Assembly: GCA_030247885.1 (NCBI GenBank)
Contig: JAPDRO010000004.1
Span: forward strand, 620,001 to 684,000
Direction: 5' to 3'
Source: Taxawa tesnikishii (nom. ined.)
Taxonomy: Eukaryota; Ascomycota; Dothideomycetes; Dothideales
Length of the DNA stretch: 64,000 nt
The translations under genes and the position numbers were made by a program. Of the stretch, positions 1 to 64,000 are shown one piece after another (within the stretch, counting starts at the first letter, position 1; every line of letters begins with the position of its first letter). The notes beneath the pieces are model-generated. The model saw only the letters and a list, made by a program, of their open reading frames with translations, had not been told where the DNA came from and made no database searches.

Positions 1-667
1 ACTATATTTAGTTTAACCTTACCGATTTCTAAAAAGTCTTATATTAGTATTACTTCCTTATTATATAGTATTTTAAAGAGTAAATCCTTTTCCTTTAGCT
101 ATAGTTATTCTCTAACTTATAGTTTTATAATATACTCTTAATTAAGGTAAGTACTACGTCGTATCTTAGAGAATTTTAAAATAAGCTATTATTCGTACTA
201 TCCTTATAGTTATAAGAGTAGTTTCTCCTTAGTTAATACTCTTTCCTTCTAGTTAATAAGTCCTCTTAAAGTTAAATTATTAAATAAGGATAAATTAACT
301 AAATTAATCTTATTTACTTTACGCTTATATAGTATCCTTATATATATTATATTATCTTTTCCCTAGCTTTTTAGAAAAGAGCGTCCTCGCCCTTAAGTTA
401 AATTAATAATATAGTCTAAATCGAATCTCTTAGTTATTTAAAACTTAGAAGTACGTAAGTCTTTACGCTAATTAAGAAGGAAGACTATAAGTAAGCTTTC
501 TTAATAGTAAAAGTCTTTTATATTATTACGCGCTTATACGCTTTTAATTAGTATCTTTAGTCTATTGTTACTCGATTATTTTAATAGTATTAAAGTAAAT
601 ACGAAATAGAAATTTAACGTAGAAAATCTAGACCTTAAATTTATAGAAATCTTAGACCTTAAATTTA
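1..667 (-). mobile_element. RIP-degraded repeat, possibly Gypsy-like LTR fossil
   Basis: This is AT-rich, heavily mutated repeat DNA with CA and TG almost absent. It appears to be the same unit as 1052-4189, split by the young miniature element at 673-1046, and it runs off the left edge of the window. On the minus strand the order of weak similarities (aspartic-protease-like in 1052-4189, then this stretch) suggests the pol part of a Gypsy-type LTR element. It is very broken and no terminal repeat is visible. The family call is weak; a LINE or other element is not excluded. Confidence 0.3.
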
Positions 668-672
668 GTAGG

Positions 673-1046
673 TTTTAACTTGTGACAAAAGTGATGTCAC
701 GTGAGCATCTACTCTTGTATACCTTAGGTAGGGTTATACATGTTAACACTCCCCTAACCCTAGTAAGGGGTACAAGCGTGCAACGTCGCTAATGGATTCG
801 AGGCTCGCAACCTTCCGGGCTTATTGGCCGACTCCGCGGCTTGCCGAGGCTCTACTCCCGTTTGGGATTTTACGCGCTTCTGCCACAACTCAGGTGGGAA
901 TCGAACTCGTGACCTTCTGTCGTACATCGAGATCACGATTTAACCAACGCGCTAACCCGGGCTCATAACCTTTTAACTTGTGACAAAAGTGATGTCACGT
1001 GAGCATCTACTCTTGTATACCTTAGGTAGGGTTATACATGTTAACA
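673..1046 (-). mobile_element. Miniature terminal-repeat (TRIM-like) element with tRNA-like core
   Basis: Two direct repeats of 76 bases (673-748 and 971-1046) appear identical and flank a 222-base core. The whole is bounded by the 5-base direct duplication GTAGG (668-672 and 1047-1051), as an LTR-type integration would leave. On the minus strand the terminal repeat begins TGTTAACATG. The core has no coding potential. It is GC-rich and keeps its CA and TG dinucleotides, unlike the RIP-mutated DNA on both sides, so the element looks whole and younger than the last RIP of its target. At 374 bases it is also near the lower size usually quoted for RIP detection. On the minus strand the core holds a tRNA-like block (separate entry). 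TRIM is the closest named class; a SINE caught between repeats is the alternative. Confidence 0.75.
889..963 (-). ncRNA. tRNA-derived block with A-box and B-box
   Basis: Read on the minus strand, an A-box-like TAGCGCGTTGGT (954-943) is followed after about 35 bases by a B-box-like GAGTTCGATTCCC (908-896), the order and spacing of an internal Pol III promoter. A five-pair stem with one G-U pair can form in the anticodon-arm position. The T-arm and acceptor stems do not pair well and the anticodon loop is too long, so this is a tRNA-derived sequence, not a working tRNA gene. It lies inside the miniature element and may drive its transcription or descend from a SINE. Confidence 0.55.
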
Positions 1047-1051
1047 GTAGG

Positions 1052-4000
1052 AAAATTTCGAACTTTAAATTACTTTACTTTCTTAGTAGTAACTACTAGC
1101 TAATTATATTTATATAGCTCTTAAAGCTATATAAAGTCCTACTAACTTTCTCGCTAAGTACTTTACTAATATATAATATTACGCTTATATTTATATATGT
1201 TATTATTTTCCTTTCTTTTACTAGTTTAGTTAACGAGGTAAAAGCCTTACTAATAGAGGAGTTACTTATACTTTTCTCTATGTTATAAATATAAGTACTA
1301 AAGAATAGTTTAGTATTTCCTTAGCTATACGATTTTAATTTATATAAGGGAGTATGCCGACGAAAGAAGTAGTAATATTACTAATTAAGTCCTATATACT
1401 ACCTTCCTAAGTACTATTATTATAATTAATAGCCTTTAGTTTAAATATTCGTTCCTACGGTTATCTTAAAATAATTTTACTAAGTAGCTAGTTTATAATT
1501 AAGAAACTATATAGAATCTTAATACCTCTTATATTAACTATAACGTCTTAAGTAATTCCTTTAAACGTTCCCTCTTTAGTAGTTTCTTTTAATATAAGAC
1601 TTAGTTTATTATTAATAAGGATCCTTAACTACTTTATAGTAGTAATACTTATTAAGTTACATTTTATATTAGAGTTAATAAGAGCTTAGAAAATACTAGT
1701 ATAATTATTTAATGCGATATTAATATATAGACTACTAGTATAAATAAGGGATTATTTAATAGCTATAAACTCGCTAGTTTTTATATTATTAGAGGCTTAT
1801 ATTACTAAAGGGTCGGCCTATAGTAATTAAATATATACTTCCTCTTATTCTTTATTATATAAAGTAATAGTTTATCTTTATAATTAGCCTTTTAACTTAA
1901 ACTTACCTTTCTACGTAAGGCTAGTATTACTTACTAATACGTAGCGTACTATTAGTTTTACTTTATTTTTATCTTCCTAGTTAGTATCTCTAACGTAAGT
2001 AGAGTTCGTATATTTTATAAAGAAATATTTAACTACTATAAGTATAATACTTATTAGCTTATATAGCGATAGTATTACTTTAATATTCCTAGTTATATTA
2101 AAGACGTTCTTAGAATTAACTTCTTACTAAGCTATCTTATCTTATTTAAGTATCTTTAATTACTTTCTATTATAGACTTTACGCTTAAGGGGTACCTTTA
2201 TTATATCGATTTTTAGACCTTTTATAATTTAGCTACGTTTAGTATCTTCTTATAAGGCTATAGTAAATAGTTCCTATTTTATAATATAGTTAATATACCT
2301 TCTAATCCTTACCGATTTCGAAACTAAAAGTCTAGTAGTACTTCTCTCTTTTTCCTTTAACTTTTAAACTTTATAGTTAGTAGAATTTATATTAGTATAT
2401 TTATTACCCTTTTACTTTTTAGTTCTTATAGTAAGGATATTAATAGCTTCTTTAAATTTATCTACGACGCTATTAACGGAATAATACTAGATAATAATCT
2501 TATCTTTAAAGTCCTCTTTTTATTACTAGCTAAATCCTTAGATATTATATCCGAGAAATTTAAGGAATCTATAATAAGGAACTTAACTTAAATAACGTAA
2601 TCTTAGTTTATTCTCCTTAAGTTTAATTCGATATTATCCTTTTTAGTTTTTCTTATTATAATAAAGTTAACTATAATATTACCCTACGTATAGTAGTTTA
2701 TTACTTACTTATATTAAGATAGTTTTCCTTTATCTTTTAACTATAAATATACTTAATAGAGTTACTCTTAAGTCTTAAGAAGACTATATTACTATTATAA
2801 TAAATACGTCCTATCTTTTTAAGCTTTATAAAATGTTTATAAGAGTTAGTTTTATATCTAAGTTCGTAGTAAAAATAATAATTCTAAGAGCTTATAGCTT
2901 ATATTACTTATATTACTATAATAGCCCTAACTTATAAGGTAATTATAACGATACTATTTATATTAGATACTAGCGATATAGAAGTCCTTAATAACTATTT
3001 TTTAAGACTTATAAGCTTTCCTCTTCCTATATATTTTATACTAACTTATAAGTATATTAATAGCGCCTACTTAGTTACTTAACTATAAAGAATAAATAGC
3101 TAAGTTATTTACTAAGTTAAATCCCTTATAAACTTCTCGAAACTACTTATATAGTTATACTTAGTCTTAAGAGTTATAGCTATCTTTTCCTTTAAAGTCT
3201 AGTAGGATTTAGTAATCTTATTAAAACGCTTATTATTAGTTATAAAACTAGTAATTCCCTAGTAATTAATCTTCTTATTTAAATACTTCTTAGTTACCTT
3301 TATAATTTTAGTAAAGTCTTTAAATGTTTCTAGTTCTTTTATATTTAGTTTCGTCTTATAAAATACCTTTTTAAATATAGTAAGTATTAGTCTACGTAAT
3401 AGTAAAGTAATACGTTCGACTAAGTTTATAAACTTATTAAGTACCCTTTTTTATAAGACTTAAAAACGCTAGTAGTATCCTTTTAGTCTTCTAAAGATTT
3501 ACCTTTTTAATTTATAGCCTTATTACTAAGGGTAGCTAGCGCCGTCTTTATATTTCGCGAGTAATTAATATCGTCCTTTTAATATTTATAAAGAAGCTTA
3601 TTTTTTAGTTTAGTTAAGTAGTTACTTATAATTTAAATTCAACTAGACTTCGAGTAATACTTATATTTATAAATACCTTTAAATCTTATTTCGCTTAAGC
3701 GTACTTTATTTTTAAAATAGGAAGTCCTAAGATACTAGCTATATAATATCTTATAAGGCTTTTATACGTATTATACTATTAATAAAGGAGTTATTTTTAG
3801 CCTTTAAAATCTTTATATTATTATAAGTACGCGAGTTACTAAAGGGGTTAATTGTCCTCTTATATTAACTAGTATTTATATTATACTCCTACTACTTTAT
3901 ATACTTCTTTTTATTAACTATTTCCTTAAAGGCCTTATTTTTCTCTACTATAGTTATTAAAATATAGTAGGGAGAACTTTATATTAAGTTAAGTTAAGAC

Positions 4001-4189
4001 TATAAAAGGAAGCTACGTAAGTAGTAATAAAGATAATAGTAGATAATAAGATAATAGTAAAACTTAGAGTAAAGTAATTATTAATTAAATAAGTAACTAT
4101 CTTATATATAAACTAAATAAGTAAGAATTAAAGGTAGCTTTTATATAACTAATAACTTATAACTATCTAGTAGCTACTCTATTATAGTA
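1052..4189 (-). mobile_element. RIP-degraded retroelement remnant, probably Gypsy-like
   Basis: About 3.1 kb of RIP-saturated DNA without any open frame of note. A minus-strand reading between about 1.9 and 1.3 kb has the spacing of a retroviral-type aspartic protease region (a D-S-like start, then an ILG-P-like end), which suggests Gypsy gag-pro running leftwards. No terminal repeats or primer site could be placed. It is very old or very heavily mutated, with many breaks. The right end abuts a truncated Fot1-like copy at about 4190. The family assignment is tentative. Confidence 0.35.
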
Positions 4190-5410
4190 CTTACTTTAAG
4201 TTATAAGGAACTAATCTAGCGCCTTTAAAACTTACTTAAATATTATCCTTTATAATTACTTTATTAAAAGTAATATAAAAGGCTAGTAGGAAGACTTCTT
4301 TCTTAACTTATATAGTAAAGTACTATAACTAGCTATTAATCTTCGCGTTATATACTTACTTTAAGGGAGTAAAATAGCTTATATTAAGCGGCTATAATAA
4401 GTATAATAAGTATAAGAGTATATAAAGAATAATAATCTTTTATTCTTTATAGTAATTATAGAAGTCGTAACTACTATAACTCTTATAACTATCTATAATT
4501 AGTAGGTAATATATACTTACTTAACGCGCCTTTATATACGTATTAAAGTACTTTAATTACTTTAAAGTAAGCTTATTTATTATCTAGCTATTAGCGCTAG
4601 TCTTAAGTACTTAGTTGCGAAGTAAGTCTATATACTAGCTTAATATAAGGACTTTACTACTAAAGATAATAAAGAATAAGATAACTTACTTAGTAGTATA
4701 AATACTTTAAATAATTATAACTTACTCCTAGTTACTTAGTTATATCTTTTAAGATTACTTCGTTTCTTAGAACTTATAAAGACTATTTAAGCGTTAATTA
4801 TACTTATTATAAAGCCTATCTTCTTAAAGTTATATATATCTTTATTTAGGATATTATACTTTTTCTTTGTCTTTTTAACTAGCTTAAACTAAGGCGTTAT
4901 AATACGTATGTCTTTATTTAAGGCTTACTAATAACTATATAAATAACTACGTTAAAGCTTAACTTCCTTAGTACGCGTCTTAAACTTATTTACTTAGTAC
5001 TTACTAATAAGCCCTTTATTATACGTAGCTAATAGATTATTAGCTATTTCTTTTACTATAGTCTTTATAGTACTTTTTCTCGTAAGTTTAACTTAAATAT
5101 ACGTACTATTATTACTTTTTCTTTTATCTTTTATAGTTTCTTTAAGTTAAACTTATAGTTATATTATACGAGCTTTTTGTTACATTATTATTTTAAAGTT
5201 ATTTAAGAGATGTTAAATACTTTAAATATATATCTTTAACTATTAAGAAAAGTTACTTAAGTAGTCTTAATAGTAAAGTATAATATATCTTTATTATAAG
5301 TTAATTACGCGTTATATTATAAAGGTATTATTATAATAGTTTATAATAGTCGTAATATTAGTAAGGGTAAACTACTTAGTAATAGTAGACTACTTAGTAA
5401 TAAAATACGT
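4190..5410 (-). mobile_element. Fot1-like DNA transposon, subfamily B, truncated copy (B1)
   Basis: The right end carries the B-subfamily terminal inverted repeat (ends at 5410 in a form of GTAATAAAATACGT, followed by the TA target duplication). The body is the reverse complement of the complete B copy at 42808-44654, covering the transposase N-terminus and DDE half. Homology stops abruptly at about 4190, so roughly 0.6 kb of the 1847-base element is missing. The transposase is of the CENP-B/DDE Fot1-pogo group and is destroyed by C-to-T changes. It reads on the minus strand. Confidence 0.7.
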
Positions 5411-5539
5411 TAAATATAAAAATACTTATAATTAATAATATTAATAAAAATAAATTAGAGAGTTAAACTTTAATAATCTTATTTTACTTAATTTATTACT
5501 TTATAAAATATATTAAGTAAGATAATAATAATTAAGTTA

Positions 5540-7386
5540 ATATAAATTATAGGGAAACTAACTAAGTAAGAAAGCCGACTACTAAACTATTACTTCTTTC
5601 GCGTTAATTACTATCTATATATTATAATAAGAATATAGTCCGAATTCGAGTTATTATATATATTTTTAAGTATTTTATCTTATTCCTCTTCGACTACTTC
5701 TTTAATTAGACGCTTACGTAGCTACCTACGCGGCTTTTTCTTCGCTATATTTACTTTCGCTTCCCTTACTATTTCGAGTACTTCTTACGTATTAAATATA
5801 AACTTTTCTTTTAATATAACTTACTTATTTTTTTCTTAGACTTTTAGGAATTAAAAAGCTCTTACTACTCTTTAACTTACTTTTATAAAGTTATATTCTT
5901 ACTATATATTACTTTAAAAGCGTAAGTTATTTATTCTATATAGCGCTTAATTAAAAAAGAAGATCTTATATAGCTTAAATTACTAAGTTAAGTAATATAT
6001 TTACTTTATAAAGTTTAGTACTATTTAAAGGAAAGCTATATAATAGCGAAAGGTTTAAATCGGCTTATTATAAAGGTATATAAGGTTATAAGTCTATCGT
6101 AGTCGACTTTATAAGTAACTTATTAAGTACTATTATAAGGCTTAGTAGTATAAGGCTTATACTACGCTATTTACTAATAATATTATAAGTAGTAAAGGCT
6201 TTAACCTTTACGTAGATATATATCTCTATTTACTTTACGCGTAATATATAGTTAAAATCGACTTATAAAGTAGTATTAGTCTCTAAAGTTAATATATACT
6301 TTAATAGTATAAATACCTTAATATTAAGTAGCTAAAATATATGCAAATAATAAGGTAGTAAGATAAGTAAGTCGATTATATTTTCTATATAAAAGGTAAT
6401 TACTTTCGCTATTATATAGCTACTATAACTATTTATAATTAGTATTCTTTATATTATAAAGTTATTAGGTTATATTAAGGGCTCGAAAACTATAGTTAGT
6501 TACTATAAACTATAACTATTAAATGTTTAGCTACTACTACTAGTCGAGAACTTTTAGTTTAAAGGTATATATATAAGTACTTATATTATATTAATATATT
6601 TAGCCTTAAAGATTATTAAGGGTAATATAGCTTCTCTAGTAGCGCTTATATACTTAATTACTATTATTTACTCCTAATAGCTTATAACTACCTTTTAGTT
6701 AAATACCTTATATATATTAACTAATACTCTTAATATTTAGCTTACTTTAATAATAAAGTTAAACTCGTCTATATTATAAACGCGCTTTAAAAGGTAATTA
6801 TATTCTATAAAAAGCTTTATTACTACGTTAAACTACTTCTTTATAGCGTTATAACTTATTATATTAAAGCGCGCGCTCTTAACTTAACGAGTCTAAATAC
6901 TTAAGATCTTAAGATAATAAGTCTTAAAGTAATTAAGTTACTTCTTACTAATTAGTTAAAAGAATAATTATAAAGTCTTCGATAATTATATATGTTTACT
7001 TCGAACTTCTTTAACTATTTATACGACTAACGTAAGTAAAGTAAGGAATTTAGTATATATAAGACGTATAATTTATCGTATTAATATCTTTTCTTTTATA
7101 TTTAAGAGAATTTACTTTATTTTATACGCTATAGCGTATAATTTATATTTTATTATTCGATTACGTAGAGTATTATAAGGGATCTTAAATACGCTAACTA
7201 CCTATTAAATTAAAGTATATTTCTTTTCTTTAAGAGTAGCGATAGTATCTTAAATATTAACTTTAAAATAAGTTAACTTATTAAGTATAAAAGCGCTTAT
7301 AATTAATAATAAGAATATTTAAAGATAAAAGAGTCGCATTTAAGTAGTCGGCTTCCCTACTTAGTTAGCTTCCTTATAGTTTACGT
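5540..7386 (-). mobile_element. Fot1-like DNA transposon, subfamily A, full-length dead copy (A1)
   Basis: A 1847-base element with terminal inverted repeats of ACGTAAACTATAGGGAAG type at both ends and a TA duplication (5538-5539 and 7387-7388). The minus strand encodes a Fot1/pogo transposase. In its reading frame one can follow the block LPPLIIFKA, a W-containing stretch and the IIDGHSSH-type catalytic motif, although nearly every CAA, CAG and CGA codon has become a stop. The same subfamily recurs at 31453-33297 and 46965-62570. The dinucleotides CA and TG are nearly absent, which identifies RIP as the cause of decay. Confidence 0.85.
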
Positions 7387-7682
7387 TAATCTTATTAAAA
7401 TTTATATATTTACTTTAAATAATTACTTATTAACTACTAAATAATATTAGAATTTTACTTAGTTAAGTATATTATTAAAATGTAATCTTAATAGAAGTTA
7501 GTAAAGTTGTAAGTCTTTGTTATATATATAGATTTATTTATAGAGGTAGTTAGGTAGTTGCGAAGCCATAGCCTACTGTTGCCGAGGTTTTGTAATGAGA
7601 AGTGCCAAGCGGTAGCCCCACCGATTAATAAACCTAACTGTGGCGTGGCCCTACACTTACAGCTCAGAGGGTTGGCAGTTAC
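7387..7682. other. Border between repeat block and gene island; promoter of the regulator gene
   Basis: AT-rich and RIP-like up to about 7540, then normal composition. The last 140 bases before the regulator start form its promoter and leader. A CGG-N8-CCG pair (7610-7623) lies here, but its spacing differs from the N6 palindromes in front of the other genes. No TATA box stands out. Confidence 0.5.
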
Positions 7683-9852
7683 ATGATGTTTGTCGGCATG
7701 GCAAGCATAGAGAATGGTGGCGCTCCGTCACCGTCCACATCCACTACAGGTCAAACAGCGGTCATACGACGCAAGCACCGCGCTGGTTTTCGAAGAACGC
7801 AGATCGCCTGTGAGAGATGTCGAAGCCGGAAAAACAAGTGCGACGGCAAGCTACCGGAGTGTTCGGCTTGCGAGCGAGCTGGTGTACCTTGTGTGATAGT
7901 GGACAGGCTGACGTGGAAGGAAAAACCACGAGGGCACGTGGAGGAGTTGGAAGCAGAAGTCAAACGTCTCGAAGCGCGTGTACGAGAGCTTGAAGTCGAG
8001 GTCACGCAGCTGAGGAACGGTGTTGAGCCGTCACAAAATGAGATCGCGGCTCAGCTGTCGCCACTCGAGCAGCTCGCCGCAGAGCCAACACCAGAGGATG
8101 TTTCTTCGACGATTGCACAAGACATCGATCTCCTCTCCCAGGACGTCATCTCGGAAAGAAAGTACATCGGCGAGTCCAGTGGTGTGTTCTTCGGGCATGT
8201 GCTCCAGACGGTCTTGCTTCGAGCAAACTACAAACACGATCAGAATGCTACCCACAAGAGCTTCGGATTGCAGATCGAAAGGCCGAGCAGCGCATTGTCT
8301 GCGTCTTCGGCACCATGTCGAACTCACGTCAGCCTGCCATTGCCAGATATGGCAGAGACGCTGCTCGAAGCTTTCTTCACCAATCGATGGCCAAGTCTAC
8401 CCTTCCTTCATAGACCGTCATTTCTAGAAAAGCATTACTCTCGAGTCATGTCTCTAGGATACGGAGCGGATCCGGTTTCCTTGTTCCTTACGTTGATGGT
8501 CTTTGCGTTGGGCGCGATCGACCTCCGTAGGCGTGGTCCAGACCTCACTGTATCTCATCTGGATTACTTTACTACAGCCACGACGACCTACCTTTACCAG
8601 GTCATCGAGCGCGATAACATCGAGACTGTGCAGGGGCTGTTGCTCATGGCCGTATTCGCGATCAACGAGCCACGAAGCGTCAACGCATGGCATGTCGCTG
8701 GACAAGCTGTTCGGATGGCGATTGATTTAGGTCTACACCGCACGTCGACTAATAACTCTAATGATCTGCAACGATGCGAGATGAAGAAAAGAGTTTTTGG
8801 TCAGCCTACGCCATGGACCGTAACATTTCAGTTGCTCTCGGTCGACCTTTCGCAATCCGCGATGCCGATATCAGTGCATCGCTTCCCTTGCGCCTGACAG
8901 ACGACGACCTGGTGGCTGGAAGTATAACGGCTGCCAGCTGCGGACCGTTCTCCACCACACCTATGGACATGTCTACATTCATCCACGTGGTGAAGCTACG
9001 TCAACTCAACTCGAAAACTCTGGACGTATTCTATCCAGCTGATGCTACAAACTTCGAAACAGAGTTCATGGAACTACAGCGAACCAGTATCAGAGCAGAG
9101 CTGGACGAGTGGATCAGAGATGCCCCTCGGTACTGCCATCCAGCAGTCACCACATTCCAATCCACTGAGTGGTTCCAGATTGCGTACTCGCACGCACTAC
9201 TGCTCTTGTACAGACCTTCTCCATCAAGCCCTATCCCTTCCTTGGAGGGATTACAGCTGTGCGCCGAGGCTGCGATCAATCTCATCAGCTCTTACTCATC
9301 GCTCTATGCTAAGAACAAGATCACGTATACTTGGATTGCTCTGCACTCCCTCTTTATGGCCAGCATTACAATGCTTTATACGCTCTGGACGAGCCCAGAG
9401 ATGCGCCGAGGTACGAACAAAGCAGTCGTAAGGTCGAACGTCATGTCGTGTCTGGCACTTTTTGAGGTCATAAGCGGCACTTGGCCGCTGGCCACACGAT
9501 GCCACGAGATAGTTGAGCGCCTTGGAAATGCCACAATCACTCTCTTCGAGACACCGTCGCAAATGACTCCCGGAGTTGGGGAGGGAGGAACACCGTCACG
9601 CAATGAACAGCATCTCGGAGAAATCACAGCGGAATTCATGGACTGGTTTGCGGCGCATCCGCGCGAAGGAAATATGGCGGGGATGGACTTCCGAACATAC
9701 CGTTGCAGCGTCCCACAACAGAAGAGGGAGACAAATATCCGGATTTCCATTTCTCTTCGCTTCCGGATCTGGACGATCTGTTCCGTCAAGGATTCGACAT
9801 GAACCTGCCCATCACGATGGACGCGTTCGACCAAGGTAACACGACATGCTAG
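7683..9852 (+). CDS. Zn2Cys6 transcription factor with fungal-specific regulatory domain (two apparent frameshifts)
   Basis: Likely the pathway-specific activator of the neighbouring cluster, acting in the nucleus. The six cysteines of a Gal4-type zinc cluster (C-x2-C-x6-C-x6-C-x2-C-x6-C) occupy residues 43-70, followed by a heptad-rich, probably dimerising coiled coil at about 84-111. A fungal transcription-factor domain (Pfam Fungal_trans type) follows from about residue 225 (AFFTNRWPSLPFLHRPSF) to beyond 400. The C-terminus (DLDDLFRQGFDMN) is also typical. No intron is needed. Two single-base losses interrupt the frame: one in a T-run at 8794-8798 and one in a G-run at 9679-9682. With both restored the gene is 724 codons (723 aa). 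The start at 7683 is the first ATG; an ATG at 7698 is also possible. It is the only gene of the plus-strand series whose promoter lacks the CGG-N6-CCG palindrome. Confidence 0.85.
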
Positions 9853-10039
9853 CGATTTGCGGGGCGAAGCTTGGCGGCCGGCCATCGGATGAAGCCTGCC
9901 GCCGGATGAAGCCTGCCGCCTCCGGCTCCAGTCGTCGGATGCGTCCGACTCATGACGGGTCTTCTAGCCCGCAACACTGGTTCCAGATATTGTAAACTAT
10001 TCTATTGCAACCCAGCTTTGATCGCTTAAACACACAAAC
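9853..10039. other. Intergenic promoter region of the carrier gene
   Basis: Carries two tandem 17-base units (9886-9902 and 9903-9919), each starting with the half-site CGGATG, and then the full palindrome at 9936-9947. It is the only promoter here with this cluster of half-sites. Confidence 0.6.
9936..9947. promoter_or_regulatory. CGG-N6-CCG palindrome upstream of the mitochondrial carrier
   Basis: CGGATGCGTCCG, one base off the perfect CGGATGCATCCG found in front of three other genes. It ends 92 bases before the ATG at 10040. Inverted CGG/CCG half-sites with fixed spacing are the classic target of Zn2Cys6 dimers, and such a regulator is encoded next door. Confidence 0.7.
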
Positions 10040-11088
10040 ATGTCGACTCAAATCACTACAGCACTCCCTTTCTCCAAACCAAGGCAAAATGCAAAATCGT
10101 CCGACATACAGTGGCGGAATCTTTTCGTCGGTGCAGCCATGAACATTTTCCAAGTGTCTACGCTTGGGCAGCCCCTCGAGAATGTCAAGACGTTCGTATC
10201 CGCCAACAGAAATGCCTCACTGGGCGACGCAGCGCGCAGCATTTGGTCGAGAGGTCCGATCAAGGGCTTCTATCAGGGGCTTATCCCGTGGGTTAGTTAC
10301 ACTAGCAATGTTCCTCAAAGAACAATACCACTGACCAACTTTAGGCTTGGTTGGAAGCCTCGACAAAGGGCGCTATCCTGATTCTTACGTCGTCTGAAGT
10401 ACAGCGACAGGCAGTTGACGGGCTAGGCCTGTCACCTACCGCAGGCGCGACGCTGGGTGGAATTGCTGGAGGAGCGGCACAGTCGTATCTGACAATGGGC
10501 ATGACAACCTGCATGAAAACAGTGGAAGTGACCAGAAACAAAAGCGCCGCAGCAGGTGCGAGGGTGCCGGGCACAATGGAGACATTCTTCACGATACTCC
10601 GAACTCAGGGCATTCGGGGTGTGAACAAAGGAGTCAACGCAGTTGCGCTGCGTCAGATTAGCGGCTGGGCGTCCAGGATGGGCATCTCGAGGTTTGCGGA
10701 GGGACAAATACGCAGTTTGAAAGGCATATCGAGCACGGAGAAGTTAAGTATGGGAGACAAGATTGTCGCGTCTACAATCGGAGGCGCTTTGAGCTGTTGG
10801 AATCAGCCGTTCGAGGTTTGTCACCTGGTGTTACCTATCTTCCCTGCCGGTCATGGTCACTAACGGAGGCTCCAGGTGATTCGGGTAGATATGCAGGCCG
10901 TCAAGAAGGCACAAGCGTCGGAAACGCCGACCATGATATCGACGGCAAAGCTCATCTTCCGCGACAGTGGCCTTGGTGGCTTCTTCCGCGGCGTGGTACC
11001 GCGCATCGGTGTTGCCGCCTGGGCTACGATCTGTATGGTTGGTTTGGGTGATTCAGTCAGAGAGAGGTTTGGAGCGGCAGCCAAGTGA
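10040..11088 (+). CDS. Mitochondrial carrier, tricarboxylate (MttA/Mtt1/Ctp) type
   Basis: Predicted inner-membrane exchanger of di/tricarboxylates between mitochondrial matrix and cytosol. Three exons (10040-10291, 10345-10815, 10876-11088) with GT-AG introns of 53 and 60 bases give 312 codons (311 aa), the usual carrier length. The three mitochondrial-carrier repeats are visible by their signature: QPLENVKTF in repeat 1, a degenerate CMKTVEVTRNK in repeat 2, and QPFEVIRVDM in repeat 3. The TCMKTVE variant of repeat 2 is, as I recall it, characteristic of the fungal tricarboxylate carriers that include MttA of Aspergillus terreus and Mtt1 of Ustilago maydis, which export cis-aconitate for itaconate synthesis. 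The frame is intact. It lies between the regulator and an aconitase, which fits a tricarboxylate substrate. The exact substrate cannot be read from sequence. Confidence 0.85.
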
Positions 11089-11689
11089 CTTGCGAGCGAG
11101 TGCTACATACCCTCGCGTGGCCAGACATCACTGCCCCCATGGAGGATCAAGATGCAACGAAGCGCAAGAGAATGCTACTTGCGCTCATGCTTCGCGTTAG
11201 CATATGATATAGGCGTTTTCCGTATATCTCAAGTCAATAGAGGTCGGATTGGTGATGTCCCCAATTCATGAGGATTCATGAATCTTTAAGAGCAGATGCA
11301 GTTTGAGCCAGTAGTCAAGTCCTCGATGCCATCGAAAAATTGACCAGATACCCCAGGCTTGACCTGTATTCATGATACATGTATACCTCAGCAAATAAGA
11401 CTTCGGAGGAGCCAAGACTGCGGAGATCAAAAAGATTAGATTACGGCAAACCTTCCGATCAGTCAGTCAGTCAATCCGTACTCGTACTCTACGACAGACT
11501 TCAAAACAAATACAACCACACAACTAATCCTCTCGACCACCACTTTGATCTCAAGGTCCTGATATAAACCTCTTCGCCATGATCGGCTACATGTCAACCA
11601 AGCATTCCTGGGATGGTTCTCTGGCGTTCCAGGCCTGGACCTGCAAATGTGAAGATTACCGACAGCCGGAGCGCAACCGTCCTCTGCCA
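11089..11689. other. Intergenic region between carrier and aconitase genes
   Basis: About 600 bases with normal composition. No convincing gene: the short open frames here lack domains and splice logic. It contains a small GTCA/CAGT repeat at about 11459-11475. It presumably holds the carrier 3' end and the distal aconitase promoter. Confidence 0.5.
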
Positions 11690-11701
11690 CGGATGCATCC
11701 G
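11690..11701. promoter_or_regulatory. CGG-N6-CCG palindrome upstream of the aconitase gene
   Basis: Perfect CGGATGCATCCG, ending 87 bases before the ATG at 11789. Its position relative to the start is close to that in front of the carrier and lactonase genes, and it favours 11789 over the upstream in-frame ATG at 11579. Confidence 0.75.
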
Positions 11702-11788
11702 CCGACAGCACACCCGTTGCATTTTCTATACACCCAAGAGACATCCCCTCGAATGTCAAAGATTCTGTGCCGTCTTACCTTTCCAACG

Positions 11789-14303
11789 ATGCTCCTTTCC
11801 AGATTGGCGAAACGGTTGCCAGGTGCTGCCAGCACCCGCTCTTTAGCTACTGCAAGCTCATCACATGAGCTGGGCAGGATCCCCATCAGTCGTTACGAAA
11901 AGTCTACGTTTATAGACTATGCAGAACTCGACAGGAAAACTCAGCAAGTGCGAAGCAAGTGTGTAAGCACTGAGCGACTCGATTGGATGTTTGGCTGAAC
12001 AATTTACAGGCTGAACCGACCGCTCACTTTTTCGGAGAAAGTGCTTTACAGCCACATCGACAACATCGAGGAGGCTGATATTCGAAGAGGAGAATCTTAT
12101 ATCAAGCTTCGGCCTGCCCGAATCGCCTGTCAAGATGCGACCGCCCAAATGGCGCTCATCCAGTTCATGTCCGCAAATTTGCCTGCTGTTGCCGTACCTA
12201 CGACTGTTCACTGCGACCATCTTATCGTGGCTCGGGATGGACATGAAGCGGACTTGGCTGCGGCGATCGGCACGAACAAAGAAGTCTACGATTTTATGAA
12301 GAGTGCGTGCGCAAAGTACGGCGCGGGCTTCTGGAAACCGGGCGCTGGAATAATACACCAAATCGTGCTTGAAAACTATGCATACCCAGGAGGTCTGATG
12401 ATTGGCACGGATTCTCATACTCCCAATGCCGGCGGGTTAGGCATGGCAGCCATAGGTGTGGGAGGTGCAGATGCGGTCGATGTCATGTCTGGTTCGTCTT
12501 GGGAATTGAAAACACCAAAGGTTGTTGGTGTACATCTCACTGGAAAGTTGTCAAATTGGGCATCGCCGAAGGGTGAGTCTTTGCTTGCGGAATCGCGAAC
12601 GGCGGAGATCGCTAACAAGGTCGCGAAGATGTCATCCTCAGGCTTGTCGGAGAACTGACCGTTAAGGGAGCCACTGGTTCCATCATCGAATACTTCGGTT
12701 CTGGTGTGGAATCATTATCCTGCACTGGTATGGCCACAATTTGCAATATGGGAGCCGAAACGGGAGCGACGACTTCCATGTTTCCCTATACGCCTTCAAT
12801 GGGTGCTTATTTGCAGGCGACATCAAGGAGCTATATACGCGATGCAGCATCAAACTGGCGACACAACTTGGTGGCAGACAACGGCGCAGAGTACGACAAA
12901 GTCATCAACATTGACCTTTCGAAACTAGAACCTTTTATCAACGGTCCCTCCACCCCGGATCTTGCTATCCCAGTGTCACAGTTCAAGAGCGAGGCAGCAA
13001 AATCAGGTTGGCCGAAGGAGATCAGTGCTGGACTGATTGGTTCATGTACGAATTCATCCTTCGAGGACCTGAGCCGCGCTGCTTATCTCGCCAAACAAGC
13101 TCTTGACGCGGGCCTCAAACCACAAGCGCCGCTCATATTGTCGCCTGGCAGCGAACAGACTCGTGCAACTCTGGAGCAAGCTGGTGTCTTGGATATCTTC
13201 GAAAAGAGTGGTGCTACTCTGCTAGCTAACGCATGTGGCCCATGCTGCGGTTCATGGAATCGAACCGATATGGAAAAAGTATGCATCAATCCCGCTAATG
13301 TGTACTCAAAGCAACTAAGAAGAACAGGGTGTCAAAAATTCCATCATCACCTCCTATAACCGCAACTTTACTGGTCGTCTTGACAGCAACCCAGCTACCT
13401 CAATTTTCCTTGCCTCACCCGAGACAGTGATTGCAAAGGTATTCGCAGGCTCGCTCGACTTTGATCCTGCAGTGGACACAATCGCGAGTCCACACGACGG
13501 TGCATTCCAATTCCAACCTCCTCCAAGCGGTGGCCTGCCGGAGAATGGATATGAGTTGGCAGATCACATCTACACACCACCACCAGCAGATCGCTCAAAC
13601 GTGCGAGTGGACATATCCCCACATCAGACAGAATACAGCAATTGACGCCCTTCCAACCTTGGTCTGGCCACGACTTCGAGAACCTTCCCATTCTCATCAA
13701 GGTCGAGGAAAGTGTACGACCGACCACATCACGCCGGCTGGCCCCTGGTTCCGATATCGCGGCCATCTCGAAAACATCTCCAACAATACCTTGATTGGTG
13801 CAGTTAATGCAGCCAATGGCAAAGTCAACAATGTCCAGAATGTGTTCACCAAAGAATGGGCGGGCGTGCCGCAGACCGCGAAGGACTACAAACAGCGTGG
13901 ACAGCAGTGGGTCGTTATTGCTGACCACAACTACGGTGAAGGCTCATCACGCGAGCATGCAGCATTGCAACCACGCTTCTTGAACGGGGTCGCGGTTATT
14001 GCCAAGTCGTTCGCCAGAATTCACGAGACGAACCTCAAGAAACAAGGTATGCTGCCACTAACCTTTGCGGATCCAGCAGACTACGACCGGATCGATCCAA
14101 CAGACCGAATCAGCCTACTTGGTCTCACGGAGCTGAAACCGGGCAGGCCGCTCGCCATGGTTGTTGAAAGAGAGGATGGCAGAAAGTGGCGTACTACCCT
14201 CAAGCAAACTTTCAACGAAGAGCAATTGGCGTACTTTCGGGCGGGAAGCGCTTTGAATTTGATGGCCGAGATTGCTCAGCGATCAGTTGCGGTATCGCCA
14301 TAG
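11789..14303 (+). CDS. Aconitase paralogue, mitochondrial type (two apparent frameshifts)
   Basis: Aconitase-superfamily [4Fe-4S] hydro-lyase, expected to interconvert citrate, cis-aconitate and isocitrate or a related tricarboxylate. Four exons (11789-11958, 12010-12572, 12629-13278, 13328-14303) with introns of 51, 56 and 49 bases. The N-terminus ([20 protein letters not shown]) looks like a mitochondrial presequence. Conserved features: HCDHLI (about residue 124), GTDSHTPN (about 189), cluster ligands C384 in LIGSCTNSS and C447/C450 in [11 protein letters not shown], and the swivelling-domain loop [11 protein letters not shown]. Two single-base losses break the last exon, in a C-run at 13617-13620 and a G-run at 13707-13708. 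With both restored the length is 787 codons, as in mitochondrial aconitases. The usual CIGQWDR after the second cysteine reads CCGSWNR here, so this is a divergent paralogue rather than the housekeeping enzyme. Confidence 0.88.
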
Positions 14304-14676
14304 AAGCAAATCTTCTACACCTGTATCTAGAAAATGAACCCCTGAAAGCGTCCGAAACCCTCGGCTTCCACTCACCTGCCGCCGTCTTATTTTCTTTGCC
14401 TCGTCAACGGGAAAACGTGAAGTACCAAAGGTACTAAATCAGAGACTTGGTCTGATCTTCTGATCGTTTTCCGATCAGGACATCTATTGCGACAAACATC
14501 ATACTTCTTCTAGACTCATTCTATGAGACCCAGTTTCGGGACTGGATCACCAGACACAGTGAAGCATGACCCCCACTTAAGCTACTCAACCTGTCCTACT
14601 CTTCCCCGTGGGGATCCATCCGGGGAAAAGACCGGCCGGACCAATTCACACAATACTACCCCCGCAAGAGGTTGAA
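14304..14676. other. Intergenic region between aconitase and permease genes
   Basis: About 370 bases without a gene. A short inverted repeat, TTCCCCG and CGGGGAA (14602-14608 and 14621-14627), encloses GTGGGG, which matches the CreA carbon-repressor consensus SYGGRG, and a degenerate ATCCATCCG half-site. Carbon catabolite control of the permease is possible but rests only on this short motif. Confidence 0.4.
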
Positions 14677-14688
14677 CGGATGCATCCG
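14677..14688. promoter_or_regulatory. CGG-N6-CCG palindrome upstream of the MFS permease
   Basis: Perfect CGGATGCATCCG, ending 156 bases before the ATG at 14845. Third occurrence of the motif in front of a cluster gene. Confidence 0.72.
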
Positions 14689-14844
14689 GTGCCGGTTATC
14701 GATCCCGATGTGTGGGATCCCCTCAATCATCCCATATCAAAAGCTGGCATCTCGTCAACAAAGTGAGCTCACTTGAGATCAACCCTCTTACGTTCCCCTT
14801 CTTTGTGTCAGCAGATCTCTACTACTTCAGATTGTATACCAAAC

Positions 14845-16672
14845 ATGGGCTTCGGAACTGTCTGGAGCAACTCGCCGTCCGGCAAGTATGTGCGGGCCAT
14901 CAAGAATTCACCCCCAGGCTTGTACAATCACCGTCTCCTTCTCACGGTCTGTATGTACGCTCTTGGCGGTATGCCCAGAGGTGAGTTTTGCACTTTGTGG
15001 TCAACGCGAAATCTTCATATGCGCTAACCGGTTTGCAGGATGGGACGAGGGCAGTACTGCCTCAATAACTCAGCTCAAAGCCTTCCAGTCCGAGTTTGGC
15101 ATCACTCCAACAAAAACCCCGACCAAGTCTCCAACATCGTCTCCTTCGTCAACCTCACCGCTGGTATCGGTGCCTTAGCCTCCTTCTTTCTGAATGACCG
15201 TCTCGGCCGGCTTTGGTCTTTCCGACTGTACATGGTCATCTACATCATCGGCAATCTTATCGAGACCTTTTCCTACGGTTCCCTGCCAGCCCTGTACGTT
15301 GGTCGCCTGGTCGTGGGTGTGGGTATTGGATGTCTGACAGTCACATGCCCAATGTCTATCGTCGAGATCGCTCCTAGCGCGACTCGAGGCCTTATGACCC
15401 TTTGGTTCAACGTCTGCATGCTTTCCTCTCAGATGATTGGGGTTTTTGTTGTGTATGGCTGCAACGTCAACATCACACCAAAAGCCAACTGCAATGGCAG
15501 GTCCCCTTTTCGTCCAGACATTTGTACCGGCTGTTGGACTTGCGATGTCCTTCTTTCTTTACGAGTCACCCCGATGGCTCGCGATCAGAGGCCGGCAGGA
15601 CGAGGCTTTGGCTGCACTGACCAATCTCCGAGGCCTTGCGCCTGACCATCCGCATCTGGAGACGGAATGGCGCCAGATTTGTGACCAGATCGCGCGCGAG
15701 ACAGCAGAATACGCCGACAGCGGTGCTTGGTCCATCATACGCGAGACGCTTTGCAAAGGTCAAACCTCCGACGCGTACAGCTCACAATCACCGTATACAT
15801 CCTTGCGCAGATGTCTGGTGCGAATGCGGTCACCAATTACTTGCCCGAGATCTTCGGCATCATCGGCGTTAAGGGGACCAACACGAAGATCTACTCATCA
15901 GGGCTCTACGCCTTTGCTAAGATGATCTGCTGCGTTGCCGCTTCTCTATTCCTGGTCGATGTTATTGGACGACGAAAATCGATGCTCATCGGTATCACGG
16001 TTCAGATGTTTTGTCACAGCTATCTTGCTGGATACTTGAACGTCCTGACCAGGAATGAGAATGCAGTCTCCAAAGGTTCTTCGAACTTCGCAATTGGTGC
16101 CATCTTTATTCATGCCTTTGGCTGGGCTATCGGTAAGCCTTACCCCTCATATCCTGGGCACCAGAATGACTCTAATCTCTCTCTCTAGGTCTTTACGCGC
16201 TTCCCTACCTCTTTGGCGCAGAGTTGTGGCCTAACCGCATTCGGTCCTTTGGCGGTGCTCTCTCGCAGTGCTTCCACTGGCTTTTCTTTTTCGCCATCAC
16301 GAAAGCTACCCCATCCCTTCTATCCGGAATGGCTACTTGGGGTGCTTTCCTTTTCTTCGCTGTTTGGTGCTTAATCGCGCTGGTCTACAGCTATGTGGTA
16401 GTGCCAGAGACGGCAGGAAAAGCTCTCGAAAACATTGATGAGCTGTTCGAAAGGCCTTGGTACCTGATGAGGAAGAATGCCGTCGTTGAAACCTTAGCGG
16501 TGGTGAAGGATGTCGATGAACCCACGCAACTGTGAGTTCTTTTGACTACGTTATCGTTATCTACAAGGATTTGTCCTGACCTAAAGTGTTCCACAGAGGT
16601 TCCATCAATCGTAAAGCCGGACAAGAGCCCACGGATACATGGATCGAAGAGGTTGGCAGAGATGGGAAGTAA
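14845..16672 (+). CDS. MFS transporter, sugar/quinate porter family (four apparent frameshifts)
   Basis: Plasma-membrane solute:proton symporter of the sugar-porter family, which in fungi includes quinate and other acid or polyol permeases. Four exons (14845-14980, 15039-16132, 16189-16531, 16597-16672) with introns of 58, 56 and 65 bases. Family signatures in order: LNDRLGRLWSF (loop 2-3), YVGRLVVG, EIAPSATRG, YESPRWLAIRGR (the PESPR motif before the central loop), DVIGRRKSM, and VPETAGKALENIDELF (the PETKG motif) at the C-terminus. Four single-base losses are inferred, near 15112-15116 (A-run), 15492, 15507-15510 (T-run) and 15755-15759. With these restored the gene is exactly 551 codons and all motifs fall in one frame. 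The substrate is unknown; the neighbours suggest a carboxylic acid. The ATG lies in a good context (CAAACATGG). Confidence 0.82.
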
Positions 16673-17091
16673 GGAGCAACATTTGCTAGCTTTACATCGG
16701 AAAAAGAATCTCTCTTAGTATGCATTCGGGAATATGAGATACGTGGAGCAGGTTGATGTATAGCACGGTGGAGCATGATTGCTAGATTCAAGGATGGGAC
16801 TATACGGTCTGCTCGAAGCATCGGTCTTTTGTGAATCAGTTGAATTTATTTATGGGGTTTTGATTGTTTTGTCAACGTATGTTTCCGGCATCGTCAGAGC
16901 GCAAAAAGGCCGCTCGAAGTAGTACAATAGACGCTTTTATGAGGCAAAGGTTTAGGGTGAGAGTGATCCGGCCAAGGCCAGCAAAGAACAAGTGTCTGTA
17001 TTTGCGGTTGCTATTGGTTCTGCATGCTAAAGAGCGCGTCGTTGCAAGATTGGAGACTTGCGGACCCCCATCGGGATCTTAGCCGGACCAT
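16673..17091. other. Intergenic region between permease and lactonase genes
   Basis: About 420 bases. It presumably contains the permease terminator and the distal lactonase promoter. No gene, repeat or RNA seen. Confidence 0.5.
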
Positions 17092-17103
17092 CGGATGTAT
17101 CCG
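17092..17103. promoter_or_regulatory. CGG-N6-CCG palindrome upstream of the lactonase gene
   Basis: CGGATGTATCCG, one base off the perfect palindrome, ending 72 bases before the ATG at 17176. It supports that start over the in-frame upstream ATG at 17024, which would place the site inside the coding region. Confidence 0.7.
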
Positions 17104-17175
17104 CTGTCCACTCCGCATACAATCTTACTTTGCCCCAGCTATCTCTTCACACGACGGCAACTCAGAAAATCCAAG

Positions 17176-18374
17176 ATGGAAGAACTGCCGAGAAATGAGG
17201 ACGGTGAAACTTGCCTTTACATCTCACAGTAAGCCGATATCACTCACGACTGTTGCAGGATTTACGAGTATGTGCACCCGGTCGCGTCCAACCAATCTAT
17301 CACCTGAAAGGCATGCATCAATACATCATTCACTGGATAAAAAGACCAGATGCAAGCTAATATGTTATAGTTTTGCCAACATTGAATGGCGTCTGCCGAA
17401 AGGATCATGGGATACACACGTCCATGTCTTTGATCCTCGCTTCAAATACTCAGCAAGTCGATCATATACGCCAGAAACAGCAACATGGGAAGACTTGCGT
17501 AACTTCAATTCCTCTCTCAGCGCCAACGATGGAGGAATGAACAACATTGTCCTGGTTCAACCTTCTCCGTACGGAACGGATAACTCTCTTGTCTTGTCGT
17601 TGCTTCGCGCTCACTCTCACACCGATGTACAACAGGCCTGCGACACCACGTGCCTTCTACGGGCGATTGTCGTAATAGATCCAGCAAAGGTCACCGATTC
17701 TGAGCTTGGTGAAATGAACAGACTCGGAGCACGAGGCACTCGAATCAACGTCCAGGCATCTGCAAACACCTCGGGGATACTGATTTAACAGAAGCCATTG
17801 AGCGCACAGCGAGTCGTATAGCGCAGCTTCCTGGCTGGTTGGTGCAGTTGTTCGTTGCCGGAAGTCAATGGGATGGTTAGAAAACCGTACGCACTGTGAA
17901 GCTCGCCCTTTACTGACCTAATACGAACCAGCCATCGCAGATACCATACTCGAAAAATCTATCACCGTGATTGCCGACCATCAAGGGGGCATGAAAGCAG
18001 CCTCAGCTCTGCCCAACGGTACCGATGTTCTGACGCAACCTGGAATGCGATCCTTGATCAACCTGGCTCGCCGTGGTAGGGCTTACATCAAGCTTTCCGG
18101 ATTCTACCGTTCCTCATCCTTCAAGACTGGTGGCTACGATGATCTACAGCCCATCATTGAGTATTTTGCTCGAGAGATTCCCGACCAGCTGATCTGGGGC
18201 AGCGACTGGCCGCACACGGGTTCAGGGTCCGGACGTACCGCAGCCACGCGCGAAATTCCTGAAGCCTTCAGAGATGTAGACAACGTCGCCGTAATGAGAA
18301 ATATTAGCAAATGGGTTGGGCCGGACGTATGGTGGCGCATGACGGTTCAGACACCTTCAAGGTTGTTTCGTTGA
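17176..18374 (+). CDS. LigI-like lactonase / amidohydrolase-2 family TIM-barrel hydrolase (one apparent frameshift)
   Basis: Member of the amidohydrolase superfamily group that includes LigI, which hydrolyses 2-pyrone-4,6-dicarboxylate to 4-oxalomesaconate. My model has three exons (17176-17228, 17371-17875, 17932-18374), giving 334 codons after restoring one base in the G-run at 17773-17776. The first intron (142 bases, GTAAGC to TTATAG with a CTAAT branch site) is longer than the others here and is the least certain part. An unspliced start at 17195 is the alternative. Visible active-site blocks are WDTHVHVFDP (the HxH of strand 1, residues 34 and 36), VIADHQGG (catalytic His) and WGSDWPHT (the conserved Asp of the last strand). 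The real substrate may be another lactone of a di- or tricarboxylic acid. The PrpF-type gene that follows mirrors the LigI-LigU pairing of bacterial 4,5-cleavage pathways. Confidence 0.8.
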
Positions 18375-18664
18375 TAGCAAGTGTATGTTCTTCAGACGCA
18401 ACAGACATATCAAACACATGTAATTCAGCGCATAAGTTGTTGCAGACGGAAGAGGGTGTTCCCGTATAGACGAGTTCAAGTAGATGGCTAAACTCCGCAT
18501 CATGCCAGAATCGTTTCCTTATGGTCCGCTACTGTCGGATGCATCCGAAATCCCAGATAAGGCACGGCGAATCCAATTATTATAAAGATGAAACTTGTTG
18601 AACTGTGGCCTCCTTCAACACACTCTCGATTACGGACACGTTACTTTTTACGGCATCATCTGGA
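18375..18664. promoter_or_regulatory. Promoter of the PrpF-type gene: palindrome, CCAAT and TATA
   Basis: Contains the perfect CGGATGCATCCG at 18536-18547, then CCAAT (18573-18577) and TATAAA (18581-18586), 79 bases before the ATG at 18665. This is the most complete promoter in the cluster, and its order supports 18665 or the next in-frame ATG as start. Confidence 0.65.
18536..18547. promoter_or_regulatory. CGG-N6-CCG palindrome upstream of the PrpF-type gene
   Basis: Perfect CGGATGCATCCG, ending 117 bases before the ATG at 18665. Fifth occurrence of the motif, and the third perfect copy. Confidence 0.75.
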
Positions 18665-19955
18665 ATGTGCAGGTCAGTTTCCTCGTCGGTGCACAAGCTG
18701 CGACTATGGGTTCGAGCAAACCCTCAGCGTCTCGTGACGCGCCCGAGAGACATGAGCACAGCATCGACAAGGGTGCAACGGCACGCACCCGCTTCTTATT
18801 ATCGAGGTGGTACATCACGAGCAGTTATGTTCCAACGGAAAGACCTTCCGGAGGACAAAACCGAATGGGCCAACGTTTTCAGGAAAGTCCTCGGTTCTCC
18901 GGATCCGGACAACGGGCGACAACTCGACGGCATGGGCGGCAACGTTTCGAGCCTTTCCAAAGTCTGCATCATTGAACCGGTGTCTGATGGTGCGGACATC
19001 AACTACACATTCGTAGCCGTAGGGATCCGCAATGATGAAGTGGACTTTTCGAGCAATTGCGGAAATATGACCAGTGCTATCGGACCCTTTGCTATGGATT
19101 CCGGGTTGATTGCAGTGGAGCAGGGCCAGAAAGAAGCCACGGTTCGGATAAGAAACACCAACACAGGAAAGTTGATCGATGCGACCTTTCCTCTGGATGA
19201 AGGAGGCAACGCTGCAAGCTATGGTGATTTTGCAATCGACGGTGTGGCGGGAACAGCGGCTAAGATCAAGTTGGCTTTTCAAGACCCTGCGTACGTAACG
19301 AAGCATTCAGCTCTCGATCCTGGAACATCTTCCTGACTGCCAATGTTTGAACAGTGGCTCCAAAACCGGCAAAATGCTCCCGACTTCCGCAGTAATCGAC
19401 ACTTTTGACGATGTGCCGGCGACCTGCATTGACGTCGGCAATCCGTGCGTTTTCGTCCCAGCATCTGTTCTCGAAGTAGAAGGAGACCTGCATCCAGATG
19501 CCATCGAAGCGCACCCAACTCTCTTGAGGCGTCTTGACAGTATCCGGAGACAAGCCGGCGTCAAAATGGGCCTCGCAAACGATCCTACCAAAGTCCCCGG
19601 CTCCATTCCAAAGATCGCAATGGTCTCAGCGCCAAAAAACGCCGATACTGACTTGGTCGTGCGAGCCATCTCGGTTGGCCAGCCCCATCGTGCTATCCCC
19701 ATAACCGTTGCAATGGCAATAGCAGCTGCGGCTAGAGTGCCTGGATCGACAGTTCAGCAAGCGTGCGCAGATGAGTTAGTGGATCGAGATGGAATCACAA
19801 TCGGGCATCCAACGGGGCGTATACTTGTCACAGCTAATTTTGACGAAAAAACGAACGAAGTCACAGACGCATCCGTTTTCCGGACAGCCAGACTTCTTAT
19901 GAAGGGGAGGTCTTCTGGAGGTGATACGATTACCGGGGAAGGTGTACAGATATAG
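18665..19955 (+). CDS. PrpF/LigU/Adi1-type isomerase of unsaturated tricarboxylates
   Basis: PrpF family (Pfam PF04303, DapF-like fold). Known members move a double bond in small unsaturated acids: bacterial PrpF (aconitate and 2-methylaconitate), LigU and GalD (4-oxalomesaconate), and Adi1 of Ustilago maydis (cis- to trans-aconitate). Two exons (18665-19290, 19355-19955) and a 64-base intron give 409 codons (408 aa) with no frame break. The N-terminal core reads SYYRGGTSRAVMF. K99 (SSLSKVCII) and C132 (SSNCGNMTS), 33 residues apart, match the Lys/Cys pair used by this family. The 30 residues before an internal Met (ATG at 18752) are Arg- and Ser-rich and free of acidic residues, like a mitochondrial presequence, so one gene may make mitochondrial and cytosolic forms. 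It directly follows the LigI-like gene. Confidence 0.87.
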
Positions 19956-20310
19956 GACCAAACTAGCGTAGTTGTTGATGTTAGTGTTATCGGTTCTTGA
20001 AGCTATGGACCCCGAAGAGGGTAAGAGGTTGAAACCTTGATATAAAGCTCATCTAGGCTACGTATCGCCGTATACTTGATTACTTAACTACTTAGAAAGG
20101 TTAAAGTATTAGAAGACTTATTGCGATAGTATCAAATAAGCTCTTCTTACTTCTAGGAGTATAGAGGATACTGTTTGCTATCAATATACAACATTCGTCT
20201 TACATATATGTGTGCACCAACTCACATCGATAACCTTGTTGAAGTAATTTTCTACTTGTTCAACTATGCATACTAAGTTAGTAGTCCTTTCACGCATCCT
20301 GCGTGGCAGT
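19956..20310. other. Convergent intergenic region
   Basis: About 355 bases between the 3' ends of the PrpF-type gene and the minus-strand MFS gene. From about 20035 to 20200 the sequence is AT-rich and poor in CA/TG, which may be a scrap of RIP-mutated repeat. No gene seen. Confidence 0.4.
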
Positions 20311-22464
20311 TTACATGATAATATTCGTAACCGTGTTACTATACCCGGTTGACACACTACCTGCTCTAGCCGTAGCCTGTCCCTTATGCTCCCCCTTCAT
20401 CGAAGCAATGTCCTCTTGCTCCATTATCCCACCCTGCTCCCCCTCCTCCCCCTCCTCCTCATCATCCATGTGGTCATCACCGTCATCGTCATCACCATCA
20501 TCATCACCATCATCTCTTACGGCATCTGCGCCCGATGTCTCTCTCATCCAGAAGGATTCGAGCCCACCAATCAGCGCCACCGCAGCCGTCAACCACCACA
20601 CTAACACCGCCTCGCCCTTGCTTTCTCCTACATTAAACATCCAGCCCGCGACCGTGGGGCCTATGGCCCTAGCGCCCGACGCGAAACTCGCGCTCACGCC
20701 ATTCACAACGCCCATCTGCGCCTCATTGCCGCCATCTTTGACGCTGTTCGTGAGCAAGATCATAATAGTCAGATATGCGAGGCTGCCCCAGCTGGTCTTC
20801 CAAAGACATGCGAGCACGATCGCAGCCCATTGCGCCGCGGAGCCGTTGGGCAAGCGAGAGATGTACGGCATGCTGAAGTAGAGCAGGACCCAGGTGAAGG
20901 CGGTTAGGCGGAAGCAAGGAAGGTAGCCGAGGCGGCGGATGATGGCAGGTGCGAGGGTGAGCTGGAAGATCATGGAGTATATTGCTTGTCCGGAAAAGAT
21001 CCAGCCCATGATGACGGGTGTAAGTCCGAGACCACCGGTGAAAAGGTAGAGGGATTCGGAAGGCTGATTCGATGGAGGCAGACTGAAGAAGACGGGCATG
21101 AGTTGGTCCAGGGCAATGGTATGACTGTTCACGTGTGTTAGGGCCGGGGGAACAAAGGGGTAACAATTTTGATAGCGGCTCGACTTACAAAGCCAGGATG
21201 CCATAGGCGAAGATGATTAGAATCACTTGTGGCGTGAATGCCGCTCTTACGGATTTGCTAACGGGCTTTATGATGCTTGGCTGCTCTGATCCAGTCGAAT
21301 CGGAAGCCACGACCTTATAGCCAAGATTATGCTGTTTCTCGCTCATGAGACTACCTGAGCCTCCTGACGATGAGGCAGATGCTGAAGGCGAATCAACAAG
21401 CTCAATATCATCTTTGAGCAGGCCTTCCGCTTCGTCGTCGTTGTTCGACCAATCGAAAGAGTCGATTGTATCACTTCGCTTGATCATGTGTCTCTGATGT
21501 GGCGCTCGAGCTGCCTTCCTAGTGAACAACCTCAATATCCAGTCCCCAAACTCAACACCTCTATCTCTTCGGTATCGGATCGTCGGATGGGTTTCGTGGA
21601 AGAAGAGACTGCCCACGATCATACCAGAGATGACCATGACGGCAGCAAAGAGATTCGGTAGTAAGAATGGATACGCAACCAGTATCGGATTTCGCTCACG
21701 AGGGAAAATCTTAGGGTAATTCGCCACGGGATCTGCCAGTGTACCGCCGATGAATGCACCGATGACAGATCCCAGACCCCAGGTTAGTGGCAAGAAGGTG
21801 TAAGCCCTTGGCTGATGCTCCGTCACCGTCACGACCTCGGCCACCATGGTCTGCAGCACACCACCGTTGCCATTGAGCAGTCCACCCACGAATCGTGCAG
21901 CCAGTGCTACGGTTAGACTTCTTGCAAAACCGAATGTCAACATACTGATACCGGTGCCGCCAAGTCCAACGAGCAGAACAGGTTTTCTGCCTATTCTGTC
22001 GCTGAGGCGGCCCCACATCGCGCTGCAAGAACATTCGGCTATGGCGAAGGAGGACGTGACCATTCCAGCGTAAAGCGAGATTTGGCTTTCGTTGGTGGTC
22101 ATGTTGAAGGAGGCGATCATGTAGTAGATGTAGGGGAAGATTGACGTGAAGGCGACCGGTTCCGCAATTCTCGCGAGTGCTGCGACACAAAACGAAAGCG
22201 ATTAGTAGGGAACAAGAGTTTTTGCTTCGTATCGCAACGGTCGCAATGGAATGGATTGAGCAGACGGTATCGTGTTATGCATTAGAGCCTTTCAGATTAC
22301 AGCACGCAGCAGTACGCAGCACGCTATGATAGATCATCATGCATTTAGACAGTCGGGAACGAAGACAACTTACAAAGGATAAGTAGCTGTTTCAGTGGGA
22401 AGGGCGTATCAGCTCTTGTCTTGACTCTAGGTCTCGTGCCACCATTGCCGGAGTACGTTGCCAT
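20311..22464 (-). CDS. MFS transporter, drug/organic-solute facilitator type
   Basis: Predicted 12-helix plasma- or vacuolar-membrane transporter of the MFS_1 type common in fungi (zinc-induced-facilitator-like / multidrug group). Three exons on the minus strand (22464-22374, 22179-21189, 21124-20311) with introns of 194 and 64 bases give 632 codons (631 aa), frame intact. The first helix starts at FPLKQLLIL and is continued by the exon 2 start (SLARIAEPVAFTSIF). The loop 2-3 signature GRLSDRIGRKPVLLVG is at residues 87-102. A long Ser/Asp-rich central loop separates the two halves, and the last 60 residues contain an unusual run of Asp and Glu. It faces the plus-strand genes and lacks the perfect palindrome in its promoter, so it may be an exporter at the cluster edge or unrelated. 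Confidence 0.85.
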
Positions 22465-23302
22465 CTTTTACCACACGTATCACCAGATCCCTCATGTCAA
22501 AGCGTCGGCTGGGCGAGCAGCAGGCTCATGCAGTCAGGACCAGACAAGATGGCGGGCAAATGTATGGCAAGGAAATCGAGGTAGTGCAGTTTGGAAGTGG
22601 GAGACCGGGAAAATGGGAAATGGAATGTTATCCACCATGCCTGAGATGGTACGGTGGATCCCCATCACAGTGACAGTGACAGTGACAGTGACAGTGACAG
22701 GTGTGCTGCACTACAGTTGATTTGGGCATCCCGTGCGGCTAATCGGAAACGCTCTATCGGGCGCCTTGAAGCGGCTGCCCTTTTTGTATGCGGGAGGCAT
22801 CAAATCTTTATCTTTCCCTTTCTTATTTCTTTCTCTCCCGGCCCGTGCACCCGAGTACCCGAGTACCCGAGTACACGCAGTGCGATTTCGTTATGACGTC
22901 ATCATTCCTGCATCACCTTGTCACCTTTCGAGCAGCACACAATGAAACGACGGTCAGATGAAACAACACACGATGGAACGACGGTTGGGACGGAATAACA
23001 CACGAGGAAAAGCAATCGAAAGCGTGAAACAACACCGCACACGGCGTACTTGTACTTAGCCTGCTCATGGAGGAGGCGAGAGGTCTCTTTCCCGAGCCCT
23101 TAGGCATCCGTATAAATAACCCAGGTTTCCGGCGGACTTGAGAAGGCCGGAGCGACTTTCACAGATCCTGGCTTCGGGCACTCTAGTCCATCAAAGGTGG
23201 TCAAAGTGTTCGTCTACTTGTCGACGAAGGCCATCACATTACCCTCTGATGGTCCTACCCACTTGGTGACCAAAGACGGCAACGTCAGCAGGTAATTCAT
23301 CA
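22465..23302. other. Promoter side of the minus-strand MFS gene, with microsatellites
   Basis: About 840 bases without a convincing gene. It contains CAGTGA x5 plus CAG (22668-22700), CCCGAGTA x3 (22850-22873), repeated GAAACAACACACGATGG-like stretches near 22942-23030, and a plus-strand TATAAATAA at about 23112. A near-match to the cluster palindrome, CGGTGGATCCCC, lies at 22652-22663. A short open plus-strand stretch (about 23140-23290) has no start codon. Confidence 0.5.
22668..22700. repeat. Hexanucleotide microsatellite (CAGTGA)5
   Basis: Five perfect tandem CAGTGA units and a partial sixth, about 200 bases upstream of the minus-strand MFS start. Confidence 0.9.
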
Positions 23303-23869
23303 TCAGCTTGACTCATCACATAGGGCTATACATTGACTTGTTGTGCTGTCTGTGTCAAGTTTGATGCATTCTGTCATTCCCTTTTCGAGTAGCACGACGA
23401 GTTGATTGGGATTCCGATCCTGGCGCAGCTGCATGGCATTCTGGTATGTAACCATTGTAGCGGGAGACCGGGATTGACCATGTATGCAGTCGAACACGAC
23501 CAGATCGGCGGCCGCAAGGTCATTGATCACTGTGGGAACAGTGCCCAGCTTTGTACGAAAGGCCTCCACTACCTGGGATGGGAAATCAATGTCCATATGG
23601 ATAGGCCTCTTGAACTCTTTCCCAGCAATGTCTGTAGAGCACAGCCTCAGCAAAAGATGCGCCCATATGCAGCTGGTCAAGCAGTTTTTACCCTTCGGAC
23701 CTTGGCAGTCAACGAACCGGACTTTCGACCGCTGTGCGGACTCTTTCTTTGATTCGCTGTTTAGGAAAGATCGGAGGTCTGCTGGGCTGACGGTAGTCAG
23801 GTTTCATGTTGGCATTATTCCGGATGAGATCGAAGTTATTCTAGTCTTAGGTGGCATGGAGCTTGCCAT
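23303..23869 (-). pseudogene. Unrecognised host-like reading frame with a premature TGA
   Basis: On the minus strand a frame from ATG at 23869 to a stop at 23303 spans 189 codons, interrupted by a single TGA at 23806-23804. The context (CCA ACA TGA AAC) fits a CGA-to-TGA change of the RIP type. The predicted peptide has a protein-like middle part (VRFVDCQGPKG; MDIDFPSQVVEAF; INDLAAADLVVFDC) but I recognise no family. It lies against the large RIP-mutated block, so leakage of RIP from the repeat is a natural explanation. An opposite-strand frame (23484-24056, 190 codons) overlaps it and looks less protein-like. It may also be the 3' part of a larger gene cut by the transposon. Confidence 0.4.
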
Positions 23870-24104
23870 AGTCACTGTAGCCGTGGGCTCGCGTATGAAT
23901 GATGTTGTCCTTGATGCTAGTTTTCGCCTACGAGTACGGACCCTGGAGTTCGTCGCAGGCGATTCATATATGACATCCAGATACGGCCAACAGCTCAAGC
24001 TACCTTCGAAGCTCCCGTGTAACGTGATTCCCCACTTGATGACCGATCCCACATGATGACCGATTTTGCGCATTACTAACAACCAACTTTTTCCTACTCC
24101 ACAA

Positions 24105-27100
24105 TGGACCACAACACTCGTATAGCTTGCGCAATAGAGGATTTAGAGTCGCAAGAGCGTATAAACTATGCCGTAACTGCGCGAAAGTGGAACATCGACT
24201 ATAAAATACTAGCAAAGCGCTATAAAGGCGAAATAGGCATAGTCTAAGAAGCCATCTCTTATGATACCTCGGCAAAAGTCTACGTACAGATTCGCGCGAC
24301 GCGTTAGCTAGAATAATACTCTATTAATTCAACTACTACTATAGCGCCATAAACTCGTACTCTTGCTATAATACCGCGTAATAGACGTCGCAATACTAAG
24401 ATCTTACTAGCTATAAGAAATTAGATCGTTAGAATAGTTATTACTAGTATACTATAGCGTTAAATACGCGAGATCTTTAACCTTATAACTAGTACTATTA
24501 GTACTACTATTAAAAGGTCCTCTTAGTAACTATACGGTATTTCTAAACTTTATATAGGCCGTCTATAAGCTTATATAAAGCGTATAAAGCGTATAATTAT
24601 ACGTTATACGCGTAAATATCTATTTTATAATTATAGCTAGCTTTTAAAGGATTTCTAGCTAGATTATAACTATATTATAGTCTACCGAGTTTTAAAGGAC
24701 TAAGGTATTAAGGATTAAATTACTAAGAAGAAACCTTTATTATTAGAAGCCTTAGCTAAAAGGAGAAGAAAATAATATAAATTATATAAAGACTAGAGTA
24801 TTAAAGACTAAATAAAAGTTATCTTTTTAGATAAGTACTTTATAGAGCGTAAATCTAGTAAACTAGCTACTTATATATAGCGTACTACTAGCTAAGTATA
24901 CTAGAAAGATAAGGTTTAACTATTTAATAAGAGTAAGAATATACGTATAATAGTATAAGCTAGTATATATAGTAACTATAAGACTAAATTAATTATTATA
25001 TATAGGGATATAAAGTTAAAGAAGTAAGGGTACTTAGTAAACTTATATATTAATACTCTTACTATAGGCTTACTTTCTATATATTATAAGGACCTACTAT
25101 TCTAGTAAGATAACGCTAGTATATATATAGTTAGAAAGATAGTAGCTTTTTTTAGAAAGAAAAGTATTAAACTAGTAAAAGACTAGCTTATATACTTACT
25201 AGATTTAAATCCTATTAAGTATATATAAGCTATACTTAAAAAGTAGCTCTTTTAGCTATATTCTAATATAAATCTATAAAGTAGTAGTAATAACTTTATA
25301 TATAAAAGGATAGAAGATACCCTTATATATACTTAGGATTATATTAGTAGTAATATAATATATAACTATATTATAAGTATAGTAAATAGGATCTAGGCTT
25401 ACCTTTAAAATAATAGCTAATATATTAGATACTAAAGAAAATTACTATTTCTAAGTTACTATATAAACCTCTAAGATTTAAACTATTTTATACTTAGTTT
25501 ACTAGTTAATTACTAGTATTATAAGTATAGGGTATAAGGTAATATATTAGAGGGTAAACTTCTAAATTTAAAGGATTCGGGAATTACGTAGACTTTTACT
25601 AAGGTATTATATACGCGTTAGAAGCTTATAAATACGCAAGAAGAAGTACTTATTACGCATCTAAATAGACTTACGAATCGTAGCCTTCTATTAATACTAT
25701 AAATACTTAAGAATATTACTAAATAAATTGCAAAGACTAAGCTTAAAAAGAACTAAGTTACTTACTTTTACTAACGTTACCGCGATTACCTTACTAGTAT
25801 TTACTTATAAACAATTAATTATAAGCGCAAAGTTATAAATAACTCGTACTACTTTTAAGAGTTCTTTAACCTAGTTAATTTTCTCTTACTTACGTTATAG
25901 TAACGTATAGCTTACTTTTAATATACGCGTTTAATACTCTTAACTTAACTTTATAAAAAATAAAGTAGTATAACGTTACGCTATTAAATACGTATAACTT
26001 TAATAAGAAAGACTTCTTAATAGGCCTCTCTAAGTTTATAAGAAGAATCGTCTTACGCGAAGTAATAAAAAGTAAGTATTTACTTAGTATAAGTTAAGAT
26101 AATAGCTAGGACTTTATTACGCTTATTACTTTTATTTACGTTAATAAAACGTACTTTCTACTTATACTTATTTACTAAAGTAAGTCGAGAGACTTATAAG
26201 ACTCTTAGTTAAAGGATTTTAATAGCGAAAAATAGTTAGTATACTTCGCTAACTTAGAGAAGAAATAAAGTAATAAGGTTTTAAAGTTATAGTAGCTAGA
26301 GTACGTATTTAATTATAATATATAGCGAAAAGTAATAAGAGATTAATACCTACTTATCCTAGACGACTATAATAGTTATATAAACCTCGATTTTATTAAC
26401 TACGCTAATTATAACTAGATTCTACTTATTATTTTCCTTTTATATTTAACTTATAAGTTATAACCTTTTAATATTAACTTATTTTCGCTTCTTTCGACTT
26501 ACTACTTATAAGAAGTTAATAAGTTTTTAAGTAATAGTAAAGGTCTTACTTATATTATAAAGTAGTAGTTCTAGATATTTTTCTACGAGGCGTAAAAGCG
26601 TATATTTATAAAAAGAATATTAAAAGCATATAGGAAGTAACTAAGATTTACTCGTTTAACTCCGAGCGTATAATAGCTATAATTATATAAAAGAGTATTA
26701 CGCTTAAGTTATAATAAGTTCGAATACTTACTTTAGTATACTTTTTACGCTATATATTTAACTAATTATAAAAGGAAAGTTATATTAATATAAAAGCGCG
26801 TACTTTCCTTTACGCTAGCAAAAAGCTAACTACTAAGTTAAAGATCTTATAATATAAGGTTTAAGGCTTAAAGAAGGCGCTAATATAAGAGAAGAAAAAG
26901 TAAAAACGCGAAAAGTAACTAAACTTATATAAAGAAAGTAAGAGTATAAGTTAAGCGTAGTTTTTAGTTCCTCTCGAGTTAAGTAAACTTAGTAGTAAGT
27001 AACTAATAAAGTAAAAGTAAAGCGCTAATATAAGTAAGTTATATAAGATTAAAGAGTTAAAGTAACTAGAGTATAAGTAGATAAAGCGCGTAAGAAAAAG

Positions 27101-27360
27101 GAAAGAAAAGCTATACGTACTATAGCGTAAGAAGTAATTAAAGTAAAGCGTAAACGTAAAAAGGCTAAATAAGTAGTAAAGAAAGTAATATAATAAGCGA
27201 GTAAGCTTATATAAACTACTAAGTAGCCTCGGGCTATTACTATAAAAAAGGAAAAGTAATAATAGTAAGGGTAGTAAAAGTAAACGCTACTAAGCCTAGA
27301 AAGAAGAGTCTTAAAGAAGAAGGAGTAAAGGTACTTTAAAAGAGACTTTACGCGTAGCCT
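24105..27360 (+). mobile_element. Fot1/CENP-B type DNA transposon (F), transposase remnant split by a Tc1-like insertion
   Basis: The transposase begins at ATG 24105 with a Psq/CENP-B helix-turn-helix (ARKWNIDYKILAKRY), is interrupted by element E1 (24262-25609), and resumes in frame at 25612 (KLINTQEEVLITHLNRL). It then continues through a CENP-B DNA-binding part, LIYQ-containing and ILDDYNSH-like catalytic blocks and LQPFNINLFS up to about 27.36 kb. The first 150 bases of the ORF keep CA/TG and are almost unmutated; the rest is RIP-mutated with many stops. The outer ends and inverted repeats were not placed; the left edge lies somewhere near 24.03-24.10 kb. Members of this group usually code for about 500-600 residues. 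Confidence 0.75.
24262..25609 (+). mobile_element. Tc1-like DNA transposon (E1), full length, RIP-mutated
   Basis: 1348 bases, starting TGATACCTCGG and ending with its RIP-altered complement, flanked by TA (24260-24261 and 25610-25611). Removing it rejoins the F transposase frame exactly, which fixes both ends. The plus strand encodes a Tc1-mariner transposase; the DLNPIKYI stretch (family consensus SPDLNPIEH) near 25.2 kb marks its C-terminal catalytic end. Many stops from C-to-T and G-to-A changes. A second copy, E2, is at 28233-29581 in the opposite orientation. Confidence 0.8.
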
Positions 27361-28230
27361 TTTATATATCGTACTTAGTAAGATAAAAGCGATTTAAATA
27401 CTATTATAAGTTCTATAGAGTCTAAGCTTTAGCGTACTATTACTTCTAAAGGGAGGGTCTCTAGTCTTACTTTACGCTAGTAAAAGGTAAGTTAAGTACT
27501 AGTTTTATAAAGGTTACGCTCTAAGCGTAATATATAGTTACCCTTACGATATTTTTAAGTTAGTTAGTAAGTAAAATAGCTCTATTACTAGTCTTCTTAA
27601 AGTATATAAAATATTAGGTTAATATATCTAGTAGTTTAATTATTAGAGCTATACTTTTATATTTAGCTAAGATATATAAAATCGGTTATTATATAAGATT
27701 AGTTATTAAGTAGGGAATTACGTTACTTTAGCTATAAGTAGCTAACGTTTATTTAACTTACTCTTACTATCTCGGAAACTATACTACTTAGCGTAGACTA
27801 ATAGTACGACTTATAGTACTAAGGATATTAATCGCTAAATATAACTAGAAGCTAGGAATTATATTAAGTAAACCTCTACTCTTAGCTAGCTATATACTCG
27901 AATATTATACTAGTCTAGACTCTATTATTAGCTATAATATCTCTCTTCTTACTAGGCGTATATTAATATATAAAGAATATATTACCCGTCGTACTAATTA
28001 ATTTAAAGAGACGTAGGTTTTAGTACTCTACGAAGCGACGTCTAATAATACGTAAATAACCCTATTATATAAAAGTAAGTAAGATTTTATCTTTAGGTTA
28101 CTTACGCGACTAAGTCTCTAAAACTAAAGCGAGAGTAAGCCTAGCTAACTTCTTATCCTTATTATTTCTAAACTAGTAGTAAAAGCTAGCTTTAATAGTA
28201 TTATAAACTTAAGTTTACTATTTCGACTCT
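27361..28230. repeat. RIP-degraded sequence of unresolved origin
   Basis: About 870 bases between the F coding remnant and E2, perhaps the 3' part of F or another element. No motif, frame or terminal repeat could be assigned. Confidence 0.3.
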
Positions 28231-28232
28231 TA

Positions 28233-29581
28233 TAGTACCTCGTTAAAAGTCTCGGAATTCGCCGAATTTAAATCCTACCTATAAATATACTACTATATAC
28301 TTTGTACTTATAATACTAGTAATTACCTAGTAAATTAAATATAGAATAACTTAAGTATTATAGATTTATATAGTAATTTAAGAGAAGTAATTTCAATTAA
28401 TATTTAGTATACTATTTATTATTATAAAGGTAAGCCTAAATCCTATTTACTATACTAGTAATATAGTTATATACCTTCTAGTTATTAAGTTAATCTTATA
28501 TATAAATAAGAGTATCTTTTATCTTCTTATAAATAACCTTATTATTATTAGACTAGTAATTTATACTAGGGAAGAACTTAAAAACTTTCTTCTTTAATAT
28601 AGCTTATATATACTTAATAAGGTTTAAGTCTAGTAAGTATAAAGGCTAATCTCTTAATAGTTTAATACTATTTTTCTTTAGAAAAGTTACTAACTTTTTA
28701 GCTATATAAACTCTAGTATTATCTTATTAAAATATTAGTTCTTCTTTATATATAGAAAGTAGGCTTATATTAAGAGTATTAATATATAAGTTTATTAAGT
28801 AATTTTACTTCTTTAACTCTATATTTTTATATATAATAATTAACTTAGTCTTTTAATTATTATAAATACTACTCTATACTATAATATGTACGTCTTTACT
28901 CTTATTAAATAGTTATACCTTATTTCTATTATATACTTAACTAAAAATACGCTATATTTAAATAGCTAATTTACTAGCTTTATACTTTATAAAATACTTA
29001 TTTAAAAAGATAACTTTTAGCTAGTCTTTAATACTCTAATACTTATATAATTTATATTATTTTTTCCTCTTTTAAGTAGTAGCCTCTAATAATAAAGGTT
29101 ACTTCTTAGTAATCTAGTCTTAAATACTCTAGTCCTTTAAAACCTAGTAGATAGTTAAATAACTATAATTTAGTTAGAAATCCTTTAAAAGCTTACTATA
29201 AGTTTTAAATATATTATTACGTATATAATAAAGGATAATACGCTTTATATACTTTATATAAGACTATAGATAGCCTAAGTAGGATTTAGAGAGACCTTAT
29301 AAATATTTAGAAACTTAGTTAATAGTCCTATTAATAGAAGTTATTATTATATTAAAGAAGTGATATATTTTATATTATAGTATACTAGTAGTAATAACTT
29401 TAATAATCTAATTTGTCGTAGCTAGTAAGAACTCCTTATAGTAACAATAATTATATATAATTATAGTAAGAATATAAGTTTAAGGTACTATAATAGTAGT
29501 TTAATTAATAAAGGATATTTTAGTTTAATACGTTATAATAATTAAACGTAAAAGAATTCCGAGACTTTTAATAAGGTACTA
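28233..29581 (-). mobile_element. Tc1-like DNA transposon (E2), full length, RIP-mutated
   Basis: 1349 bases with inverted repeats TAGTACCTCGTTAAAAGTCT (left) and its complement (right), and TA duplications at 28231-28232 and 29582-29583. It is the reverse complement of E1 and one base different in length. The minus strand shows the same DLNPIKYI block near 28.6 kb. Its terminal repeats differ from those of E1 mainly by RIP-type transitions. Confidence 0.8.
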
Positions 29582-29583
29582 TA

Positions 29584-29795
29584 GACTTCTAAGCTAATAA
29601 AATACCTAGGAAGTAATAGACCCCTATCTTAATTTAGTAAAATATAAGGTAAATACTAATCTAATTAGGAAATTTTAAAGTAAATTCTACGAGTAGTTCC
29701 TAGGAATATTAGAGTTACAATATTAATGTATATTACGTCGCTTTCTATATAATAATACTATAATTATTCTTATATTATTACTCGTATCTTTTATA
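29584..29795. repeat. Unresolved RIP-mutated spacer
   Basis: About 210 bases between E2 and the B2 element. I could not match it to a neighbouring element. Confidence 0.3.
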
Positions 29796-29797
29796 TA

Positions 29798-32700
29798 ACG
29801 TATTTTATTATTAAGTAGTTTACTATTACTAAGTAGTCTACCCTTACTAATATTACGACTATTATAGACTACTATAATAATTCTACTATAACGTAACGTA
29901 TAATTAACTTATAATAAAGGTATATTATACCTTACTATTAAGACTACTTAAGTAACTCCTTTTAATAACTAAAGATACGCGTTTAAGGTATTTAATATCC
30001 CTTAAATAACTCTAAAATAATAACGCGATAAAAAGCTTATATAATGCGACTATAAGTTTAACTTAAAGAAACTAAAGAAGATAAAGAAGGAAGTAATAGT
30101 AGTATATATACTCGAGTTAAATACGCGGGAAATAGGCGCTATAAAGACTATAGTAAAAGAAATAGTAAATAATTTACTTACTATACGTAGTTAAGAGCTT
30201 ATTAGTAAGTACTAGGTAAATAAGTTTAAGATATATACTAAGGAAGTTAAGCTTTAATATAGTCGTCTATACGATTATTAATAGGCTCTAAATAAAGACG
30301 TATATATTATAACGCTCTAGTTCGAGCTAGTAAGAAAGATAAAGAAAAAGTATAATATCTTAAATAAAGATATATATAACTATAATAAGATAGACTTTAT
30401 AATAAGTATAATTAACGCTTAAATAGTCTTTATAAGTTCTAAGAAATAAAGTAATCTTAAGAAGATATAGCTAAGTAATTATAAGTAAGTTATAATTATT
30501 TAAAGTATTTACGCTACTAAGTAAACTATCTTACTCTTTATTATCTTTAGTAGTAAGGTTCTTATATTAAGCTAGTACGTTAGCTTACCTCGCAATTAAG
30601 TAATTAAGACTAGCGCTAATAGCTAAATAATAAATAAGCTTACTTTAAAGTAGTTAAAGTACTTTAATATATATATAAAGGCGCATTAAGTAAGTATATA
30701 TTACTTACTAATTATAGATAACTATAAGAGTTATAGTAGTTATAACTTTTATAACTACTATAAAGAATAAAAGATTATTCTTCTTTATATACCTTTATAT
30801 TTATTATACTTATTATAGCTACTTAATATAAGCTATTTTACTCCCTTAAAGTAAGTATATAACGCGAAGATTAATAACTAGTTATAGTACTTTACTATAT
30901 AAGTTAAGAAAGAGGCCTTCTTACTAGCCTTTTATATTACTTTTAATAAGGTAATTATAAAGGATAATATCTAGGTAAACTTTAGAGGCGCTAGATTAGT
31001 TTCTTATAACTTAAAGTAAGTATTATTAAAGCTTAACGTAATACTTTATACGCTAATAGTTATACTATTAAAAGTTACTTTATAAGAGTCTAAAATACTA
31101 GCTAATTTAAAGGAAATAAAGGCGTAAATAATACTAGTTTATAAGCGTATATAATTATATAGAAATTCGCCTATTTCGCCTCTTTTATAAGTTATAAATT
31201 TATTTACTAAAAGTATAGCTATTATAAGTTATAAATTAGAGTTATAAATAAGGGAAATTATAAGTCTTTAGAAGTTAATTAAAGCGTTAACAAAGTAGCG
31301 TAGTTATAAAAGAAAGTATATTTAAATAGAAGAAAGTCTTATAATAAGTAATATATAGGATTTAATAGCTAATAAGAATAATAGTATTAATAAGGGTACT
31401 AAATAGCCTACGAAGAAAGTATATATATAAAGGTATTATAAATATTATAGTAACGTAAACTATAGGGAAGTTAACTAAGTAAAGAAGCTAACTACTAAAC
31501 TATTATTTCTTTCGCGTTAATTACTATCTACGTATTATAATAAGAATATAGTCTAAATTCGAGTTACTATATATATTTTTAAGTATTTCGTCTTACTTTT
31601 CCTTAACTACTTCTTTAATTAGACGCTTACGTAGCTACTTACGCGACTTTTTCTTCGCTATATTCGCTTTTACTTTCCTTACTATTTCGAGTACTTCTTA
31701 TATACTAAATATAAACTTTCCTTTTAATATAACTTACTTTTCTTTTTAAACTTTTAGGAATTAAGAAGTTCTTACTACTCTTTAACTTACTTTCGTAAAG
31801 TTATATTCTTATTATACGTTACTTTAAAAGCGCGAGTTATTTATTTTATATAGTACTTAACTAAAGAAGGAAGATCTTATATAACTTAAATTACTAAGTT
31901 AAGTATTATATTTACTTTACGAAGTTTAGTACTATTTAAAGGAAAACTATATAGTAGTAAAAGGTTTAAATCGACTTATTATAGAAGTATATAAGGTTAT
32001 AAGTTCGCTATTATTAGCTTTATAAGTAGCTTATTAAGTACTATTATAAGGCTTAGTAATATAAGGCTTATACTATATTATATACTAATAATATTATAAG
32101 TAGTAAGGACTTTAATTCTTACGTAAATATATATCTCTATCTACTCTACGCGTAATATATAGCTAAAATCGACTCGTAAAGTAGTATTAGTCTCCGAAGT
32201 TAGCGCGCGCTTTAGTAGTATAAATACCTTAATATTAAGTAGCTAGAATATATACGAATAATAAGGTAATAAAATAAGTAAGTCGATTATATTTTCTATA
32301 TAAAAGGCTATTACTTTCGCTATTATATAGCTACTATAGCTATCTATAATTAGTATTCTTTATATTATAAAGTTATTAGGCTATATTAAGGGCTTAAAAA
32401 CTATAGTTAACTACTATAAACTATAACTATTAAACGTCTAGTTACTACTACTAGTCGAGAACTTTTAGTCTAAAGGCGTATATATAAGTACTTATACTAT
32501 ATTAGTATATTTAGCCTTAAAGATAATTAAGAGTAATATAGCTTTTCTAATAGCGCTTATATACTTAATTACTATTATTTACTCTTAATAGCTTATAACT
32601 ACCTTTTAGCTAAATACTTCGCGTATATTAACTAATACTCTTAATATTTAGCTTACTTTAATAGTAAAGTTAAACTCGTTTATATTATAGACGCGCTTTA

Positions 32701-33493
32701 AAAGGTAGTTATATTCTATAAAAAGCTTTATTACTACGTTAAACTACTTCTTTATAGCGTTATAACTTATTATATTAAAGCGCGCGCTCTTAACTTAACG
32801 AGTCTAAATACTTAAGATCTTAAGATAATAAGTCTTAAAGTAATTAAGTTACTTCTTACTAATTAGTTAAGAGGATAATTATAAAGTCTTTAATAGTTAT
32901 ACGCGTTTATATTAAACTTCTTTAACTATTTATATAACTAACGTAAGTAAAGTAAGGAATCTAGTATATATAAGACGTATAATTTATTATATTAATATCT
33001 TCTCTTTCGCGTTTAAGAAGATTTACTTTATTTTATACGCTATAGCGCGTAATTTATATCCTACTATTTAATTACGTAGAGTATTATAAGAGATCTTAGA
33101 TACGCTAACTACTTATTAAATCGAGGTATATTTCTTTTCTTTAAGAGTAGTAATAACGTCCTAGATATTAGCTTTAAAATAAGCTAGCTTACTAAGTATA
33201 AAAGCGCTTATAGTTAATAATAGGAATATTTAAAGATAAAAGAGTTACGTTTAAGTAGTTAGCTTTTCTACTTAGTTAACTTCCTTATAGTTTACGTTAA
33301 GACTAACTATAATACGCGTACTTATACTATAGAAATAGTAGATTTAGATAATAGTAATACTTTTAAATAGTACTATATACTAGAGTATATTTTTATATAG
33401 TATTATAGTATAGAAGTAATAGTTTATAATAGTCGTAATATTAGTAAGGGTAAACTACTTAGTAATAGTAGATTACTTAGTAATAAAATACGT
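29798..33493 (+). mobile_element. Fot1-like DNA transposon, subfamily B (B2), interrupted by A2
   Basis: Terminal inverted repeats of the form ACGTATTTTATTACTAAGTAG at both ends, with TA at 29796-29797 and 33494-33495. Without the nested A2 copy the element is about 1.85 kb. The plus strand encodes a Fot1/pogo transposase: in one frame one can follow the DNA-binding part, a YDYQRALNED-like block and FELV, as in the intact-length copy B4. Heavily RIP-mutated. A2 is inserted near its 3' end at 31453-33297. Confidence 0.82.
31453..33297 (-). mobile_element. Fot1-like DNA transposon, subfamily A (A2), nested in B2
   Basis: 1845 bases, same inverted repeats as A1 (ACGTAAACTATAGGGAAG type), TA duplications at 31451-31452 and 33298-33299. 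Its excision restores the sequence found uninterrupted in B4 (ACGTTATAATAAGACTAG region near 44.45 kb). The transposase is on the minus strand and dead through RIP. It is younger than B2. Confidence 0.85.
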
Positions 33494-36400
33494 TATTTAA
33501 AAGTATTACTATTATTTAAATTTACTATTTCTATATTATAAGTACGCGTATTATAGTTAGTCTTACTATAATATTTATAGTACCTTTATATATATACTTT
33601 CTTTATAAGTTATTTAGTACCCTTATTACTACTATTCTTTTTCTTAACTATTAAATCTTATATATTACTTATTATAAGACTTTCTATTATAAGATAATAG
33701 CTACCTAGTCTAAATAGATAGTTATATAACTTATTAAGCTAAGCGGGAATTTCTTTATCTCCTAGCTACTATTATAAATAGCTTAATTAATTAACAAGTT
33801 ACGGTTAGTTCTACTATATATTCGGTTATAGTTAAGTACTTAGTTTAACTAGTTATAAGCCCGAGTTTACAATAGCTTACCGCTTAATTAAGTGTAATAT
33901 ATTTTGTACTTAGAAGGGCTATAATAAGTAGTAAGACTAGTATAATTAATACCTATATTAAAAGGGCTACTATAGGTAGTAAGACTAATATAACTCCTAT
34001 ATATAGAAGGGCTACTAGAAGTAGTAAGACTACTTATAAAAGTATACTAGTACTTAGAAGGGCTATAAGGTAGTAAGACTAAGTACTATAGAATATAGTA
34101 ACTAGAAGGGCTATAATAAGTAGTAAGACTAGTTATACTAAGTAAAGCTCTTTATTACTATAAGCTTACTAGGTATTATAGAGCTTACCCTACTTCTATA
34201 GATACTAAAGTCTACTAACTTATTACCTTCCCTTTTACGCTAATTCGATTTTACTATACTATTTTAATTTATATAAATAACTACGATAAGCTTAATAGAC
34301 GAATTCTTTAGTAAGAGGAGGCTTATTTTTATTCTTATAAGAGGGAATTTAGAGAGATAGTTTATACTTATAAGAGAGTAGTTAATAGGAGAGAATATCT
34401 AGTTTATTATTAGGAATAAATTAAAAGAAAAGGAGAGTATATAGACGATAACTTTATCTTTAACTCTAGGGAAGAGTCTATAATAACTATATAGCCTTTT
34501 ACCTTCCTATCTTATATTTAAGCTAATACGAAAGTTAAATACTAAATTACTATCTATATTAGTAAGGATAACTAAGACTAAATTAAGAACCTAAATATAG
34601 TTATAACTAAATAAAAGGAGCTAAGGAATAAATACTTAAATAAGCTTTAAATAATAATAAGGTAATACCTATAGAATTTTATTAACTATAAGATAAGCCT
34701 AGAGATAATTATAAATAAAGTATAGACTTAACTAACTAAGCTAAGTAAGAGGGTAGCTACTACTTAACTAAATATAGTAACTATTAAGAAGCTAAGTAAG
34801 AGACTCTAGTAGCTACTTTAGGCTTTACTAAATAAATATACTATCGTAAGGGATACTATTAATACTTAAATAAATCTACCGATTAAGGAGTCGATCCTTA
34901 AGCTTTAAGAGAAAGAAGCTTCTCTTAAAGCTAAGGCTAGCTAATCTACTCTTCTTACTAAAAGGTATTAATAATAAAAGACGTTCGATAAAAGGAAATT
35001 CTAGTTACTAAATTAAGCTAAGTATTATCTTTATAATAGTAACTACTAGCTAAAAAACTACCCCTCTCTTAAAGATATAAAAACTATAGTAAAGGATAAA
35101 AGGAGATAAAAGAAGTCTTAAGCTAAGCTAGAGAGGAGTAATAACGATATAATAGACCTAATTAATAAGCTCTATAAGGAGGTTATAAATTTAAAGTAAG
35201 AAAGAATAAGCTTAAAGTAAGAAAAGAAGAAGTATAAAGCCTTTAAAGTTAAGGAAACTTTAACCTTAAGTAGATTTTAGACTATAGAATTAAACTTATT
35301 AAGCTAAGATTAAAAGTCTATAAACCTTATTAAGGAGGTTACTTATCTCTCTAAGGAAGTAAGAAGTAAGGTTTCTTACTAAAGCTAAGCCTTTAATACT
35401 AGTATAAGTTTATATATAATTAACTAGCTCTAGTTATTTAAGGGACCGCTCCGAGATATCTTAAGACGAAAGATTATAGTAGGAAGAGGAGTTCTATTCT
35501 TAAACTACTAGGATATAGTAGAGATAATAGATAAGGATAAAAACTTAATCCTTTTATTAAAGATACTTTATATTCTTAATCTTAAAGTTAACTTATTATC
35601 TAGAAGGAAAATATACAAGAGCAAACTCTATAGGACCTTCGACGAAGACGATATATACTTAAAAGACAAATAAGGAAATATTATAGTAAAGGTAAAGTAT
35701 AAAGGTAGTATTTATATTATAAATAAGATTACCTCGCCGAATAATTAATATACGTTTCGAGTTATATTAAGTACTTATTAGGGTTCTATTCTATTAAATT
35801 TACGAGATAAGATTACCTACTAATAAGCAAAATCTATATAGCTCTAAGAGCCGAGTAATTAGCTAGCTAATATACCCGAGGATTTGTCGATGAAAGCTAA
35901 GGTAAATATTATATAGTTCTCGGAGCTATATAAAAATCTAATAAATAGTCCTAAAAAGGTACTAGTAAAAGATATAGTCTAAAAGTAGAGATACTAACTA
36001 TAGTATAAAAGGCTTACTTATCTTAAAGCTAAAAAGATTAGTAACTTATATAGAGTTATAATACTTACTAAACTAATTTAGATTAATAAAAGCTATTAAT
36101 ATAAGATTTATACGCTTACTAAGATTAAGAACAAGAAGGGACCTCTCTTAATAAGAAAGCTAGAAATACTTAACTTAGTTTATATAAATATTTATAAACT
36201 ATTCGAACTATTATAGTAAGGGTATATTATATTCCTTCTTATTATAAATAACTACTTAAGGAAAGCCTAGATCTATAGACTAAGGACTAGAGATAAAGCT
36301 TCTACTTACCTTTAGTAATAAAAGAAGAAGGCGAAACTCTAGAGTAAAGTTAAGCTTAAGGCTATTAGAAGTAATAATACTCCTAAGTTAAAGGAAGTCT

Positions 36401-39400
36401 TTTAAAAGTAAGAGAAATAAGAAGGAATCTAACTATAGTTTACTATTACTTAAATATCTTTATAAAATAGAGTTATTAAAAGAAGTAACTAGACTATAGA
36501 GTTTAATATAAGGGTAATACTTAAGGATGTAAGGCTACTAAATAAGTTCTAGTTCGAGGTAATATAAACTAATATTTACCTTAGAAACCTTATATCTAAT
36601 AGACCGGTTATTAATAGTAAATAGCTTAGTCCTAAGGAAGCTTTTACTAAAATTACCCTATTAATCGACTATATTAAAGTCTAAAGTTATAAAGTTATTA
36701 CTTATATAAACCTAAAATCCCTACCTTTATTTTTAAGATAAGATAAGCTAATAAATAAAAGTAAAGTTAAAGTCTTTATAAACTATATTAAAGGTACTAC
36801 TAAGTAATAAAAGTTCTAGGTACCGGATATAAGAAAGATAATTATAAGTGGAGTAGTTAAGTTCTTTAAGGACAAAAAGGGAGGGAATATTAAGCTTAAT
36901 ATACCCGTTAGATTTACTCTAAATATAGTATCCTAGAGGAGGCTAATTAGTAAACTAAGGAGGTAGCTAATAGAGCTTATACTAAGCATTTATAAGGATA
37001 TATTATAGTAGGAGAAGTTTCCTAAGACTATAGATTAGGAGGAGTCTTATATAACCTAGTAGGAGGAGTCTCTATTAAAAGAACTATAATAAGAAGAGTA
37101 AGAGATAGTTATTTTAACTTAGCTAAAAACCGTATTTTCCTACGTTAAGATTCCTACCCTAGTTTTACTAAAGAAGGTCTTTTCTTACGTCGAAATCCTA
37201 ATACTTAAGAAAATAAAAAAGGATCTTAATAAAGATAAGTTAGAAATTAACTATAAGTTAACTAAGATCTTTAAGGCTCTTATAACTCTACTTATAAAAG
37301 AAGGATAAAGTTAAGTTATCGCTCTTTTTAGGGTTAATTAAGTAAAGGAGGAGTTCGCTTTTATAGTAAAAGGTAAGATAAATATCCTAATTTCGCGAAC
37401 TTATTTAGAAGTTATTTATAACTCTATTTAGGAAGAACTTTAAAAGGAGGCTATTAAGAAGGAGTTAGATACTTTATAGATAAACGTAACGTTTAGAATA
37501 ACTACCTTACTAAAGGGGTATAATATCGTGTTAAGTAAATAAGTTTTCGATACTAAATTTAACTTAGATAAATTTCTAAATAAGCTAAAGACTAGGCTAG
37601 TAGTAAGAGGATTCTCCTAGAAGTACGGTATTAATTTTAAATATACTTTTACTCTTACCTTAAAGTATAATACTCTAAGAGTCTTCCTAGCTATTATTAT
37701 AATCGAGGATTTAAAGTACTATTAAGTAGACGTTAATAATACTTTTACCGAGTTATTCTTAAAGGAGGAGATTTATATAGTACCTTTACTTAGTATTAAT
37801 CTCGCCCCTAGCTAAGTGCTTAAGGTTCTTAGGAGTCTATATAGTCTTAAGTAAGTAACGAGAGACTAGAACTAGAACTATATACTATAGCTTTAAAAGC
37901 TAGGCTTCGTTTAAAGTAAAGTAGACTCGTATCTTTTAATCTACTTAGAAAGGAAGATACTTCTCCTTATCTACGTAAATAACATCTAAGTAGCGTATAA
38001 GGATATTAATAATATCTTATAGTTTAAAGAGGCTTTTACTTTTATCTTTAAGATTAAGGACCTAGGAGAGATTAACTTTATCCTTAAAGTAAAAATTATA
38101 AGGAATAGGGAGGCTAAAATAATTAAAATAAACTAGTCTTATTATATTAAAGACATTCTTACCAAATATAATATAGAAAAAGATAAAGCTTACTTAGTAA
38201 AGGTACTATTAAATAACTACGATATACTAAGACTAGTTAGACTCTAAGATATAAGGGTAAACTAAAGAGAGTACTAGTATCTAATTAGAAAGATAGTTTA
38301 CCTTAGTATTCTAATAAGGCCTAACATTACCTTCGCCTTAGGTAAACTAAGTTAGTACCTTATAGATTTAGTAGAGTTTTATACTAAAGTAACTAAGGGA
38401 ATCTTAAGGTACCTAAGATTAAATACTAACTTAGCAATTATTTTAGGAGTATACTAAGACTAATATCTAATTAGCTTTTCTAACTCTAACTATATAATAA
38501 ATAAACGAGATAAAATCTCTATCCTTAGTAATATGTTTATACTTAAAGGAAAGCTAATTAGTTAGATAAGTAAGAAGTAAAAGTTAGTAGTAACCTCTAC
38601 TATAGATACTAAATATATAGTAATATATACTTACTTAAAGTAATTATAATAGCTTATACTACTCTTAAGAGATATAGACTATTAGTACCTTATTAGTAGC
38701 GACCCTTTTAAGCTAATAGTTTAAGAGGAGCTAAAGTTTACTATTAGATTACTTATTATACTTAAAGGAGATAACTAAGTTACTCTCTCTCTTATTTAAG
38801 ATACGTATACTTATAATAGATTAAAGTACATCGATATAGCCTATTACTATATTAGAGATCTATATAAGAGGAAGAGAATTAATATTAACTTTATTAGTAT
38901 ATAAGAGATAATTACTAACGGCTTTATAAAGCCTCTTTAAGGTTAGTATTTCTAGAGGTTTATTAGTTAACTTAGACTATCTAAAGAGGACTAATCTAGC
39001 TAAGGAGAAGTATTATAAGATAATAGCTACCTAGTTTAAATAGATAGTTATATAACTTATTAAGCTAAGTAGGGAATCTCTTTATCTCCTAGCTACTATT
39101 ATAGATAGCTTAATTAATTAATAAGTTATAGTTAATTCTACTATATATTTAGTTATAGTTAAGTACTTAGTTTAACTCTTTCTTTTATTTAAATATACTT
39201 TCTTTTATAATTATATTACTTTATTTACGCCTTTACTTCCTTTAGATTAACTAGTATTTTAGACTCCTATAAAGTAACTTTTAATAGTATAGATATTAGT
39301 ATATAAAGTACTATGTTAAGCTTTAATAGTACTTACTTTAAGTTATAAGAAACTAATTTAGTACCTTTAAAGCTTACCTAGATATTATCCTTTATAATTA

Positions 39401-40714
39401 CCTTATTAAAAGTAATATAAAAGGCTAGTAGGAAGGCTTCTTTTTACCTTATATAGTAAAGTACTATAATTAACTATTAATCTCTATATTATATACTTAC
39501 TTTAAGGGGTAAAATAGCTTATATTACGTAGTTATAATAAGTATAATAAGTATAAAGTATATAAAGAAGAATAATCTTTTATTCTTTATAGTAGTTATAA
39601 AAGTCGTAACTATTATAACTCTTATAACTATCTATAATTAGTAAGTAATATATACTTACTTAATACGCCTTTATATATATATTAAAGTACTTTAACTACT
39701 TTAAAGTAAGCTTATTTATCGTCTAACTATTAGCGCTAGTTTTAATTACTTAATTACGAGGTAAGTCTATATATTAACTTAATATAAGGACTTTATTATT
39801 AAAGATAATAAAGAGTAAGATAGTTTACTTAATAGTATAAATACTTTAAATAATTATAACTTACTTAACGTAGTCCGCGGGGTAATAGATTAAGTAAGGT
39901 TATAAATTACTTAAACTTCTTTAAGTAACTAAAAGCCCTTAAAAGTAGAAAATTAGTTTAAGTAAAATAAAGTTAAGTTATACTTAAGTTAGTAATTTAT
40001 ATCCCTACTTAATTTATTACCTTATAGTTTATATTATAGTTACTTAATTATATCTTTTAAGATTACTTTATTTCTTAAAGCCTATAAAGACTATTTAAGT
40101 ATTAATTATACTTATTATAAAGCCTATCTTATTAAAGTTATATATATCTTTGTTTAAGATATTATACTTTTTTTATCTTTTAACTAGTTTAAACTAGAGT
40201 ATTATAACGCGTATATCTTTATTTAAGGCTTACTAACAATTATATAAACGACTATATTAAAGCTTTACTTCCTTAGTACGCGTTTTAAACTTATTTACTT
40301 AGTACTTATTAATAAGCTCTTTACTATATATAGCTAATAAATTATTAGCTATTTCTTTTACTATAGTCCTTATAGTACTTATTTCTTATAAGTTTAACTC
40401 GAATATATATACTATTATTACCTCCTCTTTTATCTTTTATAGCTTCTTTAAGTTAGGCTTATAGTTATATTATATAAGCTTTTTATTATATTATTATTTT
40501 AAAGTTATTTAAGGGACGTTAAATACTTTAAATATATATCTTTAACTATTAAAAGGAGTTACTTAAGTAGCCTTAATAGTAAGGTATAATATACCTTTAT
40601 TAAAAGTTAATTACGCGTTATATTATAAAGGTATTATTATAAAAGTCTATAATAGTTACAATATTAGTAAGGGTAGACTACTTAGTAATAGTAAACTACT
40701 TAGTAATAGAATAT
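33494..40714 (-). mobile_element. Fot1-like DNA transposon, subfamily B (B3), split by a Copia element
   Basis: Two parts, 33494-33684 and 39178-40714, are reverse complements of the B element and are separated by Copia1. The right terminal inverted repeat and its TA (40715-40716) are present. The left terminal 120 or so bases are missing, where B3 meets the end of B2. The transposase is on the minus strand and dead. B3 is older than Copia1. Confidence 0.75.
33685..39177 (+). mobile_element. Copia-type LTR retrotransposon fossil (Copia1)
   Basis: About 5.49 kb with direct terminal repeats of 166-167 bases (33685-33850 and 39011-39177) and a 5-base target duplication CTTTC (33680-33684 and 39178-39182). 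On the plus strand the part order is that of Ty1/Copia: a gag-like region, then protease/integrase, reverse transcriptase (about 37.5-38.1 kb) and RNase H (about 38.5-38.7 kb). It is structurally whole from end to end but coding is destroyed with very many breaks. The LTRs differ chiefly by RIP-type transitions, so their divergence cannot be used as a clock. It is inserted in B3. Confidence 0.85.
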
Positions 40715-41024
40715 ATTATTTAATAAACAAACGAGATAAAATCTTCATTTTTAATAATATATTTATACTTAAAAGAAGGCTAATTAGTTAAATAAGTAAG
40801 AAGTAAAAGTTAATAGTAATATATACTTACTTAAAGTAATTATAATAGCTTACATTACTCTTAAGAAATATAAGTTATTAGTACCTTATTAGTAGTAACT
40901 CCTTTAAGCTAATAGTTTAAAAGAAACTAAAGTTTATTATTAAATTACTTATTATACTTAAAGGAAATAACTAGGTTATCTTTTATCTTATATTAGATAC
41001 TTATACTTATAATAGATTAAAGTA

Positions 41025-44000
41025 ACGTAAACTACGAGGTAGTAGGATACGTAAAGTAATAAGATACTTTTATATAAACTTTATAAATTCTACTATTATT
41101 TACGTACTATAATAATAATATAGTTAGAATTCGAGTTACTAGATAGATTCCCTAGCTATTCTTATTTATTACTATTAAGTATTTCCTTAATCGGATGCTT
41201 ACGTAACTATCTATATAGTTTTTTAGTAAATAACTCCGCTTTAGTTACCTTTACTATCTTAAGTACTTCTTTTATATTTAGTATAAACCTTCCCTTTAAT
41301 ACGACTTACTTACTCTTTATTCGAGCCTTTTATATATTATAAAGCTTTTATTACTCTTTTACTTACTTTTATAAAGTAAGGTTCTTATTATAAATTACTT
41401 TAAAAGCGTAAGTTATTTACTTTATATATTACTTTAATAAAAAGGTAACTTCTATATAGCTTATATTACTAAGTTAAGAATTAAGTTTACTTTATATAGT
41501 TTAATATTATTTAGCGAAGAGTTATATAATAGTAATAAGTCTAAGTTAAGTTATTATAAAGGTATATAAGGTAATAAATCTATTATATTTAATTAAGTAA
41601 GTAACTTATTAAGTAATATTATAAAACTTAGTAGTACTAAACTAGTAGCTCTTTATCTACTTAGGATATTACTTATAGTAATAGCCTTAACTCTTATATA
41701 TATATACATTTCCGTCTACTTTACGTATAATATATAGTTAAAGTTAAGTCGTAAAGTAGTATTAGTTTCGAAAGTTAGCGCGTACTTTAATAGTATAAAT
41801 ACTCTAATATTAAGTAATTAGAATATATATAAATAATAGAGTAATAAGATAAGTAAGTTAATCGCGTTTTTTATATAGAAGGTAATTACCTTTACTATTA
41901 TATAACTACTATAGTTATTTATAATTAGTATTCTTTATATTATAATATTATTAAGTTATATTAAAAACTTAAAAACTATAGTTAGTTACTATAAACTATA
42001 ACTATTAAACGTCTAGCTACTATTACTAGTTAAGAACTTTTAGTCTAAAGGCGTATATATAAGTACTTATATTATATTAGTATATTTAGCCTCAAAGATA
42101 ATTAAGGGAAGTATAACTTCCTTAGTAGTACTTATATACTTAATTACTATTATTTACTCTTATTTACTTTCGATTTACTTTTAACTAGTTACTTTACGTA
42201 TATTAACTAATACTCTTAACGTTTAGCTTACTTTAATAGTAAAGTTAAACTTATTTATATTATAAATACGCTTTAGAAGATAATTATATTTTATAAAAAG
42301 CTTCGTTATTATATTAAATTACTTCTTTACGTTATTATAACTTATTATATTAAAGTATACGCTTATAATTTAATAAGTCTAAATACTTGCGATCTTTAAA
42401 TATTAAGACTTAAAGTAATTAAGTTACTTCTTACTAATTAGTTAAAGAAATAACTATAGTTTCTTTAATAATTAAACGTAATTATATCGAATTTCCTTAA
42501 CTATTTATATTACTAATATAAGTAAGGTAAGAAAACTAGTATATATAAGACGCGTAATTTATCGAAATAGTATCTTTTCTTTTACGTTTAAAAGGATTTA
42601 CTCTATTTTATACGCTATAGCGCGCGATCTTTATTTAACTATATAGTTACTAAGAGTTAACTTCGAAACGTAAAATATAAGTATAGCCTTTTAAACTTAT
42701 ATATATTCTCGATTTTTAAGGGCTAAGAAAGTATCTTAGACGTTAGCTTTAAAATAAGTTTACTTTTAAGTTATATAAGTATTTATATTAAATTATATTA
42801 GTATATAACGTATTTTATTACTAAGTAACTACTTCCTACTAAGTAACTACTCCTTACTAATATTGCAACTATTATAGACTATTATAATAATATTACTATA
42901 ATATAACGCGTAATTTACTTATAATAAAGGTATACTATACCTTACTATTAAGGCTACTTAAGTAACTCCTCTTAATAGTATAAAATACGCGTCTAAGGTA
43001 TACGACGTCCTCTAAACGATACTAAGACGACGATATAATAAAAAGCTCGTATAATATAACTATAAACTTAACTTAAAGAAGTTAAAGAAAATAAAAGAGA
43101 AAGTAATAATAGTACGTATACTCGAGTTAAACTTACGAGGGATAGACGCTATAAGAACTATAATAAAAGAAATAACTAATAATTTACTTACTACGCGTAG
43201 TAAAGAACCTATTAGTAAGTACTAAGTAAATAGGTTTAAGATATATACTAAGGAAGTTAAGCTTCGACGTAGTTATTTATACGATTATTAGTAAGCCTTA
43301 AACGAAGATGTACGCGTTATAACGCCCTAGTTCGAGCTAGTTAAAAGATAAAAGAAAAGTATAATATCCTAAATAAAGATATATATAACTTTAATAAGTC
43401 TAGGTTTATAATAAGTATAATTAACGCTTAAATAGTCTTTATAGACTCTAAGAAATAAAGTAATCTTAAAAGATATAACTAAGTAACTAGGAGTAAGTTA
43501 TTTTTATTTAAGATATTTATATTACTAAGTAGGCTATCTTACCCTTTATTATCTTTAGTAGTAAAGTCCTTATATTAAGCTAGTATATTAGCTTACCTCG
43601 CAATTAAGTAATTAAGACTAGCGCTAATAGCTAGACGATAAATAAGCTTACTTTAAAGTAGTTAAAGTACTTTAATACGTATATAAAGGCGCGTTAAGTA
43701 GGTATATATTACCTACTAATTATAAACAACTACGAGAGTTATAGTAGTTATAACTTTTATAACTACTATAAAGAATAAAAGATTATTCTTCTTTATATAC
43801 CTTTATACTTATTATACTTTATATAGTCGCTTAACGTAGGCTATTTTGCCTCCTTAAAGCGAGCGTATAATACGAAGATTAATAACTAGTTATAATACTT
43901 TACTATATAAGTTAAGAAAGAAGCCTTCTTACTAGCCTTTTATACTACTTTTAATAAGGCGATTATAAAGGAGAATATCTTAGTAAGCTTTAGAGGCGCT

Positions 44001-44721
44001 AGTTTAGTTCCTTACGACTTAAAGTAAGTATTATTAAAGCTTAATATAGTACTTTATACGCTAATACTCGTACTATTAAAAGCTACCTTATAAGAGTCTA
44101 AAATACTAGCTAATTTAAAGGAAATAAAGGCGTAAATAACGCTAGTTTATAAGCGTATATAACTATATAAGGATTTGCTTATCTTACTTCTTTTATAAGT
44201 TATAAATTTACTTACTAAAGGTATAGCTATTATAAGTTATAAATTAGATTTATAAATAAGGGAAATCGTAAGTCTTTAAAAGTTAATTAAAGCGTTAATA
44301 AAGTAATATAGTCGCAAAAGAAAGTATAATTAAGTAGAGGAAAGCCTAATAGTAAGTAACGTATAAGATTTAATAGTCGAAAAGGATAGTAGTAATAAGG
44401 AGGGTACTAAATAACTTATAAAGAAAGTACGTACGTAGAAGTATTATAAACGTTATAATAAGACTAGTTATAATACGCGTACTTATATTATAGAAATAGT
44501 AAATATAGACGATAGCGACGCTTTTAAATAGTATTATAAACTAGAGTATATCTTTATATAGTATTATAGTACGAAGGTAATAGTTTATAATAGTCGTAAT
44601 ATTAGTAAGGAGTAGCTACTTAGTAAGGAGTAGCTACTTAGTAATAAAATATATTAAAGGTAAAAGAATTAGAATTTAATATCTTATTACTTTATATATC
44701 CTATTACCTTATAGTTTATAT
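41025..44721 (-). mobile_element. Fot1-like DNA transposon, subfamily C, interrupted by B4
   Basis: Terminal repeats ACGTAAACTACGAGGTAGTAGG (left) and its RIP-altered complement (right), TA at 41023-41024 and 44722-44723. Removing it rejoins the Copia2 sequence as seen in Copia1. Net length without B4 is about 1848 bases. The transposase reads on the minus strand and is related to subfamily A along much of its length. Heavily RIP-mutated. Confidence 0.82.
42808..44654 (+). mobile_element. Fot1-like DNA transposon, subfamily B, full-length dead copy (B4)
   Basis: 1847 bases with TA on both sides (42806-42807, 44655-44656), uninterrupted, and so the best reference for this subfamily. The plus-strand transposase frame shows a DNA-binding region, LYDYQQALNEDVRVITPQF (compare the family YDHQRALNEDP block), the DDE middle part and a basic, Lys/Arg/Gln-rich tail. 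Stops arise at RIP-type codons. It is inserted in C. Confidence 0.85.
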
Positions 44722-44949
44722 TATATTAATATAGCCTATTATTATATTAGAAACTTATATAAAAGAAAGAAAATTAATATTAAGTTTATTAGTACTTAAG
44801 AGATAATTATTAATAACTTTATAAAGCCTCTTTAAAGTTAGTAATTCTAGAGGTTTATTAGTTAACTTAAACTATTTAAAGAAAACTAATTTAACTAAGA
44901 AGAAATATTATAAGATAATAGTTACTTAGTTTAAATAAATAGTTATATA

Positions 44950-46803
44950 ATATAGTTTATAAGTAAGCTAGCTACTTAAATAAACTAGCTACTTTACTAT
45001 AAAATTATACTTATTAACTTTTAACTATAACACTATAATAATATAATATAAAATAGACTTATATTAAAGGCGTACTTTAACTTACTATCTTAGCTATTAA
45101 ATAAGACTAAATTAAGAGTAAAAGACGCGCTATAGTAGCTTATAATATACTATAAAGTATACTCTAAGACCGACGCGCTAAAGTCCTATTATAACGCGAT
45201 TATAAGCCTAATTTAAAGAAGCTTATAAAACTAGAAAAAGAGGTAATTATTTAGTATATATTAAAGTTAGACTTAAGAGAACTTACGTCTATAAGAGCTA
45301 TAGTATAAGATATAACTAATAATTTACTAATAAAGTATAACGGAAAGTTAATAAGTAAGAACTAAGCTACAAACTTTATTAAGTATATACTTAAACTTAA
45401 AATTCGATAGACTTATATATATAATTACTAGTAAGTCCTTACTAAGAATTTACGAGTTATTAAGCCCTAGTTTACGCTTATATAATTAGTTAAAGAGAAG
45501 TATAATATCTAAAACTAAGATATCTATAACTTTAATAAGACTAGCTTTATAATAAGTATTATCTTATCTTAGTTAATAGTTATAAACTTAGAGAAATATA
45601 CTAGTAAGTAAAAGAGAGTTTAACTAAGTAATTATAAGTAAGTTATAATTATCTAGAGTATTAATATAGTAAGATAAGCAATCCTATTATTTATTATCTT
45701 CGCGAGTAAGGTACTAATATCTTCTTAATATAAGGAGATATTTATACCTTATAACTAAGTTCTTAAAGTTAACTCTAATAGCTAAATATTAAATAAGCTT
45801 ACTATTATATAGTTAAAGTACTTTAATAAGTATATAAAGGCGCGTACTATAAGTATATACTAGCTACTAATTATTAATAGTTATAAGAGCTATAATATAT
45901 ACGAATTCTATAAATTTTATAAAGAGGAAAATATTATTCTTTTCTATATACTTTCCTATTTATTATACTTACTATAGCCGCTTAATATAAGCTACTTCTT
46001 ACTATTAAAGCGAGCGTATAGTAATAAAATCTTAAGCTTAATATAGTCTAATACTAACTATATTAAGAAAGAAGCCTTCTTACTAGCCTTTAAAGTAACT
46101 TTTAATAAGGTACTTATAAAGGAAAATATACGTATAAATTTTAGAGGTACTAGCCTAGTCTTATATAACTTAGAGACTATATTATTAAAGCTAAATATAA
46201 AGCTTTATACGCTTATACTTACTATACTAGAGGATACCTTATAGGAAGCTAAAATACTAAGTAATACTCGCGAGATAAAAGCTTAATTAATACTTATTTA
46301 CAATCGAATTTAAAGGTATAAAAGCTCTTTACTTACTTCTATTATTAAAGTAGTTAATTAGTTTAATAAGAGGACTTAAAAGATAGCGTATAAAATAGTA
46401 TTTATATATAAGGAAATAGCTAAGCTTTAATATTTAACTAAGGTAATAATAAAGCGTAAAAATCGTAAAAGGAAGTATATTTAAAGTAAGAAGATACTAA
46501 TAGTAAGTAAGGTACTTAATTTAATTACCTCGAAGGAAACTAGTAAGTAAAAGGAAAGTAAGAAGCTTATAAAGAGGACTTACGCGAAGGGGTATTATAG
46601 TTATTATAGTAAAACTAGCTATAATTCTTATACTTATAAAGTAGAAATTATATATATAAAAGATAGTAATAAGTCTAAGTAATACTTAAACGCTTTATAG
46701 AATATAATAGATTATTATAATATTAAGTTATCTATATATAAAAGCGCGTAATTAAGTAAAGTAGCTAGCTTACTTAAGTAGCTAACTTACTTATAAATTA
46801 CGT
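44950..46803 (+). mobile_element. Fot1-like DNA transposon, subfamily D, full-length dead copy
   Basis: 1854 bases, inverted repeats of ACGTAATTTATAAGTAAG type, TA at 44948-44949 and 46804-46805. Its removal restores the LTR of Copia2. The plus strand encodes a pogo/Fot1 transposase: ALTKNPRVIKPQF-like block, YNFNKTSFIISII, LPLFIIFARKV, LLIINSYKSYNI (catalytic IIDGH-type site) and LLQPLNISYF can be followed in frame. RIP-mutated. Confidence 0.83.
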
Positions 46804-49800
46804 TAACTTATAAAGTTAAGTAAAGAATATCTTTACTTTTAAGCTATTATAATAAATAGTCTAATTAATTAATAAGTTATAGTTAGTTCTACTATATATT
46901 ATAGTTATTATTAAGTACTTAAATTAATTATAACTAATATAAATAAAATAAGAAAACTAGTATAACGTAAACCGCGAGGAAGCTAACTAAGTAAAGTAGC
47001 TAGCTACTTAAACGTAACCTTCTTATCTTTATATATTACTACTATTAACTATAAGTACTCTTATACCTAGTAAGCCGGCTTATATTAAATCTAATATCTA
47101 GAGTATATTCTTTACCTTACGAAAAAGGACTATACCTCGATTCGATAAGTTACTTATATATATAGTATACCTTACTAAACTCTACGTAATCGTATAGTCG
47201 GATATAATTCGCGCGCGAGAGCGTATAAAATAAAGTAGATTCTCTCGAACGCTAAAGAAAGTATATTAGTATAATAGATTACGCGTCTTATACGTACTAG
47301 TTTCCTTACCTTACTTATATTAGTAATATAAATAGTTAAGGAAATTCAATATAGTTACGTTTAACTATTAAAGACTTTACGATTATTACCTCGACTAATT
47401 AGTAAGAAGTAGCTTAATTACTTTAAGACTTACTATCTTAATATCGCAAGTATCTAGACTTATTAAATCGAGCGCGCGCTTTAACGCGATAAGTTATAAC
47501 GCTATAAAGAGGTAATTTAACGTAGTAACAAAGTTATTCTTATAGTACTAGTATCCTCCGAAGCGCGTCTATAATATAGACGAGTTTAGCTTCGTAATTA
47601 GAGCGAGTTAGTTATTAAGAGCTTTAGTTAATATTTACGAAGTATCTAGCTAAAAGTAAATCGGAGGCTAATAAGAGTAAATAATTATAATCGAGTATAT
47701 AAGTACTACTAGGGAAGTTATATTACCCTTAATTATCTTTAAGGCTAAACATACTAATATAGCGTAGATACCTACTAATATACTATAAGACTAGAAGTTC
47801 TCGACTAGTAGTAGTAGCTAGATATTTAATAGCTATAGCTATAAGTAGCTAACTATTATTTTTAAGTTATTAACGTAGCCTAATAACCTTACGACGCGGC
47901 GACTACTAATTATAGACGGCTATAGTAGTTATATTACTATAAAGGTAATCGCCTTCTATATACGTTATAAAATCCTAATAGGTAAATTAGCGCGTTATAG
48001 TACTAATTTACTCTCTAGTACTTAATTTACTAATTCTTATATCTTAGATTTACGTATCGAATCTACGATATATACTTCGATCTATAGTATCTATAGTTCC
48101 TAGTATAACTATTAATATCGCCTATAATAATCTTAATAAGATACTTAATATAATCCTAAAGTACGAGTCTTTTAGTCCTATTAGGATCCCTAGTAGAGTT
48201 ATAAGGTATAGACCTAGTAAGTATACTATTACTATAGTTACTACTAGATCTTCCGTACTATACGTATAAATTAGTATAAGTATAAGAGATAACGTAGTTA
48301 TATTATACGCTATTACGAAAATGCTCTATTTACTTAAGTTTCTTACTAGGCTTATTTAACTAGGCCTTTACTTATATATTTATTATATTAAAAGTCTTCT
48401 TAATTACGCTCTATAACGCGCTATTAAGTAGTTTATCCTCTAAAACCCTTTTATCTTAACTAACTATAAGTACTAATATTTCCTCGTTTTCTTCGCTATA
48501 TATATTATAGTACTATATATATAGGCCGCTTACGTTCCTAATTACGCGAGTAACCTTAAGCTTAATATTCTTTTAGAACCTACTTAAAGACGTAACTTAG
48601 TAAAAGAATACCTTTTCGCTAATTTTATTTATCTTTACCTTAATAGCCTTTAGTATAAATATAGTAAGAAATAATAACTTACTACTTATAAGTATAGATA
48701 GTATATATAGACTAACACGCTAGCGCTTAGGGCTCCTATTACTAGCGTTTATAGTACTATTAACTTAAGTAGTAACTATAAGGGGCGATAATTAAGAGGA
48801 TATAATAGCTATAGTAAGTAATAATAATTATCGAACGTTTCTATTAATACCTTCGTTACTACTACGGAGCTCTAAACTAGATATATTTATAATACGTTAA
48901 ATTATATTAAAAAGGAATAAGGGTATAGTTTACCTTCTTCGCTAAAGTCTAGTCTAGTAAGGTTATTACTAAAGGTATAGTACTATTAAGAAGCGACGTA
49001 TTACTTAATCTTATTATCGACTACGTTAAGCTATTTACGCGCCTAATATATTATAACAGTAAGGATACGCTCGCGGCGAAGAGGCCTATTCTCGCGTTAC
49101 TATATATCTTAGTATCTATCGTATATATACTATATAGTCTTACTACTTAGTATTTTCTACTTTAGCTTATACGTTATATTAGTCTCTAGTATACTAGTTA
49201 TTTATAAGTTAATAATATGCTCTATAGTTACTACTAAATAGAATAGTATATATAATATTATATCCTAGAAGAATTTACTAGTATCCTCCCGACTTATAAG
49301 GCTATAACGTCTATAGTAGACCTTACTTATAATCTCGATAAATATCTTACTTAGAAAACGTTTTACTTATTTAGTTATTTAGTACTCGGCGTAATAATGT
49401 TAGTATAAGTATTATAATAGTATCTCGTCGCTATCTTAGTAAAGGAAAGCTCTTACCTTTCCTTTCTTATATACTTATTACTTAAGGTAATTAGTATTAC
49501 GAGACGTATATCTACTAGTAGTATTTCGATTAATATAAGCGTTTATTTCTTTACGAGTAATAGTAGAGTAGTTGTTATAAGTCGTTCTTATAGATTTACG
49601 TATCTAGATTTACGTTAGTACTTCGAGGATAGCTAGGAACATTATATACTTTAAAAACTACGGCCCTATATAGGGCGCGTAGTACTTCCGTCCCTAGGTT
49701 AGCTTCTTACTTAATAGACTAAACGTCTCTCTATATATCTTAGATAAGTTTATTTGTTTAATATTCGTTTTAAGATACTAAGTAAAATCTAGGGTATATT

Positions 49801-50375
49801 ATCTCTTAGAAAGAAAGTATAACTCTCGAAGTAGAAATAGATATAATATAAAGCTTAATCGCTTCGTAAACTCGAAATATAGCTAGAAGTAATAGTAACT
49901 TACCTCGACTAATAATCTATTTAAGGTCTTCTCTTCCTTAATAAAAGAGTACTAAAGGTTATATTATTTATATTCCCTAGCGCTCCTTTAGCTCTTAGTA
50001 GCCTTACTTAATACTACGAAATACTCGAATAGGACTTAAGTAGTTAGGATTATAAATAAACGTAGCTTCTATTTAAACTAAGTCGTAGTTAATACTATCC
50101 GATCCTTAGAATAACTTAGTAGTACTATAATATATAAGAGAGATTTAATAATATATATTAAAGATAAACGACGTATTAAACGAATAGTTAATAAAGTTTT
50201 ACTAAGGTATTAGGATATAATATAATAAAACGAACGCGTTAATATAGTTAAGTTAAATAAAAAGAAGGAAAAAGTTCTATACGTATAGACGTATCTTAAC
50301 GCTTCCTTTAGCGATTTATAGTAGTCTAAGCCGTTTACGTAACTCTTAGTAGCTATACTAATAGTAGCCTTAGTA

Positions 50376-50640
50376 ACTTCTCTAAGACTTACCCTATTAG
50401 TAATCCTAGTAGTACTCCTAGTAGTAATCCTAGTAGTAATCCTAGTAGACTTTCTAGTAGCTTTCTAAGAATTACCTTATTAGTACTCCTAGTAGTACTC
50501 CTAGTAGTATTTCTAGTAGACTCTCTAGTAACTTTCTAAGAGTTACTCTATTAGTAATCCTAGTAGTAATCCTAGTAGTACTCCTAGTAGACTCTCTAGC
50601 GACTTTTTAAGAGTCGCCTTATTAGTAATCCTAGTAGTTA
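50376..50640. repeat. Tandem array of 12-base units with 72-82 base higher-order period
   Basis: Subunits of the form AGTAATCCTAGT or AGTACTCCTAGT recur, grouped in blocks that restart with a CCTATTAGT-like sequence at about 50391, 50473, 50545 and 50617. The multiple-of-three unit suggests a repeat within a former coding region of the Plavaka element. Confidence 0.75.
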
Positions 50641-53600
50641 GTATTAATAAAGTAATATTACCTTCTCGACTATTATTTAGTTATAGTACTTATTTATATA
50701 GTAGAACTCGTATAACTACCTTAGTTAAGTTACTATAGTCGTCGCTATTAAAGTAAGTATTATAGTAAGTATAAGCTAATATACCTTAAAATAAGTAGTT
50801 TAGTAGACTATCTTATATAAAGAGACTATAAGTACTATACGCTCTATAGTTATATTTGCAAGTACTACTACCTTAAAGGTAGTAAATAATTATAATAAAA
50901 GGTAATTTAAGACTTACTTTCTATTAGTATTATATATCGAGGGTATACTTAAAACTTACTATATAAAACTTTAAGTTCTTTCCTTATAGATATCGAATTA
51001 AAATAAGTCTCTCTTAATTACCTTAATTATTAATTATAGCGAGCCTCTTATCTTCTTAATTTAATTCGATATAATTTAAGGCGCTATTTAACTCTTACTT
51101 TATAGTTAGTAATTCGACTAAGCGTAATAGGAGTAAATCCTTTAAAGCGTAATAATACTCTATTACTTCTACTTTAGTTCTTATAATCTCGTACGTAAAG
51201 TTAATAGTCTTAAACGAACTACCCTTAAGCGTAACTTATATAGGCTTTATAGCTAGGATATAGTAGTATCTTCTCTTACTATTTCTACTCTTTATTTCTA
51301 CGTTTTTAGTTTTAGCTTTATCTTCGTCTTTATTACTAGCGCTACTAGTAGCTAGGCTAGTTATAGCGCGACTTATACTAGAAGTTAATTTAGCGTTATT
51401 ATAAGTAACTCTACGCTTACGGCTACGTTACTTAAGGTTTACGTTAATCTAGTATATTAGCTTTTAAAACGACTCTTTTTATTATCTATCTATATAAATT
51501 ATATAGTATCGTAGAATCGGTATATTATATCGTATTACTTTAAAACTATAGTAAAGATCTTAACTTCGACGTAGTTTTATATTTTAATTATTATAAAACT
51601 CTTTCTAATAAGACGCGACGCTATAAAGATTCTCTTAATAAAAGTATAAAAGTCGTAGTATTTCTAGTCGCTTAGTTATAAGTTCTATTTAATTATCTAC
51701 GTAACTAATCGACTACTATTTTTGCTAGTATTCTTTAACTTATAAGTTAAAGCTATAGTCGCATTAGGGAGTATCTTTATAAGAGTATACGTAAGTATTA
51801 AGTAGAGGCTTAGTTAGTCTTCTTTAACTTATAAGGCCTTTAGGATTAGCCGTATACGCCGTCTAGCTACTACTTATATATTCCTCTTATTTAAATAGTA
51901 AATATTCCTCGATGTCTTATTTATATTCTTTATACCTTTACGATCTAATTATCTTATTAGCTTCGTAGAAGATAGTCCTTATAGGCTACGCTAGTATATA
52001 TAGGAACTACTATTAGTACTTTACTTTAACCTTATTAATAGTATAAACTTAACCCTCTATTTACTTACGTAAAAAGGCCTCTCTTATCGTATTAATTAGT
52101 AGTCTAATGCTAGTAATTTCTATAGAGTAGTACTCTTTTCCTTTTCCTTTATTATATTATATATATAGTTAAGTAATAAAGTAAGGTATAATTATAGTAG
52201 GCCTTATTAATCTTTCCTTTATATCTTATATACTCGTTTATTTATATCTCTTCTTTACCTTTATACTTTAATAGATATCCTAGTAGGATTACTAGTAGGG
52301 CTTACTTACTCCCTCGTTTATACTTTATAAACTTATTTCTTTACTTTCGTTTTATACTTCCTTACTAATAAAGTCTTCTATTTAGTTACTACCTTTCCTC
52401 CCTCCGGTTATATTTATATACTTATCCTTTACTATTACTTATCTTATTCGCTCTACTCCTTTATTACCTTAGTACTTAATAATTACCGCGTCTTACGCTA
52501 TGTTTTCTTAAGCCTTTCGAATTTATATTAGTATAGAGACTCCGTTTATATTATACGTTACGCGTTAGTTAATAACGCTATCTTCGGCTACTATTATAAT
52601 ATTACTTTCTCGTCCTTTTACGCTCGTATAAGTCGTCTCTATATATATACTAATTACTTCGTATTATTACCTTCTTATTACGCGCGTTACTATCTTCTTA
52701 TTACGCGCGTTATTACTTCTATAATACGCGTAACGTAGACTTATACCTTACTACTAGTTCTTCTTTATTTCCTTATTTAGCGCTAAATTTAGTCGCTATC
52801 TTATATAGTTATTCTTATAGACTCTCTTTTACTAGTCCGAGGTATTTCTTCCTTCTTACTTACTTATATCGTATTTTAACTTACTACGTAGAATAATTAT
52901 TTATCTTAGTTATTATAGTAAGCTATTAGAATTACGCTCTTTCTTTTACTAGTCCGAGGTATTTCTTCCTTCTACTTATATATATACTCGTATTAGATTC
53001 TAACTTACTATATAAAACGATTATTTTACTTTCGCGCTATTACTATAAGTATACTCGCTAATCCTATCGTATCCTTTGTACTATTACTTCTTAACTTAAA
53101 TCCTTTAGTCGATTTCGATAAGTATAATTCCTTTATATAGACGAAGAACTTACTTCGGCATTTTCTTGCAACTAAGGGCTTAGGTAAGTTTAAAAGAAGT
53201 ACTATAAAGGGATTTATATACGCTACTTTAAGCGTAAATAAAGTCGACTAGTAAATTCTTAAGGATATAGTTATAAGTTATCTAAGGAATTTTAAATACC
53301 TTCGCGAGGGCCTCCTAAAGATACTTATAGCTAAGCGCGAACGCTTTAGTATTTAAAATAACCTTCTTAATAGAGTAAAAGGCTAGGCTATCTAGGAATT
53401 ACTTTAAAAGAAGTCTCGAGAAAAGTCGCCTTAACCCTAGTATTACTCGAACTTATTTTATAAGAGTAAAAACGACGTAGACTTTATTAAGATAATTATA
53501 TAGTATCTTCTTCGAATATATATATAAGACGTAAAGTACGAGAATAGAAGCAATAATAAGGGTAAATATAGCTAGGGTACTAAAAGTAAAAAAGAGTACG

Positions 53601-55599
53601 TTTAATATTATAGTTAAGAGTACGTTTATTATTACGCTTAGAGCGCTTACGGAGCTAAATACGTAGTAGTATATATAGTACTATATTATCTACTAGTATA
53701 ACTAATAATCTCAACGATATAATTATTAGTAGCTTAATATTAAAGAAAGATCTTAGTAATATACTTCTTATATTCGTTTAAGTTAACTTTATTTACTCTA
53801 ATATAAATATACTTATTAGTTTATTTATAGCTATACCTTTACGCCTTAGTACTATCTATAATACTAATAAGGGCGTATATAAGCTTAACCTTTTCCGCAA
53901 GTTAACTTAGCGCTATTTTAAGAGCGTTTCGTTACTAGTAGTTTAAGAGCTTATCGCCTACGTTTAATAATAAGTAACGCGCGAATTTTAGTAGTTTAAC
54001 TTAACTATTAATCCTAAAGTAAACGTAGACGAAGCTAAATTAGCCGGCTTACTATATAATAGTATACTTCGGGAGGTATACTAAAATACCTTAGCTAATA
54101 TTAAATAGCTCTAGATATTCGTTATACGCGATCTCGACTATATTTAACTAATCCCTAAGTTCGAGCTTTATAGATAGAAAGTTATCTTAAATAAGCGTAC
54201 CTCGGAGAATATAAATAAGCGTACTCTAGAGAATATAAAGGTAGCGAAGCTATCTACGAAGATTAAGCGTTAACTAGTACTATCGCTACCTCCTATAAAG
54301 TCGACGCGTCGTTTTACTATTAAGTTTATAATAATAAAAATAACGGTTTAATATTAGAAAGTAATAATCTATTTAAGTTAAACGTTTCTCCTAGTTTAGA
54401 AAACTCTTATTAGCTAAAAGATAATTACGTTACTATAGAGAGAGTTACTCTTAAAAGAAAATAAAAAGAGCTAAATAATAAGGTAAATAATAAGGCCTAT
54501 AAGAAGGCTATATACTTAACTATAAAGTTTTTTAGTCGATTAAAAGTAATACTTACAAACCTAGCTCCTTAATAAAATAAAAGCCGTCTATCGCTCTTAA
54601 TAGTAATTAGATAGTATATAAGTAACTATTAAGTAGTAATATCGAGGGCTTAGATTTTATCGATAGAAATAATAAAAGCGCGGCTATTAATTTCTAGGCT
54701 CTAATATTAAGAGATTATAGTTTTAAGTATAAAGAACTCGCTCTTTAGTAAGCTACGTATTACTTCTTTAATAGTAATCTAGATAACTTTAACCTCGTAT
54801 CTAGTATTTTCTATAAGGGCTAAAATAAGAAGAACTTCTTATTATCTTACTAGTTTTACTTTATAAGCTAGGCTTTAAAGGAAATACTTTCTAGTAGCCC
54901 CGTAGTTTATAATACTTATAATATAAGCCTTAGTAAAACTTATATTACTATCGCGTAGCTCTAGGTATTTATATAAATAGTAAAGGAGTTAAGACGTCCT
55001 CTAGACGCTAAAGTATACTCGGGCGACTACTTTAACCCTAAGATACTACTTACCTTATACGACCGACTTAAAGACATTTAGTTGCGACTTAAAGTAGGCT
55101 TAAGCCTAATAGTTATTATAAATAAGTTATTCTTAACGTAAATTAATAATATTCGCAAATTCGTCGGGAATAAGATTAAGATTATACTTACTAGTTTAGA
55201 GATAATAAAGAGGGACTAAGCCTTCTTTACTAAGGAGAAAATATATTACTTTATAAATACTATTATTTAACTTAGAAGTATATATTATCTAAGCTAAAAG
55301 TAGCTAGAACTAAGGTATATATAGTAGGGACTTAATATTTTTAAACCCTTTCTAGTTAAAGATTTACTTAAACGTAACCTTATTAAAGATAGTAAGGAAG
55401 ATAATAAAGGAAATATAAATAGTATATAAAATAGCCCCCTACTATAGTTTAATAGCTATTTGAAATAAGTTATACTTACGACTCTAGAGAAGCTCGTAAG
55501 TAATATTTATCTTACTAACCGTCACTTTAAGGATAAGAGATATAATAAGTAGTTTAGTAAAGTTACCTACGAAAATATAGGTAGTAAGAAGTAAAAGAT

Positions 55600-57170
55600 A
55601 ATAATACGCGTTTTAGTATAAGAAAACCCTATTAATACCTCGTTTACGCGCGTAATTATAAATAAGTTCTACGAATATATTAGTATATTTAAGAGCGTTT
55701 AGTTAAATCTAAGCTTACTTTCGAGTACTTCGTAGTTTATATTTATTAGTAGAACGCTATTTAATAAAGTTACTTTAATTATAAGCTTATACTTCGCCTC
55801 TAAAGTCTAGTACTTCGACCTTAAAAATCCTAGAAAGCGTATTATTAGAAACTAGACTTAAAGCTTTCTATATTAGGTAGCGAAAGTTACTAGTAATAAA
55901 ACGAATCCTAGTAGTAAGTAATATAACCTAAATAAAATCGAGTTAAACGCTTAGGAGTAAAGTTAACTTACTTATATTAGATAGTACCTATCGAAAGTTA
56001 GCTTTCTATAGCTTATAACTACTACTAATATAGTTGTAAAAGAGTAAGGTAAGGTTAGCGCCGCCTTACTTAGAAAGATAAGAGACGCTAGAGGCAAGGG
56101 CGACGACGAGAAAGACTAAATAAATATTAGTAAACTTAGTAAAGAAAGTCTCGAATAAGTCCGAATTCTTAGTAAAGTATTATAAGCTAGGACTATTAAG
56201 TATAACGTTAACTATTAATAGCTTCTAAATATTAAGACTTACTTACGTAAAGAGAGTATAAGAGCTATACTAATACTACTATATTTAACGTTTAACTATA
56301 TAGTTAGGATTCTAGAGAGAGAGATAAATTATTTAATACTTACCTAGTAGAAGGTCCTTACTAATACGCTTAAGAAAGGTATAAGAAAGTCTAGTTTTAA
56401 TATATATAACTTTATAACTACTTATTACCGTTTCCGCGTCCTTATAGTTTTACCTTACTTTAAGAGACTTAAGGAAACTAATAAAGCTATACGTATAGAA
56501 TTAGCGGAGGGTATAATAGCTAAGATAGCGCCGACGCTTTTAAAGGATCTTTAAAGTACTACTTTCTAGCGATATATAGTAGAGATTAACGCTATACTTA
56601 TAATATAAAAGCTTCGTAAGATCCTTAAGAAGGTACGAGCCTAAAATAACTTTACTAGCTAGTTCTTACGTAAGGTTATAATTAGTTCGTTCTTACCCTT
56701 TACTATCGCTATAGTTAAGATATAAATAATATAGTTACTCGAATAAAAGGCTAATAGTAACGCTCCTACCTAGGACTTCTTTAACTTTATTAATTTCTTA
56801 AAGGATATTAGGTTCGTTAATTCCTAGACTAGTAATAAGCTCTAGGTAATTAACGACTTTAAGGGTACTAGTAACGAAGAATATAAGGACGAGCCGGGAG
56901 CCTTATTAGCTATTATAAGCTAAATTAATAGTAAAATAAATCTAGTCCCTAGTAACTATATTATTTTACTAGACTCTAACTAAACTATATAGAATATATT
57001 ATAGCTTATCTATCGAGTAAGACGTACTAAGATAACGTAGAAGGTAAAGATTATAAAGTATTATCGCATTATTTATAACTCTAAGTAAATCCGGATTTAG
57101 GGATAAATAAATAATCGTATTATAAGCGCTAATAAGCTTCGCGCTAAACTAACTACGTATAGTATTAAGG
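55600..57170 (+). pseudogene. SNF2-family helicase remnant inside the Plavaka element
   Basis: In a plus-strand frame the stretch from about 56.75 to 57.1 kb reads KLQVINDFKGTSNE, ALLAIISQINSKINLVP, YIILLDSNQTIQ, LIYRVRRTKITQKVKII, that is, motifs V and VI of the helicase C-terminal half (family SRxGxxGxNL, then QAxxRxHRxGQT) followed by the usual VKYYR segment. Original CAA/CAG codons read as stops at several places. The N-terminal ATPase half, expected upstream, was not recognised with certainty, so the start given is approximate. Its position within G and equal level of RIP suggest it is element cargo. Confidence 0.6.
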
Positions 57171-58239
57171 AAGAGAAGCTTAGGAAGTATATAGATTAAG
57201 TAATTAATATTAGTAGTAATAAGGAAGGCGATAATAGTACGTAAATAGAAGGTAGTAGTAGTAAAAGACTAGAGAATTATACTTATATAAATCTAAAAGA
57301 AAAAGAATATACGTAAATTATTATTCCTAGAAGTAGACTATCTACGTAAATAAGATAGAAATTAGTAAAGTACTTAAAACACTAAATCCTATTAGGATAC
57401 TTAATAGAGTCGAGCGAATAGCTTAGTATATATAATATACGAGGCGAAAACGTAAGAACGCGAATACTTAGTAGGGCTATATTATATCTACGTCTTACGA
57501 AGCGTAACTACTTTAATTCTTTACTATTATACTATTATTTAAATAATAGTACTATAATACTAATATAAGTATACCCTCTATATTAAAGACTAGGATTTAA
57601 GAGCGCCTCTAAGTTATTAAGGTATATTACTACTTATATTACTACTTAAAAACTAAAGAACGCCTTATAAGCTAGAGAGGGTATATATATAGCTCGTAAA
57701 GATAGCGAATATACTAGAACTAATATATAATAGGCTATATATTTCCTTTTATATTAGACGCCTTATATACTAATATAGCGTCTTAGGACTCTAATAAACT
57801 AGGTAGAAGTAATATTAACGCTATAGCGTACGAGGATACTATATATAACCTAATAAGCGACGGATTACCTTGCGAAGGTATAAGAGAAAGTAATAGTAAA
57901 TAAACGAAGGAAAATAAGAAGGTTAAAGAAGAGTTTAACGATAATAAAGAATATAACCTAGCTAGGGACTTTATAAACTAAACGTAGATATTAAAGGCCC
58001 TCGACTTATAGCCTAGTAATAGTAGTAATAATAACGATAATATAACTCTTATTAATAAGTAAGAAAGAATAACTAGTAAGGAAGCGAAAGACGTATATAG
58101 TACTATATATAATATAAGTTTTAACTTAATTCGCCTAAGTAGTAAAAGACTATTATTATTAGCGTTAAGCGAGGTACGCGATAGTTTTAAAGAAAAGACG
58201 ACTCTAAAAGTAGGCTCTCGTAAGATATAGTACGTATAG

Positions 58240-60200
58240 TATAGAGATTAAATATTAACGTATAGCTAATAGTATCTAGTTATAATATATAGGATATAAT
58301 TAATCTAACGCTACTTAGAAATTTCTAAGACTAGTTCGACTTTAACTTTACGTAATAAATATACTAAGAAAATATCTCTAAGAATAGTATTAATTACTTA
58401 CTTAAGACCTCGAGACTAGAACTCTTACTATAGTACTTTAGCTAAAAGTCGGCTAACTAGCTATAAATAAAGATAGAAAACATACTTATAATAGCGAATA
58501 TTAAGTAGTAGTATATAAAGGAAATATAAGTACTAAGTAAGAGTAGCCTAACTAGATATATAGTATATAATTTATAATATAGGGATTTAATATAAGTAGT
58601 TAAATTCTTCCTAAGTTATATTAGCTTTTAATATAACTTCTACTATAAGTCGTACTATATATAAATAGACGAGAACTATAACTATAGGAGGTATATTAAT
58701 ATACTATCTAGTAATTAGTAGTAAGATATATAGAAATAAGTTAGCTTAACTATATCTAGAGCTACTATTATACTTATTATTATCGTAAGTAATAAGACTA
58801 AGTTAACGCTTTAATTAGGAGACTTATAAGCTTACGCTATATATATAATAGTTAGTAACCTTAATATAACGACGTAATATTCGAACGAATAGCCTAAGTT
58901 AATATTATTAGTATTACTACTAATAGTTAATAAGGGTAATATAGACTTAAGGAGTAAGATATTTTATTAGTATTTAGAAGAAGTCTTTAAACTAGTCGTA
59001 GATACGTATAAATAGAGAGGAACTAAAATCTCCTACGCTAATAGTTAGATAAGGTAATACTTCCTAATAATCGCCGTAATTATAACTAATTACAAGGAGT
59101 AAGTTAAGTTAATAAGCGTACTTAGTAGTCGACACTATATAATATATAAGATCTATCTTAATTTACGAGAGAATCTCGAACTCTTAGCGCCTTAGTAAAC
59201 TAAAGCGAATTCTTAAAATCGTATTAAACGTTAGTAATAAACTATTTATATTTATATAAGTCGTAGTAGCCCCTTAGATATACTACTACTAGATACTAGA
59301 GGAAAAGATAAGTAAGAGTCTAATAGTATATTAAAAGACTTAGACTTAGAACTAGACTCGAATAAGAGACTATATAATATTAACTACTTTATATTTAATA
59401 TACTAAGTATAGAGATTTACTAATTACTTATAGTCGATATTCTTTACTAGCTTTTAAAGGGCGTTATAATATACGTACTTACTTAGACTTAAGCGTTTAT
59501 ATTAAAGTATATAAAGAATAAGAAGGGTACTCGAATATATAAAGTAGTAAAAAGGTAGACGTAGGAAAGAAGCGCTAAAAGGCTACTAATTCCAAAGTAG
59601 CTAAAGCTATTATTAAGAACATTATTAATAAGTAATTCGTAGTAATTTCGCCCTTTTCGACGCTTCGTATTTTTAAGAAGTTATTCGCTATTTCTTAATA
59701 GACTAGCGCTAAGTAAAAAAGTATCCTATAGTAGATTATATTAGTATTTATACTATTACTTAAGGAAATTAGTATTATAGAAGCGAAAGAGGTAATTCGT
59801 TTTATACGTATAATAGTAGATTTTATTACTCTTACGATATATAATAGTTACAATAAATAAACGCTACGTTACTTTAAACTTATACTATATAAAATAAATT
59901 AATATAAGGAAGTATTTCGAATATATTATAACCTAAAAGTAAAAGAAGATAAACGCTACTTTAACTTCCCTAAGTAGTATACTCTAACGTACTATATTTA
60001 GATAATTCGCTTATATAGCTACGCGCCTAATTAAGATATAAGTTATCCTAAATATAAGTACTATACTTATATAAAGGAAGGCTTTCGATAAATAAATAGA
60101 AAAGACGAGTAGGAAGATTAGCTAATAGACTATTATTATTATAACCTAAATATACTCGTACTATAAGACCTTCTTAATAGCTATAAATAAAAGTTTATAA
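58240..60200 (+). pseudogene. Plavaka transposase remnant
   Basis: Core of the transposase of element G. Readable in order: YNLQYRDLIQVVKFFLSY, GRYINILSSNQQ (family DWW region), ATIILIIIVSNKTKLT, GDLQAYAIYIVIGNL, a YQYLEEVFK-like stretch and a segment corresponding to the family CADG-RR-FP block. Further on come the FKKxF, DFI, FNFPKQY and NRKDE blocks. Stops occur at positions typical of mutated Gln, Arg and Trp codons. Boundaries are approximate. Confidence 0.65.
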
Positions 60201-61352
60201 TAGAGACTAGAAAGTAAGTAAAAGAGCCTATATTACCTTCTAAGGCCTAGCCTATCGCAACTATATTTAGCCTTCCTAAACTATATCGTCGAGCTAAGAA
60301 GTATTTATAGCGACTAGTAAGTAAAGTAGCAAAGTACCTAGGTACTAAGGAGGGGCAATATTTTCGTTAGATAATAGCTATTTTTATACGTAAAAGTAAA
60401 CTAAAAGAGACAATAATCGCGCCTATAAGCCTAGCGTCCTAAGAAGTAACTAATAACTTAAATAAAATAAAACTCGATAATACGTAAGTAAATAACTATC
60501 TTATCTAGCTCTATTACTTTATTAAATATCGAAAGGAGACTAGTAATAACGCTAGCGACGAGGATATAACGAAGCAAAACTACGCGCAATATATTTATAA
60601 CTAGTAAAAGTCTAGCTAACTTAAATACGACTAAGTATAAGTATAAGAATATATAGACTTAGTATTAAACGACTATAATATAGTTATACTTACGTTTTAG
60701 AGACGCCTTCTAGTTCGCCTCCGACTAATTATTACTATAAAGGATATTAAATCTACGCGTCGAAGCTACGAGGAAGCTTATATCGACGATAATAATACGG
60801 AGAATAATAAGACTTTATACTATAGTAATATATACGTAGATATTTATATAGCGAAGAGGGTAAATAGTAAGGCGAACGACGATTATAAGATAACTATAAT
60901 TAAGCCTTTAGTAATATACCTAAGTCGAGGTACGCTACGAGGAAGAAGAATATATTCTTTAACTTAAGTTTACTATACTATTTACGTAGTACTAGTAAAC
61001 GAGCGTATCGAGCGAGTTAATAGGGATATATATATTAATAATACTACTAACTAGGCGACGTATAACTTTATTTATAACGAGGATTAAGAAGAAAGGGTAA
61101 TCTATATTATAACTAAGTCGAAGATCGAAAGGATAAGAAGTTTACGTAGTAAGGAAATAGTAGTAGTACGAGTAGTAAGAAAGAAAAGGAAAGGAAAGAT
61201 AGAGGCGTAAAAGCTAAGTATATTTAAAATAGAGTTTAAGAGATTAAAAGAGCCGAAACATTATAATATAGCGAGTAGGAAAAGAAGTACTAGAAATAAA
61301 GGAGGATATACGTAATAATAAAAGCGCCGCAAGTAATTAAAATAAATATAGA

Positions 61353-61562
61353 ATATCCTACTAGATATCTTACTAGACGTCCTACTAGATATCCTACTAG
61401 ATACCCTACTAGATATCTTACGTAATATCCTACGAAATATCTTACTAGACGTCCTACTAGATATCCTACTAGACGTCCTACTAGATATCCTACTAGATAT
61501 CTTACGTAATATCCTACGAAATATCCTACTAGACGTCCTATTAGATATCTTACTAAATATCT
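61353..61562. repeat. Tandem array of 12-base units (ATATCCTACTAG), about 17 copies
   Basis: Units ATATCCTACTAG, ATATCTTACTAG and ACGTCCTACTAG alternate without gaps. A pair of variant units (ATATCTTACGTA, ATATCCTACGAA) recurs after seven units, giving an 84-base higher-order period. The array sits 160 bases from the right end of the Plavaka element and resembles the unit of the array at 50.4 kb. Confidence 0.85.
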
Positions 61563-62882
61563 TAAAATATAAAGACTTAATATAAATCTTATAGTAGATA
61601 TATAGTTAAGCGTAATAGAGAAGAGTAGTTACTTTCTACTAAGACTAAGTCGAAGTCTAATCTACCTTATATTACCTTAACTTATAAATTTACAAATCTA
61701 AAAAATAGGATTTTATAACGTAAAGAATATAATCGACTTACTTATCTTACTACCTTATTACTTATATATACTCTAGCTACTTAATATTAGCGTCTTTACT
61801 TTACTAAAGCGCGCGCTAACTTCGGAGACTAATACTACTTTATAACTCGATATAAGCTATATATCGCGTATAAAATAAACGGAGATATATATCCGAGTAA
61901 GGAATAAGGCGCTTACTATATATAATATCCTTAGTAAATAGAGAGGCGTTAGCCTTAAGTCTCTAAGCCTTATAATAGTACTTAATAAGCTACCTATAAA
62001 GTTAACTATTATAAATATATAACCTTATATACCTCTATAATAACCCGATCTAAATCTCTCGCTACTAGATAGTTTTCCTCTAAATAGTACTAAATTATAT
62101 AAAGTAAATATAGCGCTTAACTCGGCTATTAAAGCTACGTAGGACTTACCTTTTCTAGTAAAGTAATATATAAAGTAAATAAGTTACTTTACTAAAATAA
62201 CGTATAGTAAAAACGTTATATTACGGAAGTAACTAAAAGAGTAGTAAGAGCTTTTTAATATATAAAAGGCTCGAAAGAAAGGAAAGTAAGTCGTATTAAA
62301 GGGAAGGTTTATATTTAGTATTTATAAAGTACTTAAAATAGCGAAGGTAATAGAAGCGAATTTAGCTACTAAAAAGCTACGTAAATAACTACGTAAGCGT
62401 ACAATTAAGGAAGTACTTAAAGATAAAGAAGATAAAGTACTTAAAAGTATATATAGCGACTTAGATTTTAACTATATCGTTATTATAGTACGTGGATAGC
62501 GATTAAAGCTAGAGAGTTTATATTCTAATAGCTAGATACTTTACTTAGCTAACTTCCCTATAGTTTACGTTATATAAAATATATAATTTATTAAATTAAT
62601 ATCTTTTCTTTTATAACTAATAAGATTTAGTTTATTTTATACGCTATAAAGCGCAAAGTATACCTAACTATACGATTTTAAAGTATTATACTTAAGATAT
62701 TAAACGCGTTAATAGTCTTATAAATTAATATATATTCCTTTTTTAGGGTTAAAATAGTATTTTAAATATTAGCTTTAGTATACGTTTGTTAGTTAGTATA
62801 AAAGTACTTATAGTAGGTAGTAATAATATTAGTAAATCGGAGGGTCGCGTTTTAGTAATCTATTACTCTACCTAATCTATTA

Positions 62883-62908
62883 CCCCGCGGTTAAGGTAAA
62901 CCGCGGGG
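62883..62908. repeat. Perfect 10-base inverted repeat at a transposon junction
   Basis: CCCCGCGGTT (62883-62892) and AACCGCGGGG (62899-62908) with a 6-base spacer. The left arm is the terminus of the C2 fragment. The right arm looks like the start of a subfamily A terminal repeat (AAACCGCGGGGAAG), so two element ends appear to meet head to head. Confidence 0.7.
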
Positions 62909-63010
62909 AAGCGAATAGGTAAGGAAGTGGGAACCCGTATACCTCTAGTCTAGAGGCATACATATAGGTACTTAAGCGGTATTAGTAGCTACGCCGCTCT
63001 ACTTTTAGCC
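62897..63010. mobile_element. Short, little-mutated scrap of a subfamily A element
   Basis: After the A-type terminal sequence, the stretch around 62945-62992 resembles part of the A transposase region (compare A2 near 32460-32510), with mostly transition differences. It keeps more C and G than the RIP-mutated copies. It may be a deletion derivative. Weakly supported. Confidence 0.35.
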
Positions 63011-63072
63011 TCGCTCTATCTTTAGCCTTGATCTACCTTTAGCCCCGCTCTACCTCTGGCCTTGCTCTGCCT
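62995..63072. repeat. Imperfect 17-base tandem repeat, about 4.6 copies
   Basis: Units of the form CGCTCTACCTTTAGCCT repeat in register at 62995, 63012, 63029, 63046 and 63063 with scattered transitions. Confidence 0.8.
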
Positions 63073-63339
63073 GCGGTATAGCATCTTAGTGGTGTAGGTT
63101 CATTCTCATTGGGTAGTCGTCCCGGTTCGCTCGATCAGATGTATCAGCCTGTTGCTCTTGGGCGCCTAGCGAAGACAAGTATATGTACCGTGTAGGTCAT
63201 CTAAGCCCGCGAGGCGTCGACATACGTATAAAACGGGCAGTCTCGACGCGAGAGACGCGATAGACCGCGCCGAGCTCCTCTATACTACGCTGAACGTTTT
63301 AGCATCGAGACAACAACTTTTTGGGTTCTCCACGTCGTC
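63073..63339. promoter_or_regulatory. Upstream region of the right-edge gene, with TATA box
   Basis: Normal-composition DNA. TATAAA at 63227-63232 lies 108 bases before the ATG at 63340. No other feature seen. Confidence 0.45.
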
Positions 63340-64000
63340 ATGTCGACGCACAATACTATGCACTAGAAAGCGCCAGCAGTTTTGATTGAAGGTCTTTGCA
63401 CAAGTTTTGCTCTCATACTCGGCCAACACTCGTTTTACAACCACCTCAATGGCAGATCACCCAGTCCCGACATCTACCAACTTCCTGACACGGGCCACGT
63501 TGTTACAATTGAGCAAATCAATACCGCCGTAGGTACCGTTTGGCCTTCTTGGCGGAAACCTGTATCGCCTCCGCCATGACTGCCTATACTCAAATACTAT
63601 GGAACAAGCTGAGACACTTTGTCTCACGGGTTGGAACTGTGGACTCCTTGTTTTCGGTTTTGTCTAATGTTTTCCTTCTCTTGGACACAAACCTATCGTG
63701 GGCGCATAAGCGGCCGATGCTCATGGGTCTAGCCACGTGGTAAGCAACGCCCAGATATATAGTCAAGCAGCACACTCACACGGATTCAGGTTCTTGCTTA
63801 TCATATCCATCGTAACACCTGCGACCCTGACCGTCGCTTGAACGAACAATACCGACTATGTCGAAAAACATATGCTTATGGTGGACTTCCTTAGTCTCAA
63901 CTTTGTGAACATCTTCGAACAGCGCTATCAAGGCATTCAATATACCATTAGCAAGGTCCTGCGCGCTTCAACAGCTCAAAGCGAGATACTATCTATATTA
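63340..64000 (+). pseudogene. Fungal multi-pass membrane protein of unknown function, partial and broken
   Basis: Start at ATG 63340; the frame runs MSTHNTMH, a TAG at 63364-63366, then KAPAVLIEGLCTSFALIL, GQHSFYNHLNG and VTIEQINTAVGT. A one-base loss in the T-run at about 63539-63541 shifts the frame; the next part reads LAFLAETCIASAMTA, YTQILWNKLRH, TVDSLFSVLSNVF. A GT-AG intron (63740-63789) follows, then FLLIISIVTPATLTVA, a TGA at 63838-63840, and NTDYVEKHMLMVDF to the window edge. The layout (N-terminal helices, AIGTALAFL-like segment, YTQxLW, DxxFxVLxNP, ITPxTLTV) matches a large family of uncharacterised fungal membrane proteins. The TAG and TGA fit C-to-T changes next to the RIP block. 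The gene continues beyond the window. Confidence 0.6.

Follow-up and report, generated by a model that had tools for sequence, protein, structure and literature searches.

A 12-base palindrome, CGGATGCATCCG, occurs once upstream of each of five adjacent plus-strand genes (at up to one mismatch) in the 64-kb stretch of Taxawa tesnikishii DNA analyzed here (64,000 nucleotides; hereafter, the window). We consider this palindrome likely to be the operator of a pathway-specific regulon, in which the Zn2Cys6 protein encoded at 7683-9852 controls a pathway for an aconitate-like acid. One motif is shared, beyond chance, by adjacent and functionally linked genes that look equipped to handle a citrate-like acid; judging from the sequence, this motif is very likely the place where the adjacent regulator docks. 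The genes and the palindrome copies are listed in Table 1.

Table 1. The regulator, the five proposed target genes and the palindrome copies, in their order along the window
Feature	Position	Strand	Remarks
Zn2Cys6 regulator	7683..9852	+	PPR1-like zinc cluster, linker, coiled coil
Palindrome copy 1, CGGATGCGTCCG	9936..9947		one mismatch; 92 bases 5' of carrier ATG 10040
Mitochondrial carrier family protein	10040..11088	+	probably three exons
Palindrome copy 2	11690..11701		exact; 51 bases 5' of proposed aconitase ATG 11753
Mitochondrial-type aconitase	11753..14303	+	introns and frame breaks
Palindrome copy 3	14677..14688		exact; 156 bases 5' of MFS ATG 14845
Sugar-porter-type MFS transporter	14845..16672	+	frame breaks; the stop near 16535 may be an alternative end
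Palindrome copy 4, CGGATGTATCCG	17092..17103		one mismatch; 72 bases 5' of amidohydrolase ATG 17176
Amidohydrolase	17176..18374	+	frame break near 17785
Palindrome copy 5	18536..18547		exact; 117 bases 5' of proposed PrpF ATG 18665
PrpF-family isomerase	18665..19955	+	frame change or intron near 19333

In a pattern scan of the window, the five sites were recovered with the coordinates and mismatch counts given in the initial annotation; the single mismatches at 9936 and 17092 are central, and the copies hardly vary in their six central bases. No further copy within one mismatch was found in the 64-kb window, in which the initial annotation had noted no other full copy. At up to two mismatches, there were eight matches, five of which are the promoter copies; the remaining three, each with two mismatches, lie at 14611 (in the MFS promoter, together with the copy at 14677), 19864 (inside the PrpF coding region and, on the minus strand, one mismatch from the degenerate pattern CGGATGYRTCCG of the initial annotation) and 41192 (in AT-rich DNA). 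With any central bases, CGG-N6-CCG occurs seven times in the window, namely in the five promoter copies, at 18098 within coding sequence and at 28253 within AT-rich DNA. Two CGGATG half-sites, at 9886 and 9903, were observed upstream of copy 1. The distances to the start codons, originally stated as 72-157 bases, need correction: to the chosen ATGs, they are 92, 51, 156, 72 and 117 bases. The second of these rises to 87 bases should translation of aconitase begin at the following in-frame ATG, 11789; the aconitase frame also has an in-frame ATG at 11579, and the frame extended in this manner would contain the 11690 site. Because this ATG and a TATAA at 11563 lie upstream, copy 2 may be located within the 5' leader of aconitase.

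The recurrence of the palindrome by chance had been judged very unlikely, and randomization bore this out. The 12-mer is common to all five promoters (at up to one mismatch), versus at most three of five for any 12-mer after shuffling (n = 1000; the PrpF promoter ended at 18661 in this test, three bases shorter than in the later version). Matches with up to two mismatches averaged 0.17 per shuffled window, with a maximum of 2 in 100 shuffles, compared with the eight observed. Among 63 geometries of CGG pairs, only the inverted CGG-N6-CCG was present in all five promoters, and inverted spacing of six reached at most three of five in shuffled promoters (n = 5000). The probability that random placement puts one site in each promoter is 2.3e-7 for five sites and ~1.4e-6 when the sixth island site is counted in. 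In favor of a random recurrence, or of a promoter or repeat having been duplicated, one could cite the shortness of the motif and the 3 of 5000 shuffles that placed some geometry (all 63 classes pooled) in all five promoters. However, the central bases are common to the copies, while the promoter flanks around them show no relatedness by eye, and exact copies extended to just 13 bases in a repeat finder. On the basis of the shuffle results and the unrelated-looking flanks, we rejected chance and promoter duplication, the probability of which we regard as negligible. The repeat finder also paired 9882, 9899 and 17088 across 15 bases. In a full-text search of the literature, the sole match to the 12-mer concerned human Orai1, and the inner 10-mer together with Zn2Cys6 gave no match.

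The regulator has a zinc cluster and a linker of PPR1 length running into a coiled coil. Its Zn2Cys6 identity, as initially annotated, was upheld by Zn_clus (42.4 bits, E 7.3e-11, cut-off 21), and Fungal_trans was also found (E 2e-17); the annotated end at 9852 fared less well, in that the frame shifts between ~8774 and ~8897, the second piece ends at a stop at 9802 and another frame change would be needed to reach 9852. Among the 40 distinct PDB sequences listed, yeast PPR1 (1pyi) was the best match to the DNA-binding region (E 1.2e-13), with a gapless alignment over 79 residues that includes the linker. The PPR1 site is given as CGGN6CCG in an excerpt of PMC11534201; because of this site and the PPR1-like linker, we favor the regulator as the reader of the palindrome. 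PPR1 and its site resemble the regulator and palindrome here in the zinc cluster, the length of the linker and the inverted CGG halves six bases apart, but differ in the genes regulated and in the near-uniform center of the cluster sites. A Zn2Cys6-dimer regulon, as first proposed, is thus supported as the best reading, the linker providing independent backing for the predicted site.

We propose that the Zn2Cys6 protein would bind the palindrome as a symmetric dimer in the manner of PPR1, each zinc cluster contacting a CGG half and six bases separating the two halves, and would switch the five downstream genes jointly, presumably by activation rather than repression and probably upon the presence of the substrate, which would act as the inducer. 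The gene products would take up an aconitate-like tricarboxylic acid, or a lactone of it, and break it down. The substrate would be imported by the MFS protein, a lactone would be opened by the amidohydrolase, and the carrier would bring the acid over the mitochondrial membrane; the PrpF-family enzyme would shift a double bond (e.g., from trans- to cis-aconitate), and the product would enter the TCA cycle through the dedicated aconitase, if the steps take this order and the flux this direction.

Mito_carr was detected in all three carrier pieces, the first of which, at 20.8 bits, is below the cut-off of 22.3; presumably, the carrier resembles yeast Yhm2. For aconitase, Pfam identified the Aconitase domain in three pieces and Aconitase_C in one, and TIGR01340 was the top model for all three pieces scanned; the middle piece matched mitochondrial aconitase entries (E 5.8e-79) with GSCTNSS and ANACGPC retained, and the N-terminus has a presequence-like appearance by eye. 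The first aconitase exon piece (11549-11995) had no family match, and no relatives of one aconitase piece were found in viral contigs. Sugar_tr was present in four of the five MFS pieces, 14777-15175 being without a family match. The amidohydrolase shows a distant likeness to 2-pyrone-4,6-dicarboxylate (PDC) and 4-sulfomuconolactone lactonases (LigI-like); its two pieces scored 27.1 and 49.3 bits against Amidohydro_2 (cut-off 26.4), and 51.7 and 48.1 bits against NF042924, far below the cut-off of 500. Three more pieces (two near 23300-24050 and one suspected transposon) matched no Pfam family. Several reading frames of the cluster are broken, which may represent decay.

The two PrpF pieces matched the PrpF family in Pfam (174.4 and 136.3 bits), and among solved structures the ranking of PrpF and oxalomesaconate tautomerase depends on the piece. 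In an alignment, lysine and cysteine are retained at the positions of SoPrpF K73 and C107, reference residues in the excerpt of PMC5690661. Relatives were sought in prokaryotic, viral and plasmid collections. Peptide patterns of the N-terminal PrpF piece found no relatives in genome contigs, a negative that reflects the method, since tblastn later matched 331 plasmid records; the 25 listed among these had at most 53% identity and were mostly bacterial, with one archaeal row. Neighborhoods were retrieved for 15 of these 25 rows (H33, H35, H38-H41, H45, H46, H49 and H50 being left out), 14 annotated and one unannotated, and they include near-duplicates (two Rhodococcus, two Shinella). Within ~6 kb of PrpF, an aconitase-family gene was present in 6 of the 14 annotated regions, the tricarballylate dehydrogenase TcuA in 4 and either one in 7. 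By sequence, a relative of the cluster aconitase was found in 6/15 regions, and relatives of the cluster amidohydrolase or MFS protein in 0/15. These bacterial neighborhoods favor an aconitate-like substrate. The C-terminal amidohydrolase piece had 373 relatives, and at the best 80 of the 373, taken as bacterial loci, an aconitase-family gene was nearby in 8 (~1.1 would be anticipated by extrapolating the 73 matches found across 70.4 Mb from ten further genomes), although 6 of these 8 look like near-duplicates of a single cluster type; PrpF or the cluster MFS was found at none of these best 80. On plasmids, this piece matched 87 records (at most 36% identity among the 25 listed), and the one neighborhood retrieved was unannotated. 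The pairing of PrpF with the amidohydrolase was seen at this one locus only, and in none of the 80 + 15 bacterial/archaeal regions.

The closest known layout is, by analogy, the Ustilago itaconate cluster, in which, according to excerpts of PMC6064134 and PMC4720413, one motif occurs in all annotated cluster-gene promoters and in no ria1 promoter, and which has an isomerase of the PrpF family together with an MFS protein and a mitochondrial tricarboxylate carrier. The fungal window likewise combines a local regulator, a promoter motif shared by the cluster genes and absent before the regulator, and matches to these three protein families. In contrast, Ria1 is described in the excerpts as a helix-loop-helix protein with a different (MEME) motif, whereas the regulator here is Zn2Cys6; Ustilago-type P450 and trans-aconitate decarboxylase are unmatched in the pieces scanned (no trans- or cis-aconitate decarboxylase by Pfam in 24 island pieces, excluding the stretches between pieces and the DNA beyond the window), and aconitase and amidohydrolase are extra in T. 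tesnikishii. A PrpF-family isomerase with a transporter and a local regulator is present, as in trans-aconitate assimilation systems: the bacterial tar system comprises a regulator, a PrpF-superfamily aconitate isomerase and an MFS importer and supplies cis-aconitate to the TCA cycle, but it is a two-gene operon, in whose excerpted description (PMC11495376) no aconitase, amidohydrolase or mitochondrial carrier appears. Bacterial tricarballylate/aconitate clusters (L082, L084, L086, L088 and L091; from annotation only) contain PrpF, AcnA or LeuCD, TcuA and tricarboxylate transporters; they resemble the fungal cluster in placing PrpF next to an aconitase-family gene, accompanied in the bacteria by tricarboxylate transporters or TcuA, and differ in having bacterial regulators and no relatives of the cluster amidohydrolase or MFS. 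The PDC branch of aromatic degradation, with LigI and LigU, also pairs a lactonase-like amidohydrolase with a PrpF-family protein, but uses a hydratase where the fungal cluster has a mitochondrial-type aconitase, and its dioxygenase and aldolase are unmatched in the pieces scanned. For the itaconate-derived lactone 2-hydroxyparaconate, the lactonase named in the excerpt of PMC9875883 is another protein, small and Rdo1-like.

A real palindrome could nevertheless be read by another Zn2Cys6 protein, such as a genome-wide regulator of the PPR1/UaY type: CGG-N6-CCG is also a target of other regulators (PPR1), and the window scan found no palindrome 5' of the regulator gene itself. This absence may be a loss, since the DNA upstream of ~7540 is AT-rich and bears a mutation signature. 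We consider such a reader distinctly unlikely, as the matching linker is found in the adjacent regulator itself and cluster-local regulators usually have neighboring genes as their targets.

With the adjacent protein as the reader, the regulon could still serve an aromatic breakdown product, the amidohydrolase opening PDC, PrpF working as oxalomesaconate tautomerase and hydration of the product falling to the aconitase-like enzyme. The tautomerase model outscored the PrpF model on the two PrpF pieces (158.1/140.1 versus 143.8/91.3 bits), both of which fall below the cut-offs of ~440 set for whole proteins, and 2ffi, a putative PDC hydrolase, was the top solved match of both amidohydrolase pieces, other PDC hydrolase entries fitting the first (E 9e-05) but not the second (0.52). 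We nevertheless find this substrate improbable: all seven regions with aconitase or TcuA belong to the nine higher-scoring 'PrpF' records (143-186 bits), the closest relatives examined, versus 0/5 for records labelled oxalomesaconate tautomerase (109-132 bits); the cluster aconitase is closely related to mitochondrial aconitase; ring-cleavage dioxygenase and aldolase are unmatched among the 24 pieces scanned; and Ustilago Adi1, for which aconitate isomerase activity has been shown, likewise appears against an oxalomesaconate tautomerase in the table of the excerpted Ustilago itaconate paper. It is also rather unlikely that the cluster produces an aconitase-poisoning acid or lactone, with the aconitase as a self-resistance copy. 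The resemblance in layout to the Ustilago cluster, which produces itaconate, and the inhibition of aconitase by trans-aconitate (excerpts, PMC11495376 among them) are in keeping with production, but decarboxylase, oxygenase and synthase are unmatched among the 24 pieces scanned, and the transporter is of the sugar-porter type, whereas Itp1 is tabled as EmrD-like in the excerpt.

Returning to a regulon for the catabolism of an aconitate-like acid, we tentatively suggest, as a possibility, a dedicated fungal regulon for the assimilation or detoxification of trans-aconitate, of tricarballylate or of a lactonic tricarboxylic acid akin to them; it would have an aconitase, isomerase, amidohydrolase and mitochondrial carrier of its own and a PPR1-like regulator reading CGGATGCATCCG. 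The bacterial PrpF neighborhoods slightly strengthen this suggestion, and no comparable fungal catabolic cluster was among the literature matches listed. The concordance of motif, regulator and gene set places a whole fungal pathway within easy experimental reach, and the near-fixed central bases offer a clean case for Zn2Cys6 dimers reading beyond the CGG triplets. Should trans-aconitate or a related acid from plants prove to be the substrate, the cluster would parallel, in a fungus, the assimilation system of bacteria and would reveal how a fungus copes with an aconitase inhibitor.

The palindrome CGGATGCATCCG precedes each of the five plus-strand genes, exactly in three promoters and with one central mismatch in the other two, and a scan of the 64-kb window found no further copy with fewer than two mismatches; the sites, mismatches and lack of other copies reported in the initial annotation were thus right. 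At up to two mismatches, the window holds 8 matches, against a shuffle mean of 0.17. When any 12-mer was allowed, within one mismatch, in the five 300-bp promoters, one was common to all five, and the reported best was the palindrome, whereas 1000 dinucleotide-preserving shuffles gave at most 3 of 5, which bears out the earlier claim that a chance recurrence is very unlikely. Among 63 CGG-pair geometries tested, only the inverted pair with six-base spacing was shared by all five, with three promoters for the runners-up, and it reached at most 3 of 5 in 5000 shuffles; because 3 of the 5000 shuffles gave 5 of 5 in some class when all 63 were pooled, the geometry by itself is only suggestive, and the case beyond chance rests on the shared central bases. 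The flanks of the copies look unrelated by eye, and a repeat search lengthened the match among the exact copies to no more than 13 bases. We regard the palindrome as almost certainly a real shared regulatory site.

Genes of the island with their palindrome copies (window positions; pieces are gene segments that were searched separately)
Gene	Position	Strand	Palindrome start	Copy	Bases to chosen ATG	Observations
Zn2Cys6 regulator	7683..9852	plus				Zn_clus and Fungal_trans domains
Mitochondrial carrier	10040..11088	plus	9936	one mismatch	92	family match in 3/3 pieces, one under cut-off
Aconitase	11753..14303	plus	11690	exact	51	closest to mitochondrial aconitase; GSCTNSS and ANACGPC motifs kept
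Sugar-porter MFS protein	14845..16672	plus	14677	exact	156	4/5 pieces match
Amidohydrolase	17176..18374	plus	17092	one mismatch	72	distantly like 2-pyrone-4,6-dicarboxylate (PDC) and sulfomuconolactone lactonases; well under NCBIfam cut-off
PrpF-family isomerase	18665..19955	plus	18536	exact	117	family match
MFS gene resembling drug-efflux transporters	20311-22470	minus				one of two pieces matched

The adjacent regulator is a good candidate for reading this site. In the Zn2Cys6 family, the spacing of two CGG triplets is set by the linker, and the best solved-structure match of the DNA-binding region is yeast PPR1 (1pyi, E 1.2e-13), in a gapless alignment of 79 residues that runs through the linker into the coiled coil. 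The CGG-contacting lysine of Gal4 is seemingly kept, at the position presumed to correspond to it. In the available text of the sources, this Gal4 lysine contacts CGG (PMC5559640), and CGGN6CCG is the stated PPR1 site (PMC11534201). With its PPR1-like linker, the protein therefore predicts the spacing found in the promoters; binding by the adjacent regulator is likely, and the regulon interpretation of the initial annotation is well supported. The minus-strand MFS gene, with no copy nearby, appears to lie outside the regulon.

Two of the copies may not have a simple promoter position. The aconitase palindrome may lie in a leader, because an in-frame ATG (11579) and a TATAA (11563) occur upstream of it, and the first palindrome could fall in the trailer of the regulator, since it begins 83 bases past the stop initially annotated (9852) or 133 past that of the second piece (9802). 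Two tandem 17-base copies beginning CGGATGAAGCC lie shortly before this first palindrome (9886-9919), with CGGATG half-sites at 9886 and 9903, giving three half-sites within 56 bases in total. The window scan found no palindrome before the regulator itself; one could have been lost, since the DNA turns AT-rich a short distance upstream.

The content of the window is fungal (introns, a Zn2Cys6 regulator, mitochondrial-type proteins). The gene island spans ~16.5 kb, with its limits set at 7500-24050, and most of its 1-kb segments have a GC content of 48-54%. It is embedded in AT-rich DNA and is spared from repeat-induced point mutation, of which both flanks (1-7400 and 24300-62900) carry a strong signature (TpA/ApT 1.77 and 1.87 vs 0.62 in the island; second index 0.09 and 0.03); intermediate values, 1.10 and 0.99, mark the last kilobase (63000-64000). 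By eye, a DNA transposon remnant is possible at the right edge (24104-25400), and a 47-residue piece of it matched no Pfam family. Between 7683 and 19955, reading-frame interruptions affect four genes (regulator, aconitase, MFS and amidohydrolase) and perhaps that of PrpF as well; introns do not explain all of them, and the rest would reflect either sequencing errors or decay. The PrpF protein aligns a lysine and a cysteine with Shewanella PrpF K73 and C107 (PMC5690661, available text).

The PrpF protein matched 331 plasmid records, and 15 of 25 listed regions were examined, 14 with annotation. Among these 14, near-duplicates included, six had an aconitase-family gene (H27, H28, H30, H32, H36, H37), four had the tricarballylate dehydrogenase TcuA (H30, H32, H37, H48) and seven had either; all seven were among the nine higher-scoring PrpF-labelled records, against none of five labelled oxalomesaconate tautomerase, one of which lay close to a tannase/feruloyl esterase. 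By sequence, relatives of our aconitase occurred in 6 of the 15 regions, and relatives of the amidohydrolase or MFS protein in none. Five plasmid regions (L082, L084, L086, L088, L091) are annotated with PrpF, an aconitase-family gene and tricarballylate/tricarboxylate transport genes. Around amidohydrolase relatives, an aconitase-family gene stood nearby in 8 of 80 loci, at frame-based distances of 0.8-4.1 kb, and a PrpF or MFS relative in none; background predicts ~1.1 of 80, judging from ten other genomes whose 70.4 Mb yielded 73 matches in a search of differing sensitivity. Six of the eight resemble, by eye, one cluster type. Bacterial clusters at L003, L026, L038, L042, L057 and L076 pair the amidohydrolase relative with an AcnA-type aconitase; families were tested in L026 (SGL-family protein, GntR-type regulator, AcnA, 3-oxo-tetronate kinase and decarboxylase) and part of L003, the others being judged by eye from translations.

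In the available text of the reports, the PrpF-family Adi1 of Ustilago interconverts cis- and trans-aconitate (PMC4720413), and bacterial trans-aconitate assimilation combines a regulator, a PrpF-superfamily isomerase and an MFS importer (PMC11495376). Together with the PrpF and amidohydrolase neighbourhoods, these systems lead us to favour, by a modest degree, an aconitate-like acid as the substrate; the amidohydrolase would perhaps open a lactone. Against this reading, the known 2-hydroxyparaconate lactonase is a different, small Rdo1-like protein (PMC9875883, available text), and the better-fitting model for the PrpF pieces is that of oxalomesaconate tautomerase, although they score below its cut-off; such a match would suit an aromatic breakdown product (PDC branch). 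The PrpF neighbourhoods with aconitase-family genes or TcuA, however, make an aromatic substrate improbable and add weight to the aconitate-like acid.

Literature full text held the 12-mer in one unrelated paper, and the matches listed, with most subscription journals outside the search, gave no description of the gene set. The Ustilago itaconate clusters share its layout but differ in regulator class and motif; in the available text, every annotated cluster gene has their motif in its promoter, and 0 ria1 promoters have it (PMC6064134). Because of these differences, and since the 24 island pieces scanned gave no decarboxylase match, the gene set is not filed as a member of those clusters and would instead work like the Ustilago itaconate kind of system.
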